A stretch of 64,000 nt of DNA from an uncultured Verrucomicrobiota bacterium (GTDB lineage: Bacteria; Verrucomicrobiota; Verrucomicrobiia; Opitutales; Opitutaceae), in assembly GCA_903904685.1 (NCBI GenBank), contig CAIVDS010000064.1:1-64000 (forward strand). The letters run 5' to 3'. The translations under genes were made by a program, and so were the position numbers. This document shows positions 1 to 64,000 of this stretch, one piece after another. The notes beneath the pieces were generated by a model. It was given only the letters and a program-made list of their open reading frames with translations, was not told where the DNA came from and did not search any database. The first letter of the stretch is position 1; every line of letters starts with the position of its first letter.

Positions 1-700
1 CGCGAAAAAAATCCACACGTTGCTCATCGACTTGGACCCCCAGGCTAACGCCACCAGCGCCGTCGGAGTGGAAAAACAGGCCGGACGCAGCCTCTACGGC
101 CCGCTCCACGGAGAAGGCACCGCGTTGGAAATGATCACCGCCACCGGCATCGATCATCTGGCCCTCATCCCGTCCGAGGAAGACCTCGCCGCCGCCGAAA
201 TCGAACTCGCCCAGACGGAAAACTACCTCTCAAAACTCCGTACCGTGCTGGAGCCCATCAAGTCCTCGGGCGGCTACCGCGCCATCATCATCGACTGCCC
301 TCCCTCCATGGGCATGCTCTCGATGAACAGCCTCGCCGCCGCCGACCACCTGCTCATCGCCCTGCAATGCGAATACATGGCCCTCGAAGGCCTCGGCCAG
401 ATCCTGCGCAACGTCGACCGCATCAAGACCGCCGGCGTCAACAGCGGCCTCGAACTGGGAGGCATCGTCATGACGATGTTCGACATCCGCACCAATCTTG
501 CCCGCCAGGTCGTCGACGAAGTGCGAAAACACCTCCCGGACAAAATTTTCGACACCGTGATTCCCCGCACCGTGCGCCTGAGCGAGGCCCCCAGCTTTGG
601 CAAAACCATCTTCGCCTACGATCCGCTCTCACCGGGTGCGACCGCCTACACGAATCTCGCCAAAGAAGTGATAAAGCGCTTCGGCCTGAAAGCTCCCTGA
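1..700 (+). CDS. parA: ParA/Soj-family partition ATPase, 5'-truncated
   Basis: The reading frame is open from the first bases of the window (…KKIHTLLIDLDPQANATS), so the gene begins upstream and its P-loop (KGGVGKTT in the family) is outside the window. What remains shows the ParA/MinD A'-motif (LLIDLDPQAN), the Walker B strand (IIIDCPPSMG) and the C-terminal SEAPSFGKTI signature of chromosomal Soj/ParA proteins. The family forms ATP-dependent dimers on the nucleoid and works with ParB in chromosome segregation. No parB follows; the next gene starts 23 bp downstream and encodes an ABC permease. Family certain, true start not visible. Confidence 0.9.
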   Translation, partial: AKKIHTLLIDLDPQANATSAVGVEKQAGRSLYGPLHGEGTALEMITATGIDHLALIPSEEDLAAAEIELAQTENYLSKLRTVLEPIKSSGGYRAIIIDCPPSMGMLSMNSLAAADHLLIALQCEYMALEGLGQILRNVDRIKTAGVNSGLELGGIVMTMFDIRTNLARQVVDEVRKHLPDKIFDTVIPRTVRLSEAPSFGKTIFAYDPLSPGATAYTNLAKEVIKRFGLKAP

Positions 701-723
701 TTTGGGCGGATCGGGAACTGCTC

Positions 724-1530
724 ATGACGTCTCTCGCCAAATACCGGCACGCCTTCCTCCTCGGGCTGCAAAGCAACATCGTCTATCGGTGGAATTTTGC
801 CATCCGCGCGCTCTTCTCCCTCTTTCACCTCGCGTTTGTGTTCATCCTCTGGGGCGCCGCCTACAAGGGCCAGACGCAGATCGGCGGTTTCGACCTGGAC
901 CAAACACTCACCTACTTCGTCATCCTGCTCGTGATGCAGTTTTTCATCGGGGCGTTCAACGAGGACTACCAGATCAGCGAGGAAATCCGCAACGGCCTCA
1001 TCAACCAATTTCTACTGAAGCCGATCAACTACTACGGCTATCGCTTCAGCATCTTCGTGGCCGCCCGCTCCGTCTCGGGCTTGCTCGCCCTCCTGCCGAT
1101 CCTGTGCGCCCTGCCCTTATTGAAAGACCATCTCGTGCTCCCTCATGAAGGCTGGCGGATTGCCCTCGGCCTGCCCGCCATGCTCATGGCCGCGCTCATC
1201 CAGTTCACCATCGCCTACTGCTTCGGCCTGCTCTCGTTCTGGTTTCTTGAAATCCAGTCGTTCATCATCCTGTCGCTCGCCGTTGAGACAGTGCTCGGCG
1301 GCCAGATGTTTCCTCTCGACCTGATGCCGCCTTGGTTCTTCCACGTGTCGCAGTGGCTGCCTTATTACTACCAGATGTATTTCCCAACGGCGATTTTCAC
1401 CGGGCGCATCGATCAGGCTTCCGCACTCTCCGGCCTCGCGATTCAGGCATTCTGGGTGCTCGCTCTCCTCTGCATCGCCCACCTGCTCTGGACCCGAGGT
1501 CTTCGCCGCCACACCGCCGTAGGCGGTTGA
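724..1530 (+). CDS. ABC-2 type permease (DUF990/COG4587-like), first of a pair
   Basis: A 268-aa integral membrane protein with about six hydrophobic segments, the layout of ABC-2 (DUF990) permeases. The start is the ATG at 724, followed by a polar N-terminus (MTSLAKYRHAF) and then the first membrane helix. In-frame codons continue upstream but run through the parA gene and do not look like real protein. It sits 4 bp before a second, related permease (1535-2329), the usual two-permease layout of this exporter family. The partner ATPase that normally precedes such a pair is absent here; parA occupies that place. The substrate cannot be told from sequence. Confidence 0.85.
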   Translation: MTSLAKYRHAFLLGLQSNIVYRWNFAIRALFSLFHLAFVFILWGAAYKGQTQIGGFDLDQTLTYFVILLVMQFFIGAFNEDYQISEEIRNGLINQFLLKPINYYGYRFSIFVAARSVSGLLALLPILCALPLLKDHLVLPHEGWRIALGLPAMLMAALIQFTIAYCFGLLSFWFLEIQSFIILSLAVETVLGGQMFPLDLMPPWFFHVSQWLPYYYQMYFPTAIFTGRIDQASALSGLAIQAFWVLALLCIAHLLWTRGLRRHTAVGG

Positions 1531-1534
1531 TCCG

Positions 1535-2329
1535 ATGAAACTCCTCGCCTACCTCCGCATCTGGCTCGCCTGCGCACGCTACTCGGTCGTGCGCACGATG
1601 ATGTTCCGCTTCGACTTCATCATGTGGTCGCTGGTCGAATTTTTCTGGATGGGCGTCAATCTCCTGCTGGTAGCCGTTATTTACGACCACACCCACGACA
1701 TCGCCGGCTGGACGAAATACGAAATGCTCCTGCTCGTCGGCACATCCATGCTCATCCAACGGTTCATCATGGGCTTTTTCTGGAGCAATCTTTTCGAGAT
1801 GGGCCGCAACATCCGCAGCGGTCACTTCGACTTCTTTCTGGCCCAACCGGGCAACCCGCTCTTCATGGTTTCGACGCGCAAGCTCGACCTCGACGGCATC
1901 GCCAACGCCTTTGTCGCGGGCGGGGTGATCGCCTACGCCGTTCACCGGCTCGGTCTCTCGCCTTCGTTCACCGACCTGGCCCTCTACGCTCTCATGATTA
2001 CCTGCGGCGTGCTCATCAACTACGGTGCGCTCCTCGTGATCATTTCCCTCACTTTCTGGTTTGGCGCCAGTCAGGGCATCGAAGGCAGCTATTTCACGCT
2101 CATGGAGTTTTCCCGCCTGCCGCGTGAAACCTTTCGCGGCGCGACCAACGTGATTTTCGTCTGGATCCTGCCCGCCGTGGTCGTGAGCAACGTTCCCGCC
2201 CGCACCCTTCTGCACGGCTTCGATCCGGTCAACGCCCTGTGGCTGGTCGGCGTCACCGTGCTCTGGTTGGGTCTCGGTATATTCACCTTCAACCGCGGCC
2301 TGCGCCGCTACGCCAGCGCCAGCTCATGA
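1535..2329 (+). CDS. ABC-2 type permease (DUF990/COG3694-like), second of a pair
   Basis: A 264-aa multi-spanning membrane protein paired with the preceding permease and starting 4 bp after it. It has about six hydrophobic segments, including FDFIMWSLVEFFWMGVNLL near residue 28. A conserved-looking cytoplasmic stretch, GRNIRSGHFDFFLAQPGNPL, lies around residue 90, as in the IRxGxxDxxLxxP region of this family. Its last codons overlap the start of rnc in an ATGA (2326-2329), so translation of the two is probably coupled. Likely role: half of a heterodimeric membrane channel of an ABC exporter with an ATPase encoded elsewhere. Confidence 0.85.
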   Translation: MKLLAYLRIWLACARYSVVRTMMFRFDFIMWSLVEFFWMGVNLLLVAVIYDHTHDIAGWTKYEMLLLVGTSMLIQRFIMGFFWSNLFEMGRNIRSGHFDFFLAQPGNPLFMVSTRKLDLDGIANAFVAGGVIAYAVHRLGLSPSFTDLALYALMITCGVLINYGALLVIISLTFWFGASQGIEGSYFTLMEFSRLPRETFRGATNVIFVWILPAVVVSNVPARTLLHGFDPVNALWLVGVTVLWLGLGIFTFNRGLRRYASASS

Positions 2330-3021
2330 GCGACGCCCTCAACCAACTCCAGGTTCGCCTCGCCTATACGTTTCGCGATCCCGCGCTGTTGGAACGCGCC
2401 CTCACCCATCCGTCGTATCTGCAAGACCACCCCGATGAACCCGAAAGCAACCAGCGCCTCGAATTCCTCGGCGACGCCGTGCTCCAAATCCTTCTCGCCG
2501 AGGCGCTCTATCACCTTTTTCCGGACGATCGCGAAGGCATCCTCAGCAAACGCCGTGCGCTGCTCGTCAACGAAGCTTTCCTCGCCGATCTCGCTCGCGA
2601 GATCGGCATCAATGCCTGTCTTTTCGTAGGCAAGAGCGAAGCAAAAACCGGCGGTCGCAACCGCACATCCTCGCTCGCCGACGCCTTCGAGGCGCTGGTC
2701 GGCGCGCTTTATCTCGACGGCGATTTCGCCAGCACCCGCCACATCGTCTTAAGTCTCTACGGCAACCTCCCCGACCGCCTCCTTCACATCGAGCCAGTCG
2801 ACAATCCCAAGGGACGCCTGCAGGAACGCGTGCAACCGAAGCATGGCAACGCCGCCCTTCGTTACGAGTCGTCGCACATCTCCGGCCAGGACCACGCCCG
2901 CGAATACGAGTCTCGTGTTTACCTGATCGACCAACTGCTCGGCACCGGTCGCGGCACATCGAAAAAACTTGCCGAAGAAGCCGCCGCTCGCGCCGCCTTG
3001 ACCAACTTGGAAAAGGTCTGA
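2326..3021 (+). CDS. rnc: Ribonuclease III
   Basis: A 231-aa protein, the usual length for bacterial RNase III, which cuts double-stranded RNA in rRNA processing and mRNA turnover. The signature NQRLEFLGDAVLQ (about residues 39-51) carries the catalytic acidic residues, and the second metal-binding region SLADAFEALVGALYLDG is at about residues 115-131. The C-terminal double-stranded RNA-binding domain starts near NPKGRLQERVQ and ends GTSKKLAEEAAARAAL. The start at 2326 overlaps the permease stop (ATGA); the open frame further upstream lies inside the permease gene and is not rnc-like. Confidence 0.97.
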   Translation: MSDALNQLQVRLAYTFRDPALLERALTHPSYLQDHPDEPESNQRLEFLGDAVLQILLAEALYHLFPDDREGILSKRRALLVNEAFLADLAREIGINACLFVGKSEAKTGGRNRTSSLADAFEALVGALYLDGDFASTRHIVLSLYGNLPDRLLHIEPVDNPKGRLQERVQPKHGNAALRYESSHISGQDHAREYESRVYLIDQLLGTGRGTSKKLAEEAAARAALTNLEKV

Positions 3022-3088
3022 TCGCAGAATGGCGGAAGCACAAAAATGTGCTATCTGTTCCCGTTCCGTCCGGCCTCGCCTCGTGTTT

Positions 3089-6000
3089 ATGTCCGTCCTG
3101 AACAAACTTTCCCGCCTCAAGCTCACCGGCGTGTGTCCGCCTGCGCGCGGCGCCGTCGTGGCCGAGCTGACACGCGGCTGGCCCTCCCCCGTGTGGCTCG
3201 TGGTCGCCGAAGAACTCAAACATGCCGAGCAACTCGCCGAGGACACCGCTTTCTTTCACCACTCGTCCGGCGGAAATCCCGCCGCACTCGACGCAGTGGT
3301 TTTCCCGGAGTCGATGCCCGACAGTCGCGACATGCGCGAAGCCTTCGCCGCCTCCGCCGACCGCATGACGGTCCTCTCGAAACTCCGCGCCACCCGCACG
3401 GCAAAATCAGGGGCGCCACCAGCCGCCCTAAGCGATCAACTGCTCGTCTTTACCACCCCCGCCGCGCTCCTTCAGTCCGTCCCCGCGCTCGAAGCCTTCT
3501 CCACCCGCGAACTCATCCTCAAACGCGGCCAGACCCAGCCCTTCCACGCCCTCCTCGCAACGCTGCGCTCGCTCGACTACGACTCCGAGGCGGTCTGCGA
3601 ATCCCCCGGCCACTACGCCATCCGCGGCGGCATCATCGACGTCTATCCGATCACCGCCAACCAGCCCTACCGTCTCGATTTTTTCGGTGACGAAATCGAG
3701 GACATCCGCGCCTTCGATCCCGTCACCCAGCGCTCGGGCGAGCAAGTCGGGTCTATCACCCTCGCCGCTTCCCCCCGCCTCAAGCTCGATCCCTCCAAAA
3801 CCGGCCTCGCCGACTACCTCTCGCCGTCCACTCACCTCGTATTCGTCGAGCCCGCCGCCCTTGACGAAGAGTTCAGCACCTTCGCCCGCGAAGGTTTCGA
3901 CAACCTCACGCCTATTCTCACCCGCTGCGCCGCCGCCTTCGGCCTCGGCGATCTCGACGAAGCTTCCGCACTCTTCGACGGCGAAGGCGTCACCGAAATA
4001 ACGTGGGACACCGAGAGCCTCAACCACCACCGCAACTATCCCTCGGACGCTCTCGTGGCCCAGGAACGCCTCGGCGCCGAGGACGAGGCTCGCAGCGCGT
4101 TTCTCCACCAGATCGTCGCCTGGAAAAAAGACGGCTACGGCATCGCATTCGTCGTATCCAAGGAAGGCGAAGAACAGCGTGTCCGCGAACTCCTCGCCGA
4201 AGACTCGCGTTTCAAAGGACTGAAACCTCTCTGGGTGCGCGGCTCGCTCAACGAGGGTTTTCGCTGCACCTACCGCGCCGACGCCGGGCTGCTCTGGTCA
4301 ACGCTCCCCAAGCGCAAGCTCGGCGAGATCGGCGGTCTTGTCCTCGTCACCGAGACGGAGCTCTTCGGCCGCCAGCGCGCGCGCCGCATCGCCGGCCAGC
4401 AACGCGCCCTCGTGCAGCGCGCGCAGGTGGACCAGCTCCTCGATTTTTCCGAACTCGTCGAAGGCGACTTCGTCGTCCACCTCCAGCACGGCATCGCGCT
4501 CTACCGCGGCCTCACCAAACTCGATACCCGCGATGGCCTCCGCGAGGTCATCTCCATCGAGTTCGACGACGGCGTCACGCTCCACGTTCCGCTTCAGGAA
4601 TCTCACCTCATCAGCCGCTATGTCGGCCTCGGTAAAACCAAGCCACAACTAGGAAAAATCGGCTCCGGCCGCTGGGAGAAGACCCGCCAAGCCGCCGAGC
4701 GCGCCACCATCGATCTCGCCGCCGAGCTGTTGAAAATCCACGCGATGCGCGAGATCCAACCCGGGCATGCCTTCGATGCGGACAACACTTGGCAAAAGGA
4801 ATTCGAGGGGTCATTCCCCTTCACCGAGACGCGCGACCAGCTCAAAGCTATCGAGGAAACGAAGGCCGACATGGAAAAACCACGCCCGATGGACCGCCTC
4901 ATCTGCGGCGACGTCGGCTTCGGCAAGACCGAGGTCGCCATCCGCGCCGCGTTTAAGGCCGTGCAAGGTGGCAAACAAGTCGCCGTGCTCGTGCCCACCA
5001 CCGTGCTCGCGCAGCAGCACCTGAACACCTTTCGCGAACGCATGGCCGGCTACCCGATCGCGGTCGAAATGATCAGCCGCTTTCGCACGCGGGCCGAGCA
5101 CACCCACGTCCTCAGCGCCACCGCCGCCGGCCAGGTTGACATCCTCGTCGGCACGCACCGCCTGCTCCAGGCCGACGTCGCCTTCAAGGACCTCGGCCTC
5201 GTTATCATCGACGAGGAGCAGCGCTTCGGCGTGAAGCACAAGGAGAAGTTCAAGACGCTCCGCTCCACCGTGGACGTTCTCTCCATGAGCGCCACGCCCA
5301 TCCCGCGCACGCTCTACATGGCGATGACCGGCGCGCGCGACATGAGCGTGATCGAGACCGCGCCCACCAACCGCCTCCCCATTCAGACCATCGTCAAAAC
5401 CTACGACGAAAAACTCGTGGTGGATGCCATCCGCCATGAGATGCGCCGCAGCGGGCAGGTGTTTTATCTCCACAACCGCGTCCAGACGATCGACCTCGTC
5501 GCCGCCCGTCTGCGCGAACTCCTCCCCGACCTCGCCATCGGCGTCGGCCACGGGCAGATGGACGACGACGAATTGGAAAAAACCATGACCGACTTCGTCG
5601 CCGGCGCCTACCAGGTGCTCGTCTGCACCACTATCATCGAGAGCGGCCTCGATATCCCCAACTGCAACACGATCATCATCGAGGGCGCGGACCGCTTCGG
5701 CCTCTCGCAGCTCTACCAGCTCCGCGGCCGCGTTGGCCGGTTCAAGCACCAGGCCTACGCCTACCTGTTGCTCCACCGTCACACGCGCTTGGTCGAAATC
5801 GCCCGCGAGCGCCTCAATGCCATGCGTACCCACAACCAGCTCGGCGCGGGCTTCCGCATCGCCATGCGCGACCTCGAACTGCGCGGCGCAGGCAACCTCC
5901 TGGGCTCGCAACAAAGCGGCCACATCATCGGCGTCGGTTTTGAACTTTACTGCCAATTGCTCCGCCAATCCGTCGCACGTCTGAAGGGAGAAAAACAAGC

Positions 6001-6535
6001 CGCCAACATCCGCGCCAACGTGAAACTCGATTTCGTCTTCGTCGGCGAATCCTCCGGTGACGCTCCCTCCTCAAAGCCGGACGCTCAACTTCCCTCCACC
6101 CGCTCCTCATACCAAGCGATCAAGGCCGCCGAGCATACCGCTGGCGGCGCCGTCGAGGTCACCAAAATCCAGGCCCGCATCCCCGCCGCCTACATCACCG
6201 AGACGCGCCTGCGCATCGACCTCTACCGTCGCATGGCGATGGCCGACACACCGGCCAGGTTAAAGGAAATCGAGTCCGACCTCCGCGACCGTTTCGGCAG
6301 ATTTGGCGATGAAGTGCGCGCCCTGCTCCTCATCACCGAGATTCGTATCCGTGCGGAACAGAAAGGCATCGGCTCTGTCGAAACCGAATCCTCCCGCCTA
6401 AGGTGCCTCCGGGCCAGCGGTCGCCGTGATGACTTCGTGATGCTCGGCACGCGGTTTCCAAGGTTGACCGCCCCGAAGCCCCTTCTACGTTTAAAGGAAA
6501 TTATCTTATTTCTGAACAACCTACCTATTCAATGA
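3089..6535 (+). CDS. mfd: Transcription-repair coupling factor Mfd
   Basis: About 1148 aa from the ATG at 3089 (MSVLNKLSRLK); an upstream in-frame ATG at 3029 gives a 20-residue extension that looks non-native. Mfd removes RNA polymerase stalled at lesions and recruits UvrA. Visible parts: UvrB-like N-terminal region (YAIRGGIIDVYP), RNA polymerase-interacting domain (GDFVVHLQHGIALYRGL), translocase Walker A (GDVGFGKTEVA, near residue 608), the DEEQ box (IIDEEQRFGVKHK, near 706), motif VI (YQLRGRVGR) and the C-terminal TRCF domain (AYITETRLRIDLYRR). It starts 67 bp after rnc and its stop overlaps the next gene (ATGA at 6532). Confidence 0.97.
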   Translation: MSVLNKLSRLKLTGVCPPARGAVVAELTRGWPSPVWLVVAEELKHAEQLAEDTAFFHHSSGGNPAALDAVVFPESMPDSRDMREAFAASADRMTVLSKLRATRTAKSGAPPAALSDQLLVFTTPAALLQSVPALEAFSTRELILKRGQTQPFHALLATLRSLDYDSEAVCESPGHYAIRGGIIDVYPITANQPYRLDFFGDEIEDIRAFDPVTQRSGEQVGSITLAASPRLKLDPSKTGLADYLSPSTHLVFVEPAALDEEFSTFAREGFDNLTPILTRCAAAFGLGDLDEASALFDGEGVTEITWDTESLNHHRNYPSDALVAQERLGAEDEARSAFLHQIVAWKKDGYGIAFVVSKEGEEQRVRELLAEDSRFKGLKPLWVRGSLNEGFRCTYRADAGLLWSTLPKRKLGEIGGLVLVTETELFGRQRARRIAGQQRALVQRAQVDQLLDFSELVEGDFVVHLQHGIALYRGLTKLDTRDGLREVISIEFDDGVTLHVPLQESHLISRYVGLGKTKPQLGKIGSGRWEKTRQAAERATIDLAAELLKIHAMREIQPGHAFDADNTWQKEFEGSFPFTETRDQLKAIEETKADMEKPRPMDRLICGDVGFGKTEVAIRAAFKAVQGGKQVAVLVPTTVLAQQHLNTFRERMAGYPIAVEMISRFRTRAEHTHVLSATAAGQVDILVGTHRLLQADVAFKDLGLVIIDEEQRFGVKHKEKFKTLRSTVDVLSMSATPIPRTLYMAMTGARDMSVIETAPTNRLPIQTIVKTYDEKLVVDAIRHEMRRSGQVFYLHNRVQTIDLVAARLRELLPDLAIGVGHGQMDDDELEKTMTDFVAGAYQVLVCTTIIESGLDIPNCNTIIIEGADRFGLSQLYQLRGRVGRFKHQAYAYLLLHRHTRLVEIARERLNAMRTHNQLGAGFRIAMRDLELRGAGNLLGSQQSGHIIGVGFELYCQLLRQSVARLKGEKQAANIRANVKLDFVFVGESSGDAPSSKPDAQLPSTRSSYQAIKAAEHTAGGAVEVTKIQARIPAAYITETRLRIDLYRRMAMADTPARLKEIESDLRDRFGRFGDEVRALLLITEIRIRAEQKGIGSVETESSRLRCLRASGRRDDFVMLGTRFPRLTAPKPLLRLKEIILFLNNLPIQ

Positions 6536-7563
6536 CGTTCAGCCGTTTTCGGTCCCTCACACTCCTTGTTGCCCTCCTTCCTTTCGCCACCTTCGCGCAA
6601 GCACCTGCGCCGACGACTGCCCCCAAGGTCAACGCTCCAAAGCCGCCCGCCGACAACCTTGACCTGCGCTTCGCAAACGGCGTCGTCGCCGTCGTCGAGG
6701 ACAAGGTCATCACGGTGGACGACCTCCGCCGCGAGATCGGCCCGAGCATCCCCGGCCTCCAGCGCGAAGCCCGCAACGAAAAGGAATTCAACGAAAAACT
6801 CGAAGCGCTTCAGGACGAAATCATCCAAAACATGGTGGACCGCGTCCTCATCGTGAAGGACTTCAAGAAAGACGACAAACGCCACATTCCCGAGAGCATC
6901 ATCGACAACGCCATCGCCGACGAGCAGATCCGTCGCTTCGACGGCGACCGCTCAAAGTTCCTCGCCTATCTCCGCGCCATCGGCATGACGCTGCGCGATT
7001 ACCGCAAGAAGATGGAAGACGACATCATCTACGACTACATGCGCGGCCAGCAGCGCAAAAACCAGAACGTCATCAGCCCGGTTCGCGTCGAGACTTTCTA
7101 CAACGAGAACAAGGATAAGTTTTATCAGGAAGACCAGGTTCACATGCGCATGATCGCACTCAACCGCCAGACCGACGAAACCGACGCCCAACTCACGGGA
7201 AGAGCCGCCAAGGTAACGGCGCGCGTAAAGGCCGGCGAAAAATTCGAGGATGTCGCACGTGAGCTCAGCCAAGATTCCAAGCGGGCCAAGGGCGGCGACT
7301 GGGGCTGGCAGCGCAAAACCGATCTCAAGGCGGAGTTCAGCGATCCGCTCTTCAAGCTCACCAAGGGCCAGTCCACCGACGCCATCCTCGCTCCCGAAGC
7401 CGCCTACATTCTCTACGTGGAAGACCGTAAGCTCGCCGGCGTGCAACCTCTCGCCGACGTCCGCGACCAGATCGAAAAAATCCTTTCCAACCAAATGACC
7501 CGCGATTCCGAAAACCGCTGGCTCGAACGCCTGCGCCGCGGCGGCTACGTGAGGATTTATTGA
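6532..7563 (+). CDS. Periplasmic peptidyl-prolyl isomerase, SurA/PpiC type
   Basis: A 343-aa exported protein with a clear signal peptide (hydrophobic LTLLVALLPFATFAQA, cleavage probably after AQA). The N-terminal part is a SurA-like helical chaperone domain (VVAVVEDKVITVDDLRREIG). The C-terminal half holds one parvulin domain: hydrophobic start QVHMRMIALN, then FEDVARELSQDSKRAKGGDW, which matches the rotamase signature. SurA has two parvulin domains; here only one is seen, so this is a SurA-like or PpiC-like foldase for outer-membrane proteins rather than a strict SurA. It overlaps mfd by 4 bases and is followed by a strong terminator. Confidence 0.88.
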   Translation: MTFSRFRSLTLLVALLPFATFAQAPAPTTAPKVNAPKPPADNLDLRFANGVVAVVEDKVITVDDLRREIGPSIPGLQREARNEKEFNEKLEALQDEIIQNMVDRVLIVKDFKKDDKRHIPESIIDNAIADEQIRRFDGDRSKFLAYLRAIGMTLRDYRKKMEDDIIYDYMRGQQRKNQNVISPVRVETFYNENKDKFYQEDQVHMRMIALNRQTDETDAQLTGRAAKVTARVKAGEKFEDVARELSQDSKRAKGGDWGWQRKTDLKAEFSDPLFKLTKGQSTDAILAPEAAYILYVEDRKLAGVQPLADVRDQIEKILSNQMTRDSENRWLERLRRGGYVRIY

Positions 7564-7584
7564 ACTTTCCAAAACGTTCCCCCC

Positions 7585-7613
7585 AGCCGGCTCTTCATCG
7601 AGCCGGCTTTTTT
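7585..7613 (+). terminator. Rho-independent terminator after the SurA/PpiC gene
   Basis: A perfect 9-bp stem, AGCCGGCTC (7585-7593) with GAGCCGGCT (7600-7608), 6-nt loop TTCATC, followed directly by a run of six T (7608-7613). It closes the transcription unit that ends with the foldase gene and lies 22 bp after its stop, before radC. Confidence 0.9.
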
Positions 7614-7640
7614 GTTGCCTGCCAATCCACCACCCCACGC

Positions 7641-8372
7641 ATGAGCACCACCCCGTCATCCACTTATCAGTCCGATAACCGGCTCAAGTCCACCATCGTG
7701 TCCGAACGCCCTCAAGAGCGACTCAAGCGAATGGGCCCAAGTGCGCTGAGCGATAGCGAGCTCTTGGCCATGCTGCTCCGCAGCGGCACGCGGGGCCATG
7801 ATGTGCTCACCCTCGCCTCTCGTCTGTTGTCCGAGGCAGGCTCTCTCGCCGGCCTGATCACGTGGAAAGAAGCCGATTTTAAAAAGCTCAAAGGCATCGG
7901 TCCGGTAAAGGCGCTCCAGCTCATCACCGTCATGGAGATCGCCCACCGCGTGAGCACCCAACCCCAACGACTCGATCCGTTGATCAACGACGCCACGATG
8001 GCCGCCGTTTTTATGCGACCGTTGATGCATGGCCTGGAAGTCGAAAAATTCTGGGTACTTTGCCTGAACCGTAAGAACCGCCTCATCCAATGCGTGGAGA
8101 TCACTTCGGGCACCGCCACCAGTTCGCTGGCGCATCCTCGGGAGGTTTTTCGCGAGGCCATCCGTGAATCGGCCACGGCGGTCATCTGCGCCCATAACCA
8201 TCCCTCGGGCGATCCCGCACCCAGTGCGGCCGACATCAAGATCACCCGTCAGCTCCGCGAAGCCGGCCAGTCCGTGGACATCACGCTGCTCGACCACGTC
8301 ATTCTCGGCACCACCTCCGCCGACCCGTTGGGACGCGGTTACTACAGTTTCCGCGAAAGCGGGTTGATTTAA
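7641..8372 (+). CDS. radC: RadC/UPF0758 family JAB1/MPN domain protein
   Basis: A 243-aa protein from the ATG at 7641 (MSTTPSSTYQ), placed after the terminator; the in-frame sequence upstream runs through the terminator hairpin and is excluded. The N-terminal part has a helix-hairpin-helix motif (FKKLKGIGPVKALQL, near residue 84). The C-terminal half is the metalloprotease-like JAMM domain, with the RadC signature AHNHPSGDPAPSAAD at about residues 189-203 carrying the two zinc-ligand histidines and the aspartate. The family is widespread; its once-claimed role in recombination repair is not established. Confidence 0.93.
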   Translation: MSTTPSSTYQSDNRLKSTIVSERPQERLKRMGPSALSDSELLAMLLRSGTRGHDVLTLASRLLSEAGSLAGLITWKEADFKKLKGIGPVKALQLITVMEIAHRVSTQPQRLDPLINDATMAAVFMRPLMHGLEVEKFWVLCLNRKNRLIQCVEITSGTATSSLAHPREVFREAIRESATAVICAHNHPSGDPAPSAADIKITRQLREAGQSVDITLLDHVILGTTSADPLGRGYYSFRESGLI

Positions 8373-8377
8373 ACCGG

Positions 8378-9250
8378 TCAACGGCAGCGCAGTTGAATAA
8401 AATTCCGCGGTGAAATCCCATAAACTCGCCTAAAAGTCCGGGAAAGCTGGAACGGATCCATGTCGAGCTGCTGAGCCACCTCGCGGACCAACCGGCCCGG
8501 CTCAAGGAGTCGTTCGGCCACCCAGCCCATCTGCATCCGGCCCAGGCAGCGGTACGGGTTTTGTCCGAGAAATCGTTGGTAGAGTCGGGAGAGGTAGGCT
8601 GCATCAACATGACAGGCGGCGGCCAAATCGGACACGGTGCGCAACTGGAGGAAATGCTCCTGCATATGCGCATGGCAGCGATCAAAGGTGGACCGCGCCG
8701 AGCCTGCGACATTCGATTCGACGCGCTGTTGCGCCAGGGCGAGCAACAACAACTCAAGGGCCAGAACGGCACCCCGGCCCGCGCCGGCATGCGCATGGAC
8801 GCCAAACCTCACGACCTCCTCAAATAAGGCGGTGATTCGGGAGACCCCGCTCACCGCCCCGCAGACTCCGGGCTCGAATCCTGCCTCTTTCATCAATTGG
8901 AGCGCAGTCCGCCCGCGAAAATCGACGAAAAACTTTTTCATGCAGTCGGTTCGATCCGACACAATGGTATGCGGCACACCCGGTCCGTAACAAAAAACGC
9001 TGCCCGTCATCAGCGGTTGCGTGCGCCCCGCGAGAGCCACCTCACCCTTGCCACCCACGACCAACTCAATGGAAAAGTACGGGAAATCCTGCCGCGAAAC
9101 TCGATACTCGGGCGCACACGCCTCCCACCCGCCCGCCGTAACCGCGAGCGGACCGCGCGTCGCCGGCCCCATATTTAAATAAAATCGCCTCGCGCCGATG
9201 ATCTCCTGGGAAAAGAAATCGTCAACTGGCTGAAATTTTTTACCCATCAT
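8378..9250 (-). CDS. AraC-family transcriptional regulator
   Basis: A 290-aa regulator. The N-terminal half is a cupin-like sensing domain (FPYFSIELVVGGKGEVALAG then GSVFCYGPGVPHTIV). The C-terminal 100 residues hold two helix-turn-helix motifs typical of AraC/XylS proteins (TVSDLAAACHVDAAYLSRLY and REVAQQLDMDPFQLSRTFRR). It is transcribed away from the RbsD/FucU-like, aldo/keto reductase and alcohol dehydrogenase genes that start 143 bp away, so it probably senses a sugar and controls that unit from the shared intergenic region. The effector is unknown. Confidence 0.92.
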   Translation of the reverse strand: MMGKKFQPVDDFFSQEIIGARRFYLNMGPATRGPLAVTAGGWEACAPEYRVSRQDFPYFSIELVVGGKGEVALAGRTQPLMTGSVFCYGPGVPHTIVSDRTDCMKKFFVDFRGRTALQLMKEAGFEPGVCGAVSGVSRITALFEEVVRFGVHAHAGAGRGAVLALELLLLALAQQRVESNVAGSARSTFDRCHAHMQEHFLQLRTVSDLAAACHVDAAYLSRLYQRFLGQNPYRCLGRMQMGWVAERLLEPGRLVREVAQQLDMDPFQLSRTFRRVYGISPRNFIQLRCR

Positions 9251-9393
9251 TCCTCCATAAAAACATCCATCTGAAGGTCAATTATCGTCATGCTTTGCAC
9301 AAGAACAGTCATTCCGTCCCCGCCCCAATAATGCTAAGCTCATGTTGACATCCAACTCCGGTTGACCGCCAACCAGCGATCCGATCGAGATCG

Positions 9394-9912
9394 ATGCTCT
9401 CCACCCGAATGTCCGCCCCCAACTGCAATGAAACTTGGGAGGAAACTCTCCTCCGCCGCCTACCCTACCTCGGCCATCGCAACTGGATCGTCGTAGCCGA
9501 TGCCGCCTACCCGCAGCAAACTTCGCCGGGCATTCAAACGATCCTGGCCGAAGGTGGCGTCGCCGACGCCGTGACCATTGTGCTGGAGACGGTGCGCTCT
9601 AGCTCGCACGTCCGCCCGATCATCTATCTCGACAAAGAACTTGCCGCGCTACCCGTGCGCCACGCGGCAGGCATCGAGACTGTGCGAATTCGGCTGGCCG
9701 CCGCCACCGCCGGCCTGTCCGTCCGCCAGCTCCCGCATGACGAAATCATTGCCAAACTCGATGCCGCGGGGCGAAACTTCCATGTCCTGCTGATCAAGAC
9801 GCGCGAAACTCTGCCTTACACCTCCGTATTTATCGAACTCGACTGCGGCTATTGGAGCTCCGAGGCGGAACAGGATCTGCGCACCACCATGAAATCGCCG
9901 CCCAACCTATAA
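9394..9912 (+). CDS. RbsD/FucU-family sugar mutarotase-like protein
   Basis: A 172-aa protein (167 aa if the second ATG at 9409 is used). The segment LGHRNWIVVADAAYP near residues 26-40 matches the start of RbsD/FucU proteins, which interconvert anomers of ribose or fucose before catabolism, and the C-terminal TLPYTSVFIELDCGYW resembles their closing strands. Identification is from recalled family pattern and is moderate. It is first in a run with an aldo/keto reductase (15 bp later) and a zinc alcohol dehydrogenase, and faces a divergent AraC regulator, which fits sugar metabolism. Confidence 0.65.
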   Translation: MLSTRMSAPNCNETWEETLLRRLPYLGHRNWIVVADAAYPQQTSPGIQTILAEGGVADAVTIVLETVRSSSHVRPIIYLDKELAALPVRHAAGIETVRIRLAAATAGLSVRQLPHDEIIAKLDAAGRNFHVLLIKTRETLPYTSVFIELDCGYWSSEAEQDLRTTMKSPPNL

Positions 9913-9927
9913 TTTCCCACTCCAATT

Positions 9928-10956
9928 ATGAACACGCCTGTTTCCATCTCCACCCGCGTCGATCCTTCGAGCGTCCCCTTTCGCGCTCTGCCGGACGGCG
10001 CCCGCATTCCGGTCGTCGGGCTCGGCACGTTTGGTTCCGACTCGGTCACCGGCGATCAGATCGCGGCGGCCGTCATTGATGCCGCCGACGTCGGCTACCG
10101 GCATTTTGACTGCGCCTCGGTCTACTCCAACGAACATCTCGTCGGAAAGAGTTTAACGACCATCATGAAGCAGGGCGTGGCCCGCAAAGATTTGTGGATT
10201 ACCTCCAAACTTTGGAACAACAAGCATGGTGAGGCGGAGGTCATCCCGTCATGCCGGCAGTCACTCAAAGACCTGCAGTTGGAGTATCTTGATCTCTACC
10301 TCGTCCACTGGCCGTTCCCCAATTTCCATCCGCCGGGGTGTACGGTCGATTCGCGGAGCCCGGACTCGAAGCCCTATATCCACGAGAATTTCATGCGCAC
10401 CTGGAGACAGATGGAGCGCTTGGTCGATCTCGGTCTCGTCCGTCATATCGGCACCTCCAACGTCACCATTCCCAAGCTTAAACTCATCCTCCGCGACGCT
10501 CGGATCAAACCCGCCGTCAACGAAATGGAGCTCCATCCACATTTCCAGCAGCCCGAACTCTTCCGCTTCGTGCAGGAGAACGGCATCGTCCCGATTGGCT
10601 ACAGTCCGGTCGGATCACCGGCGCGTCCGGAGCGTGATCGCACCGCCGACGACACCGTCGATATCGAAGATCCCGTTCTCATCGAAATCGCCCGGCGGCA
10701 CGGCATCCATCCAGCCACACTCTGCGTTAAATGGGCCGTGCAACGCGGCCAGATCCCCATTCCCTTTTCCACAAAACGCCGCAACTACCTGGCCAACCTG
10801 CAGGCGGCCGTCACCCCACCCCTCACCGACGCCGAAATGTCGGCCATCGCGGGCCTTGACCGCAATTGCCGTCTGATCAAGGGCCAGGTTTTTCTCTGGA
10901 AAGACAATCAGAGCTGGACCGATCTTTGGGATCTCGACGGCAAAATCGCAACTTAA
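9928..10956 (+). CDS. Aldo/keto reductase
   Basis: A 342-aa NAD(P)H-dependent oxidoreductase with the (beta/alpha)8 aldo/keto reductase pattern. Catalytic residues are visible: Asp and Tyr in HFDCASVYSNEHLVGKSL (near residues 54-71), Lys in WITSKLWNNK (near 90-99) and His in LVHWPFPNFHPPG (near 125). The ending has the cofactor-binding segment IPIPFSTKRRNYLANLQ. It lies between the RbsD/FucU-like gene and a zinc alcohol dehydrogenase, spaced 15 and 23 bp, suggesting that an aldose is reduced here and the polyol reoxidised by the next enzyme. The actual sugar is not known. Confidence 0.93.
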   Translation: MNTPVSISTRVDPSSVPFRALPDGARIPVVGLGTFGSDSVTGDQIAAAVIDAADVGYRHFDCASVYSNEHLVGKSLTTIMKQGVARKDLWITSKLWNNKHGEAEVIPSCRQSLKDLQLEYLDLYLVHWPFPNFHPPGCTVDSRSPDSKPYIHENFMRTWRQMERLVDLGLVRHIGTSNVTIPKLKLILRDARIKPAVNEMELHPHFQQPELFRFVQENGIVPIGYSPVGSPARPERDRTADDTVDIEDPVLIEIARRHGIHPATLCVKWAVQRGQIPIPFSTKRRNYLANLQAAVTPPLTDAEMSAIAGLDRNCRLIKGQVFLWKDNQSWTDLWDLDGKIAT

Positions 10957-10979
10957 CCATCACCTATCGCTCTCATCTT

Positions 10980-12068
10980 ATGAAACCCTTCGACAAAGAA
11001 ATGCTCGGGGCTCTGCTGCCCGGCAACAGTACCACCGAACTCAAGCAATTCACCGTGCCGGAGCCGGGCCATGGTGAAGTTCTGATCCGCATGAAAGCCT
11101 CGACCATCTGCGGCTCGGACATCCGCTGCATCTACCACGAGCATCTTGGCAAGGGCCCGGAAGGCTACCAGCCGGGTATGATCGCCGGTCATGAGCCCTG
11201 CGGTCAGATCGTCAAGACCGGTCCGGGCTGTCGCCGCTTCAGCAAGGGCAACCGAGTCATCGTTTATCACATCTCCGGTTGCGGCGTATGCAACGACTGC
11301 CGCCGCGGCTACATGATCTCCTGCACCAGCGAAAAATACCGTCGGGCCTACGGCTGGCAGCGTAACGGCGGCATGGCGGACTACCTGCTCGCCGAGGAAA
11401 AGGACTTGGTTCACCTGCCCGACGAACTCTCCTATGTCGACGGCGCCCAAGTCGCCTGCGGCTTCGGCACCGTCTACGAAGGCCTCGAGAAAATCGGCGT
11501 CAGCGGCAACGACGCCGTCCTGATCACGGGGCTCGGGCCCGTCGGCCTCGCCACGGCCGCCCTGTGCCGCAAACTTGGCGCGAACAAGATCATTGGCATC
11601 GATGTCATCAAGGAGCGGCTGGATCTCGCCCGCTCGCTGGGCCTGTGCGATGAAGTGCTCGCCTCCGGCGCCGACAATGTCGCCGAAGTCCGGGCGCTGA
11701 CCGGCGGCAACGGTGTCGAACGCGCCGTGGATTGCTCCGCCCATCCGGCGGCCCGCGCCACCGCCATCCGCGCCACCCGCAAATGGGGGCGCATCGTTTT
11801 CCTCGGAGAAGGCGGCAAGGTGGAATTCAATCCTTCCGGCGACATGATCCACGACCAGAAGACCCTTTACGGTTCCTGGGTGACCTCCATCTGGCGGATG
11901 GAAGAAATTGTGGAGCGCCTCGTGCGCTGGAATCTCCATCCCGCCGACCTCGTCACGCATCGTTTCCCCTTGGCCAAAGTCGCGGACGCCTACACCCTCA
12001 TGGCTTCGGGACGTTGTGGAAAAGTCGCCGTGTGTTTCGACGAGGAACTGACCGTGAGCGCTCGCTAA
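10980..12068 (+). CDS. Zinc-dependent medium-chain alcohol/polyol dehydrogenase
   Basis: A 362-aa medium-chain dehydrogenase from the ATG at 10980; the upstream open frame lies in the previous gene. Catalytic zinc ligands appear in STICGSDIRC (Cys) and IAGHEPCGQIV (His, Glu). The structural zinc cluster is CGVCNDCRRGYMISC, four cysteines near residues 100-114. The NAD-binding Rossmann motif is ITGLGPVGLATAALC. The family includes sorbitol/iditol and threonine dehydrogenases. As the last gene of the AraC-linked unit it probably oxidises a polyol or deoxy-sugar intermediate made by the neighbouring reductase. Confidence 0.93.
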   Translation: MKPFDKEMLGALLPGNSTTELKQFTVPEPGHGEVLIRMKASTICGSDIRCIYHEHLGKGPEGYQPGMIAGHEPCGQIVKTGPGCRRFSKGNRVIVYHISGCGVCNDCRRGYMISCTSEKYRRAYGWQRNGGMADYLLAEEKDLVHLPDELSYVDGAQVACGFGTVYEGLEKIGVSGNDAVLITGLGPVGLATAALCRKLGANKIIGIDVIKERLDLARSLGLCDEVLASGADNVAEVRALTGGNGVERAVDCSAHPAARATAIRATRKWGRIVFLGEGGKVEFNPSGDMIHDQKTLYGSWVTSIWRMEEIVERLVRWNLHPADLVTHRFPLAKVADAYTLMASGRCGKVAVCFDEELTVSAR

Positions 12069-12304
12069 CACGCAATTTCGCCAGCCACCACCAGCCTACG
12101 GCTGGTTCTGCTCAAGTTTCGCTAATCCATCAGTCTGTCTCGAAGGCACCGCCAGCCGTGCTAAGAAACCTGCGAACGGTGCAATTCATATTCTGAGACT
12201 GTTGATCCGGTATTCCGAGAGCAGTCCGCGCACCTTCACGCTTCAACAGGGACTGCACAATCAGCCAGTATGAGCCCATAACCAGCCCCAAAGAGCCGGC
12301 AAAG
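12069..12304. other. Intergenic stretch with one hairpin
   Basis: No convincing gene is seen. A perfect 7-bp stem with 3-nt loop, ACCAGCC/GGCTGGT at 12090-12106, lies 22 bp after the dehydrogenase stop. It lacks a proper T-run, so it is only a possible terminator. Confidence 0.4.
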
Positions 12305-12390
12305 TGGTGGTGGAAGCCGGAGTCGAACCAGCGAACGCGTGAGCGGGAGGATTTACAGTCCCCATCCTTTGGCCACTTGGATATTCCACC
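12305..12390 (-). tRNA. tRNA-Tyr (GTA)
   Basis: Read on the minus strand, the 86-nt sequence begins GGTGGAA (acceptor) and ends TTCCACC-A-CCA, giving a perfect 7-bp acceptor stem with encoded CCA. The anticodon loop reads CTGTAAA (anticodon GTA, at 12354-12356). A long variable arm follows (CCCGCTCACGCGTTCGC region), as expected of a class II tRNA-Tyr, and the T-arm contains GGTTCGACTCC. Confidence 0.95.
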
Positions 12391-12517
12391 AAAACACAGA
12401 AGGGACAAAAAGGCGTTTCCGTGTGGCGAGTTCAAGTCCCAATTTGGGTAATTTCAGTTTACCCGTGCGACTTGCTTAACGCGTTACCCGATCCATTGTA
12501 ACCCACCGACACCCCGC

Positions 12518-13954
12518 ATGACCGCAGAAATCACCGAAGCCGTCAGCACTCATATTCTTTCCCACTTCCTGACCGTGGGTGGATTCGTGTTGGCCGTCTT
12601 CGCCATCGCCCGGCTCGTCGGTGAAAAACGCCAGCCCAGCAACACTCTCGCCTGGTTGCTGGGCATCGTGCTCGTGCCCTACATCGGTGTGCCTCTTTAC
12701 CTGCTGATGGGAGGGCGCAAGATTCGGCGACTCGCCGCCAGCAAGCGCAGTGCCTCCCTTAATCTCCCCGGCATGCGTGCGGTCTCGGCCACGACCGCGG
12801 CGCTCCCGACGGTCCACGCCATTTCAAGCATGGGCGGAAGCCCGCCGGTTGGCGGCAACGCCCTGCGGCTGATCACCACGGGCGAACAAGCTTACACCGA
12901 ACTGGAGACGGCCATTCTCGACGCACGCCACTCCATCCACATCACGACGTTCATCCTCAGCCGGGACGACACCGGCCGGCGCATCGTGCAACTCCTTGCC
13001 AAGCGGGCGCGCGAGGGAGTGAAAGTGCGCCTGCTGCTCGACTCGCTCGGCTGCTTTATGTCCAGCCGAGGATTCGTTGATCCCATCCGCAAGGCGGGAG
13101 GCGAAGTCGTCAAGTTCATGCCGGTGGTTCCGCTGTCGAGCCGTGGTTCCGCCAATCTGCGCAATCACCGTAAAATCGCGATCTTCGACCAGCACACTGC
13201 CATCATCGGCGGCCATAATATCGCCCGCGAATACATGGGGCAGCAGTTTTGGAAAAAACGCTGGAAGGATTTTGGTGCTGTGATCAACGGCCCGGGAGCC
13301 GCGATGCTCAACCAAGTGTTTCTTGCCGACTGGAGTTTTGCCAGCAAGCAGGCCATCGCAACGCTCCAGACGGAATTCGACCCCGCCTCCCTCCGGGCCA
13401 AAGGCGAAGGCGAACTGCAAATCGTCGCCAGCGGACCGGACGTGGCCGGCGACCCGCTTTACGAGGGCATCGTCTCGATGATTCAGGAAGCGGAGCAAAG
13501 CATCTGGATCGTCACGCCTTATTTTATTCCCGACGAGGTGCTGCTGCGCTCGCTCATCGTCAAAGCGCGCGCCGGCAAAGATGTGACCCTAATCCTCCCG
13601 GCGCACTCCAACCATCCGGTCGCCGACTACGCCCGCCGCCATTTCGTGCGTCTGCTCAGGCAGGCCGGCGCCCGCGTGCTGCTTTACAACAAGGGCATGA
13701 TGCACTCGAAAGCGATCATCGTGGACGACCGCATGGCCTTGTTCGGCTCCGCCAATCTCGACTTGCGCAGCCTGTTCGTGAATTTCGAGATCGGCGTGGT
13801 TGTCTACTCGGCGGCAGATATCCAGGCCATGCGCATCTGGGCTGATGAACTTTTGCGCGAATGCGTCGCCCCAAAACCAGAGAAACCGCGCCGTCACCGC
13901 CTGCTCGGCAACCTCGCCGAAGACCTCAGCCGCCTGCTCGCGCCGCTGCTGTGA
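12518..13954 (+). CDS. cls: Cardiolipin synthase (PLD superfamily)
   Basis: A 478-aa membrane enzyme that makes cardiolipin from phosphatidylglycerol. Two N-terminal membrane helices (residues about 15-65, LGIVLVPYIGVPLYLLMGGR) precede two phospholipase D domains. Both HKD motifs are present: NHRKIAIFDQHTAIIGG near residue 216 and MHSKAIIVDDRMALFGSAN near residue 395. Length and order match bacterial Cls. It stands alone, downstream of the opposite-strand tRNA-Tyr and convergent with the exporter genes; only 18 bp separate its stop from the stop of the MacB-like permease gene. Confidence 0.94.
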   Translation: MTAEITEAVSTHILSHFLTVGGFVLAVFAIARLVGEKRQPSNTLAWLLGIVLVPYIGVPLYLLMGGRKIRRLAASKRSASLNLPGMRAVSATTAALPTVHAISSMGGSPPVGGNALRLITTGEQAYTELETAILDARHSIHITTFILSRDDTGRRIVQLLAKRAREGVKVRLLLDSLGCFMSSRGFVDPIRKAGGEVVKFMPVVPLSSRGSANLRNHRKIAIFDQHTAIIGGHNIAREYMGQQFWKKRWKDFGAVINGPGAAMLNQVFLADWSFASKQAIATLQTEFDPASLRAKGEGELQIVASGPDVAGDPLYEGIVSMIQEAEQSIWIVTPYFIPDEVLLRSLIVKARAGKDVTLILPAHSNHPVADYARRHFVRLLRQAGARVLLYNKGMMHSKAIIVDDRMALFGSANLDLRSLFVNFEIGVVVYSAADIQAMRIWADELLRECVAPKPEKPRRHRLLGNLAEDLSRLLAPLL

Positions 13955-13972
13955 GGTCGACACGGAAGCGCC

Positions 13973-15199
13973 TTACTCGTAGCGCAACGCCTCGATGGGA
14001 TCGAGTTTCGACGCCTGCAACGCCGGATACAATCCGGCCAGCACGCCTACGCCCACGCTGAACGCAAACCCCAACACGAACGCCGACCCCGACAACACCG
14101 GTTGGCGACCCGGCGGCAACAGTTCCTGAAGCGCCGTGATCGCCCCCACCGCCACGCCTACGCCCAGCACACCGCCCAGCATACTCAACGCCACCGCCTC
14201 GGCGATAAACTGGCTGAAAATATTGCGCCCGGTGGCGCCGAGCGCCTTGCGGATACCTATCTCACGCACGCGCTCGTTAATCGACGCAAGCATCAGATTC
14301 ATGATACCAATGCCGCTCACGAGCAGTGAAATCCCAGCGATGCCGCCGCCAAAATAAACGAAGTTCGCCCGTGTCTGCGCAAACGAGTCGAGCTGTTCCT
14401 CGTTGCTTAAGACCTCGAAGTCATCAACCAGTCGATGCTGGCTCGCGAGGACGTTTTCGATCGTGTCCATGGTCGCCCCTAGGCGGTCCACCTCGGTCGT
14501 GCGCACGTTGAGCCAAGTGAGCTGGCGGTTACCGTTAATCTTGGCGAGCGCCGTCGTGACCGGTATGAAAGCGATTCGATTTTTGAAATCGAGCCAGTTG
14601 TAATCGCCGTAAAGGCTCTCGTAATGTTTCAGCACGCCGATGACGCGAAACGGCCGGCCATTAAGCTCGACGAACTCGCCCAGCACCGGAGCGTCGGGGT
14701 CGAACAGGTTTTTGACCGCATCGGTGCCGAGGATGATAACATCGGCACTGTCGCGGATTTCCAAATCGGAAAACGCACGCCCTTTCGCGATCTCGTAGCG
14801 GTTGGCCGCGAGAATGTCATTCTTCACCCCCTGCACACGCCGGTAGTAATCCTTGCCGCGACGCTTCAGCTCGACCTTAAGGTCAACCTCAGGAGAAACG
14901 TTGACGTCATCGGGCAGGGCACGGCGCAGAGCACGCTCGTCGTCCAGCGCGTAACCGGAAGACAGGGCGACGAAAGGCTCGCGGACCTTGCCCACGCGCT
15001 TGGCCTGGCCTGATATTTTTTCGAGTCCGCCTTTTTCCGCCAGACTGATTTTCCACGACTGGAAAAAACCCTCCATGAACCCGGTTGTGAGCACGAGCGA
15101 CATCACGCCAAGAAGAACGCATAGCACGGTGAGGAACGAGCGGAGCTTGTGCGCCCATATCTCGCCCAGACCGTTGAGGATGCCGGAGAAGAGGTTCAT
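13973..15199 (-). CDS. MacB/FtsX-type ABC transporter permease
   Basis: A 408-aa permease of the MacB type: one N-terminal membrane helix (FLTVLCVLLGVMSLVLTTGF), a large periplasmic domain (about residues 50-280), then three membrane helices with the family segment GIGIMNLMLASINERVREIG and the ending KLDPIEALRYE. Such proteins do not form a pore but transmit motion to drive tripartite efflux or lipoprotein extraction. Its ATG overlaps the stop of the ATPase gene by 4 bases (15196-15199). With the ATPase and the adaptor it forms a three-gene exporter; no TolC-like gene is nearby. Confidence 0.93.
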   Translation of the reverse strand: MNLFSGILNGLGEIWAHKLRSFLTVLCVLLGVMSLVLTTGFMEGFFQSWKISLAEKGGLEKISGQAKRVGKVREPFVALSSGYALDDERALRRALPDDVNVSPEVDLKVELKRRGKDYYRRVQGVKNDILAANRYEIAKGRAFSDLEIRDSADVIILGTDAVKNLFDPDAPVLGEFVELNGRPFRVIGVLKHYESLYGDYNWLDFKNRIAFIPVTTALAKINGNRQLTWLNVRTTEVDRLGATMDTIENVLASQHRLVDDFEVLSNEEQLDSFAQTRANFVYFGGGIAGISLLVSGIGIMNLMLASINERVREIGIRKALGATGRNIFSQFIAEAVALSMLGGVLGVGVAVGAITALQELLPPGRQPVLSGSAFVLGFAFSVGVGVLAGLYPALQASKLDPIEALRYE

Positions 15200-15882
15200 G
15201 CGTCGCGGATGATGCGTCCGTCCATGACATGAATCTGACGGCGCGAGCGGGCGGCGACATTGGCGTCGTGCGTCACCAGCACGATGGTGCGGCCCTGGCG
15301 GTTGAGTTCGGTAAAAAGGTCGAGAATCGTGCCGGCGGTGCGGCTGTCGAGGTTGCCCGTGGGCTCATCAGCGAGAAGGATGCGCGGCTCGTTAACGAGC
15401 GCGCGCGCGATGGCCACGCGCTGACGCTGGCCGCCCGAAAGCTGTCCGGGGCGGTGATCGGCGCGGGGCATCATGTCCACGAGTTCAAGGGCGCGATCAA
15501 CGCGCGCCGCCGCATTGATCGGCGGCACGGGGTGGTAGGTAAGCGGCAGGCGGGTATTCGCGCGCACATCCATGCGCGGAAGGAGATTGAAGGCCTGAAA
15601 AACAAAGCCAATTTTCTCCGCCCGGATGCAGGCGCGCTGATCGGGACTGATGGACGCCAGCGGCCGGCCCTCGAAAAAGATTTCCCCCTCGGTAGGCGAA
15701 TCTAAAAAGCCGACCAGGTGCATGAGTGTGGACTTGCCCGAGCCCGACGGGCCGAGGATGGAGACAAACTCTCCCTCGCGAATGGTGAAGCTCGCGTCCA
15801 CGAGCGCGTCCACGACACTGTCACCCATCGGGTAGCGCTTGGCGACCCGTTCAAACCGCACGACCTCGGGGGCGTCGCTCAT
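15196..15882 (-). CDS. ABC transporter ATP-binding protein (LolD/MacB-type)
   Basis: A 228-aa ATPase with Walker A GPSGSGKST (near residue 41), Q-loop region FVFQAFNLLPRMD, signature LSGGQRQRVAIARAL, Walker B ILLADEPTGNLD and the H-loop VTHD. The spacing is that of the LolD/MacB/FtsE subfamily. It overlaps both neighbours by 4 bases: start with the adaptor's stop (15879-15882) and stop with the permease's start, so all three are probably translated as one unit and supply energy for the same exporter. Confidence 0.95.
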   Translation of the reverse strand: MSDAPEVVRFERVAKRYPMGDSVVDALVDASFTIREGEFVSILGPSGSGKSTLMHLVGFLDSPTEGEIFFEGRPLASISPDQRACIRAEKIGFVFQAFNLLPRMDVRANTRLPLTYHPVPPINAAARVDRALELVDMMPRADHRPGQLSGGQRQRVAIARALVNEPRILLADEPTGNLDSRTAGTILDLFTELNRQGRTIVLVTHDANVAARSRRQIHVMDGRIIRDA

Positions 15883-17048
15883 GAGTCGCGGTCGGTCTTG
15901 GCCGGCGGTGTCTTGCGGCGTTCGGACGCCGGTTTCTGCAGGGAAATCTCCTCGCCGGCAGCGAGCCCTTCCTTGATCTCGACATGATCGGTCGAGCGCA
16001 CTCCGGTCACAATCTTGCGACGCACGGGTTCACCGGCGGGCTGGCGGACAAAGACATACGCCTCTTCCTTTTCAAAATCATAAAAAACGGCGGCTACCGC
16101 GACCGACAATGCCTGATGCGCGACTCCAGTCTCAACCCCCAAGCGTGCGGTCATGCCCGGACGGATGCGCGGTCCGGCCTGTTCGACGGCGATCTGCACG
16201 GGAAATTCGTGGGTGGTGCTGCTACCGCCGCCTCCAACACCACCCTGACCACCTGAACCGCCGCCTCCCTGAGCATTGCGGCCGGCGGCTGGCGAGATGA
16301 AGGTGATGTGGCCGGCGGCCTTGAGGTCGCGCATCGATTCGAAGGTGATGTCAACCGGCATGCCAATGGTCAGTGCGATGACATCGATCTCGTTGATATT
16401 CGCCTCGACCCGCAGGCGAGAGAGATCGGCAAGCTCGAGCAGGGTATTGCCGTCACGACCGCTCTCAGCGCCGGTCACAACCATGCCCGGCCGGGCGGCA
16501 ACGCTCAGGATCGTGCCTGCATAGGGCGCGGCGATGGTCGTCTTTTTAAGACTGTCCTCCAACACGCGCATCTGTGCGCCCTGCACATCAAGATCGTTCT
16601 TGGAGATAAGGTAAGCGGTCTGCGCAGTCTCCAGGTCCTTGGCGTTGAAAAACTCTCGTTTTGCAAGGGTGGTTGCGCGCTCTAAATCCTGACGCGCACT
16701 CTCCACGCGCAACCGGGCCGATGCGATGGCAAGTTGCGCGCTGTCGATCTGCGCACGCAGGGGACCAAGGTCGAGTTCGACGAGCACCTGACCGGCCGTG
16801 ACGACGTCCCCCGCATTGACGCGCACGACAGCAATGCGTCCGTTGACCTCGGATTTGATCTCGGTCGAGAGCACCGGAGTGATCGTGCCATTGACGGTGA
16901 GTACCTGACGCAGATCACGAAGCTGCGGCTTGGCGTAGGTGTAAACCAATTTAGCCGCGTCCCCCGCGTCCCGGCTTTGACGGACAGACCACGTGATCCC
17001 CGCCACAAGCAAGCCAAGGGCAAGGAGAATGAAAAGGGTACGTTTCAT
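15879..17048 (-). CDS. MacA-like periplasmic adaptor (membrane fusion protein)
   Basis: A 389-aa protein from the ATG at 17048 (MKRTLFILLALGLLVAG), with an N-terminal membrane anchor. The order is that of MacA/HlyD adaptors: lipoyl half-motif (INGRIAVVRVNAGDVVTAGQ), a coiled-coil hairpin (about residues 95-160), second lipoyl half (TIAAPYAGTILSVAARPGMV) and beta-barrel. A glycine-rich insert (GGGGSGGQGGVGGGGSS, near residues 268-284) interrupts the barrel region and is unusual. First gene of the exporter operon; likely bridges the permease to an outer-membrane channel. Substrate unknown. Confidence 0.92.
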   Translation of the reverse strand: MKRTLFILLALGLLVAGITWSVRQSRDAGDAAKLVYTYAKPQLRDLRQVLTVNGTITPVLSTEIKSEVNGRIAVVRVNAGDVVTAGQVLVELDLGPLRAQIDSAQLAIASARLRVESARQDLERATTLAKREFFNAKDLETAQTAYLISKNDLDVQGAQMRVLEDSLKKTTIAAPYAGTILSVAARPGMVVTGAESGRDGNTLLELADLSRLRVEANINEIDVIALTIGMPVDITFESMRDLKAAGHITFISPAAGRNAQGGGGSGGQGGVGGGGSSTTHEFPVQIAVEQAGPRIRPGMTARLGVETGVAHQALSVAVAAVFYDFEKEEAYVFVRQPAGEPVRRKIVTGVRSTDHVEIKEGLAAGEEISLQKPASERRKTPPAKTDRDS

Positions 17049-17130
17049 GGACACATAACCACAGCACATGTGTTACCGCGCTCCAAGGAAAACTCCGTAA
17101 ATACCACCAAACGCTCCGACCAACCAGCGC

Positions 17131-18693
17131 TCAGCCTTGCAGCAACTTGTAGTTGACCGCATCGGTGAGCGCTTCCCATGAAGCATCGATCACGTTGTCG
17201 CTAACGCCCACCGTGCCCCAGATGGATTTTCCATCACCCGACTCGATAAAGACACGTGTGCGGGCATTGGCGCCGGCCCGGCTGTCGAGGATGCGCACCT
17301 TGTAATCGCGAAGCTGCAGCTCCTGAAGCTGCGGATAAACGTTTTCAAGGGCGAGGCGCAGGGCCTTGTCGAGCGCGCCCACCGGCCCCGTGCATTCGGC
17401 GACGGTGTGGATCGGCTGGCCGTTGACCTTGAGCTTCACCGTGGCCTCGGCGAGCAACTCGCCGGCGCGACGTTCGACCGCCACCCGGTATCCTTCCACC
17501 TCGAAAAATGTCTTCGCCTGACCGAGTGCGCGGGCGATGAGAAGTTTGAGAGACGCATCGGCCGCCTCGAACTCGTAGCCGCGAAACTCAAGATCCTTCA
17601 ATTCGTCGATGAGCGTTTTCATCGCCGGGTCTTTCTCGTCGAGCGCAAAGCCGAGTTCCTTCGCCTTCATCGCGATACTGGAACGGCCGGCCATGTCGGA
17701 AACAAGCACGCGGGTGTGGTTGCCCACCAGCGCCGGATCGATGTGCTCGTAGGACGACTTCACCTTCTGCGCCGCGTTGGCGTGCAAGCCGCCTTTATGC
17801 GCAAAAGCCGAGGCTCCGATATAGGGCGCCTTGGTGTCGGGTTTGAGGTTCGCGAGTTCGTCAAAATAGAGCGACAGGTCGCGGAGCTGGTCGAGGTTCG
17901 CCGCACAGCGCGCCGTGCGATGCATCTTTAGGAAAAGGCTCGGCAGGATGGTGAAGAGATTGGCGTTGCCCGTGCGCTCGCCGTAGCCGTTGGCCGTGCC
18001 TTGCACGAGCGTCGCGCCGGCTCCGATGCCGGCGAGGGATAGAGCCACGCCGAGGCCGCTGTCGTTGTGGCAATGCACACCGACTTTGTCGGCGCCGAAC
18101 TCTTTCACAACCCGAGCAACGATGGTCCTGAAGTCATCGACAAGCGTGCCGCCGTTGGTATCGCACAGCGAAAGATTCGTCACCCCGCCCTTGATCGCGG
18201 CCGCAAGCGTGCGCATGGCGTAATCGGAATCGGCGCGGTAGCCGTCAAAAAAATGCTCCGCATCGTAGATCACCTCGCGGCCCTGGGCGGTGAGATAGCG
18301 GGCGGAGTCCTCGATCATCGCCAGATTTTCTTCCAGCGTGGTGCGGATGATCTCTGTGACGTGGAGTGTCCACGTTTTTCCAACGATGGTCGTGACCGGC
18401 ATGCCGCTGTCGAGAAGCGTCTTTATCTGGGCGTCTTCGGAAGCTTTGACCCCGGCGCGGCGGGTGGAACCGAACGCCGCCAACTTGGCGTGCTTAAGAC
18501 GGAGTTTTTGCGCCTCCTGAAAATAGGTGATGTCGCGGGGATTGGAGCCGGGGAAACCACCTTCGATATAATCCACGCCAAACTGGTCGAGCTTCTCGGT
18601 AATGAGGAGTTTATCGGTGACTGAAAAGCTGATGCCTTCGCCCTGAGTGCCGTCGCGCAGGGTGGTGTCGTAGATTTTTACCGAGTTGCTCAT
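17131..18693 (-). CDS. cimA: Citramalate synthase
   Basis: A 520-aa enzyme from the ATG at 18693 (MSNSVKIYDTTLRDG); an open frame upstream is a non-homologous extension. It condenses pyruvate with acetyl-CoA, giving (R)-citramalate for threonine-independent isoleucine synthesis. The HMGL-like TIM barrel carries the metal/substrate motif DTTLRDGTQGEG at the N-terminus, VGVHCHNDSGLGVA with the metal-binding His pair, and GNANLFTILPSL. The C-terminal part (about residues 390-515) is the LeuA allosteric dimer domain. The length and DGTQGEG favour CimA (long type) over 2-isopropylmalate synthase. Monocistronic, divergent from the cupin gene. Confidence 0.92.
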   Translation of the reverse strand: MSNSVKIYDTTLRDGTQGEGISFSVTDKLLITEKLDQFGVDYIEGGFPGSNPRDITYFQEAQKLRLKHAKLAAFGSTRRAGVKASEDAQIKTLLDSGMPVTTIVGKTWTLHVTEIIRTTLEENLAMIEDSARYLTAQGREVIYDAEHFFDGYRADSDYAMRTLAAAIKGGVTNLSLCDTNGGTLVDDFRTIVARVVKEFGADKVGVHCHNDSGLGVALSLAGIGAGATLVQGTANGYGERTGNANLFTILPSLFLKMHRTARCAANLDQLRDLSLYFDELANLKPDTKAPYIGASAFAHKGGLHANAAQKVKSSYEHIDPALVGNHTRVLVSDMAGRSSIAMKAKELGFALDEKDPAMKTLIDELKDLEFRGYEFEAADASLKLLIARALGQAKTFFEVEGYRVAVERRAGELLAEATVKLKVNGQPIHTVAECTGPVGALDKALRLALENVYPQLQELQLRDYKVRILDSRAGANARTRVFIESGDGKSIWGTVGVSDNVIDASWEALTDAVNYKLLQG

Positions 18694-18831
18694 GGAAGGG
18701 CAGAAGTTTGCGCGTCCGGCATCCGCTGGCAAGCGGGGGTTTGCGATTCCTTGGTTCTTGGCGAAACGCGCCCGCCGCCGGTTCCACAACCTCCAATCAA
18801 GGCACCGATAAGTTCTGGCCTCAAGCCGACT

Positions 18832-19185
18832 ATGCTTCATAACATCGTCATGGCTTCCTCAGTATTCCTTCCCGACCAATGCGCCACCGTGCCGCTGGCT
18901 TCCCTCGCCACGCCGAGCATCGCCGGCATCACCAGTCGCACGCTCCTCAAGTCCACCGGCGGCAAAGCCGTGCTCTTCGCCTTCGATGCCGGTCAGGAAC
19001 TCACCGAGCACACCAATCCCAACCACGCGCTCATCCAAGTTCTCACCGGCACGCTCCATCTCACGCTTGCCGGGCGCCCTGAAACGCTCAAACCCGGCTC
19101 ACTTTTGCACATGCCCCCACAACTCCCTCACGCCGTGCGGGCCGAAGAACCCGCCACCTTCCTCCTCACCCTGCTCGCTCCGTGA
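18832..19185 (+). CDS. Small cupin-domain protein
   Basis: About 117 aa from the ATG at 18832; an alternative ATG at 18850 gives 111 aa (MASSVFLPDQC). It is a single cupin barrel: motif 1 is seen as FAFDAGQELTEHTNPNHAL, motif 2 as PGSLLHMPPQLPHAV, with candidate metal-ligand histidines. The function of such stand-alone cupins cannot be read from sequence. The gene is followed 16 bp later by a DUF2249 gene and then moaA; cupin and DUF2249 genes often occur together, sometimes near nitrogen-oxide or Moco genes. Confidence 0.85.
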   Translation: MLHNIVMASSVFLPDQCATVPLASLATPSIAGITSRTLLKSTGGKAVLFAFDAGQELTEHTNPNHALIQVLTGTLHLTLAGRPETLKPGSLLHMPPQLPHAVRAEEPATFLLTLLAP

Positions 19186-19201
19186 TTTCTCCTTTTTTAC
19201 C

Positions 19202-19534
19202 GTGAACACCACCGCCCTCCATCCCGCCCTCGCCTCCATTCCCGACGCCGAGCTACTCGACGCCCGCGCCATTCCCTGCCGCACCAAGCACCCGCTCATC
19301 CTCAGGCGCGCCGATGCCCTTGCGGTCGGAGCAAGCTTCGTGCTCGTCAACGGCCACGCCCCTGAACCCCTGCGCTACCAATTCGAAGCCCTCTTTCCCG
19401 GCTGCTTCCACTGGGACTACCTCGTCAACGAAGATGATTTCGCCGCCGTGCGCATCTCCCGTCGCGCCCCCAACCCCGTTGGCTCGCCCGCCCTCGCCTC
19501 CACCGCCCTTCCCGGCGGCTGCGGTACTCATTAA
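19202..19534 (+). CDS. DUF2249 domain protein
   Basis: A 110-aa protein starting with GTG at 19202. It matches DUF2249 proteins by recalled pattern: LDARAIPCRTKHPLIL near residues 19-34, the middle strand ASFVLVNGHAPEPLRYQFEA, and a C-terminal WDYLVNEDDFAAVRISR. The family folds like the TusA/SirA sulfur carriers and is often coupled with cupins and with genes for nitrate, nitrite or NO handling, but has no proven reaction. The single Cys in IPCR takes the place of the TusA active-site region (inference). Confidence 0.8.
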   Translation: MNTTALHPALASIPDAELLDARAIPCRTKHPLILRRADALAVGASFVLVNGHAPEPLRYQFEALFPGCFHWDYLVNEDDFAAVRISRRAPNPVGSPALASTALPGGCGTH

Positions 19535-19600
19535 CGATCCGCCCTCAGTGCTTGAGTTAATGTGTCCTATGCGTCCCATAAGACCCATTCCAAACCGCCT

Positions 19601-20572
19601 ATGACCGATCCCTTCGGACGCATCATCGATTACCTGCGCATCTCCGTCACCGACCGATGCAACGAACGCTGCCTGTATTGTATGCCCGAAGGCTACAAGG
19701 GCTGGGCGCAACGCCCCGATCACCTCACCGCTGGCGAACTCGTCTCCATCGCCACCGCCGCGTCCGGACTCGGTTTCAGAAAATTCCGCCTCACCGGCGG
19801 CGAACCCCTGCTCCGCCCCGATCTCGCCTCCATCGCCGCCGGTATCGCCGCACTCCCCACCACCCGCAGCCTCGGCCTCTCCACCAACGGCACCCATCTC
19901 GCCGCCGTCGTCCGCGAACTCTGCGCCACCGGCGTCACCTCGATCAACGTCAGCCTCGACGCCCTCGATACCGACACCTACCACCGCGTCACTGGCGGAC
20001 GCCTCGCCGACGCCCTCAATGGCATCCATGCCGCCCTCGCGGCCGATTTCGAAGTCGTGAAGCTCAACGTCGTCCTCATGCGCGGCGTCAACGAAGACCA
20101 GCTCGCGCCCCTCGTTCATTTCGCCGCCGAGCACCGCACTCCAGTGCGCTTCATCGAACTCATGCCGCTCACCCGTACTGACGTGCTCAACGAGCGCAAC
20201 TTCCTTTCCTGCGAAGACGCCCGCGCCCGCATCGAGGCTGAGCTCGGCCCGCTGGAAACGCTGCCGGATTACCGCGCCGGACACGGTCCCGCCCGCTACG
20301 CTCGCGCCGCCAACGGCGCGCTCATCGGCTTCATCGGCGCGCTCACCACACCGGAGTTCTGTGGTTCATGCAACAAGCTCCGCCTCACCGCCGACGGCAA
20401 GTTGCGCCCCTGCCTCGGCCACCACGGCGAGATCGACCTCCTCGCCCCGCTACGCACAGGCCACGCCGACCTTGATGCGCTCCTCACGGAAGCCATCGCC
20501 AACAAACCCGAGGACCACGCCTTCGGGGACACCTACGAACCCGTCCGCCCCATGACCGCCATCGGAGGCTGA
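19601..20572 (+). CDS. moaA: GTP 3',8-cyclase MoaA (molybdenum cofactor synthesis)
   Basis: A 323-aa radical SAM enzyme that converts GTP to 3',8-cyclo-GTP, the first step of molybdopterin synthesis. The start is the ATG at 19601 (MTDPFGRIIDYLRISVTD). The SAM cluster motif CNERCLYC is near residue 24; the second, C-terminal cluster appears as CGSCNKLRLTADGKLRPC. The protein ends in Gly-Gly, as MoaA does, a tail needed for catalysis in studied homologues. It is followed after 4 bp by a MOSC gene. No moaC, moeA, mogA or molybdoenzyme is in the window. Confidence 0.95.
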   Translation: MTDPFGRIIDYLRISVTDRCNERCLYCMPEGYKGWAQRPDHLTAGELVSIATAASGLGFRKFRLTGGEPLLRPDLASIAAGIAALPTTRSLGLSTNGTHLAAVVRELCATGVTSINVSLDALDTDTYHRVTGGRLADALNGIHAALAADFEVVKLNVVLMRGVNEDQLAPLVHFAAEHRTPVRFIELMPLTRTDVLNERNFLSCEDARARIEAELGPLETLPDYRAGHGPARYARAANGALIGFIGALTTPEFCGSCNKLRLTADGKLRPCLGHHGEIDLLAPLRTGHADLDALLTEAIANKPEDHAFGDTYEPVRPMTAIGG

Positions 20573-20576
20573 GGCC

Positions 20577-21047
20577 ATGTTCCGCGTCGAACACCTGTTC
20601 GTTTCCCCCGGCCACAACTACTTCGGAAACCATGGCCAGACCGCTGGAATCCACCCGACCATCGAGGTTGACGCCGTCGAGTGCGTGGCCGGACACGGCC
20701 TGCGCGGCGACCGCTTTTTTGACTATAAAGAAAATTACAAAGGCCAGATCACCTTTTTTTCCGCCGAGGTTTACGAAGATCTCTGCGCCCGCTTCGGTCT
20801 TGCCTCCATCGCCCCCGCCGCCGCCCGACGCAACGTCATCACGCGTGGTATAGACCTGAATTTCCTCATCGGCCAAACCTTCGAGGTGCAAGATGTGCGC
20901 TTCGAAGGCATGGCCGAATGTTCGCCGTGCCATTGGATGGACGAAGCTATCCACCGCGGTGCCTTCGAATTGCTGAAAGGCCGTGGCGGCCTCCGCGCCC
21001 GCATCCTCACCGACGGCTGGCTCCGCACCAGCGCCATACGAGTTTAA
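20577..21047 (+). CDS. MOSC-domain protein
   Basis: A 156-aa stand-alone MOSC domain, the fold of Moco sulfurase C-termini that binds molybdenum cofactor. Recognisable parts are GHGLRGDRFFD (near residues 39-49), ITFFSAEVYEDL, a conserved arginine/asparagine segment ARRNVITRGIDLNFLIGQ, and a cysteine in MAECSPCHWMD in the place of the MOSC conserved Cys. Translationally close to moaA (4-bp gap), so both likely serve cofactor assembly or repair. Exact reaction unknown; YiiM-like hydroxylaminopurine resistance is another option. Confidence 0.88.
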   Translation: MFRVEHLFVSPGHNYFGNHGQTAGIHPTIEVDAVECVAGHGLRGDRFFDYKENYKGQITFFSAEVYEDLCARFGLASIAPAAARRNVITRGIDLNFLIGQTFEVQDVRFEGMAECSPCHWMDEAIHRGAFELLKGRGGLRARILTDGWLRTSAIRV

Positions 21048-21227
21048 TCTGGACAGCCGGAAACTGAGTGAAGCCTGCCGTGAATGGCGCTGAGCGTAAA
21101 ACGCCGGGCGGCTTCGACATCAAGCGACCACCCGGTCAGGTCGCGGCGACGGACAGGTTTCTCCACCAAAAAATATATTGTGCGTCAACCTGATCTGCCG
21201 CTTGCTCGGACCCAGATAACGCGAGGC

Positions 21228-21941
21228 ATGAAATCCAAGAAAAAGAGCTATACCGTCTATTTTGCCAGCGAGCTCTTCAGCCTCAAGCATCTCATCGGCA
21301 ACGCCTATCTTGCCGAGGCCATCTACGAGAAATCCCACGGGAAATACCTCTGTGTCCTGCCGCAAAACATCGAACAGCGCCGCACGACCGCCCGCGCCAT
21401 TCGCGACCACGACCTGCGCACACTGCTTGAGTGCGACATCGGCCTCTTTAATTACGACGGCACCGAGCTCGACTCCGGCACGGTGGTCGAGTTCATGTTT
21501 GCCAAATTTGCCGACATTCCCTCGGTGATCGTGCGCAGCGATTTCCGCAACGGCGGCGACCAAGCCGGCGACCCGTGGAACCTCATGACGAGCTTCTATC
21601 CGCGCACTGCCAATGTCGTGCTCAACAGCATCGGCCTCTACAAGGCGGCCACGCAGCGCCGCCTGCACGCCCGACGCCGTCGCACCAAACTCGACGACGT
21701 CGTGCGTCTCGCCGGGCAGCACAGCACGGCCGACGCGCAGGCAATGTGCGAACAGATCGCCGCAGCCTGCGTGCGCGCCCTCGACAAGGCGATCGCCACC
21801 GACCCCGTCATGCCGCGCTATGTGCGCGAAGAAGTTTACCAATGGCTCGCCCTCATGCCCGGCATCAAAGGCAAGCAAAAGGAATTGCGCCGCGAGATGG
21901 AGCGGATCCTCGAGAAAAAAGTGGAGCGTGATTTGCTCTGA
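21228..21941 (+). CDS. Nucleoside 2-deoxyribosyltransferase-like protein
   Basis: About 237 aa from the ATG at 21228 (MKSKKKSYTVYFASELFS); the upstream open frame is arginine-rich and implausible. The N-terminal YFASELFSLKHLIGNAYLAE resembles the substrate-binding start of the family, CDIGLFNYDGTELDSGTVVE (near residues 71-90) has the DGxxxDSGTxxE pattern carrying the catalytic Glu and substrate Asp, and AKFADIPSVIVRSD follows as in homologues. The C-terminal about 90 residues (basic, helical) are an extension I do not recognise. The next gene is upp, which supports a nucleobase/nucleoside salvage role. Confidence 0.75.
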   Translation: MKSKKKSYTVYFASELFSLKHLIGNAYLAEAIYEKSHGKYLCVLPQNIEQRRTTARAIRDHDLRTLLECDIGLFNYDGTELDSGTVVEFMFAKFADIPSVIVRSDFRNGGDQAGDPWNLMTSFYPRTANVVLNSIGLYKAATQRRLHARRRRTKLDDVVRLAGQHSTADAQAMCEQIAAACVRALDKAIATDPVMPRYVREEVYQWLALMPGIKGKQKELRREMERILEKKVERDLL

Positions 21942-21977
21942 CCCTCCGGCGGTGAAGCAATCACAATCCGCGCCGCC

Positions 21978-22592
21978 ATGCTCACCATTCTGAATCACCC
22001 GCTCGCCGCGCACATCCTCGCGCACCTGCGAGACCAGACGACCAGACCGGCAACGTTTCGAACCCTCAGCTACCAGATTAGCCTGCTGCTCGCCCTGGAA
22101 GCCACGCGCGATCTCGCCACGCAGGATCACGTCATCGACACACCTCTGGAGCGCGTCACCACGCGCGTGCTTTCCCGTCCGCTCGCCGTCGTCCCCGTCT
22201 TACGCGCCGGACTCGGCATGGTGCAGCCCTTCACGGATTTGTTTCCCGATGTGAGCGTTGGTTACATCGGGTTGGAACGCGATCATGCCACCGCCGTCGC
22301 CCGCAGCTATTATCAAAAACTTCCCCCGCTCGCAGGCAAATGCGTACTTGTTGTCGATCCCATGCTCGCGACCGGCGGCTCCGCCGTGCAGGCGCTCGAT
22401 GCGCTTCGCGCCGAAGGTGCCACCGACCTGATTCTCGTGTGCATCGTCAGCTCACCCGAAGGCGTACGCGTTGTCGAAGCCGCCCATCCCACAGTGCCTA
22501 TCTTCACCGCTGCCCTTGATCGCGAGCTCAACGCGAAGAAATATATCCTCCCAGGCCTCGGTGATTTCGGCAACCGGCTTTACGGCACGTAA
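21978..22592 (+). CDS. upp: Uracil phosphoribosyltransferase
   Basis: A 204-aa type I phosphoribosyltransferase that makes UMP from uracil and PRPP. The PRPP-binding loop is CVLVVDPMLATGGSAVQAL (near residues 122-140) and the uracil-binding C-terminal loop is KYILPGLGDFGNRLYGT, ending the protein as in Upp of E. coli and Bacillus. It starts 36 bp after the deoxyribosyltransferase-like gene. Length agrees with the family (about 208 aa). Confidence 0.95.
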   Translation: MLTILNHPLAAHILAHLRDQTTRPATFRTLSYQISLLLALEATRDLATQDHVIDTPLERVTTRVLSRPLAVVPVLRAGLGMVQPFTDLFPDVSVGYIGLERDHATAVARSYYQKLPPLAGKCVLVVDPMLATGGSAVQALDALRAEGATDLILVCIVSSPEGVRVVEAAHPTVPIFTAALDRELNAKKYILPGLGDFGNRLYGT

Positions 22593-22839
22593 GATCGGAC
22601 GTGTTATCCCTAACACACCGGGTTGCCTGATCAGTGGGCTGCCAAGTCAGGTGCAACAAAATTACTCACGCGCCATGCCTCGTGCACGGCAAATCCGCGA
22701 GCCACACCGACATTGGCCAGCTGCGCGAGCGCCGGATCATAGACGCGGACGGCCTTATGCGTGGTTTTGATAGCGGAGGATGCGGGACTTCGGCGAAGGG
22801 TGGCAACGGTACAGCGACGGTAGTACGGAAGACAAAGCA
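22593..22839 (-). pseudogene. Intergenic relic, possibly N-terminus of a type ISP restriction-modification enzyme
   Basis: No intact gene. On the minus strand, 22771 down to about 22690 reads SAIKTTHKAVRVYDPALAQL followed by ANVGVA. This resembles the usual N-terminus of large type ISP/Class IIG restriction-methylase proteins (IKTTHKAVxxYYAALxxYxxxGVxHEGAVR). Similarity then fades and the frame shows an apparent shift (GFAVHEAW). Only some 30 residues can be compared, from memory, so the identification is tentative. The left edge contains GGCTGCCAAGTCA-GTGCAACA (22637-22658), a sequence repeated near 40665. Confidence 0.4.
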
Positions 22840-23316
22840 CTACTCTTTGAAAGTCTTGCGTGGCACACGGACGACCTGCGTCCACTTGACGCGGAAAAGG
22901 TCTTCCACCGTGTCGCGCACATCGCTGGGAATGCGGTCCACCAGTTCGCCGAGCGACGGCAGATTTTTCTTCTCAGCCGCAGCCTCGGCGGCAGCTTCGG
23001 CCAATTCGCGCGCGGTTTTCGAGTTCAACGTCTCGCCGCGCTCCGCCACCTCGGCGCTGATCGCCGCCGACGCCTCGGTAGGCCACACCGGGCCCTCCTC
23101 GTCGAACGTCGGAGCACCAGTCGCGCCCGTGGTCGCCGTCGCGGCGGCGATTGCCGCCACCTCGATCGTCGGCATATGCGGCTGAATCTCCACGCCCGCC
23201 TTTTCGTCGGGCGCGTCTTCCGGCACATTCACGATCAACGGCTGCGCGGCCTGAGCCGCCGCGAACTCGGCCGACAACCGCATCTCCAACCGATCAATCA
23301 GCCCTTTTTTTTTTCG
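22840..23316 (-). CDS. dnaX: DnaX tau-specific tail, -1 frame relative to gamma
   Basis: This frame is open from the A10 run of dnaX and runs on to a TAG at 22840-22842. Read on from the slippery site it gives [17 protein letters not shown] and then about 150 further residues: an Ala/Glu-rich helical linker and the ending [20 protein letters not shown] plus [12 protein letters not shown]. It has no start of its own apart from a TTG at 23289 and no separate role is likely. The most economic reading is that it is the C-terminal tau part (DnaB- and alpha-binding domains IV-V) reached by -1 slippage on A10, giving a total of about 541 aa. A homopolymer sequencing error in A10 would create the same picture. 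Confidence 0.75.
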
Positions 23317-24464
23317 CCGGCCGCGTAAGTCGACGCTGCAATGGAGGGGGATTCTTCCGCGAGCGCGGCAAGTTCCTTGATGAGCGAATCGATCGCCCGC
23401 GAGCGACTCGCCTCGACGGCCTTGAGCAGCGTCACCTCAAAGTTGATCTTCTCGGAGAGCCCCAGCTTCACGCCGCCCTCGCCTTCGCGCAGCCCGTCAA
23501 GCAGGCGCGTGAGCTGCTCGGTCGTGAGCGCGATACCGCCGAGGAGATCGGTGCGACCATTCTTCGCGATGGCGTCGAGCAAGGCCTGGCGCACGAGCGC
23601 CTGCAAATCGGTGAGCAGTCGCACGAGGTCGCGGCCGCTTTCGTCGCACTCGTCCACGATCTCAATGATCTTCCTGTGGTCGCCGGCCGCGACGGCTCCG
23701 GCCAGCGCGGAGATTTTCTCCACCGAGACGAGTCCGTAAACATCCAGCACGTCCGGCTCGGAAATCTCCGTGCCGCAGAACGAAATCATCTGGTCGAAGA
23801 TCGACTGCGCGTCGCGCATGCCGCCGTCGGCCATGCGAGCGATACACGCCAGCGCCGCGTCGGTGACTTTGATTTTCTCGTCGATGGCTATCTGTTTGAG
23901 ACGACCGACGATCAGATTGTCCGGAATCGGCTTCAGGTCGAAGCGTTGGCAGCGCGACAGGATCGTCGGCAGCACCTTCTGCACATCGGTCGTGGCGAAG
24001 ACGAACTTCACGTGCTCGGGCGGCTCTTCGAGCGTTTTCAACAGAGCGTTGAACGCTTGGTTGGAGAGCATGTGAACCTCGTCGATGATATAGATTTTGT
24101 ATTTTCCCTGCGTCGGAGCGTAGCGCACGTCGTCGCGCAGGTCGCGGATCTGATCAACAGAGTTATTGGACGCGCCATCGATCTCGATCACGTCCATCGA
24201 TGTGCCATCGGTAATCGACTGCACGGCGGGATCGGCCGGATCGAAATCGGCGTTGGGACCATCGGTGCAGTTGAGCGCCTTGGCAAAAATGCGCGCCGTC
24301 GAGGTCTTGCCCGTGCCACGCGGCCCCACAAAGAGATAGGCGTGGGCGATGCGGCCGCGCGTGATCGCGTTGGTCAGGGTGCGCACCACGTGATCCTGCC
24401 CTACGAGATCCGCGAAGGTCTGGGGGCGCCACTTGCGGGCGATGACTTGGTAGGACGGTGACAC
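23298..24464 (-). CDS. dnaX: DNA polymerase III clamp-loader subunit, gamma-length product (zero frame)
   Basis: A 388-aa AAA+ ATPase starting with GTG at 24464 ([16 protein letters not shown]). Motifs: Walker [16 protein letters not shown] (near residue 48), Walker [21 protein letters not shown] (near 129), sensor 1 [20 protein letters not shown]. The usual zinc-finger cysteines between Walker A and B are mostly missing here (only LNCTDGPN is left), which is unusual. The zero frame ends GEKKKG-stop directly after A10 (23305-23314), leaving domains I-III only, equal to a short gamma. The tail continues in the -1 frame (22840-23316). It loads the sliding clamp and, as tau, couples polymerase to helicase. 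Confidence 0.95.
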
Positions 24465-24567
24465 TGCGGGCTAGTGCAAAGCGGATTTTGTACGGTGCAA
24501 CTGAAAACTCATCGCGCCCCCACGGTTGACCTTACGCGACCGCCGGACAAGTCTCTGCTTCCCCTTA

Positions 24568-25881
24568 ATGGCCGATTTCCTCGACACCACGCCCTCCGAC
24601 TCCAAACGCTGCGAACGCGCCTTCCTCATCGGCGTGCAAACTCACGACATGGCCGACGGCGAAGGGGCCGAACTCCTCACGGAACTGGTCGAGCTGGTGG
24701 AAAACCTGCGCATCGCCGTCATCGGCAAAGTTCTCGTCAAACTCCGCGCCCCCACTCCCGCCACCCTGCTCGGCAGCGGCAAGACCGATGAACTCATCGC
24801 AGAGGCAAAACTGTTGCACGCCGACCTCATCGTCTTCGACGAAAGCCTCTCCCCCGCCCAGCAGCGCAACTGGGAAAAAATCTCCGAGCTCGCCGTCATC
24901 GACCGCGAGGAAGTCATCTTGGATATCTTCGCCGACCGCGCCAGCACCCGCGAGGCCGTCCTCCAAGTAGCGCTCGCCCGCATGCAGTATTCGTTGCCTC
25001 GCCTCACCCGCGCTTGGACCCACCTTTCACGTCAGCGTGGCGGTGGTAGCGGTGCCGGCCTAGGCGGTGAAGGCGAAACCCAACTCGAGCAGGACCGGCG
25101 ACTTGTCAACGATCGCATCACGCGCCTTAAGCGCGAGCTCCTTGACGTCCGCAAGCAGCGCGGCGTCCAGCGTCACAAACGCCAGCGCGTGCCCATCCCC
25201 ACCGCCGCCATCGTCGGCTACACCAACGCTGGAAAATCTTCTCTCCTCAACGCCCTCACCGGCGCGCACGTTCTCGCCGAGGACAAGCTCTTCGCCACGC
25301 TCGATCCGACCACGCGCCAGCTCCAATTGCGCGGCAATCAAAAGCTCCTCGTCACCGACACGGTGGGCTTTATCCGTCGGCTGCCTCACGGCTTGGTCGA
25401 GGCGTTCAAGGCCACGCTCGAGGAGGCGCTCGTCGCCGATTTCCTCATCCACGTTCTCGACATGACCACGCCAAACCTCGCCGCGCATCACACGACGACA
25501 CTCGGCGTACTCAAGGAACTCGGCGCGGACGAAAAACGAATCCTCACCGTCTTCAACAAAGTCGATGCCGCCACCGAGGAGCAAATCCATTGCGCCCGCC
25601 TGCTCGTCCCCGACGGCCTGCTGGTGAGCGCGCGCTGCGGCCTCAATCTCGACGGATTGATCGACCATTGCATCGAGTTGATCGCCGACGAATTCGGTTC
25701 GACGGAGCTCTTTATCCCGCACGCCCGCTACGACCTGATCGCGAAACTGCATTCCATCGGCCATGTCCAAAGCGAAGAGCAGACTGACGAGGGCGTGCAT
25801 CTTCACGTGCGCATCCCGCCGGCCCAGACCGCGCCCTTTGCTCCCTACGTAATCTCGTCCGATGCGAAGTCCGGCATTTAG
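24568..25881 (+). CDS. hflX: Ribosome-associated GTPase HflX
   Basis: A 437-aa GTPase from the ATG at 24568 (MADFLDTTPSD), divergent from dnaX. The HflX signature GGGSGAGLGGEGETQLEQ (near residues 158-175) precedes a coiled-coil, then the G domain: G1 GYTNAGKSSLLNAL, G3 DTVGFIRRLPHGLVEAFKAT, G4 NKVD. HflX rescues stalled ribosomes under heat or stress by splitting them. Length is in the family range (about 400-440). The tRNA-Gln gene follows 69 bp downstream on the same strand. Confidence 0.95.
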   Translation: MADFLDTTPSDSKRCERAFLIGVQTHDMADGEGAELLTELVELVENLRIAVIGKVLVKLRAPTPATLLGSGKTDELIAEAKLLHADLIVFDESLSPAQQRNWEKISELAVIDREEVILDIFADRASTREAVLQVALARMQYSLPRLTRAWTHLSRQRGGGSGAGLGGEGETQLEQDRRLVNDRITRLKRELLDVRKQRGVQRHKRQRVPIPTAAIVGYTNAGKSSLLNALTGAHVLAEDKLFATLDPTTRQLQLRGNQKLLVTDTVGFIRRLPHGLVEAFKATLEEALVADFLIHVLDMTTPNLAAHHTTTLGVLKELGADEKRILTVFNKVDAATEEQIHCARLLVPDGLLVSARCGLNLDGLIDHCIELIADEFGSTELFIPHARYDLIAKLHSIGHVQSEEQTDEGVHLHVRIPPAQTAPFAPYVISSDAKSGI

Positions 25882-25949
25882 TCCGTCCACATCGTGCCAT
25901 CTCAGGCCTTGACGCACGCGGAACGAGGGACACATTTCATTTTCCTTTT

Positions 25950-26023
25950 TGCCTGATGGTGTAATGGCAGCACAGGTGACTTTGACTCACCTAGTCGTGG
26001 TTCGAATCCACGTCGGGCAGCCA
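25950..26023 (+). tRNA. tRNA-Gln (TTG)
   Basis: A 74-nt cloverleaf: acceptor TGCCTGA pairs with TCGGGCA (one T-G pair), discriminator G, encoded CCA. The anticodon stem GGTGA/TCACC encloses the loop CTTTGAC with anticodon TTG at 25982-25984. The T-arm reads GTGGTTCGAATCCAC. It marks the left edge of the accessory region that runs to dnaA. Confidence 0.96.
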
Positions 26024-26191
26024 ATAAAGGAACTAGCCATAATCCCGCTTTACCCTCCGAAACAACAGCTGGCGCAGGAGATACAAGTTGCGAGAGGAGC
26101 GAACGCATACCACCTGGCGCATTTCATCCTGCGGCTAGCAGACCCCATTCGGACCAACGCGAGCACATGAAGCTCGTCGAAACGAGAATTT

Positions 26192-27445
26192 TCAAGGTTC
26201 CGACTCGATCTTGATGGTGTGCTGGATTTGGACCACCAACTCTTGCGCCGCGTGGAAAAGGTCTACGTCTCTTTTCATGCCCGCGGTTGCCACCTTGTCG
26301 ATGGAGTCGGCTTCAGTCGGGATCATTGCCTTGAGGGCGGACACGTTATGCAGGTATTGCTGCACCAGCGTTGTTTCGAGGGCTTGTTGCAACTGCACCG
26401 CCGCATCAACTTTATTGAACTGGTCGGAGAATGGATTCGCAATGAATTCGGCCGCGAGGTTGACCCCTTTTTCGAGGTCGGCGGTGGTAAATTCCCTGCT
26501 ATCCTTGCCCCATGTTACCTTGGCTTTCGCGCCTTTGAGCCCTTTCACGACAAGCATATAACGGTTCAAGTCGTCATTAAATGGGAAAAATTTCAGGACG
26601 CTTGCCGTCGTATTCGCAGACTTGCTGGGATCACCCTGAAAACAGAAAGGATACCGGGTGCTCTCGATCGTCACCGTTCCGTTTTGAAACGAAAGCACCT
26701 TTTGTCCCGGCGTGCCCGTCACCTGTTTGGCTCCAAGATCAACGGCAATGGTGCCGATGGCTCCGTCGCAACCCAGCGCCTTGAGGAACGCATAGGCCAT
26801 GACCAAGTGTCCGGCCGGGCCGGGATGGATACCGTCTCCTCCGATGAAACCATAGTCTTTCCCGTAGGCGGCTTGCGCCTTGGCCATGACATCCATCATC
26901 GGCGTGTGGACATCGGCATAAACGAGCCCGTTCTTCTGAGCCAGCTCATGCACAATGCCCCGCAACCCATCGAGCGTCTGGTTATAGATGTCCGGGGCAA
27001 GACGCTTGAATGTCTTGCTGTCGACACAACCGGGTGACCCGAGAACAATCTGCCGCACCCCGTCTGCCTTGAGTTCATCGATAATCCCCTGTGTCGGTCT
27101 CCGGTAATACGTTGAGGTCATTTCATCCATAGCTCGGTAGTTGCCGTCATTCATTCCGTAACAGGTGGTGACAACCGTCGGCTTGAAGGGAAGCACGTCG
27201 GATTTGATTCTCAGCAAAAAGCCGCCTGTCTTCTCGCTGCCCCATCCGAACTGGACGATCCGGAGCCCCTTCACCGGTTGGCACATCAGGAGGTAATCCT
27301 CCATGAAAACCGTATAGATTTTCTGCTGCGTGATCGAATCCCCGCTGATGGCAAGGACATCGTTTGGCTTAAGAACCGGTTCCGCCAGACCACGAATAAC
27401 GGGAACCAGAAAAAGAACCCACCAGAGTATTTGGAGTGATTTCAT
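26192..27445 (-). CDS. Secreted SGNH/GDSL hydrolase-like protein
   Basis: A 417-aa protein starting at the ATG at 27445 (MKSLQILWWVLFLVPVI), with a signal peptide ending near RGLAEP. SGNH blocks are visible: block I LAISGDSITQQ (Ser nucleophile, near residue 32), block III CYGMNDGNYRAM (Asn), and block V DGIHPGPAGHLVMAY (Asp-His). After the hydrolase domain (about 1-230) there is a further beta-rich region and a helical C-terminus. The family cleaves acetyl or other ester groups, often from polysaccharides. It is last in a three-gene minus-strand operon, 32 bp after the giant protein ending at 27478, so it probably acts on the same substrate. Confidence 0.85.
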   Translation of the reverse strand: MKSLQILWWVLFLVPVIRGLAEPVLKPNDVLAISGDSITQQKIYTVFMEDYLLMCQPVKGLRIVQFGWGSEKTGGFLLRIKSDVLPFKPTVVTTCYGMNDGNYRAMDEMTSTYYRRPTQGIIDELKADGVRQIVLGSPGCVDSKTFKRLAPDIYNQTLDGLRGIVHELAQKNGLVYADVHTPMMDVMAKAQAAYGKDYGFIGGDGIHPGPAGHLVMAYAFLKALGCDGAIGTIAVDLGAKQVTGTPGQKVLSFQNGTVTIESTRYPFCFQGDPSKSANTTASVLKFFPFNDDLNRYMLVVKGLKGAKAKVTWGKDSREFTTADLEKGVNLAAEFIANPFSDQFNKVDAAVQLQQALETTLVQQYLHNVSALKAMIPTEADSIDKVATAGMKRDVDLFHAAQELVVQIQHTIKIESEP

Positions 27446-27477
27446 GAAAGTGTGGCCTCCGCATCTATTGAAGGGTT

Positions 27478-30400
27478 CTATTTTTGTTCGAAGCTCCAAG
27501 TTCCCCAGAGGCCGGGAGTGAGTTCGGCTTCGGTGGGGACGTCGGATACGATGGCTGTGGCTTTGTTCATCCAGTAGACCCGTTGGGTCGTTTGTTTGCC
27601 ATCGCCACGCAGAATACCGATGTCTCCCTTGATGCGCATTCCAGGCTTTGGATCGAGGCCAAGCACGGAAAGCGGCACTGCGATTGCGTAGTTCCCCGAG
27701 CCGTTGGCGATAAGCTCCACCTGGGCGCTCACGTCATCGACGCGATCGAGGGTGATTCCGTGCCAAGGCGCATTGAAGGGAACCTTGTCTTTGTCGGCGG
27801 TGCCGGGCACGACAGCGCGGTAAAGGAGCGCCCGCGTTTTGCCGCCGACCTGCGCCACCACCAGTCGCTCATCACCTGGGACGGCTCCAGCCCGTTTCGG
27901 ATCCGCTTTCGGGTCGGTGCCGATCATCAGGTCGAGCGCGCCGCCTGTCTTGAAGAGGCCGTTCGGCGCATCGCCCGCGTTTTTGAGAAGGTTCGCATCG
28001 TCCGTTCTCCATGCGACGAAAAGCTTCCCGCCGGCAACGGTCACGGCACCGCTCACGTTGTAGGGTTTCGAGTTCGAGTTGAACCAGGCGTTGGTGCCAC
28101 GGTGGTCGATCTCGGCCCATTGCGCATCGCTCCAGTCGCCAAGTTTGCCATCGAAAGCCGGGGCTGATGCGCGAAGCGAGACGGAGAGAATACCTGCGCC
28201 TTGCGCCGCCTGCCGAGACGCCTCCCGGCTAACAACGAAGTCGCGGGCTTGTTTGAGGTCGTCGGACGAGACTTGGATCGCTACGGGCGGGATGCGGCGA
28301 ATCGTGTCGATGTTATCGACGCGAGCGAACGTCGTCAGCCCACCGGTATTGATGTAGACTGTTCCGTCGGGACTTCCGGCGACAGTGGGGAAGAAGTTCT
28401 CGTCGTGGAGGGTTAGGTCGTTTAGCGACATGTTCCGCTCCACGAACGGCATCTCCCAAGGTTTGCCTTGGCGCATGTCCTGGAAAAGCTGGGCAACGAA
28501 GAGGCCGTCCTGGGTAAAGGCGTAGATGTTGCCTTGGTTGCTGTTGATGAAAAAGAGAGGACCGGCCTCGCCTTTCGGCGTCACCAAGCCGCCGAGGAGG
28601 CGCGTGGTTCCAATCAGCATCCCAGACTTGCTAGGAACCGGCGCATTGTGGGAGGGGTGAAGCCCCGGCCAGAGGGAAGGATAGCTCCATGCGGGTTGTC
28701 CATTGCGCGCACCACCGATGCCTAGTTTGGAGAAGGGCGGCGGCGGCGTTGTCATGACGAGACACCCGTCGGTGCCGATAAGGATTTGATCCCCGCCATC
28801 ACTGGCCGACCCTTGCGCCGGAGCGAGGATTTCGCCTGCGGCAAAATCATAAACGGGGACCCCGTTGTCGGTGAATTGGACCGGCTTGAAGCGCGTGGCC
28901 TTAAGCGCATCTTTGGAAACGCCAAAGCGGGCGGCGAGGAAGGAACCGTCGTCGCCGATGGTCATCCCGCCACCGCTTCCCGGCTGGATGGTGACCTCCT
29001 CAGGCTGGACCTGGCCATCGCCGTTGAGATCGCTCCAGATAAAGAACGCCGAATCCTTCGGGTGGTCCGCGTTCGGGTCGATCCCCTGGGGCCAACGGGA
29101 TTTAAACGCTTCTCCCTTGAGGATGTCCCAGCGATAAGCGTTGCCCGATCCAGCTACCGGGACGGCAATGTCGCCATTATCCAGAAAGAGGAATGTGGTA
29201 TCGTGACCGCTCGTCGCGACGCTGTTGTAGACATCGGTCAGGTAGCGGTGGCCGTTGATATAGAGAGGCGTTTCTGGCGGGCCGTCGCGGAAGGCCAATT
29301 TGAGGTTTGTGGCGCTCTCCCGATAAAAGACGCGGACCGGTTCGTTGGTTCCCTTCTTCCAGTCGAGACGAAACTCCATCCCATCGTAATAAAACCGGGT
29401 ATGGTCTTTCGGATCTAGGCTTCCACCGCCACCGTAGCGCGACGCGCCGTAAAAGGATTTCCAAAGAGTCCCGTCGGCATTCCAGACGCTGACGCGTTTG
29501 GGTTGGAAGTCGTCCTCGGTCACCCAAATGCGCCCATTGGAATCGACGGCAAGCCCTTTCGGATTGTTCATGTGGCGGGGATCATACGGCCCGGCCTCCG
29601 GCGCGCCGGGTTTGCCGATGATCGCCAGCGGCTTTCCTTCCGGGGAGAACACTTTTACTTGGTGGCTGTTTCCTCGGTCGGAGACATAAATCTTATCTGT
29701 TGAATCGAGGGTGATGCCGCGCGGATCCTCAAAGTTGGAAACCAAGGTTTCCGGCGTGGGAAGCTTGGCCGGAACGCCGTTCAGCGTGAAGCGCAGCAGC
29801 GATTTGCCGGAGATGGCCAGCAGCCGGCCCTGGCTGTCGAACGCCAAGACGCCGGGACTGGGCAGTGGCGGGGTTGCGAGGATTTTTCCCGCATCCGCAT
29901 CGATGAAGACGAGTTGGTTGAGCGCGGTCTGACTGAAGACCAGCGTGCCGTTGTGGACGGCGAGCCCTCCCAAAAGGCCCCTGTTAGGATCGTCATCTCC
30001 GGGTTTTCTGACCGCCAGTGGATCGCAAAGATAGGTGGGGGTAAGCACAGGCCTGTCCCCGCTTGCGGTAAGTTTGGTGAGCCGGATTTCGACCTTCCCG
30101 TCGACTCCATACTTTTTATTGCCGGTGAAGCTCGATGCTGCGTAGGCGTGGATGCCCGGCTTGGCGTTCGGACCCGCATCGCCCGCAAGGTAGTTGGCGC
30201 CGGTCCAAGAGCCGCCGATCCAACCGCGTCCGCCGATCTTTTTCCCATCGAGGTTTAACCACGCGAGGGCCGATCCCCCTTCGGCAACGGCAACGCCGAG
30301 ATAAACGAGCGGCTCGCCGCCCGGTGCTTTTGCGGCGGGAACGAAGAGGGCGCAGGAAGCGGGCGTATGATTGGTCAACCAACCGCCCGACCCGTCAGCT

Positions 30401-31821
30401 GTCCCCCACGGCGGAGTGCCAGGGGCGTAGACGGTCATCTCATAACGAAGGTCAAGCGGCTTGTGCCAGAGGCCGCGAACGGTGTAGGCGCCGGGCGCGA
30501 CTAAGGCAGACGGGATGCTGTAAAGACCGTGGTTGGCGGCCTCGGAATCGCGGCCCAAATCATCAGTGCCATCCCACCAGACCACGTTGTCACCCTTCGG
30601 AAACGGAGTTTGTGAAATGAGGTTGCGGATGCGCTTCCCGGAAGCGTCCTCAATGACCAGCGTCACCTCGCCATTGTCGGGGAGCGTGAAGCGGACCGGA
30701 ATCGGCGCATGGGCTTCCGCCGCCGGGGGAATGACGGCTGTTTGGAGAGTTGTGTTGTATAATGGCTCCAACGCCATCCATTCGCCAAGGCTTACCCGCT
30801 TGCCATTCCGCGAGCGCGAATTGGCCCCCGTTTCATCGAGCGCCGCCGTGAACCGAATACGGAGCGCGCGGGTCGTGACCGGCGCATCAAAAAAGACGGG
30901 CGCCAGATCAAGCTGCCCACCCTGCGGTTTCACGCCGGAAAGCGTCTGGAGTGTCTTCCAATCCGATTCATTCGCCTCGCGAGGATGCTTTGCCGCTGGC
31001 CCCGCGTAGGCCTGTATTTCTGCGGCGGCCCATTGGTTGCCCAGAAGGGCCACCCCTTGGAGCGTCACTGGTCCTGGCCAGACGAGCATCCCCCACTCCG
31101 GGTTTTCAGCGATGGTTTTCGGCCGGTCTCCGTCGCGCGACGATATGTTCTCCCATATCCCCTTGTTGATCGCATTCTCATCGTTGAGCCGGAAGGCATT
31201 CTGGTCCGAGGCGCTTGTCGTGGCGAGGGCCTGCGGCGCGAGATTCGCCAAACGGGCGGGAAAAATCGCGGCGGCGAGCTGCCCCGCGTAACTCCTGTCG
31301 TTTGGCTGCGCCGTATGGGTGAAGCGAATCGCCCGTGTCGTTACTGCGGTTGGCAGCGTCCAGAGCACGGCATCATCGGGTTCCGCCTCCGCATCCGACA
31401 CCTGGCCGGCTTTGAGCCGCTGCGCAGGGATCCACTGCGAGTCGTTGGCGAGGTCTCCAGGGTAGGTCATGCCGGGCTTTAGAACGCTCACCTGGCCTGC
31501 ACCCCGGATCAGGACCGATCCGATTGTCACCGGGTTGCCGAATCCGATCCGAAGGTAGCGAACGCCGGGAGTCTTCGAGTCGCCGAACTGGGGACGGCCA
31601 TCGGTCGGCACTTTTTTGCTCCAGAAATAATGAGCCGGCGTCGCGACACCGTGTCCATCAAGCCGGACAACCTCTTTCTCCACGCCGTTGACCCATTCGG
31701 AGTAGGTGATTGAGCCGAGATTGTTGGCATCCAGAACCATCGTCGCCGACGTATTCGGGGCGGCGAAGATCGAAACTGGAATGGCCAGACCAACAATAAA
31801 TGCGAGCAGGGGTATTTTCAT
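27478..31821 (-). CDS. Giant secreted protein: discoidin-like, FlgD-like, NHL propeller, CBM9-like
   Basis: A 1447-aa protein from the ATG at 31821, with a signal peptide (MKIPLLAFIVGLAIPVSIFA). In order: discoidin/F5-8-like segments (residues about 30-370, ending TTRALRIRFTA); a FlgD Ig-like domain (about 390-470; VVWWDGTDDLGRDSE); a long NHL-type beta-propeller (IKIYVSDRG-like repeats such as DKIYVSDRGNSHQVKVFSPE); an EF-hand-like loop DLNGDGQVQPEEV; and a C-terminal CBM9-like domain (from about 1210; FDGKLGDWSDAQWAEIDHRG). No catalytic domain is recognised. It is a parallel relative of the upstream gene (31853-35896). Probably exported and carbohydrate- or cell-surface-binding; function inferred only. 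Confidence 0.8.
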   Translation of the reverse strand: MKIPLLAFIVGLAIPVSIFAAPNTSATMVLDANNLGSITYSEWVNGVEKEVVRLDGHGVATPAHYFWSKKVPTDGRPQFGDSKTPGVRYLRIGFGNPVTIGSVLIRGAGQVSVLKPGMTYPGDLANDSQWIPAQRLKAGQVSDAEAEPDDAVLWTLPTAVTTRAIRFTHTAQPNDRSYAGQLAAAIFPARLANLAPQALATTSASDQNAFRLNDENAINKGIWENISSRDGDRPKTIAENPEWGMLVWPGPVTLQGVALLGNQWAAAEIQAYAGPAAKHPREANESDWKTLQTLSGVKPQGGQLDLAPVFFDAPVTTRALRIRFTAALDETGANSRSRNGKRVSLGEWMALEPLYNTTLQTAVIPPAAEAHAPIPVRFTLPDNGEVTLVIEDASGKRIRNLISQTPFPKGDNVVWWDGTDDLGRDSEAANHGLYSIPSALVAPGAYTVRGLWHKPLDLRYEMTVYAPGTPPWGTADGSGGWLTNHTPASCALFVPAAKAPGGEPLVYLGVAVAEGGSALAWLNLDGKKIGGRGWIGGSWTGANYLAGDAGPNAKPGIHAYAASSFTGNKKYGVDGKVEIRLTKLTASGDRPVLTPTYLCDPLAVRKPGDDDPNRGLLGGLAVHNGTLVFSQTALNQLVFIDADAGKILATPPLPSPGVLAFDSQGRLLAISGKSLLRFTLNGVPAKLPTPETLVSNFEDPRGITLDSTDKIYVSDRGNSHQVKVFSPEGKPLAIIGKPGAPEAGPYDPRHMNNPKGLAVDSNGRIWVTEDDFQPKRVSVWNADGTLWKSFYGASRYGGGGSLDPKDHTRFYYDGMEFRLDWKKGTNEPVRVFYRESATNLKLAFRDGPPETPLYINGHRYLTDVYNSVATSGHDTTFLFLDNGDIAVPVAGSGNAYRWDILKGEAFKSRWPQGIDPNADHPKDSAFFIWSDLNGDGQVQPEEVTIQPGSGGGMTIGDDGSFLAARFGVSKDALKATRFKPVQFTDNGVPVYDFAAGEILAPAQGSASDGGDQILIGTDGCLVMTTPPPPFSKLGIGGARNGQPAWSYPSLWPGLHPSHNAPVPSKSGMLIGTTRLLGGLVTPKGEAGPLFFINSNQGNIYAFTQDGLFVAQLFQDMRQGKPWEMPFVERNMSLNDLTLHDENFFPTVAGSPDGTVYINTGGLTTFARVDNIDTIRRIPPVAIQVSSDDLKQARDFVVSREASRQAAQGAGILSVSLRASAPAFDGKLGDWSDAQWAEIDHRGTNAWFNSNSKPYNVSGAVTVAGGKLFVAWRTDDANLLKNAGDAPNGLFKTGGALDLMIGTDPKADPKRAGAVPGDERLVVAQVGGKTRALLYRAVVPGTADKDKVPFNAPWHGITLDRVDDVSAQVELIANGSGNYAIAVPLSVLGLDPKPGMRIKGDIGILRGDGKQTTQRVYWMNKATAIVSDVPTEAELTPGLWGTWSFEQK

Positions 31822-31852
31822 GGAAAAAAGTTTGGTTGCCGTGCTTTGAATC

Positions 31853-34800
31853 TCACTTGATCTGCACCTCTCCCCAGTATTGCGGATAGAGCCATGCCTC
31901 GGTCGGAATATCATCGGTCATCGTGGTTTCGACATGTCCGCCGGAGTAGAGCCAGTTGCGCGAGACCGCCTGCAAACCTTGTGACTTGGCCCCGGAGAGC
32001 AGCACCTCCACGTCGCCCTTGATGGATACGCCGGACGTGATCGGGAATTCCACAAAGCTGCGCGGCACGGTCATCAGTGCCGTGTAGCCCTTGTTGTCGG
32101 CATCCGCCGTCAGCACCACCTTGCCGTCGGGAATGTCCCCGACAAAGTCGAACGACTTGGTGCCGGACGCCTGTGTGAAATAGGGCTTCGCCTGCTTGGC
32201 CTGCTTGGAAAGCGGCTTCATCGCGATCAACCGCGACTGGCCCTGCATCTTCGCCGCTAGGATGCGCAGATCGCCCAGCGCGGGTTTGTTGCGATTGCCC
32301 GAGGGGCCCAAATCAAGCCCCACCACATCCCCGCTTTTGAAAACCACATTTGCATCGTTCCCGTCGTTTCGCAGCGGAGTGTCGTCCGCGACATGGATCT
32401 TCGCATAGAGATTGTCTTTGTCGTAACCAACCTGCGCTGTCGCGAGCGGCGCCCCTGCTCTCATCAGTGTGGCCACCGGCGCGGAACTCCACGTCTCATC
32501 CCGGGTGATGTCCCCCGAAAGCGGCACGATCTGCAAATTCTGCGCCACCTGTGCCAGCGAAACCCCTTCATAGGTCTTGTCCAGTTTTACCGTCCCATGG
32601 AATCGCTGTTCACCGGACACTTTCAGGTTCTTGTCAAAGCCCTCCACGGCATAGATTCCGCCTTGGTCGTAGGCATAGACCTTCTTGAGCTTGTCGAAGG
32701 CCTGGACACGTCCGCTGAAGTTTTCACTTCCAAAGGTATAGGGCCCGGACGGAGCCAGATTGTTGGGATCGTTCATCAGCGTATCGACGTAGAACCCGTC
32801 GCTCGTGTAGAAATAAATCGGCCCCCACTCGCTGCACATGGAAACGTAGCTGTCGTCGATCAGGTCGTTCATCGACCATGTGTGATACATCTCACCCGGA
32901 TTGGGCATTGCGGTGGCCTTCCGTCCGGCGATCCAGAGCATCTTCCCGTCCGGTCCGTACTTGGCGAATTTGACGGCGTTGGATTCCGCCGTGTGACCAA
33001 GACCTTCCAGCATGCGTTTGGCCAGGTTCGTATCGGCGTAGGCGCACCATTGCGACTGGGGAATGCCCGGGAACATCGCCTCGATTTTCCCGGCAAGCGC
33101 GGGCGTCAAATGCGGAACGGTGGTCGTGATGCAGGTATAAAGATTCCCCGACTTGTCCACGCGGACGCCGACCGCGCCGCTCCGTGGACTTGTGCCCAAT
33201 CCTTTGAGTTTGCTGGGAATAAGGGCCGGCACGACGTAGGTGGCCTTGGCCGGATTCCATGAAATGGCCCCGTTGCTGGCGAAGCCCTCGGCGGGGATTT
33301 TCAAAATGCTGTTGGCCGTGGTGATCAGGTAGGCGTTCCCCTGGCGGTCCACCCACATGGTGCCGGCTCCCGCGGACACATTGGGCAACGGCTTGCCTTC
33401 GACGGTGTCGATGATCGTCACTTCGTCGGGCTGCATCTTGTTGTCACCATTGCGATCGATCCACATCTCGATGAACGCGGCCTTGGTTTCCGGTTTGCGC
33501 CGGTCACGGATGTTATAGACATCCAGATGGCCGACCGGTTTGATGCTGTCGCCTTCGATCAGGCAGACGGCATGCGGGTTGGAGTCCGCGATGAAATATT
33601 TCCGGCCATTTTCGAGTATGCTGATGCTGGGGAAACCTTCTCCGAACAACGTTCCGACACCTTCCATATTGCATTTTTGAGGCGCCCAATAGGCATCGGG
33701 GAGCCCGATTTCGCTCCCGGCTGGAACCGTCGCCCGCGCGAATCCTTCCGGTTCAAACGGATAATAGTTTGTCATGGGATCTTCCGGATCCGCTACGTTT
33801 TCGATTCCGTAACCCGGCCAGCCGAACCAACGCGTCAGCGTCTTGCCTGAAACCGCATCGATGCGGTTGAAAATTTTCGGAATCGAACTCTCGGCCACGA
33901 CCAACCCTCCTTGCTTGTCGGCCACGATTTGGGAAGGATCACGATAACTGGTGGGATCGTAGGCTCCAGACCACGGACGCCCACCAGGCTTGCCCAACGT
34001 GCGGACAAGCTTGCCGTCGGGTGAAAACGTCTTGATTTGCTGGCTTGCGCCCTCGTCGGTCACGGTGATTTTCCCCGAAGCATCCACCGCCACTCCCACC
34101 GGCGCTTCCAGCCCTGTGGTGACGACCGGTGTCGGCGCTCCCTCCGTACCCTTGAAGCGCACGATCTGCGCCGGCTGGTCGGTGCCAAAGCTCACGGCGT
34201 AAAGATTTCCCTTCGCGTCGAGCGCCAGGGCCCGCGGCCTCGGGCAATCGAGTTTACGGCTCAAAGCGCCAGATTCCGCATCAAGCACCTGAATGATATT
34301 CTGCGAATAGACCGCGGCAAACACCTCATTCGCGGTCGCCGCCAGGCCAAGGCACTCCGGTTCGGTGCCGTCTCCGGGCCGTGGCGTGCGTCCCATCCCG
34401 TTCACCCCACCCTCTGCGGGCAGACTGTTTGCCGGAGGCATGATCGCCGTGATCGTCGTGCTCGCCGTGCCGGGCATAATCGGCACCGATCCCTCTTTGT
34501 CATACAGTGCGAAAAGTCCTGTCGCCGTGTTGAGACGGCTCAACACGGGGTGCATGCCGTCATAAGCCGCGAAGAGATATTTGCCATTGGAAGCGATTGC
34601 TCGCGGTCCGAGGAATCCTCCCAGCACGAAAGGAGACGCCCGCCAGATCGTGTTTCCGGCGTAATCGATTTTCACCATTTGCCGCTGGGATTCCGCGCCT
34701 GTCCAGCCGAAGTAGATGCCGGTGTCATCCGCCGCCACCGCCGATGGCACGCCGTGATCGCCGCCCCAGCCTCCCTTGCCATCCTCGGTGGGATAAGGCG

Positions 34801-35896
34801 GATTGCCCGAGCAACCGACGAAGCCCACCAGCTTGATTTTCAATCCGTGCGAAAAATAAGCGGCCCAGTGATATTTGCCGGGCGTTTGTACGAACCCCCA
34901 CTGGTCGCGTCCATCCCAAAAAGCCGTGTATTTCCCCGCTTTCACCGGCTGCCCGCCGATCACCTCGCGGATCACCTCACCCTTTTCCCCCACGATGTTG
35001 ACCGAGAGTTTCCCATCCTCCGGCACCTTCACCGTGATCGGCACGCCCGTCGGCGCATCGGTGGCGACGGCCAGAGCCTCCTCCATGGTCACGTGTTTCG
35101 GTTTCACATTGCCCGTCGGGCTGAATTCCGTCTGTCCCCAGCATTGCCACTGCATGAAGGCGAAATCCCCGGGGCTGGCGGAGTAAACCGCATTGACGGC
35201 GTAGAACCATCCTGCGTTCGCCCAATGAAGCCCGAAAATCGTCGTCATGCGCGCCCCGGGCTTGAACGGGTTCTTGCCGCCGGGGACGTTCAACGCCGAC
35301 CACGGCAGCACCGACTGCAACACATACTGGTTCTCCGTTTCGGTGATCACGATCTTGCTGCCGGGCGGGTTGAATGCCTTTCCCTGGCTGCCGCCGTGCA
35401 TGCCGCCGTACTGGATGTTGATGAAGTTCTGCCCGTCGTCGGTGTTTTTCCAGAACGTGATATGACAAACCTGCTTGGAGGTGTGCATCACCGGATCGTT
35501 GTTGCTCAGAGGATAACCCAGCGACGGATCGGAACAAAGACGCAGCTCGATGATGTCGCCGACCCAGAAGGGATCGGTCAGGCCATTGTGATTGACAAGC
35601 TTGCGCCCGGGCAGACGCACCTTGGCATACACGTAAAGATTATCGTCGTCGTAGTTGAGCGCCAGGTTTGCGTGCAACTGCTTGGCCAGTTGCGCGGACA
35701 TCCATACCGGCTCCGCTCCGGACAGATCCCAGCCCGCATCGCTGCCGTCCATGGCGGGCGGTCCCTTCGGGACGGGGACTGCGCGCATCAAGCCTTCGGA
35801 AAGATCCACCGCATGTGCCGGCGGACAAAACAGCAACATCGCGCAAAGCGAGAGCAGAACACAGGGGCAGAACAACAGGAAGGCAGGGGATTTCAT
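31853..35896 (-). CDS. Giant secreted protein: CBM9-like, FlgD-like, NHL propeller
   Basis: A 1347-aa protein with a strong signal peptide (LLFCPCVLLSLCAMLLFCPP, then AHA). A CBM9-like domain (residues about 30-250; PPAMDGSDAGWDLSGAEPVW) is followed by a FlgD Ig-like domain (about 275-340; GKYTAFWDGRDQWGF), an NHL/propeller region with repeats such as VGVAVDASGKITVTDEGASQ, an EF-hand-like loop DRNGDNKMQPDEV, and another CBM9-like module near the C-terminus (VVGLDLGPSGNRNKPALGD). No catalytic motif is recognised. First gene of an operon with the second giant protein (31 bp gap) and the SGNH hydrolase. Similar giants are common in polysaccharide-degrading Verrucomicrobiota. Confidence 0.8.
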   Translation of the reverse strand: MKSPAFLLFCPCVLLSLCAMLLFCPPAHAVDLSEGLMRAVPVPKGPPAMDGSDAGWDLSGAEPVWMSAQLAKQLHANLALNYDDDNLYVYAKVRLPGRKLVNHNGLTDPFWVGDIIELRLCSDPSLGYPLSNNDPVMHTSKQVCHITFWKNTDDGQNFINIQYGGMHGGSQGKAFNPPGSKIVITETENQYVLQSVLPWSALNVPGGKNPFKPGARMTTIFGLHWANAGWFYAVNAVYSASPGDFAFMQWQCWGQTEFSPTGNVKPKHVTMEEALAVATDAPTGVPITVKVPEDGKLSVNIVGEKGEVIREVIGGQPVKAGKYTAFWDGRDQWGFVQTPGKYHWAAYFSHGLKIKLVGFVGCSGNPPYPTEDGKGGWGGDHGVPSAVAADDTGIYFGWTGAESQRQMVKIDYAGNTIWRASPFVLGGFLGPRAIASNGKYLFAAYDGMHPVLSRLNTATGLFALYDKEGSVPIMPGTASTTITAIMPPANSLPAEGGVNGMGRTPRPGDGTEPECLGLAATANEVFAAVYSQNIIQVLDAESGALSRKLDCPRPRALALDAKGNLYAVSFGTDQPAQIVRFKGTEGAPTPVVTTGLEAPVGVAVDASGKITVTDEGASQQIKTFSPDGKLVRTLGKPGGRPWSGAYDPTSYRDPSQIVADKQGGLVVAESSIPKIFNRIDAVSGKTLTRWFGWPGYGIENVADPEDPMTNYYPFEPEGFARATVPAGSEIGLPDAYWAPQKCNMEGVGTLFGEGFPSISILENGRKYFIADSNPHAVCLIEGDSIKPVGHLDVYNIRDRRKPETKAAFIEMWIDRNGDNKMQPDEVTIIDTVEGKPLPNVSAGAGTMWVDRQGNAYLITTANSILKIPAEGFASNGAISWNPAKATYVVPALIPSKLKGLGTSPRSGAVGVRVDKSGNLYTCITTTVPHLTPALAGKIEAMFPGIPQSQWCAYADTNLAKRMLEGLGHTAESNAVKFAKYGPDGKMLWIAGRKATAMPNPGEMYHTWSMNDLIDDSYVSMCSEWGPIYFYTSDGFYVDTLMNDPNNLAPSGPYTFGSENFSGRVQAFDKLKKVYAYDQGGIYAVEGFDKNLKVSGEQRFHGTVKLDKTYEGVSLAQVAQNLQIVPLSGDITRDETWSSAPVATLMRAGAPLATAQVGYDKDNLYAKIHVADDTPLRNDGNDANVVFKSGDVVGLDLGPSGNRNKPALGDLRILAAKMQGQSRLIAMKPLSKQAKQAKPYFTQASGTKSFDFVGDIPDGKVVLTADADNKGYTALMTVPRSFVEFPITSGVSIKGDVEVLLSGAKSQGLQAVSRNWLYSGGHVETTMTDDIPTEAWLYPQYWGEVQIK

Positions 35897-36311
35897 GGAT
35901 GGGAAGACCGATTGCGTATCACCGACGAGCGCCGGTGTGGAATACGCACGCGCCGCAAAGGGCAGCGTTTTTAATGGGAGTGGTCAAGGATGTCTTGGGA
36001 CGATTTCGTCCATCCTACGCCGAAGGACTATGGAATCTGGGCCGAAGCGATCCAGATCATCATCGACCAATTTCCCCCGCCTACCAGCACCTCGGCTACC
36101 GCCAAAAAGGGTCACACGGCAGGTGCGGGTTTATTGTTACGTCTGGGCAGATCGGTCACGGCAACCGAATCCATAATGGATGGCGGTAGCCCTTGGGTCG
36201 TCGAACGCCCTCCGTGTCTGCTCGTTCGCTTGAGAGAATGTTCCATCAACGACGACGCCTTCATTCCCACGGGAATGCCTTTGCTCTGCTCATGGATGAT
36301 CGGGAGACCCC
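35897..36311 (+). pseudogene. Intergenic stretch with a GDSL-hydrolase C-terminal relic
   Basis: No intact gene. On the plus strand 35990-36080 reads MSWDDFVHPTPKDYGIWAEA, then IQIIIDQF. This looks like block V of SGNH/GDSL hydrolases, where Asp and His lie in DxxHP and are followed by GYxxWAEAL. The frame has a stop just upstream (before WEWSR), and no other hydrolase block is seen, so only the gene's tail is left. The rest (36090-36311) shows nothing I can identify; it includes whatever promoter drives the minus-strand giant-protein operon. Confidence 0.5.
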
Positions 36312-37691
36312 TTAACGACGCCCCAAACTGATCGTGATCCGGTTGCCGGAAAGTTCCAGAAGCACCGGTGCGGCGAAGCCCCGAATTTCAATGCGGCCTG
36401 ATCCTTCGGCCGTGATCTCGACGGTTGAAGCCAACACTTCCATCCTGACCGTTGGACCACCGCTGGTGATGCGGAATCCCTCCGCTTCCAGAACCGTTCC
36501 GGCCAGAAGAAACAGTTGCACACTCCCGGCGCGGCGCAGGACGGCTCCGTAGCGGCCCTCAAAGCGGACTGCGGCGGTTACGAAAGCAAAGGCCTCCCGA
36601 TTCACAAAAACAAGGTCGTCAATACCCTCCCCGGTGATAGCCGCACCGATGGTCCTCCCCGCCTGGGTCAATGCTTTCGCCTCGGCGGGTTTGCGGCTTG
36701 CGGTCAGGGGTCGCAGGATGGCCAGATAGTGGTCCGGCTTTTCTGCTCTTACCATGAGGTGCCGGGTGGAGAAGCACTCGTCTGCCGGGCGGAGGACATT
36801 CCGGTGGTCTTCCTTGAATGAAAATCCGCCATTGTTCTCAGGCTGGGGCTCGGGCGCGGGCTTGTAATCATGGATCGGCAGATGCTCCACTTTTTCCTCG
36901 CAGAAGGTCTGGCCGGGAAAAAGCACCTGGAGATCGACCCCGAAACGCCCCTTGAAACGATAGCCGCTCTTGCCATCGCCGCTGTGGGCGTCGGATACCG
37001 CTTGCAGATGCCAGCGGCATGAAACTTCCTGCGAGAGTCTCAGATCGTCATGCATGACGACATACTCATCCCGCACGACCAGAATCGAACGCACATCGAC
37101 CGGATTGGGCTCCGCGAATCGGCGATGTGCAACCGGCACAAGCGTGTGATGACAAATATCGTTAAGGTAAATGGGGTCGCCCGGCTTGATCGCCAGCGGA
37201 TGAACGCCTTGGACAAACCCCAGTCCTGGAAGGGAGTGAAACCGCTCTACGTGTCCGGCAGACAGGGGCATCTCCGCATCATGGAAGGAGAGCGTGGTAT
37301 GGCGCCAGGTATCGCCCGCCTCGCCACCGTCGTAAATAAGCGGCCGGCTGCCGGCGAAGAGAATGATGCTGCCTTCCGTCCGGTGATAGCGATAACCGCC
37401 AGGTCCTTGTTTCAGCAGGAGGTAAAACTCATCGTCGGTGCCAAAATGGTCGCGAAACACCGCGCCGAATCCCTCCAACCGACGACTGGGCAACTCGGAC
37501 AGTTTGACTGGGCGGAGATCGTCTTCGGCCAGCGCTGCAAAAACAAGCGGAGCGTTGCCCGAATAGCCGCCGTTCTTTCCTCCTTCATTGTAGGCGGCCA
37601 GCAGCATGTCGCTGAAAGCGGGATCGCTCGCGCGATACATCTTGGCTGCGGCCGCGTAAATGCTCCGGCACCCATGGTCCCAGATGCGCAT
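36312..37691 (-). pseudogene. Heparinase II/III-like protein, C-terminal part after frameshift
   Basis: About 459 residues continuing the upstream frame at 37585-40566 after a one-base shift. Around 37658-37660 the minus strand reads GAG CAT TTA CGC; removing one T of the TTT gives E-H-Y-A-A-A-A-K and joins the frames without a gap. It begins IYAAAAKMYRASDPAFSDML, continues through the typical C-terminal beta-sandwich of heparinase II/III-like lyases (SRPLIYDGGEAGDTWRHTTL), and ends with a beta-rich domain. The ATG at 37691 is only a nominal start inside the overlap. Either a true inactivating indel or an assembly error; see the N-terminal part. Confidence 0.7.
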
Positions 37692-40566
37692 GATCGCCGA
37701 TCGGCGGAACGCGCCGCACGCGATTCGCAGGGAGGTAGCGGGCATTCGGCAAACCGTCACGCATCTCCTCATACAAACTCGGACAGCTCGGCGTGAGAAG
37801 CAGCACACCCCAGCGCAAGAATTCTTTGAGACGCGGAATCCTTGTCGCGTCGAAGAGACCATGGCGAAAGAGATGGAAGATCAGGTTCATCCGGCACTTC
37901 GACGCATGCAGATAATAGGCGGCCGGATTCTCATACCACTTGCCGCTGCCGGGGGTGCAATAGACGTTCAGCGAGGTTTCCATCAGGCCAATGCAATGGT
38001 CGATGAACTTGTTTGAATCGGGGTGGCCCAGAAAACAAATCCCGACCGTGCCCACCAAGTCGGTTCGGTCCGCCTCGAAATTCGCATTACGTGAATTGAA
38101 TTTCCAATTCATCAGATCGGGCTCCATGTGCATGTGCCCCATGAGCACCAGAAACTGACGGACGGACCGCTCCTCTTCTGGCGTGAAACAGCCGCTGGCA
38201 ACGATCAGATCGTAGCTCTCCGCCCAAGGCGCCACGGGCCGCGCGCCCACCGGCGAATAGTTGTCCCCAAAATCCCGCCCCAACAAAATCATCTTTGGGC
38301 GTATTTGCGCGGCATAGACCAATTCCAGCTTTTTTCGCCAGGCGGCGAGTGGATTGCTGTCCACCGCGAAGAGGAGCGCCAGGATCGGCCCGCCCCGAGC
38401 TTTGCCGTTTTGCATGCGGTCCCAGTAGGGGGCAAAGACCGGCGAGGATTTCTTCGAGCGCAGTCCGATCAAGTCTTCGCGATGCGCGACCACAAAGGGG
38501 CGCGGCATCCGATCCTGTTCGTCCAGATGCCAGTCCTTGTAATCCTGCAAACGGGGCGAAGAGTTCTTATGCTGCACGGCCGAAAGCTCCTTGAAGGGGC
38601 CGTCGTTCTTTTCGATATCCGAGACCAAGATGCCCCACTGCCGTTCGCCGTCGAAAAAACCAAAGTGGAAATAGACGTCCCCCGTCGCGTCCGTGTGCGC
38701 GGTGATCATCGAGACCGTGGAGCCGACCATCTCCGGGAAAGGCCAGTCGAGTTCCCGGTTGTCGCCCGGCCCTTGGGAAATCCGGGCGAATTTACGATCA
38801 ATCCAATCGCCCCGGCAACGACTGAACACGGCGATATAATCGGTTTCTTCCAGGTTCTTCGGGGTGACGGCATACCCGAAGCCTTGCGGTGGAATCCACC
38901 AGGCTACGGACTCCTGGATGCGCGCCAGTTCGCGTTCCTCGCTTTTTAGATCGATCCAGTGTTGGTCTCCCCCTTCGGAATGCCAGTGCAGATAGCCGCG
39001 TCCGCCGGTGAACTCGCTCAACGAGAAATCAAACGACGCACCTTCGATTTCGGGCGAAATCTCCCTCACCAGCAAATAGGCCTCGTCTCGATGCGCGGTC
39101 AGTACCCATGAATAGGTGGCTCCATTGGAAAGCTGGTAATCGATCCGGACGGACATCAGGAGCGGTCCCGTCTCCAGTATCTGAGTTTTGCGAGTGAGAA
39201 CGGCCAGATTTGCAGGGAACCGGAAGCGCCCTCGTCCGCGCCAGACACCGTTGGAGCCGCGCACTGCCACGAGCGGCGGAAGGCCGTCGGCGGCTTTGCC
39301 ATAGGCGATGCGAAAGCAAGCGGCACCGGTATCGATGATCGCCGTTTGTCCTCCTGCCTCAGGCAGGAGGACGAGATGGGGATCCGGGGTCTGAGCCGGG
39401 GCCTGACCTTCCACTTGATAGAGCGCAAAAACACGGTCGCTCAGTTGCGGCAGGCCCGTGAAAAAGGTGAGTCCCTCCTGTCCGATCTGGAACGACTGCG
39501 GATTCTGCTCCTCTGCTGAGGAAAGGAGGAGGAGCGAGACGTGATCAAGAGGGATGCCCGGCGGCAGCGGAAACGAAACCGGCTGCCTCGGAAAATCGAA
39601 ATAAAAGGGATTTTTGAGCACCAATTCGTGAACGCGGCGATAGGTTTTCCCCTCGCGGTGTAATTTGTCATGAAAAGGATTAAAAACTTCGCGAGGAGGA
39701 GCGCTCGTCCATTCGCTGATTTCCAGGTCCAGTCGTGTTTCCGTTCGGTCCTTCACCTTTACGCCGTGGTGCAAAAACCGCGTCGCAATGGCATGGACGG
39801 CAGGGTCGAGCGTCACCGCCAGAAACTCATGCGTGGCGGTGGGCACCGACTCGAAGCGATAGTTGCCTTCTTGATCGGTGACAGTGGTCAAGGCATGCAG
39901 CGGATCGAGATCCGGTATGCCGCCCATCTCGAACTGCAAATGAGTCGCCGGGTCGGGATAGGGACGGACAACATTCAAGCCCAGAGTCACGGTCACAACC
40001 GCTGCCGGTTGACCATCCGCGAAACGCACCGTCCCTGCGACTGAGCCATTCCCGGTGGTTTTTGAAGGAGCATGCACGGTCGGTGTCTCTTTGTATCTTG
40101 CCAGCGCGTTTTCGAGCGAAATCCCCTCGGAAGTTTCGAGGATCGCCTTCCCAAGAACCAACGCACATTCTTTTTGTTCCGGCGTGTCGGCAAATGATAC
40201 GGCGCGATCAAGCTCGGTCCGGGCTATTTGCCGCAACCTCCCTTGGTAAACCTCGTAAGTATGTCCTGCTTTGGAGTCCTCGGATGAGCGGTAAAACTGA
40301 TATTCAGACAGCCGATCCAAATCTATGACGGTGGTCAGGGCCAACTCGAAGGCTTCCTTCCGGTTACCCGGCACGATCCTTTGCAACGCCGCGCCAGCCG
40401 CCGGAATATCTCCGAGCATCCTATAAGCATCGTGAAGCTGCCGCAGGCGGCGATTGGTTTCCGTCTGGGCGAGACCGGGACTTTGGAGCGCCTTGAGACA
40501 AAGGCGCCGCGCGACTTCCCAGCGCCGGACGGAATGAGCCTGATCGATCGGATCTAGGGTGGGCAT
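37585..40566 (-). pseudogene. Heparinase II/III-like protein, N-terminal part before frameshift
   Basis: A 993-residue frame from the ATG at 40566. No signal peptide is evident. Residues about 1-180 are helical and TPR-like; about 190-290 is a carboxypeptidase-regulatory-like Ig domain (SVAGTVRFADGQPAAVVTVT … DQEGNYRFESVP); then beta-rich regions and, from about 750, the alpha/alpha-toroid expected of polysaccharide lyases (RSVRQFLVLMGHMHMEPDLM). After IGDHAHLGPWVPEH near 37661 the frame degrades into an Arg-rich tail while the true sequence continues in the other frame (36312-37691). Joined, the protein would be about 1415 aa. Separate from the giant-protein operon, which lies downstream across 35897-36311. 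Confidence 0.75.
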
Positions 40567-41040
40567 TAAAGATATTTGTCGGGGAGATTATCACCCATTG
40601 GGTATTATGCGCCGAGAGGTGATGCCGCATTCATTCATGCGTTATTTTCAAAACCTCGCTTGGCTGGCTGCCAAGTCAAGTGCAACAGTGGCTGGGTCGA
40701 GGATATTAGGAATAGAACCAAACAAAGATTTCAGGAGGAGAGTATGATATGGCGGTCGGTGATCTGCTTGAGGAACAAAGCGTGGATGTCTCGGTCGATG
40801 ACGGGAGTGAACAATAGCCCGGTTTTGTGCTCGCCGTCCAACATCCAGCGCCTCGTGCAAATAACCCCATTGGTAGCTAGTGGCGTCGGGGGAGCCGGAA
40901 TGCGCACCCATCGCCGGGTCGAAATCGGGCGGATGACCGTCAAAAGTTCGTAACGATGTTCGTCGGGGGCACACCTAGAGCCGCTCCGGCTGGGTTAGCT
41001 CGAAAAAGTGCATCTTCTCTCATCCGTCACCCTTTTATTT
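40567..41040 (-). pseudogene. Intergenic region with an unidentified, frameshifted coding relic
   Basis: Between about 40740 and 40943 the minus strand looks like coding sequence split over two frames: one reads DATSYQWGYLHEALD, the neighbour frame continues RWMLDGEHKTGLLFTPVIDR and then DIHALFLKQITDRH. I do not recognise the family. The stretch nearer 40660 holds a copy of GGCTGCCAAGTCA-GTGCAACA also found at 22637. The left end is the promoter side of the heparinase-like gene and the right end the 5' region of the desaturase gene. Confidence 0.4.
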
Positions 41041-42141
41041 ATGGAAACAACACAAAAATTCCGCAAAGATATAAAAATCAATTGGTATCGCTGCAAGGTT
41101 GATCCGAAAATCATGACCGAGTTGATGCAATGCAGCGATTTTCAAGGCTTCCGGCAAGTGCTGGGGCATCTTGGCCTCTGGTGCACGACCGGTATCTTGG
41201 CTTACTTGGCGTTTGAGCATATTTCCCGCTTCAATTGGATGTGGTCGATCCCGTTGTTGCTGGTGGCGTTGTTCGCGCATGGAACCGTCGGCTCGTTTCT
41301 GGGAGGGGTCGCCTGCCACGAATTGAGCCACAAAACACCGTTTAAAACCAAATCTATCAATGATATCTTCCTCAAAATTTTTGCGTTCTTTGGCTGGTGG
41401 GACCAAGTTTGGTTTCGGCCAAGCCACATCCGCCATCATCAGGTCACCGTTCACAACGACTACGATGGCGAAGTCGTGTTGCCGCAAAAACTCTCGTTCA
41501 AAGACTGGCGCTTCTGGCTCGGCCTGTTTGCATGGAACCCGGAACAAACGTGGAAAACGATCCGGACTTACTATCGGCGCGCAGTCGGACGCTTGGACAA
41601 TGATTGGTTTGAGTTTGTGCTGCCCGAAGAGAACGAAAAACTCCGCTGCGAACACCGCAACTGGGCGCGTTTCACCCTGATCGGACACGCGTTGCTGGCT
41701 GTACTCTTTATCGCGACTGGGCATTGGTTCTTGATTTTTATCTTCAATCTCGGAAGCCAATACTGCGGATGGCTGACGTTCCTCTGTGGTTCGCCCCAGC
41801 ACTACGGCCTCTTGGGTAACGTGCCCGACCACCGCGTCTGTTGCCGCACCTACACCTGTTCGTGGCTGCCTGCCTTCCTCTACTGGAACATGCAGTATCA
41901 CATCGAACACCACATGTTTCCCGCCGTGCCGTTCTTCAACCTGCCCAAGCTGCAACAGGTGATTGCAAAGGACTTACCGCCTGCGTCGTGTGGGTTGTGG
42001 GCCACGTGGAAAGAAATACTGGAGATTCATCAGCGGCAACAAACCGCCCCAAACTATGCCTTTATTCCGAAACTGCCTCAGTCAACCGGCACTAGTGTCG
42101 GAGACAACATTCTCGAAAGCGAAGCCGCCTTGGAAAGCTAG
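41041..42141 (+). CDS. Membrane fatty-acid desaturase-like di-iron enzyme
   Basis: A 366-aa integral membrane protein from the ATG at 41041 (METTQKFRKDIKINWYRC). Three histidine boxes of the FA_desaturase superfamily are present: HELSH (near residue 97), HIRHH (near 130) and HIEHH (near 287), with a further His in SPQHYGLL. Membrane segments lie around residues 45-90 and 215-260. The superfamily also includes alkane and sphingolipid hydroxylases, so substrate and reaction (desaturation or hydroxylation) are open. It opens the lower-GC cluster that continues with an isomerase-like gene and three PhyH-type oxygenases. Confidence 0.88.
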   Translation: METTQKFRKDIKINWYRCKVDPKIMTELMQCSDFQGFRQVLGHLGLWCTTGILAYLAFEHISRFNWMWSIPLLLVALFAHGTVGSFLGGVACHELSHKTPFKTKSINDIFLKIFAFFGWWDQVWFRPSHIRHHQVTVHNDYDGEVVLPQKLSFKDWRFWLGLFAWNPEQTWKTIRTYYRRAVGRLDNDWFEFVLPEENEKLRCEHRNWARFTLIGHALLAVLFIATGHWFLIFIFNLGSQYCGWLTFLCGSPQHYGLLGNVPDHRVCCRTYTCSWLPAFLYWNMQYHIEHHMFPAVPFFNLPKLQQVIAKDLPPASCGLWATWKEILEIHQRQQTAPNYAFIPKLPQSTGTSVGDNILESEAALES

Positions 42142-42317
42142 GGTATTGGAAGCACAATTCGCTACGCAAAGCAGGGAGAGTCGGAACTTATTTTTATTTC
42201 TTTATATGATATAACATAAATCCCTCTATCCCATTCGTCTTTTTTTGCGCTCGTGTGAGTTCATTCCAATCCTCTGCCTAAAAATTATGGAGGCGTTTTT
42301 CAGCGCGAGAAAAGGTT
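42142..42317. other. AT-rich spacer
   Basis: Short AT-rich gap between the desaturase gene and the convergent sugar isomerase-like gene. No gene and no clear terminator are seen. Base composition is clearly lower in GC than the core regions on either side of the accessory part. Confidence 0.5.
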
Positions 42318-43133
42318 TCATGAACGAAGCTGCGGGAAGCGCAAACGCTGCCGGGCGGCCTGCCAGTCGCAAATTTCTCCGAGCTTCGCCACTGGGATCC
42401 CAGTATAGGGCAACGTGGAAAGATATGGTGGCGGACCAAACTCTGGCGTGAGCGTGGAAGTTTTAAAACCACGTTTGCGCTGAGTGCTCCAGATCAGATC
42501 CCACCAAACTTCATGCGCCTTCAAATGCGGAGCAAACTCGGGCGCTCGCGGGTCCGGCACCTGTGGCCCTTCTTCATAACCGACGCGGGCATGAATGTGC
42601 AAAGTATGTTCTGCTATTTGCTGGATGATTTCCAGCTCCGTAGTGAGCAGGCGTTCGCAGACGCAGACAAAGTGGCTGAAATCTGCACAGATCTGAAGTT
42701 CTGGCAGTTCGCTCAGAACAAACTGCGTGATCCACGGGTTAAAAAGAATGCGCCCCCGGTGTGTTTCATGAGCGACGGGGATGCCCGCCGCTTTTTCGAT
42801 TTCCAGTGCGCCGCGGAAAAACTCCAAGCTATCATCCCTCGAAAAAGCGTCAGCGCCGCTATGACTGTTGATAAGAACCGGCGAGAGTTCCCTTATCGCA
42901 TCAATGCTGCGCCCGAACGATTTTAGATGTTCCCTCACCGAATCTCCCGAGGAAAAGATCTGGCCGATGAACGCAAAGTTGTGCTCTTGCAACAAACCTC
43001 GCAACGCCCCTTTGTCCTCGCCTGCTGCAAGGCCGGTCTCAATACCCGCGTAGCCGAACGCTTTAAATTGAGGGAAGGTTTGGGAGCGCGGTTCGGTGAC
43101 GCCCCAAAGATGTCGGTAGAGTTGAAGGTTCAT
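42318..43133 (-). CDS. Sugar phosphate isomerase/epimerase-like TIM barrel (AP-endonuclease-2 fold)
   Basis: A 271-aa protein from the ATG at 43133 (MNLQLYRHLWGVTEP). It has the xylose-isomerase-like TIM barrel pattern with metal ligands in order: AHETHRGRILFNPW (Glu, near residue 131), ICADFSHFVCV (Asp/His), and LHIHARVGYEEGPQV (His, near 200), plus a late Glu in TLTPEFGPPPY. The family isomerises or epimerises sugars, inositols or keto-acids. Its ATG overlaps the stop of the upstream PhyH-like gene (43130-43133), so both are translated as a unit. Exact substrate unknown. Confidence 0.85.
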   Translation of the reverse strand: MNLQLYRHLWGVTEPRSQTFPQFKAFGYAGIETGLAAGEDKGALRGLLQEHNFAFIGQIFSSGDSVREHLKSFGRSIDAIRELSPVLINSHSGADAFSRDDSLEFFRGALEIEKAAGIPVAHETHRGRILFNPWITQFVLSELPELQICADFSHFVCVCERLLTTELEIIQQIAEHTLHIHARVGYEEGPQVPDPRAPEFAPHLKAHEVWWDLIWSTQRKRGFKTSTLTPEFGPPPYLSTLPYTGIPVAKLGEICDWQAARQRLRFPQLRS

Positions 43134-43954
43134 ACAATGACGGGATTTAAGGGAGAATTGATGATTTCCCCCACTTTGACGCCAGGACACCACGACTCCC
43201 AGTCCGCTTTCTGGTTTTTATTTTTCGCTTCCGCTAGTTTCATTTCTTTGTCCATGTAAATTATCGTCATCACCCTTCGTGGGTACGCACTCGTATTCGC
43301 GCCGGCGCGGTGGAACGTCCACCCAGAATGAAAGCTGACTTCGCCGAGATCAAACCGGCTTTCCTCCTTTGGGTATTGCTTGAGCGCCTCGGAGAGTTTG
43401 ATCTCGCTATCGTCGCCGATCTCCAAATCGCGACCGTAAGAGAGTCGTTGGCTTTTGGGGCAGAAAGCAAGCGGCCCCATCTCCAGTGGAATATCTTGGA
43501 GCGGAATCCAGACTGTGGTTGTCTTATCGGAACTCAGGGGCCAGTAATATTGATCGGCATGCCATGGAGTAATCCCTCCGCCGGCTTCCTTGTAGAGCGC
43601 CTGGTCATGGTAAAGACGGACGCCTTTGGTTCCCATCAACTCTGCGGCGATGCGGCCAAGCCGTTTGCCGAGGACAAACTCCTTCACTATTTCGCTAACC
43701 GCCCAGAGATTCGTTACCTGCAGAAAAGCTTTGCCATATGTTCCTCGCTGCTCAAGCGGCATATGCTGGACACTCAATTCGGCCACTTTTTTTGAAATCT
43801 CCCCGCCATAATAAGCAATGACTGTGGGCGACAGCACCTTTTTGAGTTTAATAAAGCCGTTCTCACGATAAAAGGCGATATGCTCAGGGGTAAGAGAGTA
43901 AGCAGAATCAATAGGATCAGAGGGGCGCAATGACGTAAATTGGGGCGTAGACAT
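43130..43954 (-). CDS. Phytanoyl-CoA dioxygenase (PhyH)-family Fe(II)/2OG oxygenase, copy 1
   Basis: A 274-aa protein from the ATG at 43954 (MSTPQFTSLRPSD); the upstream frame is not homologous. The jelly-roll iron ligands are visible: HxD in TPWHADQYYWPL (near residues 145-150), distal His in SGWTFHRAGANTS and the 2-oxoglutarate-binding Arg in YPRRVMTIIYMD. Such enzymes hydroxylate unactivated carbons of lipids, sugars or natural products. It overlaps the TIM-barrel gene by 4 bases and diverges from PhyH copy 2 across a 292-bp AT-rich gap. Confidence 0.9.
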   Translation of the reverse strand: MSTPQFTSLRPSDPIDSAYSLTPEHIAFYRENGFIKLKKVLSPTVIAYYGGEISKKVAELSVQHMPLEQRGTYGKAFLQVTNLWAVSEIVKEFVLGKRLGRIAAELMGTKGVRLYHDQALYKEAGGGITPWHADQYYWPLSSDKTTTVWIPLQDIPLEMGPLAFCPKSQRLSYGRDLEIGDDSEIKLSEALKQYPKEESRFDLGEVSFHSGWTFHRAGANTSAYPRRVMTIIYMDKEMKLAEAKNKNQKADWESWCPGVKVGEIINSPLNPVIV

Positions 43955-44246
43955 GGGTTGAACAAGGACAATATTTTGCTGTCCGTCGAAATATTTGGGC
44001 GCAACTTTATTTGTCACGCAACGCTTCTTTGGGCATATTACGTGAGGCAATAATTCCTATTATTTTACTTGATCAGTATGTGCTGACATGGCCTCTATTA
44101 ATGAACGTAATCTAGATGCGTATTTTAATTATCTTATTTTAAATCGACGTCAGCGTGACAGAGCATGGCCGACTACCCAAAGACCGTGATGGAGTTTCGG
44201 AACCAATTCAGGAGCGAGGAAGACTGTCGAGAGGCTATCTATACAC
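43955..44246. other. AT-rich divergent intergenic region
   Basis: A 292-bp gap between two divergent PhyH-type genes, rich in AT (for example TTTTAATTATCTTATTTTAA, near 44121-44140), and so a probable double promoter region. Its right end carries the transposase relic listed at 44165-44254. No regulator gene lies in the gap. Confidence 0.55.
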
Positions 44247-44254
44247 ATGAATAA
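44165..44254 (+). mobile_element. N-terminal relic of an IS1595-type transposase
   Basis: A 29-codon frame reads MADYPKTVMEFRNQFRSEED and then CREAIYTHE-stop. The first 25 residues resemble the start of IS1595-family transposases (PxTLxEFxxRFxTEExCRxYL), which normally continue WPxGFxCPxCG; here the zinc-ribbon and the rest are missing. The relic overlaps the start of the next PhyH-like gene (ATG 44247) and is not a working element. Identification is from recalled pattern and covers only 25 residues. Confidence 0.55.
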
Positions 44255-45059
44255 CATTCACTCCCTCATCACTGTTGAACAAAAACGCCAATTTAACGAA
44301 CTTGGCTACTGCATCGTGGCCGATCTTTTTACCGAACTGGAGATTCAGGAAATCGAGGCTTTTTTTGAAGAATACAAACACGCAGGCGGCAAAGTTTTTG
44401 ACGGTGGCAACAGCTACAAAGACATCGATCCCGCAAAATCGCAGCTTCGTGCGATGAATCCGCACCGCTACAGCGAAAAAGTAAAGCGCTGGTTCTTGAA
44501 TCCGAATGTTGCGGACGTGCTCGTGCAACTACTCGGCAAGCCTGCTCTCGGTGCGCAAACGATGTATTATTTCAAACCGCCAAACGCCAAAGGACAAGGC
44601 ATGCATCAGGACAATTTCTATTTACTAGCCAAGCCCGCGACCTGCATCGCTGCGTGGACGGCGATAGATACTGCAGATCTCGACAACGGCTGCCTCTGGG
44701 TCGTGCCCGGTTCGCATCGCGATCCTATTCTTTGCCCGGAATCCGGTGGTGAAAAGTGGATGAATTATGGAGATACTCACATCACAAAATTCCCGCGTGA
44801 ACAAAAACCTGTCGCTGTGCCTGTGCCACGGGGTTCGACGATGTTTTTCGGTGGCAATCTCATCCACGGTTCCGGCCCCAACCGCACAAAAGATCGCTGG
44901 CGGCGGACATTCATCGGGCACTACATCGACGAAGCTTCCGAGCAGGTCGCAAAGTTCTACCATCCTCTTGTAAGCATGGCCGGAGAAGTCGTGAGTAATC
45001 TCCATATTCCCGAGGGTGGTGGCCCGTGCGGGGACAGTTGGCAAGGCGACGTGCATTAA
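44247..45059 (+). CDS. Phytanoyl-CoA dioxygenase (PhyH)-family oxygenase, copy 2
   Basis: A 270-aa protein (MNNIHSLITVEQKRQFNELG). Iron ligands: HxD in GMHQDNFYLLAKP (near residues 118-120) and distal His in GNLIHGSGPNRTKDR; the 2OG Arg is in RWRRTFIGHYI. The AAWTAIDTADLDNGCLWVVP segment is the typical PhyH strand after HxD. The start directly follows the transposase relic, which may have replaced its original upstream region. It is followed by copy 3 on the same strand (72 bp gap). Confidence 0.9.
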   Translation: MNNIHSLITVEQKRQFNELGYCIVADLFTELEIQEIEAFFEEYKHAGGKVFDGGNSYKDIDPAKSQLRAMNPHRYSEKVKRWFLNPNVADVLVQLLGKPALGAQTMYYFKPPNAKGQGMHQDNFYLLAKPATCIAAWTAIDTADLDNGCLWVVPGSHRDPILCPESGGEKWMNYGDTHITKFPREQKPVAVPVPRGSTMFFGGNLIHGSGPNRTKDRWRRTFIGHYIDEASEQVAKFYHPLVSMAGEVVSNLHIPEGGGPCGDSWQGDVH

Positions 45060-45130
45060 TTTTTTATCAATTGATTATGATATAATTAAAAAATTACAGA
45101 TCGCCTTTTATTCGACAGCAATCTCTGCGC

Positions 45131-46033
45131 ATGAATACAATCATCCCCCTTAAATCTGCTGGTTTCGTACTTGATCTAAACGAAACAGCGTTCGGAAACT
45201 TGCGCCGCTCGGATGATGTGCTTGTGGATGAGAAAGCACTCCGATCACGAATGGAGGAGGATGGTTATCTTTATCTTCCGGGCTTTTTTTCAAGGGATGA
45301 AGTGCTGGAAGTAAGACGTGAGCTTTGTTCTCAACTTGAACGCTCGGGGCGCCTTGATCCGGATTTTCCAGCTATTGATGCAATGCCATGCCCGGCAGAC
45401 AAAACGCCTTTGTTCCCGAAGGATGCACAACCGATCAATCGCAGACATCCTACCTTGAGTCGCTTTCTTTTTGGCGACCAAGTCATGGGCTTCTACAGCC
45501 GAATCCTCGGTGACGTGGCGAGGCATTACGATCACACATGGATTCGCGCTGTTGCTCCCGGGCGCGGAACGGCGCCGCACTGCGATCTCGTTTACATGGG
45601 GCGCGGAACGCATGATGTCTGCACTGCGTGGATTCCATATGGCGACACACCGCCTAAAGTAGGCGGATTGATGATACTCGAAGGCTCGCACCGCCAAAGC
45701 GAACGGTTAAGCAACTACCTCTCTCAGGACGTAGACACCTATTGCGTCAATCGTCCCGGTGGGTACAAATTCAAGTCGGGATGTCTAACAAAAAATCCCG
45801 TCACACTTCGCGAAAAGCTCGGAGGTCGCTGGCTTACTGCGGAGTTCAAGCCCGGAGACCTTTTAACTTTCGGGATGAAACTCGTCCACGCCTCGCTCGA
45901 TAATCAAAGTGATCGGATTCGGCTCTCGACGGACACCCGATACCAGTTAGCTATGCATAAAATCGATCCACGCTGGGTAGGCACCGACACCGAAGAATAC
46001 GCCATGAAAAATCGCGTTGGGTTGATTTGCTAG
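45131..46033 (+). CDS. Phytanoyl-CoA dioxygenase (PhyH)-like oxygenase, copy 3
   Basis: A 300-aa protein (MNTIIPLKSAGFVLDLNETA) less similar to the other two. It keeps a HxD in TAPHCDLVYMGRGTHDVCT (near residue 155), the strand KVGGLMILEGSHRQSERLSN, and a distal His in MKLVHASLDNQSDRIRLSTD with candidate 2OG Arg residues after it. The N-terminal YLYLPGFFSRDEVLEVRREL matches the usual PhyH start. Same strand as copy 2. Three such oxygenases with a desaturase-like and an isomerase-like enzyme suggest successive oxidation of one product. Confidence 0.85.
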   Translation: MNTIIPLKSAGFVLDLNETAFGNLRRSDDVLVDEKALRSRMEEDGYLYLPGFFSRDEVLEVRRELCSQLERSGRLDPDFPAIDAMPCPADKTPLFPKDAQPINRRHPTLSRFLFGDQVMGFYSRILGDVARHYDHTWIRAVAPGRGTAPHCDLVYMGRGTHDVCTAWIPYGDTPPKVGGLMILEGSHRQSERLSNYLSQDVDTYCVNRPGGYKFKSGCLTKNPVTLREKLGGRWLTAEFKPGDLLTFGMKLVHASLDNQSDRIRLSTDTRYQLAMHKIDPRWVGTDTEEYAMKNRVGLIC

Positions 46034-46358
46034 GCTGTGCTCGCTCGTTCAAGCTGCACGAAGGACAATTGATATGCTCCAAGATGGGGATGGAGCCAAA
46101 TACCGACTGTGGAGCCACACCTTCCACTCGCCCTCAAAATCACTCCCGCGCTCACCCCTTACCTCGCTCTATCTGACCCATGACAAAGGCATCCGGATCC
46201 AGGCCCTTTTCGACGAGTCAACGCCATCGCAACCAGAAAAATCCGGCCTGTATTCAAAAGTCGAGATCCCTTCCGCACCTTTCTTTCAAAAATCCAACTT
46301 CGTACTTCTTCCGGAGACTCAGCATTGAGTTTTGCAAAGGCTCCTTAAGGGATCAAAG
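46034..46358. other. Intergenic stretch, no recognised gene
   Basis: A 325-bp gap between the last PhyH-like gene and the 3' end of dnaA, which is convergent. Short open frames exist (for instance 46074-46328 on the plus strand) but their residues look like random translation and match nothing I know. It forms the right border of the accessory region. Confidence 0.5.
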
Positions 46359-47747
46359 TTATCGGTTGAGCTGAGTTTTAAGGAATTCGATGCTTCCGCG
46401 GGCAGTGGTGTCCTGCTCCATCATGTTGTCCACGGATTTGCAGGCGTGGATGACGGTGCCGTGATCGCGACCGCCAAAGGCGTCGCCGATTTCCTGAAGA
46501 GAATGTTTGGTGAGCGTGCGGGTGAGATACATCGCGATCTGGCGGGGGATCGCGATGTTGTTAGGGCGGCGCTTGCTCGTCATGTCGCTATGGCGGATCT
46601 GGTAGTGGTCGGCGACTTTCTTCTGGATGATCTCGATGGTGAGCTGGTTCTGCGCCTGCTCCATGAGTACATCTTGCAGGAGAATCTCGGTGGCGGCAAG
46701 GTCGATGGTCTTGCCGGTGAGTGTTGCGTAGCTGGCGACCTTGATGAGCGCGCCTTCGAGGCGGCGGATGTTCTTGGAAATGTTATGCGCGATGAAGTTG
46801 GCGACATCGGCGGGGATGTTGAACTTGAGGGTCGCTGCCTTAGTGCGGAGGATGGCAAGGCGGGTCTCGAAATCGGGAGCCTGGATGTCGGCGGGAAGGC
46901 CCCACTCAAAGCGGGAAACGAGGCGGGCTTCGAGTTTTTGAATCTCGGAGGCGCGACGATCGCTGGAGAGGATGATTTGCTTGGACGACTCGAACAGGTC
47001 GTTGAAGGTATGGAAGAACTCTTCCTGGATGCGCTCTTTGCCGCTGAGGAATTGCACGTCGTCAATCAGGAGGACGTCGACGTGGCGATAGCGCTGGCGG
47101 AACTTGGTCAACGCGTTTTCCTGGAGGGCTTGGATGAACTCGTTGGTGAACTTTTCCGTGGAGAGGTAGGCGACCTTGGTGTCGGGATTGTTGCGCAGGA
47201 TGGCATGGCCAATGGCATGCATCAGGTGTGTCTTGCCGAGGCCGGTGTCGCCGTAGAGGAAAAGCGGGTTGTAGGCCTGCGCGGGGGACTGGGCGACAGC
47301 CATAGCGGCCGCGTGAGCCATCATGTTGTTGCTGCCGACGACGAAAGTTTCGAAAGTGTTGCGCGGATTGAGCGTGCCGGTGTGGGTGCCACCACGTTCA
47401 TCGTAACGGGTTCGGCGGATGGTGGGTTTCGCTCGAGTGGCCGTGGACTCGCCGACGGGCTGGGCGGCCGTGGTGCGAGAGTGGGCGTCCTGCCCGGCTT
47501 TCTTGAGTTTGACGGTGATCACCCGCCCTGAAGTCAGCCTCAGGCGCTGGACGATCAGGTCGAGGTAGTTGTCGTTGATCCAGATGGCCGCAAAATCGTT
47601 GGGCACGCCTAACGTGAGGGTGTCTTCCGATGCTTCGAGACACACGATGGGTTCAAACCAAAGTTGATAAACATCCTCAGGAAAAAGCCCTTTGAAATCG
47701 CTTTTGACGGTTTCCCAAAGGCTCGGAGAGATGGCGACTAAAGACAT
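46359..47747 (-). CDS. dnaA: Chromosomal replication initiator DnaA
   Basis: A 462-aa protein from the ATG at 47747 (MSLVAISPSLWETVKSDFKG); a GTG at 47792 gives 15 more residues and overlaps a DnaA box, so the ATG is preferred. Domain I is about residues 1-85; the AAA+ domain has Walker A LYGDTGLGKTHLMHAIGHAI, Walker B VDVLLIDDVQFLSGK and the sensor region IILSSDRRASEIQKLEARLV. The C-terminal DNA-binding domain IV ends with the signature GRDHGTVIHACKSVD. It binds DnaA boxes at the adjacent origin and opens it for helicase loading. Confidence 0.97.
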   Translation of the reverse strand: MSLVAISPSLWETVKSDFKGLFPEDVYQLWFEPIVCLEASEDTLTLGVPNDFAAIWINDNYLDLIVQRLRLTSGRVITVKLKKAGQDAHSRTTAAQPVGESTATRAKPTIRRTRYDERGGTHTGTLNPRNTFETFVVGSNNMMAHAAAMAVAQSPAQAYNPLFLYGDTGLGKTHLMHAIGHAILRNNPDTKVAYLSTEKFTNEFIQALQENALTKFRQRYRHVDVLLIDDVQFLSGKERIQEEFFHTFNDLFESSKQIILSSDRRASEIQKLEARLVSRFEWGLPADIQAPDFETRLAILRTKAATLKFNIPADVANFIAHNISKNIRRLEGALIKVASYATLTGKTIDLAATEILLQDVLMEQAQNQLTIEIIQKKVADHYQIRHSDMTSKRRPNNIAIPRQIAMYLTRTLTKHSLQEIGDAFGGRDHGTVIHACKSVDNMMEQDTTARGSIEFLKTQLNR

Positions 47748-48258
47748 GGACAAAAAATGACTAGTAAGAGGAGCGGACGAGGGTTTATTCACACTTCATA
47801 GTCTAGGTGGTCAAAGACACGTCTCAGCGGGAGGATTCCATGCACCAAAGGCCTGCGAAAAGGGGGAAGCGGATCATCGGAAAAGAGAAGAGATAAAGAC
47901 TGAATGGTAAAAAATTGATGATCAGTGTCTTGAGCTTGTTATAGAGGCGGGCTGGAAAGGGACTCGCTGGGGACATGTGAAAGAACCACTGAAACTATGC
48001 GACTGAAACGGACGAGGACGTAATAACGTTGAAGCGGAAAAGGGTTTCAAGAGTAACTTTTCGACAAGTTATTCACACGAAGTTTGCGGATAAGTTTTTG
48101 AATTTTTTTGTTGCCACAAAAATGACATTTTCGCGCCAAAGTTAAAAATGTCACGACGGTGTAACGGCGCCGGCATTACGAGAACAAAATCTCCTCTGAA
48201 AATGTGTCGGGCTGTAACCAATACGTAACATGGCAGGTTCGGCGCGGCACCATTGCGG
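47748..48258. other. oriC: Probable chromosomal replication origin (oriC)
   Basis: A 511-bp non-coding gap upstream of dnaA with DnaA-box-like 9-mers: TTATTCACA at 47785-47793 and 48069-48077, and TTATCCGCA (minus strand) at 48085-48093. The last two lie 8 bp apart in opposite directions beside an AT-rich tract (TTTTTGAATTTTTTTG, 48094-48111), fitting a DNA-unwinding element. A perfect 9-bp inverted repeat TGACATTTT/AAAATGTCA lies at 48123-48131 and 48145-48153. GTAAC occurs four times in the same direction (48053, 48161, 48214, 48225). Position next to dnaA supports an origin; strand-composition skew could not be computed. Confidence 0.65.
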
Positions 48259-50307
48259 TCAGGGTTTCGTAGTGGTTCCGGACGACGGTTCGGTCCATTT
48301 CCCGTGCTCTTTAATGAGAGCGATCAGGCGGCCGTCTGCTTCGGCTTGGAGAATGTTGTATTGGACGCAGTTCTTGCCGACGTAGAGGTTGATTTTTCCA
48401 GGGGCTCCGCCGACGTAGCCGAAATCGGCGTCGGCCATCTCTCCGGGGCCGTTCACGATGCAACCCATGATGGCGAGCTTCACACCTTTGAGGTGGCCGG
48501 TCTGGGCACGGATGCGCTGGGTGGTCGCTTGGAGATCGAAGAGCGTGCGGCCGCAGGACGGACAGGCGACAAATTCGGTTTTTGAGATGCGAGCGCCGGC
48601 CCCTTGGAGAACGTTGTAGGAAAGCTTGGTCGCACGCGTGAAGTCGGCTTCGGTCTCGATGGAGACGAGGTCTCCGAGACCGTCGCACAGCAGCGTGCCG
48701 GTGAGAATCGACGCGTCGAGGAGGCGGGAGAGAAAACTGATTTCGGGCGCGACGGTAGTGGCCGAGGTGTTGCGAATCCACACCGGAGCGTGCGAGCCGA
48801 TGGTGGCCAGCGCGTCCACCAAGGCGCGGTAGCGGCCGGTGGGATGGAGATGGTTTGAGAGCTGAGAGCTAAGGACCGAAAGTCCGGAGTTCAGGGTGAA
48901 AAGGAGCCGGTCGTCGCCGAGTTCGCGGAGCGTCGGGACGAGAAGGGCGAGGTCGTCATCGGTCGTGGCGGCGGCGAGGTGGTGGCCATGAGCGCGGATG
49001 AATTGGGTAAAGGCGCGTAGAGTTTCAGCTTCGTCGGCGGTGAAGGCGCGGAGGATCACGACGGAGCCGCGCCAGTCGGCGAGCGCGGCCTGCACGTCGG
49101 CGACAGAGAGTGAATGTGCGAGCTCCAGCACGAGGAAGCAGTCGGCGGGAATGGAGGGCGGAAGCGCGCCGAGATCGGCGACTGAGGCTATGGAAACAAG
49201 CAAGCCCTCGGCAGGCGTATCATTTGATTTCTGTTTTTTATTTTCTGACTTTGGATCCGAAAGTTCGGCGAGAGTCGTGCGGACGATGACGCGAGGCGGC
49301 TGTTCGGGCCCGACGACACAGCCTTCGGCGAGCGTAAGTGCGGTAGTTGCACGCTTCGAGAAATGGAATGGATCGATGCGGTCGGGCGTGCTTTCCGTTT
49401 TCCGATCTCCGGCTTGCGGCGCCCACAGCGACATCGCTTTTTTCACGAGGGCTTGAGCGACGGGGATCTCGTAAACGCTGTCCTCAGTGAGCGAGACGCG
49501 GATGGTGTCGCCTAGTCCGTCGAAGAGGAGGCTGCCGATGCCGATAGCACTCTTGATGCGGCCATCCTCGCCGTCGCCGGCTTCGGTGACGCCGAGGTGG
49601 AGTGGGTAGCGCATACCTGCCTGATTCATGCGGTCCACGAGGAGCCGGTAGGCTTCGATCATCACCTTCGGGTTCGAGGACTTCATCGAGAGGATCATCT
49701 GGTTGAAGCCGTGCGATTCACCGATGCGGAGGAATTCCAGCGCGCTCTCGACCATGCCGAGAGGGGTGTCGCCGTAGCGGTTCATGATGCGGTCGGAGAG
49801 CGAGCCATGATTGGTGCCGATGCGGAGCGAGCGGCCAAGGGCCTTGGCACGGAGGACCAACGGAGAAAACGAGTCATGAAGACGTTGCAACTCCTGATCG
49901 TAGTCGGCGTCGGTGTATTCTTTGACGGCGAATTTCTTTTTGTCGGCGTAGTTGCCCGGGTTGACGCGGATTTTCTCCACGTGCTCGACAGCTTCCATCG
50001 CGGCGGCCGGGAGGAAGTGGATGTCGGCCACGAGCGGGATGCGGACGAAGCCGGCGGCGGAAAACTGCGCGCGGATGTCCTTGAGGCAGCGGGCGGCCTG
50101 CACGTTGGGCGCTGTGATGCGGACGATTTCGCAGCCGACCTCGGCGAGGGCGATGGACTGCTTGACCGTGGTGGCAACGTCTTGTGTGTCGCTGGTGGTC
50201 ATCGATTGGACGCGGATGGGGTTGGAACCACCGACACCCACCTGACCGATTCTCACTTCAAGCGTAGGACGGCGGACGGTGTGAAAACGGGAGGTGCAGT
50301 AGGACAT
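48259..50307 (-). CDS. ispG: IspG, (E)-4-hydroxy-3-methylbut-2-enyl-diphosphate synthase, long form
   Basis: A 682-aa MEP-pathway enzyme (start MSYCTSRFHTVRRPTLEVRI) that converts MEcPP to HMBPP. The N-terminal TIM barrel (about residues 1-290) starts with IGQVGVGGSNPIRVQSM. The C-terminal [4Fe-4S] domain shows FVACPSCGRTLFD and IMGCIVNGPGE. Between them lies a roughly 270-residue middle domain absent from the about 370-aa E. coli enzyme; this long type is known from plants, Chlamydia and Bacteroidetes. It ends the uppS-cdsA-dxr-rseP-ispG run, which also holds dxr of the same pathway. Confidence 0.95.
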   Translation of the reverse strand: MSYCTSRFHTVRRPTLEVRIGQVGVGGSNPIRVQSMTTSDTQDVATTVKQSIALAEVGCEIVRITAPNVQAARCLKDIRAQFSAAGFVRIPLVADIHFLPAAAMEAVEHVEKIRVNPGNYADKKKFAVKEYTDADYDQELQRLHDSFSPLVLRAKALGRSLRIGTNHGSLSDRIMNRYGDTPLGMVESALEFLRIGESHGFNQMILSMKSSNPKVMIEAYRLLVDRMNQAGMRYPLHLGVTEAGDGEDGRIKSAIGIGSLLFDGLGDTIRVSLTEDSVYEIPVAQALVKKAMSLWAPQAGDRKTESTPDRIDPFHFSKRATTALTLAEGCVVGPEQPPRVIVRTTLAELSDPKSENKKQKSNDTPAEGLLVSIASVADLGALPPSIPADCFLVLELAHSLSVADVQAALADWRGSVVILRAFTADEAETLRAFTQFIRAHGHHLAAATTDDDLALLVPTLRELGDDRLLFTLNSGLSVLSSQLSNHLHPTGRYRALVDALATIGSHAPVWIRNTSATTVAPEISFLSRLLDASILTGTLLCDGLGDLVSIETEADFTRATKLSYNVLQGAGARISKTEFVACPSCGRTLFDLQATTQRIRAQTGHLKGVKLAIMGCIVNGPGEMADADFGYVGGAPGKINLYVGKNCVQYNILQAEADGRLIALIKEHGKWTEPSSGTTTKP

Positions 50308-50391
50308 GGCGGAAAACGACCAGTGACCATTGTCCCATGGCCAATGTCAAACTGCTGCGATGAGACGGCGCTCGGAGGGTCGTGCGCTTGA

Positions 50392-51828
50392 TTATTTGGC
50401 GGGAGCGGCGGCGGGCGGCGGCGCAGGGGCGGTTACCTCGGCTTTATCAGCCTTGATGTCGCGCGACCAGCGGCGCACGTCAAAGACAGTCACGTAGATC
50501 ACCATCGAAAACAGCAGGACCATGAAAACGCTCTGGGTGGTGGCGATGAAATCAGCGGGCAGCAGACGTCCGCGGAGTTTCCCGATGGTGGCGAAAAGCA
50601 TATGGCCGCCGTCGAGCACGGGGATGGGCAGCAGATTGAAGATGGCGAGGTTCACGTTGACGAGGATTGTAAACCAGAGGACGAGGCGGATGTCCGTCTG
50701 AGCAACCAGATGGAAGATGCGCACGATGCCGACCGGGCCGCTGAGCTTGGAGATGCCGATGTCGGAGCGCGGATTAATGAGACTGACAAACGTGCGATAG
50801 GTCATGCTCGCGTTATCGGCGATCTGTTCGAACGGAGTGGGGTAGATCAAGCTGATGTCGGTGGTGAGCGCCAGCCCGAGGTCGGTAGCGTCCTTGGCTC
50901 CGGCGCGGCTTGGAATGGTCAACGTCACAATGCGGTCGCCGCGTTTGACCGATGCTTTGATTGCCTGCTCCTGATATTTAGAAAGATAATCGCCGTAAGT
51001 CTGAATATTGAGAACGGACGTTCCATCGAGAGCGAGCAGGCGGTCGTTGACTTTGAAACCGGCGATGGCGGCAAGGCTCTTGGGGGCGATCTCGTGCACC
51101 ACGAGTTCGTAGGCGGCGGCGATGCCGACTTTGCGGTTCTTCTCGTCGCCGGCGAGGCGCGGATAGACGTTTACGTCGATGAGCTTGCCGTCGCGTTCGA
51201 TGGTGAATACCGCCTCTCGGCGTCCGTCGGCGGTCCAACCGGCGCTGGTCATCAGCGTCTGCATGAGATCCTGCCAGTTGTTCAACTTATGATGATCGAT
51301 GGCGCGGATCGTGTCGCCGATACGCAGACCGGCTTCGGCTGCCGGACTGACCACGGTCGAGCCGTCAGGTAGTTGGACCTTGGGGACGACATAGCCGATA
51401 CGCGTGGTGGCCAAATCGCTTGTGGTCGGCATGCCGACCTTCCAGACGACGCAGGCGAGGACGAATGCGAAGATCACGTTACAGACCGCACCTGCGACGG
51501 AGACGATCATCTTGGTCGTGTAGTTGGGCGGAGGCAGGCGGTTGAGATCCGTGGTGCTTTCACCCTCGATTCCTTGCATGTCGGCGAGCTGGGGAAGCCG
51601 CACGTAGCCGCCGAGCGGAAGCCATGAGAGTCGGTATTCGACGCCGTCCTTGCCGCGCCACGAAAAAATCTTCGGCCCGAAGCCGATCGAGAAACACTCA
51701 ACCACCATGCCGCGCCGACGGGCGGCAAGGAAGTGGCCGAGTTCATGCACGAAGATCGACCCGCCAAAAAAGACGATGATGAGCAGGACCGACCAGAGAT
51801 TGGAGAGAAGCGGTTGAAGGAGATCCAC
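50392..51828 (-). CDS. rseP: Site-2 protease RseP (M50 family)
   Basis: A 478-aa intramembrane zinc protease. HELGHFLAARR near residue 28 carries the catalytic His-Glu-His; a second conserved site NLLPIPVLDGGHML (near residues 405-418) gives the Asp ligand. Two PDZ-like regions lie between (VSPAAEAGLRIGDTIRAIDH and IAGFKVNDRLLALDGTSVLN). The protein has about four membrane segments and an Ala/Pro-rich C-terminus. In E. coli RseP cuts anti-sigma factor RseA; the target here is unknown. It sits 31 bp after dxr. Confidence 0.94.
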   Translation of the reverse strand: MDLLQPLLSNLWSVLLIIVFFGGSIFVHELGHFLAARRRGMVVECFSIGFGPKIFSWRGKDGVEYRLSWLPLGGYVRLPQLADMQGIEGESTTDLNRLPPPNYTTKMIVSVAGAVCNVIFAFVLACVVWKVGMPTTSDLATTRIGYVVPKVQLPDGSTVVSPAAEAGLRIGDTIRAIDHHKLNNWQDLMQTLMTSAGWTADGRREAVFTIERDGKLIDVNVYPRLAGDEKNRKVGIAAAYELVVHEIAPKSLAAIAGFKVNDRLLALDGTSVLNIQTYGDYLSKYQEQAIKASVKRGDRIVTLTIPSRAGAKDATDLGLALTTDISLIYPTPFEQIADNASMTYRTFVSLINPRSDIGISKLSGPVGIVRIFHLVAQTDIRLVLWFTILVNVNLAIFNLLPIPVLDGGHMLFATIGKLRGRLLPADFIATTQSVFMVLLFSMVIYVTVFDVRRWSRDIKADKAEVTAPAPPPAAAPAK

Positions 51829-51859
51829 GGTGTATAAGGGCTGGCAACTGGGTGAGGGT

Positions 51860-53026
51860 CTAAAACTGAGAGCTGGCGATGCGGCGGGCTTCGGCGTCCA
51901 CGGCTAGGACAGCGGCCAGATCGGCGGGTTCAAAAGAAGTGTGCGTCTGCAAAGTATTATCCACGATGAGCGGAATCGCAAGGAATGGAATTTTTCCCGC
52001 GAGGAAAGCGGCGACGGCAATTTCGTTGGCGGCGTTGTAAATGGCGGGGGCCGAGCCGCCTGCGTTCATGGCCTCGCGGGCCAACCGCAAGAGGGGGAAA
52101 CGCGCCTCATTGACCGGGCGGAACTCCAGCGAGAGAAGTTTGGTAAGGTCGAGCGGTGCGTCCACGCCGGCCGCGCGCGCCGGGTGCAGCAGGGCGTGCT
52201 GGATCGGAAACGTCATCGATGGCGGACAGAGCTGGGCGAGCATCGCGCCGTCGGTGAATTCGACCAGCGCATGCACGATGCTCTGCGGATGGATGACGGT
52301 GTGGCATTGGTCGGCGCGCAACCCGAAGAGGCATTGAGCCTCGATGAGCTCGAGCCCTTTGTTGGCGAGCGTGGCGGAATCGACGGTGATCTTCGGCCCC
52401 ATCGACCAGTTGGGGTGCTTGAGCGCGTCGACCACGGTGACGTGCGCGAGTTTTTCCACCGGCCAGTCGCGGAACGCACCGCCGCTGGCGGTGAGGATAA
52501 TACGCGAGACGTCGGCCAAAGGGTGACCCTGGATGCACTGGAAAACGGCGTTGTGCTCGCTGTCCACGGGCAGGATTTTCGCACCACTCGCGCGGGCGGC
52601 GGCCATGATGAACTTGCCGGCGAGCACAAGGATTTCCTTGGACGCGAGGGCAAGGTTTTTGCCGGCGGCAAGCGCGGTAATCGCGGGTTCAAGACCAGTC
52701 GTGCCGACGACAGCAACGAGCACGGTGTCAGCCTCGGGAAGGCGGGCGAGAAAGTTGAGCCCTTCGAGGCCGCGATAAAGCGTGATGCCGGTGGGAAATG
52801 CCTCGGATGTCTTGGCGTCCGCATAGGCGGCATCGTCAAAAAGCGCGACGTGGTGCACGCCGGGGTGGGCGCGGGCGATCTCGGCGAGGCGGGCGTGGCG
52901 CGAGTGGGCGGCGATGCCGACAAGTTCGAGTTTATCGGGGTGCGCGGCGATGACGCGCAGGGCGTTTTCGCCGATGGAGCCAGTCGCGCCGAGCAGGACG
53001 ATGCGTTTGCGGGAGGAGGCGGGCAC
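51860..53026 (-). CDS. dxr: 1-deoxy-D-xylulose 5-phosphate reductoisomerase
   Basis: A 388-aa enzyme with a probable GTG start at 53026 (VPASSRKRIVLLGATGSIGE); open sequence further upstream is Arg/His-rich and overlaps cdsA. It makes MEP, the second step of the non-mevalonate route. The NADPH-binding motif GATGSIGENALRV starts the protein; the metal/substrate site is LPVDSEHNAVFQC (near residues 150-162) and ILTASGGAFRDWP, with HPNWSMGPKITVDSATLANK in the flexible-loop region. Length is normal (E. coli 398 aa). Confidence 0.95.
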   Translation of the reverse strand: MPASSRKRIVLLGATGSIGENALRVIAAHPDKLELVGIAAHSRHARLAEIARAHPGVHHVALFDDAAYADAKTSEAFPTGITLYRGLEGLNFLARLPEADTVLVAVVGTTGLEPAITALAAGKNLALASKEILVLAGKFIMAAARASGAKILPVDSEHNAVFQCIQGHPLADVSRIILTASGGAFRDWPVEKLAHVTVVDALKHPNWSMGPKITVDSATLANKGLELIEAQCLFGLRADQCHTVIHPQSIVHALVEFTDGAMLAQLCPPSMTFPIQHALLHPARAAGVDAPLDLTKLLSLEFRPVNEARFPLLRLAREAMNAGGSAPAIYNAANEIAVAAFLAGKIPFLAIPLIVDNTLQTHTSFEPADLAAVLAVDAEARRIASSQF

Positions 53027-53034
53027 GGTGGAAG

Positions 53035-53859
53035 TTACAGCAGGCTGAACACCAGATAGCCGACCGGCGCGGTGAGGATCAGGCTGTCGGATAGATCGAA
53101 CATGCCTCCGATACCCGGAATGGTTGCGCCAGAGTCTTTGGTGTCGGCGCGGCGTTTGATGACCGATTCGACGAGATCGGAAACGATGCCGAGAGCGGCG
53201 AGGGGAACGGCGATGGCAGCGGCGAGGAGCGGCGTGAACGTGGCCGGGAAATAGCGATGATCGCCGCAGCAATACACGATGCCCGCGCCGAGCGCCGCCG
53301 AAGTGAGTAGGCCGCCGATGGCGCCTTCCCATGTTTTCTTTGGGCTGATGACCGGGGCCATCTTGTGTTTACCGAAAGCCAAGCCGGAAAGCAGGGCCCC
53401 TACATCGCAAAACTTCGACACGGCGACGAGCCAGAGTGTCAGTGCGAGGCCCGTGTTTCCATGAGGTGTTTGGATGAGGAGGATTCGCACCAGAAACTGG
53501 AGCATGAAGGGGACGTAAACCAGACCAAAAAGCGTCCACGCGAGTGACTCGACACGGTTCTCGGGGTTGCGTTCACCGACGATGCGCACGGCGAAAACCA
53601 CGGCGGCGGCGGCAAGGATAGTCTCGGGCGTGGTCAGCGGGTATTGCGCGACGGGGGCGAGCATGATGGCCGCGCCAAAGAGCAGGCCGAGGCGGTCAAA
53701 GGGCGCACAGCCCATGCGATGCACCATCTGGTAAAGCTCCCGCTGGGTAAGTGCGCTTACAAGCACCACGAGGACGATAGCCCCGCGCGCTCCGTAGAAA
53801 TACATGCAGGCAAAAATAATGAACCAGAGGAGAACGGTGCTGAAGATGCGTTTGCCCAT
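53035..53859 (-). CDS. cdsA: Phosphatidate cytidylyltransferase CdsA
   Basis: A 274-aa polytopic membrane protein from the ATG at 53859 (MGKRIFSTVLLWFIIFACMY); the upstream frame overlaps uppS and is not homologous. It makes CDP-diacylglycerol from phosphatidic acid and CTP. About seven membrane segments are seen. The C-terminal family signature is KRRADTKDSGATIPGIGG then MFDLSDSLI, a slight variant of the usual KDxGxxxPGHGGxxDRxDS (here I for H and LS for RL). Located 25 bp after uppS and 8 bp before dxr. Confidence 0.92.
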   Translation of the reverse strand: MGKRIFSTVLLWFIIFACMYFYGARGAIVLVVLVSALTQRELYQMVHRMGCAPFDRLGLLFGAAIMLAPVAQYPLTTPETILAAAAVVFAVRIVGERNPENRVESLAWTLFGLVYVPFMLQFLVRILLIQTPHGNTGLALTLWLVAVSKFCDVGALLSGLAFGKHKMAPVISPKKTWEGAIGGLLTSAALGAGIVYCCGDHRYFPATFTPLLAAAIAVPLAALGIVSDLVESVIKRRADTKDSGATIPGIGGMFDLSDSLILTAPVGYLVFSLL

Positions 53860-53884
53860 GGAGGGATTAAAGATTGGACGCGGG

Positions 53885-54628
53885 TCAAGACGTCGCGGCG
53901 GGTTTAAGCTGTTCGCTGGTCTTGCCAAAGCGGCGCTCGCGCTTGGCGTAGGTTGCCACGGCGGCGGCGAGATCGGCCTTGGCGAAATCAGGCCAGAGCA
54001 CTGGGGTGAAAACGAACTCCGCATAAGCGGCCTGCAACAGGAGAAAATTGCTGATGCGCATCTCGCCCGAAGTGCGGATGACAAGATCGGGGTCGGGGAT
54101 GTCCGCCGTGTAGAGGTAGCGGCTAAACTTTTCCCAAGAAGTGTCGTCGAGCTTGGTTTCGCCGGCGGCGATGGCGGCGGCGTAGGCGCGGGCGGCATCG
54201 ATCATCTCGGTGCGCGCGCCGTAGTTGAGCGCGAGCACGAGGGTGAGGTCTGAGAAGGCGGCGGTGGCCTCGACGGCCTTGTCGAGCTGCTTGCGCACAC
54301 CGGCTGGCATGTCCTGGATGCGCCCGATGGTGAGGATGCGGACTTTGTCTTTGATGAGGTTCGCCAGTTCTTTTTTAAGGAAAAATTCCAGCAGGTGCAT
54401 AAGGGCGCCGACTTCGTCCTTGGGGCGTTTCCAGTTTTCGACCGAAAAGGCGTAAAGCGTGATATAAGGGATACCCAACTCGCGGCAGGCCTTGATGACG
54501 GTGCGGACAGTCTCGACGCCGCGTCGATGACCCTCAATGCGCGGCAGGCCGCGTTGCTGGGCCCAGCGACCGTTGCCATCCATGATGATGGCGACGTGGT
54601 TGGGGATCGATAAGGACGTGGAAGGCAT
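53885..54628 (-). CDS. uppS: Isoprenyl transferase (undecaprenyl diphosphate synthase)
   Basis: A 247-aa cis-prenyltransferase (start MPSTSLSIPNHVAIIMDGNG). The catalytic motif HVAIIMDGNGRWAQQRGLPR, with HxxGVET following, binds the FPP diphosphate; YITLYAFSVENWKRPKDEV and the C-terminal PDLVIRTSGEMRISNFLLLQ complete the family pattern. The product carries cell-wall precursors. It is first in the uppS-cdsA-dxr-rseP-ispG run, a gene order shared by many bacteria. Confidence 0.95.
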   Translation of the reverse strand: MPSTSLSIPNHVAIIMDGNGRWAQQRGLPRIEGHRRGVETVRTVIKACRELGIPYITLYAFSVENWKRPKDEVGALMHLLEFFLKKELANLIKDKVRILTIGRIQDMPAGVRKQLDKAVEATAAFSDLTLVLALNYGARTEMIDAARAYAAAIAAGETKLDDTSWEKFSRYLYTADIPDPDLVIRTSGEMRISNFLLLQAAYAEFVFTPVLWPDFAKADLAAAVATYAKRERRFGKTSEQLKPAATS

Positions 54629-54920
54629 GGGGTGCGGAATGAGCAGTTAGGGCGGCGTGGAGGGCTTTGACAAGCCGCCAGCACGGCGACCAGAGGTTCG
54701 CAGGCACATGATTTGGGTTGAATATGGTTCCGCTCTCCATGGTGGGCTATCTTGGCGCAGAGTGGCGTCCAATCCATCTTGCCGCCGCAGGGAACCTCGA
54801 CGACGCGTTTTTTCGAGGAGGTCGATCGTGTCCTGCAGAAGGATACTGCGGTCCCACTTGGATCCCTTGCAGGAGCTGCGCTGGGCGGCTAAAAATCGGA
54901 CGTTGGAGGTTGAACGTTGA
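54629..54920. other. Divergent intergenic region between uppS and recQ
   Basis: A 292-bp gap between the two divergent genes. Most of it is taken by the possible structured RNA at 54745-54890. No protein-coding gene is evident on either strand. Confidence 0.5.
54745..54890 (-). ncRNA. Possible structured RNA, 6S RNA-like
   Basis: On the minus strand the region can fold into a long rod: outer stem between 54876-54885 and 54751-54760 (10 bp with some G-U; core GCGCAG/CTGCGC), inner stem CCGCAG/CTGCGG (54846-54851 with 54785-54790), and an apical hairpin from CCTCG/CGAGG. The 3' side reads CCCTGCGGCGGCAAGATGG, close to the CCTGCGGCGGCATCT segment near the 3' end of E. coli 6S RNA. Length (about 146 nt or somewhat more) and a stem-bubble-stem outline also fit 6S. 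No promoter or T-run was found and the strand is not certain. Confidence 0.4.
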
Positions 54921-56783
54921 ATGGGTGCCGTTGAACGTGGATGGCTATTTCCTGTGCCTGACCTGTCGCTTACTCTCAAGACCACCTTCGGTTACAACGC
55001 CTTCCGTCCGCTCCAGCGCGAAATCATCGAAACTTCCCTCGCCAGCCGCGACGTGTTAGCGCTGCTACCCACCGGCGGAGGCAAATCGCTTTGCTTCCAA
55101 ATCCCCGCCCTGCACCGCACCGGCCTGACTATCGTCGTTTCGCCGCTCATCGCGTTGATGAAGGACCAGGTGGACCAGCTCCAGGCCGCCGGTGTCGCCG
55201 CCACCTACCTGAACTCCACCCTTGGCGCCGCCGAAGCCCGCTCGCGTCTCGCCGGCCTCCATCGCGGCGAATGGCGGCTCCTCTACGTCGCACCCGAACG
55301 TCTCCTTCTCGATAACTGGCAGGAGAACCTGAAAGCATGGAACGTCACCGCCATCGCCATCGACGAGGCCCACTGCGTCTCCGAATGGGGCCACGATTTC
55401 CGTCCCGAATACCGGCAGATTTCCAAACTCCGCGAACTCCTGCCCGATGTTTCGTTGATGGCCCTCACCGCGACTGCGACCGAGCGTGTGCGCACCGACA
55501 TCATCAAACACCTCAAACTCCGCGATCCCGCCGTCTTCGTCGCGTCGTTCAACCGTCCCAATCTCACCTACAAGGTCATCCCCAAGGAAAAACCCGCCGA
55601 CCAGATCATCGCTTGGGTCAAAAAACGCGAAGACGAGAGCGGCATCGTCTACTGTGCCAGCCGCGCCGCCACCGAACGCGTGGCCGACACCCTCGCCGGC
55701 AAAGGCTACAGCGCCCGCGCCTACCACGCCGGTCTCTCCGCCGACGAACGCACGCGCAATCAGGAACTGTTTCTCCGCGACGAAGTGCGGATCATGTGCG
55801 CGACCATCGCCTTCGGCATGGGCATCAACAAGCCCAACGTCCGCTGGGTCATCCACTACGACCTGCCAAAAAACATCGAAGGTTATTATCAGGAAACCGG
55901 TCGCGCCGGTCGTGACGGCCTCCCAGGCGACTGTCTCCTGTTGTTCTCCGCCGGCGACGCCGCCAAGCAGACGCACTTCATAGACGAGATGACCGACACG
56001 CACGAGCAGCAGGTCGCCCGCAACCAGCTCCGCCAGATCATGCGCTACGCCGAGGGAGCCTCCTGCCGCCGCAGCGAACTGCTCGCTTACTTCGGCGAAA
56101 AATTTTCCATCGATAACTGCGCCGCCTGCGACAACTGCCTCGAACCCCGTGAAACCTACGACGGCACGCTCCAGGCGCAGAAATTCCTCTCCTGCGTCTA
56201 CCGCATCAACGCCGCCAGCCGCTTCGGCGTCGGCATCAACCACATCTGCGAAGTCCTTACCGGTGCCGACACCGACAAGATCCGCCGCTGGGACCACGAC
56301 CGCCTCTCTACCTACGGCATCGGCAAGGATCTGTCGCGACCCGCGTGGGCCGCCATCGGCCGCGACCTCCTCCGCCTCGGACTCCTCGTCCAAAACGAAG
56401 GCGAATATCCCACGCTCCAGCTCAGCGCCGAGGGCATCGACGCGCTGAAATCCCGCCACGTCGTCACGCTCACCAAGCCGATGGACCTGCCAAAAGTCCG
56501 CAAGATCGTGCGCCGTGAAGGAGACATCGAGTGCGACGAGATTCTCTTCGCCCGCCTGCGCGAGCTCCGCAAAAAGCTCGCCGACGAACGCAAGGTTCCC
56601 GCGTATGTCATCTTCGGCGACGCCACGCTGCGCCAGATGGCCCGCGAATACCCGGTGGGCGACGATGCAATGGCCAACATCTTCGGCATGGGTGCGAAAA
56701 AGCGCGTCGAATTCAGCGAGATCTTCGCCCGCGAGATCGCGAGTTATCTCCAAGACAACTCGCGAATGACGTTCAACGGTTGA
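54921..56783 (+). CDS. recQ: ATP-dependent DNA helicase RecQ
   Basis: Up to 620 aa from the ATG at 54921; the first conserved residues are LKTTFGYNAFRPLQREII, so a start some ten codons later is possible. Motifs: Walker A LLPTGGGKSLCFQ, DEAH box AIDEAHCVSEWGHDFRPEYR, and motif VI YYQETGRAGRDGLPG. The zinc-binding RecQ-Ct domain has CRRSELLAYF and CAACDNC cysteines, the winged helix follows, and an HRDC domain ends the protein (LRELRKKLADERKVPAYVIF). It unwinds DNA in recombination and repair. Monocistronic, divergent from uppS. Confidence 0.95.
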   Translation: MGAVERGWLFPVPDLSLTLKTTFGYNAFRPLQREIIETSLASRDVLALLPTGGGKSLCFQIPALHRTGLTIVVSPLIALMKDQVDQLQAAGVAATYLNSTLGAAEARSRLAGLHRGEWRLLYVAPERLLLDNWQENLKAWNVTAIAIDEAHCVSEWGHDFRPEYRQISKLRELLPDVSLMALTATATERVRTDIIKHLKLRDPAVFVASFNRPNLTYKVIPKEKPADQIIAWVKKREDESGIVYCASRAATERVADTLAGKGYSARAYHAGLSADERTRNQELFLRDEVRIMCATIAFGMGINKPNVRWVIHYDLPKNIEGYYQETGRAGRDGLPGDCLLLFSAGDAAKQTHFIDEMTDTHEQQVARNQLRQIMRYAEGASCRRSELLAYFGEKFSIDNCAACDNCLEPRETYDGTLQAQKFLSCVYRINAASRFGVGINHICEVLTGADTDKIRRWDHDRLSTYGIGKDLSRPAWAAIGRDLLRLGLLVQNEGEYPTLQLSAEGIDALKSRHVVTLTKPMDLPKVRKIVRREGDIECDEILFARLRELRKKLADERKVPAYVIFGDATLRQMAREYPVGDDAMANIFGMGAKKRVEFSEIFAREIASYLQDNSRMTFNG

Positions 56784-56793
56784 GGATGTCGAA

Positions 56794-56815
56794 GGCAGGG
56801 TGATGTGTCCCTGCC
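56794..56815. terminator. Hairpin between convergent recQ and TonB-receptor genes
   Basis: Perfect 7-bp stem GGCAGGG (56794-56800) with CCCTGCC (56809-56815), loop of 8 nt, between two convergent stop codons (56783 and 56852). No T-run on either side, so it would be a weak or factor-aided bidirectional terminator. Confidence 0.4.
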
Positions 56816-56851
56816 ATCGGAACTTAACAAGCTCGGCAAAAGTACTTCTGC

Positions 56852-58726
56852 CTAAAACTTATACTCCGCGCCGGCAAACACCGCTGCGCCCGCCGAAGGG
56901 AACCCGTAGGTTTCCTCGTAATGGGCATCGAACAGGTTCTCGATGCGCGCGTGCAGCGAGAGCCGTTTGGTCGCCTGATAACGAGTATAAAGGCGGAAGA
57001 TCACATAACTCGCCGGATTCACCTGCGTGGATGGAAACGTGTTGAAATTCGTCGTCTGGCGATCCGCCGTGCCCTGCATACCAGCCCCCAGCAACCATGC
57101 TTCAGTAGGCGTCCAATCGAGATTTGCGGAAAAAGTGTGCCTCGGACGGTCATCGAGACGGGTTTTAGCCACCTCATCCCTCGCATCCAGATAGGTGTAA
57201 GCCGTGGTCACCGTCACTTGCTTGGATAGCGTAGCCTTCAAAGACGTCTCCACACCTTGGGTGCGTGCCTGTCCGATGTTCTTGAACGTGCCGAGCGCCG
57301 GGAAAATCGCGCCCTGATACGCGATGAGATTCTTGTAATCATTGCGGAAGAACGTGACATCCGCCGTGAGTTTTTTATCGATGAGCGCCTGCTCGATACC
57401 CGCGTCCCAGCCCTTGGATTCCTCCGCCTGGAGGCCAGGGGCGGCCACCGTGAATGCCGAACCATACCGTTGCGTGATGCTGGGAGGAAGAAAGCTGGTC
57501 CCATAGGTCGCATGAAACCGCGTTCCGGTCGCCGCCACCAATTTGCTCGCCGTCAGCCGATAGGTAGTCGCAGCGCCAAAGGAATCGTAATCATCATAAC
57601 GCACACCGGCCCCAAGCCTCAAACCCTGCAACGGCGCCCACTCCGCTTGCGTGTAAACGCCCTTCAACTGGTCTTGAGGATAGGAAGGGCCGTCCGAAAA
57701 CTCGGAGTTCTCGTAACTGGCCCCCGCCACTGCGTTGATCGCATCCGTAAACTGGAAATTATTCTGACACTCTAGGATTTCGCGCTTGGTGTCGGTGCTG
57801 TAAGGGCTGGGAAATCCAGAAAAACTGCCGTCGTTGTCGTAGAGCTGGCGCTGATAGCCCGCCGTCAAGCGCGACCGCCACGCTTCCGAGGGAGTAACCT
57901 CCGCAAACACGGTCCCCAGGGTGCTCTGGAGATAATTATTGTTGATCGGCGTGGTGTTGGTGGTGCGGATGTCGTTCGGATCTTTGTAGTAGCTGTCGAG
58001 ATAGCGAACCGTGCCGCCCACCGCGAGGTTCGCAGTCGCTTGGTAATCCAGCCGGAGCGCGTAGTTTTGCAGCCGCGCGTTGTTGTCGGGTCGGTCGTTC
58101 TTGGTATCGAGACCGGTCGCCGTGAACGAATAGGCAAAATTTTTCACCTCGCCCTGCGACGACACGGAGCCGCGGCTCGTGCTGAAACTGCCCCCTTCGA
58201 GATCGACCAGTCCCGAGGGGGCGCCGGAGCCGCGCTCAAGTCCGATAGATACCACGCCGCCCATCGCCGCGCCGCCGTAGAGCGTGCTCTGTGGACCTCT
58301 CAACACCTCGATGCGATCATGCGCGCTCGGGGAAAAACCACCCAGCCAGCTTTGGTAAGTGGAGTTGGCGTCGTTGAAGCGAACGCCATCCACGAGCAGC
58401 AGCGTCTGCCCCGCCTTGTCGCCGCGCAGGGAAAGATATGTCACGCCACCGCTACCGCCGGTCTGCAGGACGTTTACTCCGGGCACGGAGCGCAGGGCGT
58501 CTCCGACAGTGTCAATCTGATGATCGGCCAGCTCCCCGGGATTGATCACGGTCACGCTGCTCGCGACATCGGACGGATCTTGAGGTGTCCGCGCCGCAGT
58601 GACGACGCAGTCCTCAAGTTGAATGACGGGCACTGTTTGCCCGCGCATGAGGGAAACGAGCGGCGCCGCGAGGGCGCACGCGAGAATAAGACGTCCCGCA
58701 AGGCGGGAGCGCGAAGGAATTTTCAT
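56852..58726 (-). CDS. TonB-dependent outer-membrane receptor, probable cobalamin transporter (BtuB-like)
   Basis: A 624-aa protein from the ATG at 58726 (MKIPSRSRLAGRLILACALA), with a signal peptide ending near LMRGQT. The plug domain starts VIQLEDCVVTAARTPQDPSD (a TonB box-like start) and contains the conserved LLVDGVRFND and EVLRGPQSTLYGGAAMGGVV (near residues 100-150). The 22-strand barrel follows and ends in aromatic residues (GAEYKF), as outer-membrane proteins do. Length and shape match BtuB (about 600 aa). A cobalamin riboswitch in its leader and the neighbouring B12-dependent metH support B12 uptake; no BtuCDF genes are in the window. Confidence 0.92.
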   Translation of the reverse strand: MKIPSRSRLAGRLILACALAAPLVSLMRGQTVPVIQLEDCVVTAARTPQDPSDVASSVTVINPGELADHQIDTVGDALRSVPGVNVLQTGGSGGVTYLSLRGDKAGQTLLLVDGVRFNDANSTYQSWLGGFSPSAHDRIEVLRGPQSTLYGGAAMGGVVSIGLERGSGAPSGLVDLEGGSFSTSRGSVSSQGEVKNFAYSFTATGLDTKNDRPDNNARLQNYALRLDYQATANLAVGGTVRYLDSYYKDPNDIRTTNTTPINNNYLQSTLGTVFAEVTPSEAWRSRLTAGYQRQLYDNDGSFSGFPSPYSTDTKREILECQNNFQFTDAINAVAGASYENSEFSDGPSYPQDQLKGVYTQAEWAPLQGLRLGAGVRYDDYDSFGAATTYRLTASKLVAATGTRFHATYGTSFLPPSITQRYGSAFTVAAPGLQAEESKGWDAGIEQALIDKKLTADVTFFRNDYKNLIAYQGAIFPALGTFKNIGQARTQGVETSLKATLSKQVTVTTAYTYLDARDEVAKTRLDDRPRHTFSANLDWTPTEAWLLGAGMQGTADRQTTNFNTFPSTQVNPASYVIFRLYTRYQATKRLSLHARIENLFDAHYEETYGFPSAGAAVFAGAEYKF

Positions 58727-59230
58727 AGGTGCCTGCTTCTGGCTAAGGCAAGAGCAGACACCCGCCCCGTTTCCGGGGAAAGTGGCTACTCTCACGCTTC
58801 ATTTTTGCGATGAAGTGGAGAACACCGGGGCGCGCAATCGCACCGGTGGCGTGAGCCTCTGCAGGAAGGATGTTCGGACTCCGCATATATCGTCTCGACG
58901 CGGCGAAAGTGTTTCGACTGTCGCCACAAGACTTCCTCGCCCCTTGCCTTCACCGGAGGGAGTTCTCCGATTGGTTTTGGCCCGCGCACCGAGCGCGGGC
59001 TGTGGGTCTGGTTTGATGCGTTACCGCAGCGCAACTGTAGCCGATTTTCACGGCATTCCCTCAATCCTGCAAAGTTTCAAAAGAACAACTAACGGGCGCA
59101 GGCTGCGTCGCGCTTTTCTGTGAATCAAGTCCCAATTTCTATAACGAATCAACACATTCGCATACGAAGATATGAAACTTGCCTTCTGCAACCGTTTGCC
59201 CTCATCCTGCTTTTTCTAAATTTCCAACCC
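58727..59230. other. Divergent leader region between TonB receptor and metH
   Basis: A 504-bp gap. Roughly half is the riboswitch serving the minus-strand receptor; about 140 bp are left for the metH promoter side. No riboswitch is seen on the plus strand, so metH itself does not appear to carry its own B12 element. Confidence 0.5.
58840..59090 (-). promoter_or_regulatory. Cobalamin (AdoCbl-type) riboswitch
   Basis: Read on the minus strand, 59062-59020 gives GAGGGAATGCCGTGAAAATC and then GGCTACAGTTGCGCTGCGGT, matching the conserved riboswitch core (GGGAA…GGTG…AATCC…CTGCCCCCGCAAC). Further on, at about 58885-58869, GCGGAGTCCGAACATCC matches the 3' part (…AGxCCGAACxxCC) and then TTCCTGCAGAGGC. 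A hairpin CCCCG-TTTC-CGGGG (58765-58778) lies between the element and the receptor start and may be the expression platform. Ends are approximate. Bound B12 would turn off the receptor. Confidence 0.85.
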
Positions 59231-60301
59231 ATGCCCGCCGCTCTCCAAGAGTCAGAATCCTTTGCCGCACTGCGTGATCTTTTTTCACGCCGCATCGCCG
59301 TTTTAGACGGAGCAATAGGTTCCATGATTCAAACTTATTCCTTAATTGAGGCCGATTTTCGCGGTTCCCGATTCGCTGATTTTCCACACGACCTGAAGGG
59401 TAACAACGACCTCCTCTGCCTCACTAAGCCTTCAGTAATTGAGGAAATACACACCGCCTATTTCGCCGCCGGGGCTGACATTGTTGAAACCAACAGTTTC
59501 TCCGCCACGACCATCGGCATGGCCGATTATCACCTTGAAAGCATCGTCACCGAACTGAACCACGCCGCCGTCGGCTGCGCCCGCCGCGCTGCGCAAAAAG
59601 CCGAGGCTACCACCCCCGGTCGCCGCTGTTTCGTCGCCGGTGCCATCGGGCCTCTCAACCGCACGCTCTCGATGTCGCCCGATGTCAACCGCCCCGACTT
59701 CCGCGCCGTCACTTGGCCCCAAGTGGTCGAAGCCTACACCGAACAAATTCGTGCACTTATCGACGCCGGAGCGGATGCCCTGTTGGTCGAGACGATCTTC
59801 GACACGCTCAACGCCAAGGCTGCGCTCTTTGCCATCGACAGTGTATTCGAGGAAAAAAATATCCGCCTGCCGGTAATGATCTCCGTGACGATCACCGACG
59901 CCTCCGGTCGCACACTCTCCGGCCAGACAACCGAAGCCTTTTACAACTCCATCCGCCACGCGAAGCCGTTTTCCGTCGGCATCAACTGCGCCCTGGGTGG
60001 CCGCGCCATGCGTCCCTACATCGAGGAACTCGCCCACATCGCCGACTGTCGCGTCACCTGCTACCCGAACGCCGGTCTGCCCAACGCATTCGGCGGCTAC
60101 GACGAGTCGCCCGCCGACATGGCGGCGATTCTGCGAGAGTTTGCCACCGCCGGTCTCGTCAACTTGGTTGGCGGTTGTTGCGGCTCCACGCCTCCCCACA
60201 TCGCCGCCATCGCCAAGGCCGTTCGCGGCCTCGCTCCTCGTTTGCTCCCGACCATCCCCATCGCCCTCCGCCTGAGCGGCCTCGAACCTTTGACCGCCTG
60301 A
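59231..60301 (+). CDS. metH: Methionine synthase MetH, homocysteine-binding N-terminal part as a separate gene
   Basis: A 356-aa protein from the ATG at 59231 ([20 protein letters not shown]). It is the homocysteine S-methyltransferase barrel of cobalamin-dependent methionine synthase: [15 protein letters not shown] near the N-terminus, [11 protein letters not shown], and the zinc ligands in [10 protein letters not shown] (near residue 255) and [12 protein letters not shown] (near 325). It ends SGLEPLTA-stop; in single-chain MetH the sequence LSGLEPL leads straight into the pterin domain. The second part starts 7 bp later as its own gene. Confidence 0.93.
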
Positions 60302-60308
60302 TTTTCCC

Positions 60309-62990
60309 GTGACCCAATCCGCCTCCAGTTTCCTCGTCGTCGGCGAGCGCACCAACATCACCGGCTCGCCCAAATTCGCCAAGGCTCTCAAAGCCGGCGA
60401 CTGGGACGCCTGCCTCGCCATCGCCAAACAGCAGGTCGAATCCGGCGCCAACGTCATCGACATCAACGTCGACGAGGCCCTCATCGAGGGCGAAACCACC
60501 ATGGTCAAGTTCCTCAACTTGATCGCCGCCGAGCCCGACATCACCCGCGTTCCCGTGATGATCGACTCCTCCAAGTGGTCCGTTCTCGAGGCCGGCCTGC
60601 AGTGCCTCCAGGGCAAAGGCATCGTCAACTCCATCTCCCTCAAGGACGGTGAAACCGAGTTCCTCCGCCGCGCCAAACTCCTCATGCGCTACGGCGCCGC
60701 CGCCGTCGTCATGGCCTTCGACGAGCAAGGCCAGGCCGCCTCCCGTGACGAAAAAGTTCGCATCTGCACCCGCGCCTACCGCCTCCTTGTGGACAAGCTC
60801 GGCTTCCCACCCGAGGACATCATTTTTGATCCCAACATTCTCACCGTCGCCACCGGCATCGAGGAGCACAACAACTACGCCGTCGATTTCATCGAGGCCA
60901 CGCGGATCATCAAAGCGACCCTCCCGCACGCAAAAATTTCAGGCGGTCTCTCCAACGTCTCCTTCAGTTTCCGCGGCAACAACCCGGTCCGTGAAGCCAT
61001 TCACACGGTCTTTCTCTATCACGCAATCAAGGCCGGCATGGATATGGCCATCGTCAACGCCGGCATGCTCGGCAACTACGACGAGATCGATCCCGCCCTC
61101 CGCCAGCTCTGCGAAGATGTCCTCCTCAACCGCTCACCCGACGCCACCGAAAAACTTATCGTCCACGCCGACGCGATCAAAGCCCAGCTCGATGCCGCCA
61201 AGGCGGGTGGAGTCGCCGCCGCCATCGCCACCGTGGATGCCTGGCGCAACGAACCCGTCGAAGCCCGCCTCTCCCACGCCTTGGTCAAGGGCATCGACAC
61301 TTTTGTCGAGCAGGACACCGAGGAATGCCGCCAAAAATATCCGCGCCCCCTCGATATCATAGAAGGTCCGCTCATGGACGGCATGCGCGTCGTCGGCGAC
61401 CTCTTCGGCGCCGGCAAAATGTTTCTCCCTCAGGTCGTGAAATCTGCCCGCGTGATGAAACGCTCCGTCGCCTATCTCACGCCCTTCATGGAAGCGGAAA
61501 AGCTCCGCGCCGCCGCCGCTGGCGAAGCCACCCGCGCACAGGGCAAATTCCTCATCGCCACCGTCAAGGGCGACGTTCACGACATCGGCAAAAATATCGT
61601 CGGTGTCGTCCTCGCCTGTAACAACTACGAGGTCACCGACCTCGGTGTGATGGTCTCCTGTGACAAGATTCTCGCCGAGGCCAAGCGCATCGGCGCGGAC
61701 ATCATCGGCCTCTCCGGCCTCATCACTCCGTCGCTCGACGAGATGGTCTACGTCGCCAAGGAAATGAAACGCCAAGGCTTCACCGTGCCCCTCTTTGTCG
61801 GCGGTGCCACCACCTCGCCCGCCCATACCGCCGTCAAAGTCGCCCCAGAATATCCGCACGGCGTGGTCCACGTGCTCGATGCCTCTCGCGTCGTCAACGT
61901 CGTCAGCTCGCTCCTCTCACCCGCACAAAAACCCGCCTTCCTCGCCGAGGTCACCGCCAAGCAGGGAAAGTCACGCGAGGAATTCGCCGCCCGTCGCAAC
62001 AAACGCCCGCTCCTCTCGATCGCCACCGCCCGCGAACGCGCGCCTAAATTCGACTGGACGATCGTGGACATCCCCCGCCCCGCATTTCTCGGCTCCAAGG
62101 TTTTCTCCGACGTCCCACTCGCCGACATTGTTCCCTTCATCGACTGGGGTCCGTTCTTCAGCGCGTGGGAGCTCCACGGCCGCTACCCTCAGATCCTCAC
62201 CGACGAATCAGTCGGAGTCGAGGCCACCAAACTCTTCAACGACGCGCAGAAGCTCCTCAAGCGCATCGTCGCCGAAAAACTCTACACCGCGAAGGCCGTC
62301 ATCGGCTTCTGGCCGTGTAACGCCGTGGGCGATGACATCGAGATCTACGCGGACGAGGCCCGCAGCTCCGTTGTCACGCGTTTTCACCAGCTCCGCCAGC
62401 AGCTCGAAAAGCCCGCCGACCAGTTCAACCACTGCCTCGCCGACTACGTCGCGCCCAAAGACAGCGGGCACCTCGACTACATGGGCGGCTTCGCCGGCAC
62501 CGCCGGTCACGGTGTCGAAGATCTGGCCGCGAAGTTCAAAGCGGATCACGACGACTACAACGCGATCATGGCCCAGGCTCTTGGCGATCGCCTCGCGGAA
62601 GCGTTGGCCGAAAAATTCCACAAACACGCCCGCGAAGCCTGCGGCTATGGCAAGACCGAGAATCTCAGCCATGAGGACCTGATCCGAGAAAAATACCGCG
62701 GCATCCGTCCTGCGCCCGGCTACCCCGCATGCCCCGACCACACCGAAAAGCCAATTCTGTTTAAGCTCCTCGGCGCCGAAGCCGCCACCGGCATCAAACT
62801 CACGGAAAGTTGCGCGATGTATCCGGCGAGCTCGGTGAGCGGCTGGTATTTCAACCACCCTGAATCAAAGTATTTCGGCGTGGGTAAAGTCGGCAAAGAC
62901 CAAGTCACCGACTACGCGAAACGCAAAGGCCAGTCGCAAGCCGAAGCCGAACGCTGGCTCGGCCCGTATCTCGACTACGACCCGACGTAA
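60309..62990 (+). CDS. metH: Methionine synthase MetH, pterin-, B12- and AdoMet-binding part as a separate gene
   Basis: An 893-aa protein with a GTG start at 60309 ([19 protein letters not shown]). Domains: pterin-binding barrel (about 1-280; [18 protein letters not shown]), B12 cap, B12-binding domain with the base-off motif [18 protein letters not shown] (near 420-437) and [17 protein letters not shown], and the C-terminal activation domain with [15 protein letters not shown] (near 799-813) that binds AdoMet. Together with the preceding gene it gives a complete MetH of about 1250 aa, the normal total. The gap of 7 bp and altered frame indicate a stable split, with translation probably coupled. 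Confidence 0.95.
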
Positions 62991-63192
62991 GCGTTAAGAG
63001 GCATCGTGGCGTTCATCCCCGCCGAGATCGGACACCTTTGCGGCAGCACAACCAAACACCCGCTCATCACCGCCACCAACCGCTGGGCATGGCGTTTCAA
63101 TGGAAGTCAGGATGCATTCAATTCCGCCGGTTCCTGCTTCCACACGAGATTGACTGTGCTCTTTTCCCCATACTTGCTCCCCCCCTCTCCCC
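62991..63192. other. Intergenic stretch, nothing recognised
   Basis: A 202-bp gap between metH and the aldo/keto reductase gene. No clear terminator, RNA gene or small coding sequence was seen. Confidence 0.4.
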
Positions 63193-64000
63193 ATGAAAAC
63201 CTACCGCATTCCCAAGACCGACCTCGTCGTTTCCCGCATCGCCTATGGTTGCATGAAAATCGGTGGCTCCTGGGACCACGAACCCGTCGCCCCTGCAACC
63301 GAGAAGGCTGCTCAGTCTGCCGTCGCCACCGCCCTCGACTCCGGCATCAACTTCTTCGACCACGCCGATATCTACACCGCTGGCAAATCAGAGGAGGTCT
63401 TTGGCCGCATCCTCAAGTCCACTCCTGGCCTGCGCGACCGCATCGTACTCCAGTCCAAGGTCGGCATCCGCTTCGCCAACGACGCCTACAAAAGCGGCGA
63501 GCCCCCGCGCTACGACTTCAGCCACGATCACATCATTCGCTCCACCGAGGCCATCCTGCGCCGCCTCCAGATTTCCCACCTCGACATTCTCCTGCTCCAT
63601 CGGCCCGACCCGCTCGTCGAGCCCGCCGAAGTCGCCCGCGCCTTCGACGCATTGCAGTCCTCCGGCAAGGTCCGCCACTTCGGCGTGAGCAACCACACGC
63701 CCGGCGAGATCGAGCTGCTCCATCGACACGTCCGCCAGCCGTTCGTCGTCAACCAACTCGAATTTTCCCTCGCCCAGCCCGCCCTGATCGTCGAAGGATT
63801 CAGCGCAAACCAGTCAGGCACCGGTGCCACCAGCGGACTCGCTGCGGGCCTCTTGGACTACTGCCGTCTGCACGAAATCTCAGTGCAGGCTTGGTCGCCC
63901 GTCGGCGGAGGCAGACTCCTCAAGGCCGATACCACGGCGGTCAGTCCGCTCAAGGAAGCCGCCGCCTTGGTCGCCAAGCTCGCGAAGACCAAAAACACCA
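63193..64000 (+). CDS. Aldo/keto reductase, 3'-truncated by the window end
   Basis: A protein starting at the ATG at 63193 (MKTYRIPKTDLVVSRIAYGC) and open to the last base, at least 269 residues. Aldo/keto reductase features: Asp and Tyr in FFDHADIYTAGKSEEVFG (near residue 55), Lys in IVLQSKVGIRF, His in LLLHRPDPLVEP, and GVSNHTPGEIELLH. It resembles the YdhF/YcsN-like short AKRs. Unlike the AKR at 9928-10956 it has no sugar genes around it. Substrate unknown. Confidence 0.9.
   Translation, partial: MKTYRIPKTDLVVSRIAYGCMKIGGSWDHEPVAPATEKAAQSAVATALDSGINFFDHADIYTAGKSEEVFGRILKSTPGLRDRIVLQSKVGIRFANDAYKSGEPPRYDFSHDHIIRSTEAILRRLQISHLDILLLHRPDPLVEPAEVARAFDALQSSGKVRHFGVSNHTPGEIELLHRHVRQPFVVNQLEFSLAQPALIVEGFSANQSGTGATSGLAAGLLDYCRLHEISVQAWSPVGGGRLLKADTTAVSPLKEAAALVAKLAKTKNT

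Follow-up and report, generated by a model that had tools for sequence, protein, structure and literature searches.

Genes C and B of an uncultured Opitutaceae bacterium (Verrucomicrobiota), encoding a PhyH-type Fe(II)/2-oxoglutarate (2OG) oxygenase and a xylose isomerase-like TIM barrel, respectively, are strongly supported as a genuine member of an oxygenase/TIM-barrel module that is widespread in bacteria. The pair is found among five neighboring enzyme genes (A–E) in the stretch of 64,000 nucleotides analyzed here (the window), which belongs to a near-complete genome of 3.2 Mb. A single pathway formed by all five genes, as had been proposed from the sequence alone, is not supported: in relatives A, D and E have other neighbors, and C orthologs mostly occur without B.

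Gene content and base composition of the locus

The locus is bounded by a heparinase-like region on one side and by dnaA (46359–47792, reverse strand; an ORF identified by eye and outside the module) on the other, and the GC skew becomes positive at dnaA. The sequence-only reading had described five enzyme genes of unlike origin, and all five proved to be real, with profile matches and intact active-site motifs. Gene A (41041–42141, forward strand) encodes a stand-alone membrane di-iron desaturase/hydroxylase-like protein, which scored 94.1 bits against FA_desaturase (PF00487; cut-off 29.7) and contains the three histidine boxes earlier ascribed to it (H93ELSH, H129IRHH and H287IEHH). No electron-transfer partner gene was found beside A. 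The protein shares the di-iron His-box superfamily with the arginine hydroxylase GntB and the desaturase DesB but belongs to neither NCBIfam equivalog family, its scores being 29.9 bits against a cut-off of 380 and 20.6 bits against a cut-off of 500, respectively. Gene B (42318–43133, reverse strand), the second gene of the C-B pair, encodes a D-tagatose 3-epimerase/xylose isomerase-like TIM barrel with a score just over the PF01261 cut-off (31.6 vs 31.1 bits).

C (43130–43954, reverse strand), D (44247–45059, forward strand) and E (45131–46033, forward strand) encode PhyH-type oxygenases (PF05721; 81, 126 and 61 bits, respectively, cut-off 22), the last from a subfamily common in the order. 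The genome contains five PhyH matches, three of them in this locus. The HxD motif and distal histidine that had been noticed in all three proteins were recovered in a motif search, as H132AD with H209/H215 in C, H120QD with H207 in D, and H150CD with H253 in E. The best solved relative of C is SnoK, and C has the PhyH fold family and the HxD...H iron ligands in common with SnoK/SnoN, MysH and other natural-product PhyH oxygenases, although scores against this group are low (61.9 bits at best). No link is known to us between oxygenases of the SnoK/SnoN/MysH type and a B-like TIM barrel. C precedes B, and the stop codon of C and the start codon of B share an ATGA overlap (43130–43133, reverse strand), in line with the original observation; the two genes are probably translationally coupled.

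The GC content across 41–46 kb is 0.49–0.52, compared to 0.55–0.62 on both flanks, which bears out the earlier impression of a GC-poor region. GC3 is 0.53–0.59 for B–E, 0.67 for A, and mostly 0.65–0.80 for flanking and host genes. The low GC and GC3 values support the acquisition of at least B–E, and the AT-rich island comprising A–E was, judging by its composition, probably acquired. Of the transfer proposed previously, the foreign base composition thus stands, whereas the transposase relic does not: the candidate ORFs lacked Pfam, plasmid and second-copy support, and no mobile element was confirmed. The ORF at 40648–40974 had no Pfam match, a 29-amino acid ORF at 44165–44254 that by eye resembles a transposase N terminus had neither a Pfam nor a plasmid match, and no second copy of the segment 44051–44246 was found in the genome. 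A short open frame beside E (46035–46322) also had no Pfam match. Phage origin was rejected, as D had no match in phages. On the heparinase-like side, two overlapping ORFs in different frames (36312–40566; 993 and 516 amino acids), the second with a weak Hepar_II_III_C match, look like one frameshifted heparinase-like gene. Further away, GDSL-type and very large secreted-looking proteins (26192–35896) suggest, by eye, a glycan-degradation region adjoining the oxygenase island.

Conservation of the genes among relatives

Each of A–E was searched over the same 141 related genomes, and the neighborhoods of about 40 loci were compared. The full set was not found in any locus fetched, whether among the neighborhoods of relatives or the B loci from public genomes. 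Of the co-occurrence suggested for these families, it is the pairing of B with an oxygenase that is conserved, not the five-gene set. Judged by the refuting condition set with the original proposal, the five-gene reading fails and the pairing stands. Homologs of A (51–68% identity) have heparinase-like, symporter, ROK or aminotransferase genes, or unrelated PhyHs, as neighbors. A link between A and the adjacent heparinase-like gene was considered and rejected; A homologs adjoin Hepar_II_III_C genes elsewhere, but the gene in the window has no BLAST similarity to those. A conserved cluster of A with PhyH was likewise rejected, as the PhyHs beside A in genomes G093 and G102 are orthologous neither to each other nor to C, D or E. 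PhyH genes abound in both genomes (loci L152 and L153); in L152, Pfam confirmed five of them in the 11 kb surrounding the A ortholog. A paralog of A with 80% identity is located elsewhere in the genome of the window, at G000:C47:57715-58812 (L151, 9189–10313). A partial A gene in G036:C4 (L162) is 100% identical to this paralog over 108 amino acids, pointing to a near-identical strain or to contamination of one of the assemblies.

Of 337 genomes sampled from the phylum, 12 contain a C ortholog; the group is sharply bounded, with mostly 52–61% identity followed by a drop to approximately 35%. Most of these orthologs lack B and are instead flanked by AraC or housekeeping genes. D homologs (56–66%) usually adjoin an AraC regulator, and relatives of E (45–54%) are common and often have genes for AraC and a DUF455 protein as neighbors. 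Other members of the genus contain only distant B-like genes (51% identity or less), at other places.

These neighborhoods bear on the possibility that oxygenase genes acquired independently of one another accumulated near the presumed replication origin, with no joint function beyond C-B; we give this slightly less than an even chance, and it is compatible with C-B being a module. The GC3 of B–E, lower than that of A and the flanks, is consistent with such an accretion, as are the usually single occurrence of D and E with AraC elsewhere and the distant, differently placed B-like genes of the genus. Four oxygenases beside one B are, on the other hand, more than would be expected if B were irrelevant, and the lack of a confirmed mobile element also speaks against it.

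The TIM-barrel protein and its oxygenase partners

The fold of B was predicted with confidence (AlphaFold2 model from 38 sequences, pLDDT 96.7). Among solved structures, its nearest relatives are D-tagatose 3-epimerase-type epimerases and isomerases (VIA Z 19–21, 10–15% identity), and enzymes cleaving C- and O-glycosides fall in the same fold group. The single best VIA match was Art22, on which nothing relevant was found in the literature. In the model, E123, D151, H181 and E231 are positioned at the ends of strands 4, 5, 6 and 8, which we take to be the arrangement of metal-dependent members of the fold. E123, D151 and E231 are present in 38 of 38 homologs and H181 in 37, and further invariant or near-invariant residues among these homologs are H125, R126, R128, H154, R183, Q191 and W211. 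The four residues thus constitute a putative metal site, and B would be metal-dependent. B accordingly shares its fold and the E, D, H, E order at strands 4, 5, 6 and 8 with the family of D-tagatose 3-epimerase and L-xylulose-5-phosphate 3-epimerase UlaE (including DgpB-C and AtOGE), but its identity to these enzymes is low and its genetic partners are oxygenases rather than kinases or dehydrogenases of one sugar pathway.

Ten aligned B sequences, used as query against public genomes, yielded 80 loci distributed over Verrucomicrobiota, Planctomycetota, Chloroflexota, Acidobacteriota, Bacillota, Bacteroidota and Pseudomonadota. Genes in these loci were called with a purpose-written ORF script, and oxygenases were labelled with small profiles built for this analysis. 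A PhyH or desaturase-like gene occupied position -1 of B in 22 of 67 loci, compared to 3 of 434 positions 4–8 genes away (Fisher p ~3e-18, which is a guide only because the rows are related and were chosen by similarity to B). The partners of B belong to five classes: PhyH, desaturase, Rieske oxygenase, P450 and IPNS/EFE-type 2OG oxygenase. Desaturase partners are either stand-alone or fused to Rieske and reductase domains; the FA_desaturase-Rieske-FAD/NAD reductase fusions of approximately 760 amino acids, followed by a TIM barrel (L173, 7303–9588; L169, 9922–11742; and others), are by their domain content predicted self-sufficient desaturase-like oxygenases. PhyHs resembling each of the three in the window occur beside B, those of C type in L205, L251 and L277, of D type in L236 (43%), and of E type in L223, L231 and L245 (37–40%). 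The gene overlap of C and B also recurs, as ATGA in L205 from a planctomycete and L251 from Bacillus sp. SJS, and as TGATG in L277 from another genome of the phylum (G216). On the tree of B, the partner class of the labelled rows switches 10 times, indicating that oxygenases are swapped while B stays.

Plasmids carry the same association. Among matches to B in a plasmid collection, a 2OG oxygenase was found nearby in all five that were opened, and as the next gene in four of them. Plasmids of Paraburkholderia sprentiae, Kozakia and Klebsiella encode B beside an IPNS/EFE-type 2OG oxygenase (profile-checked in P. sprentiae and Klebsiella), a Runella plasmid encodes a PhyH followed by B, and on a Spirosoma plasmid the PhyH is three genes from B. 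In the Klebsiella pneumoniae sequence CP125156 (L309, 6001–7919), the B homolog, for which the PLSDB table lists no gene, precedes the IPNS/EFE-type oxygenase and a transporter gene, close to oqxB.

About half of the B loci have no oxygenase within approximately 2 kb that the profiles built here detect, and some B genes adjoin sugar transporters or unrelated genes. In Anaerolineae, methyl-transfer genes (URO-D family, B12-binding and pterin-binding proteins) are located beside the B module, and other loci contain sulfatase, GH20, GH36, aldose epimerase-like, MFS sugar transporter or Gfo/Idh genes. Such neighbors fit modules demethylating or dealkylating a variety of small molecules, among them sugars. 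In L250, a match to the 5' ureB sRNA family (10381–10672) lies antisense to an ORF downstream of B.

One clade of B, separate from that of the window, is found in guanidine-degradation loci of Proteobacteria and others, together with genes encoding DUF1989, urea/guanidine carboxylase, NMT1-type transporters and glutamine synthetase. Guanidine-I and/or Guanidine-II riboswitches (Rfam) were detected in L254, L268, L229, L237 and L305, and Guanidine-II in L239; the riboswitch directly precedes the desaturase gene in L268 and L239. The oxygenase and TIM-barrel loci L305, L254, L268 and L239 are apparently undescribed members of the guanidine regulon. In the guanidine operon of Vreelandella boliviensis (PMC12508155), methylguanidine is hydroxylated by the 2OG oxygenase MgdH, and the hemiaminal lyase MgdL accelerates the decay of N-(hydroxymethyl)guanidine, a stable hemiaminal. 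MgdL, for which a beta-barrel with D49/R51 as catalytic residues is described, and PAL are the only dedicated lyases named there. As in C-B, the gene of a non-heme iron 2OG oxygenase adjoins that of a partner protein, and in guanidine-riboswitch operons other members of the B family, paired with oxygenases, take the same slot as MgdH-MgdL. The genetic logic of such pairs is that of MgdH-MgdL. B is nonetheless not recognizably MgdL, being a TIM barrel with a putative metal site, whereas MgdL is described as a beta-barrel using D49/R51. The MgdH-MgdL operon includes a guanidine riboswitch and genes for guanidine carboxylase. No riboswitch was detected in the window and no DUF1989 in its genome, and a guanidine function was rejected for the window on these grounds.

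Proposed function and competing explanations

The functional unit in the window would be the two-gene operon C-B, in which an interchangeable oxygenase is combined with a dedicated TIM-barrel partner. C would hydroxylate a small metabolite using O2 and 2-oxoglutarate, and B would act on the hydroxylated product. Most likely, B would accelerate the breakdown, or the rearrangement, of a carbinolamine or hemiacetal, with oxidative dealkylation or demethylation as the net reaction. As further oxygenases of the same island, A, D and E may feed B or act alone. The presence of the B family beside five unrelated kinds of oxygenase suggests that B finishes reactions which oxygenases start, and the processing of a hydroxylated product is what we infer as the best account of B. 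For C-B as a module in which C hydroxylates and B processes the product, with carbinolamine or hemiacetal breakdown as the likely chemistry, we consider the chances to be even.

The chemistry of B itself is possibly that of a hemiaminal or hemiacetal lyase, a guess by analogy that extends to the dealkylation. In its widest form, the family would comprise metal-dependent TIM-barrel lyases that finish the hemiaminals and hemiacetals of five oxygenase classes and, in some bacteria, would represent a second, non-homologous solution to methylguanidine demethylation; this we regard as rather unlikely. Counting against the module and lyase reading for the window are the half of B loci without a detected oxygenase, the B genes beside sugar transporters or unrelated genes, the position of its B outside the guanidine clade, the lack of a riboswitch and of DUF1989, and the many C orthologs lacking B. 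No work joining PhyH or guanidine riboswitches to B-like TIM barrels was found in the literature, the poor coverage of subscription journals making this weak evidence of novelty.

Since the D-tagatose 3-epimerase fold usually performs sugar isomerization, B may simply be a sugar (3-)epimerase or isomerase of carbohydrate catabolism that acts on the sugar and not on an unstable hydroxylated intermediate, with A, C, D and E preparing an unusual sugar, for instance by O-demethylation of methylated sugars. The closest folds of B (those of D-tagatose/allulose 3-epimerases and of UlaE), the carbohydrate-related genes beside some B loci (sulfatase, GH20, GH36, aldose epimerase-like, MFS sugar transporter, Gfo/Idh), and the glycan-type genes at 26–40 kb of the window agree with this role. 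It leaves unexplained, however, both the swapping among five oxygenase classes and the oxygenase and B genes in guanidine-riboswitch operons, where no sugar enzyme would be expected, and we consider it somewhat unlikely. That A–E form one biosynthetic or tailoring pathway for an oxidized lipid or glycolipid is very improbable: the genes are clustered and alike in low GC, three of the five genomic PhyH genes are in this one place, and PhyH subtypes like C, D and E each adjoin B somewhere, but no genome examined holds the set, the orthologs of A, D and E have other neighbors, the PhyH neighbors of A in G093 and G102 are orthologous neither to one another nor to those of the window, and a carrier, synthase or transporter is missing.

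Hemiaminals and similar products of oxygenases are usually assumed to decay by themselves. If the lyase reading of the B family is true, dedicated lyases of the hemiaminal type would be common, in the form of this broad TIM-barrel family that accompanies five classes of oxygenase. Genes at present annotated as 'sugar phosphate isomerase/epimerase' or 'xylose isomerase' would then gain a function, and the search for substrates of many orphan PhyH, desaturase-like and Rieske enzymes would have a guide.
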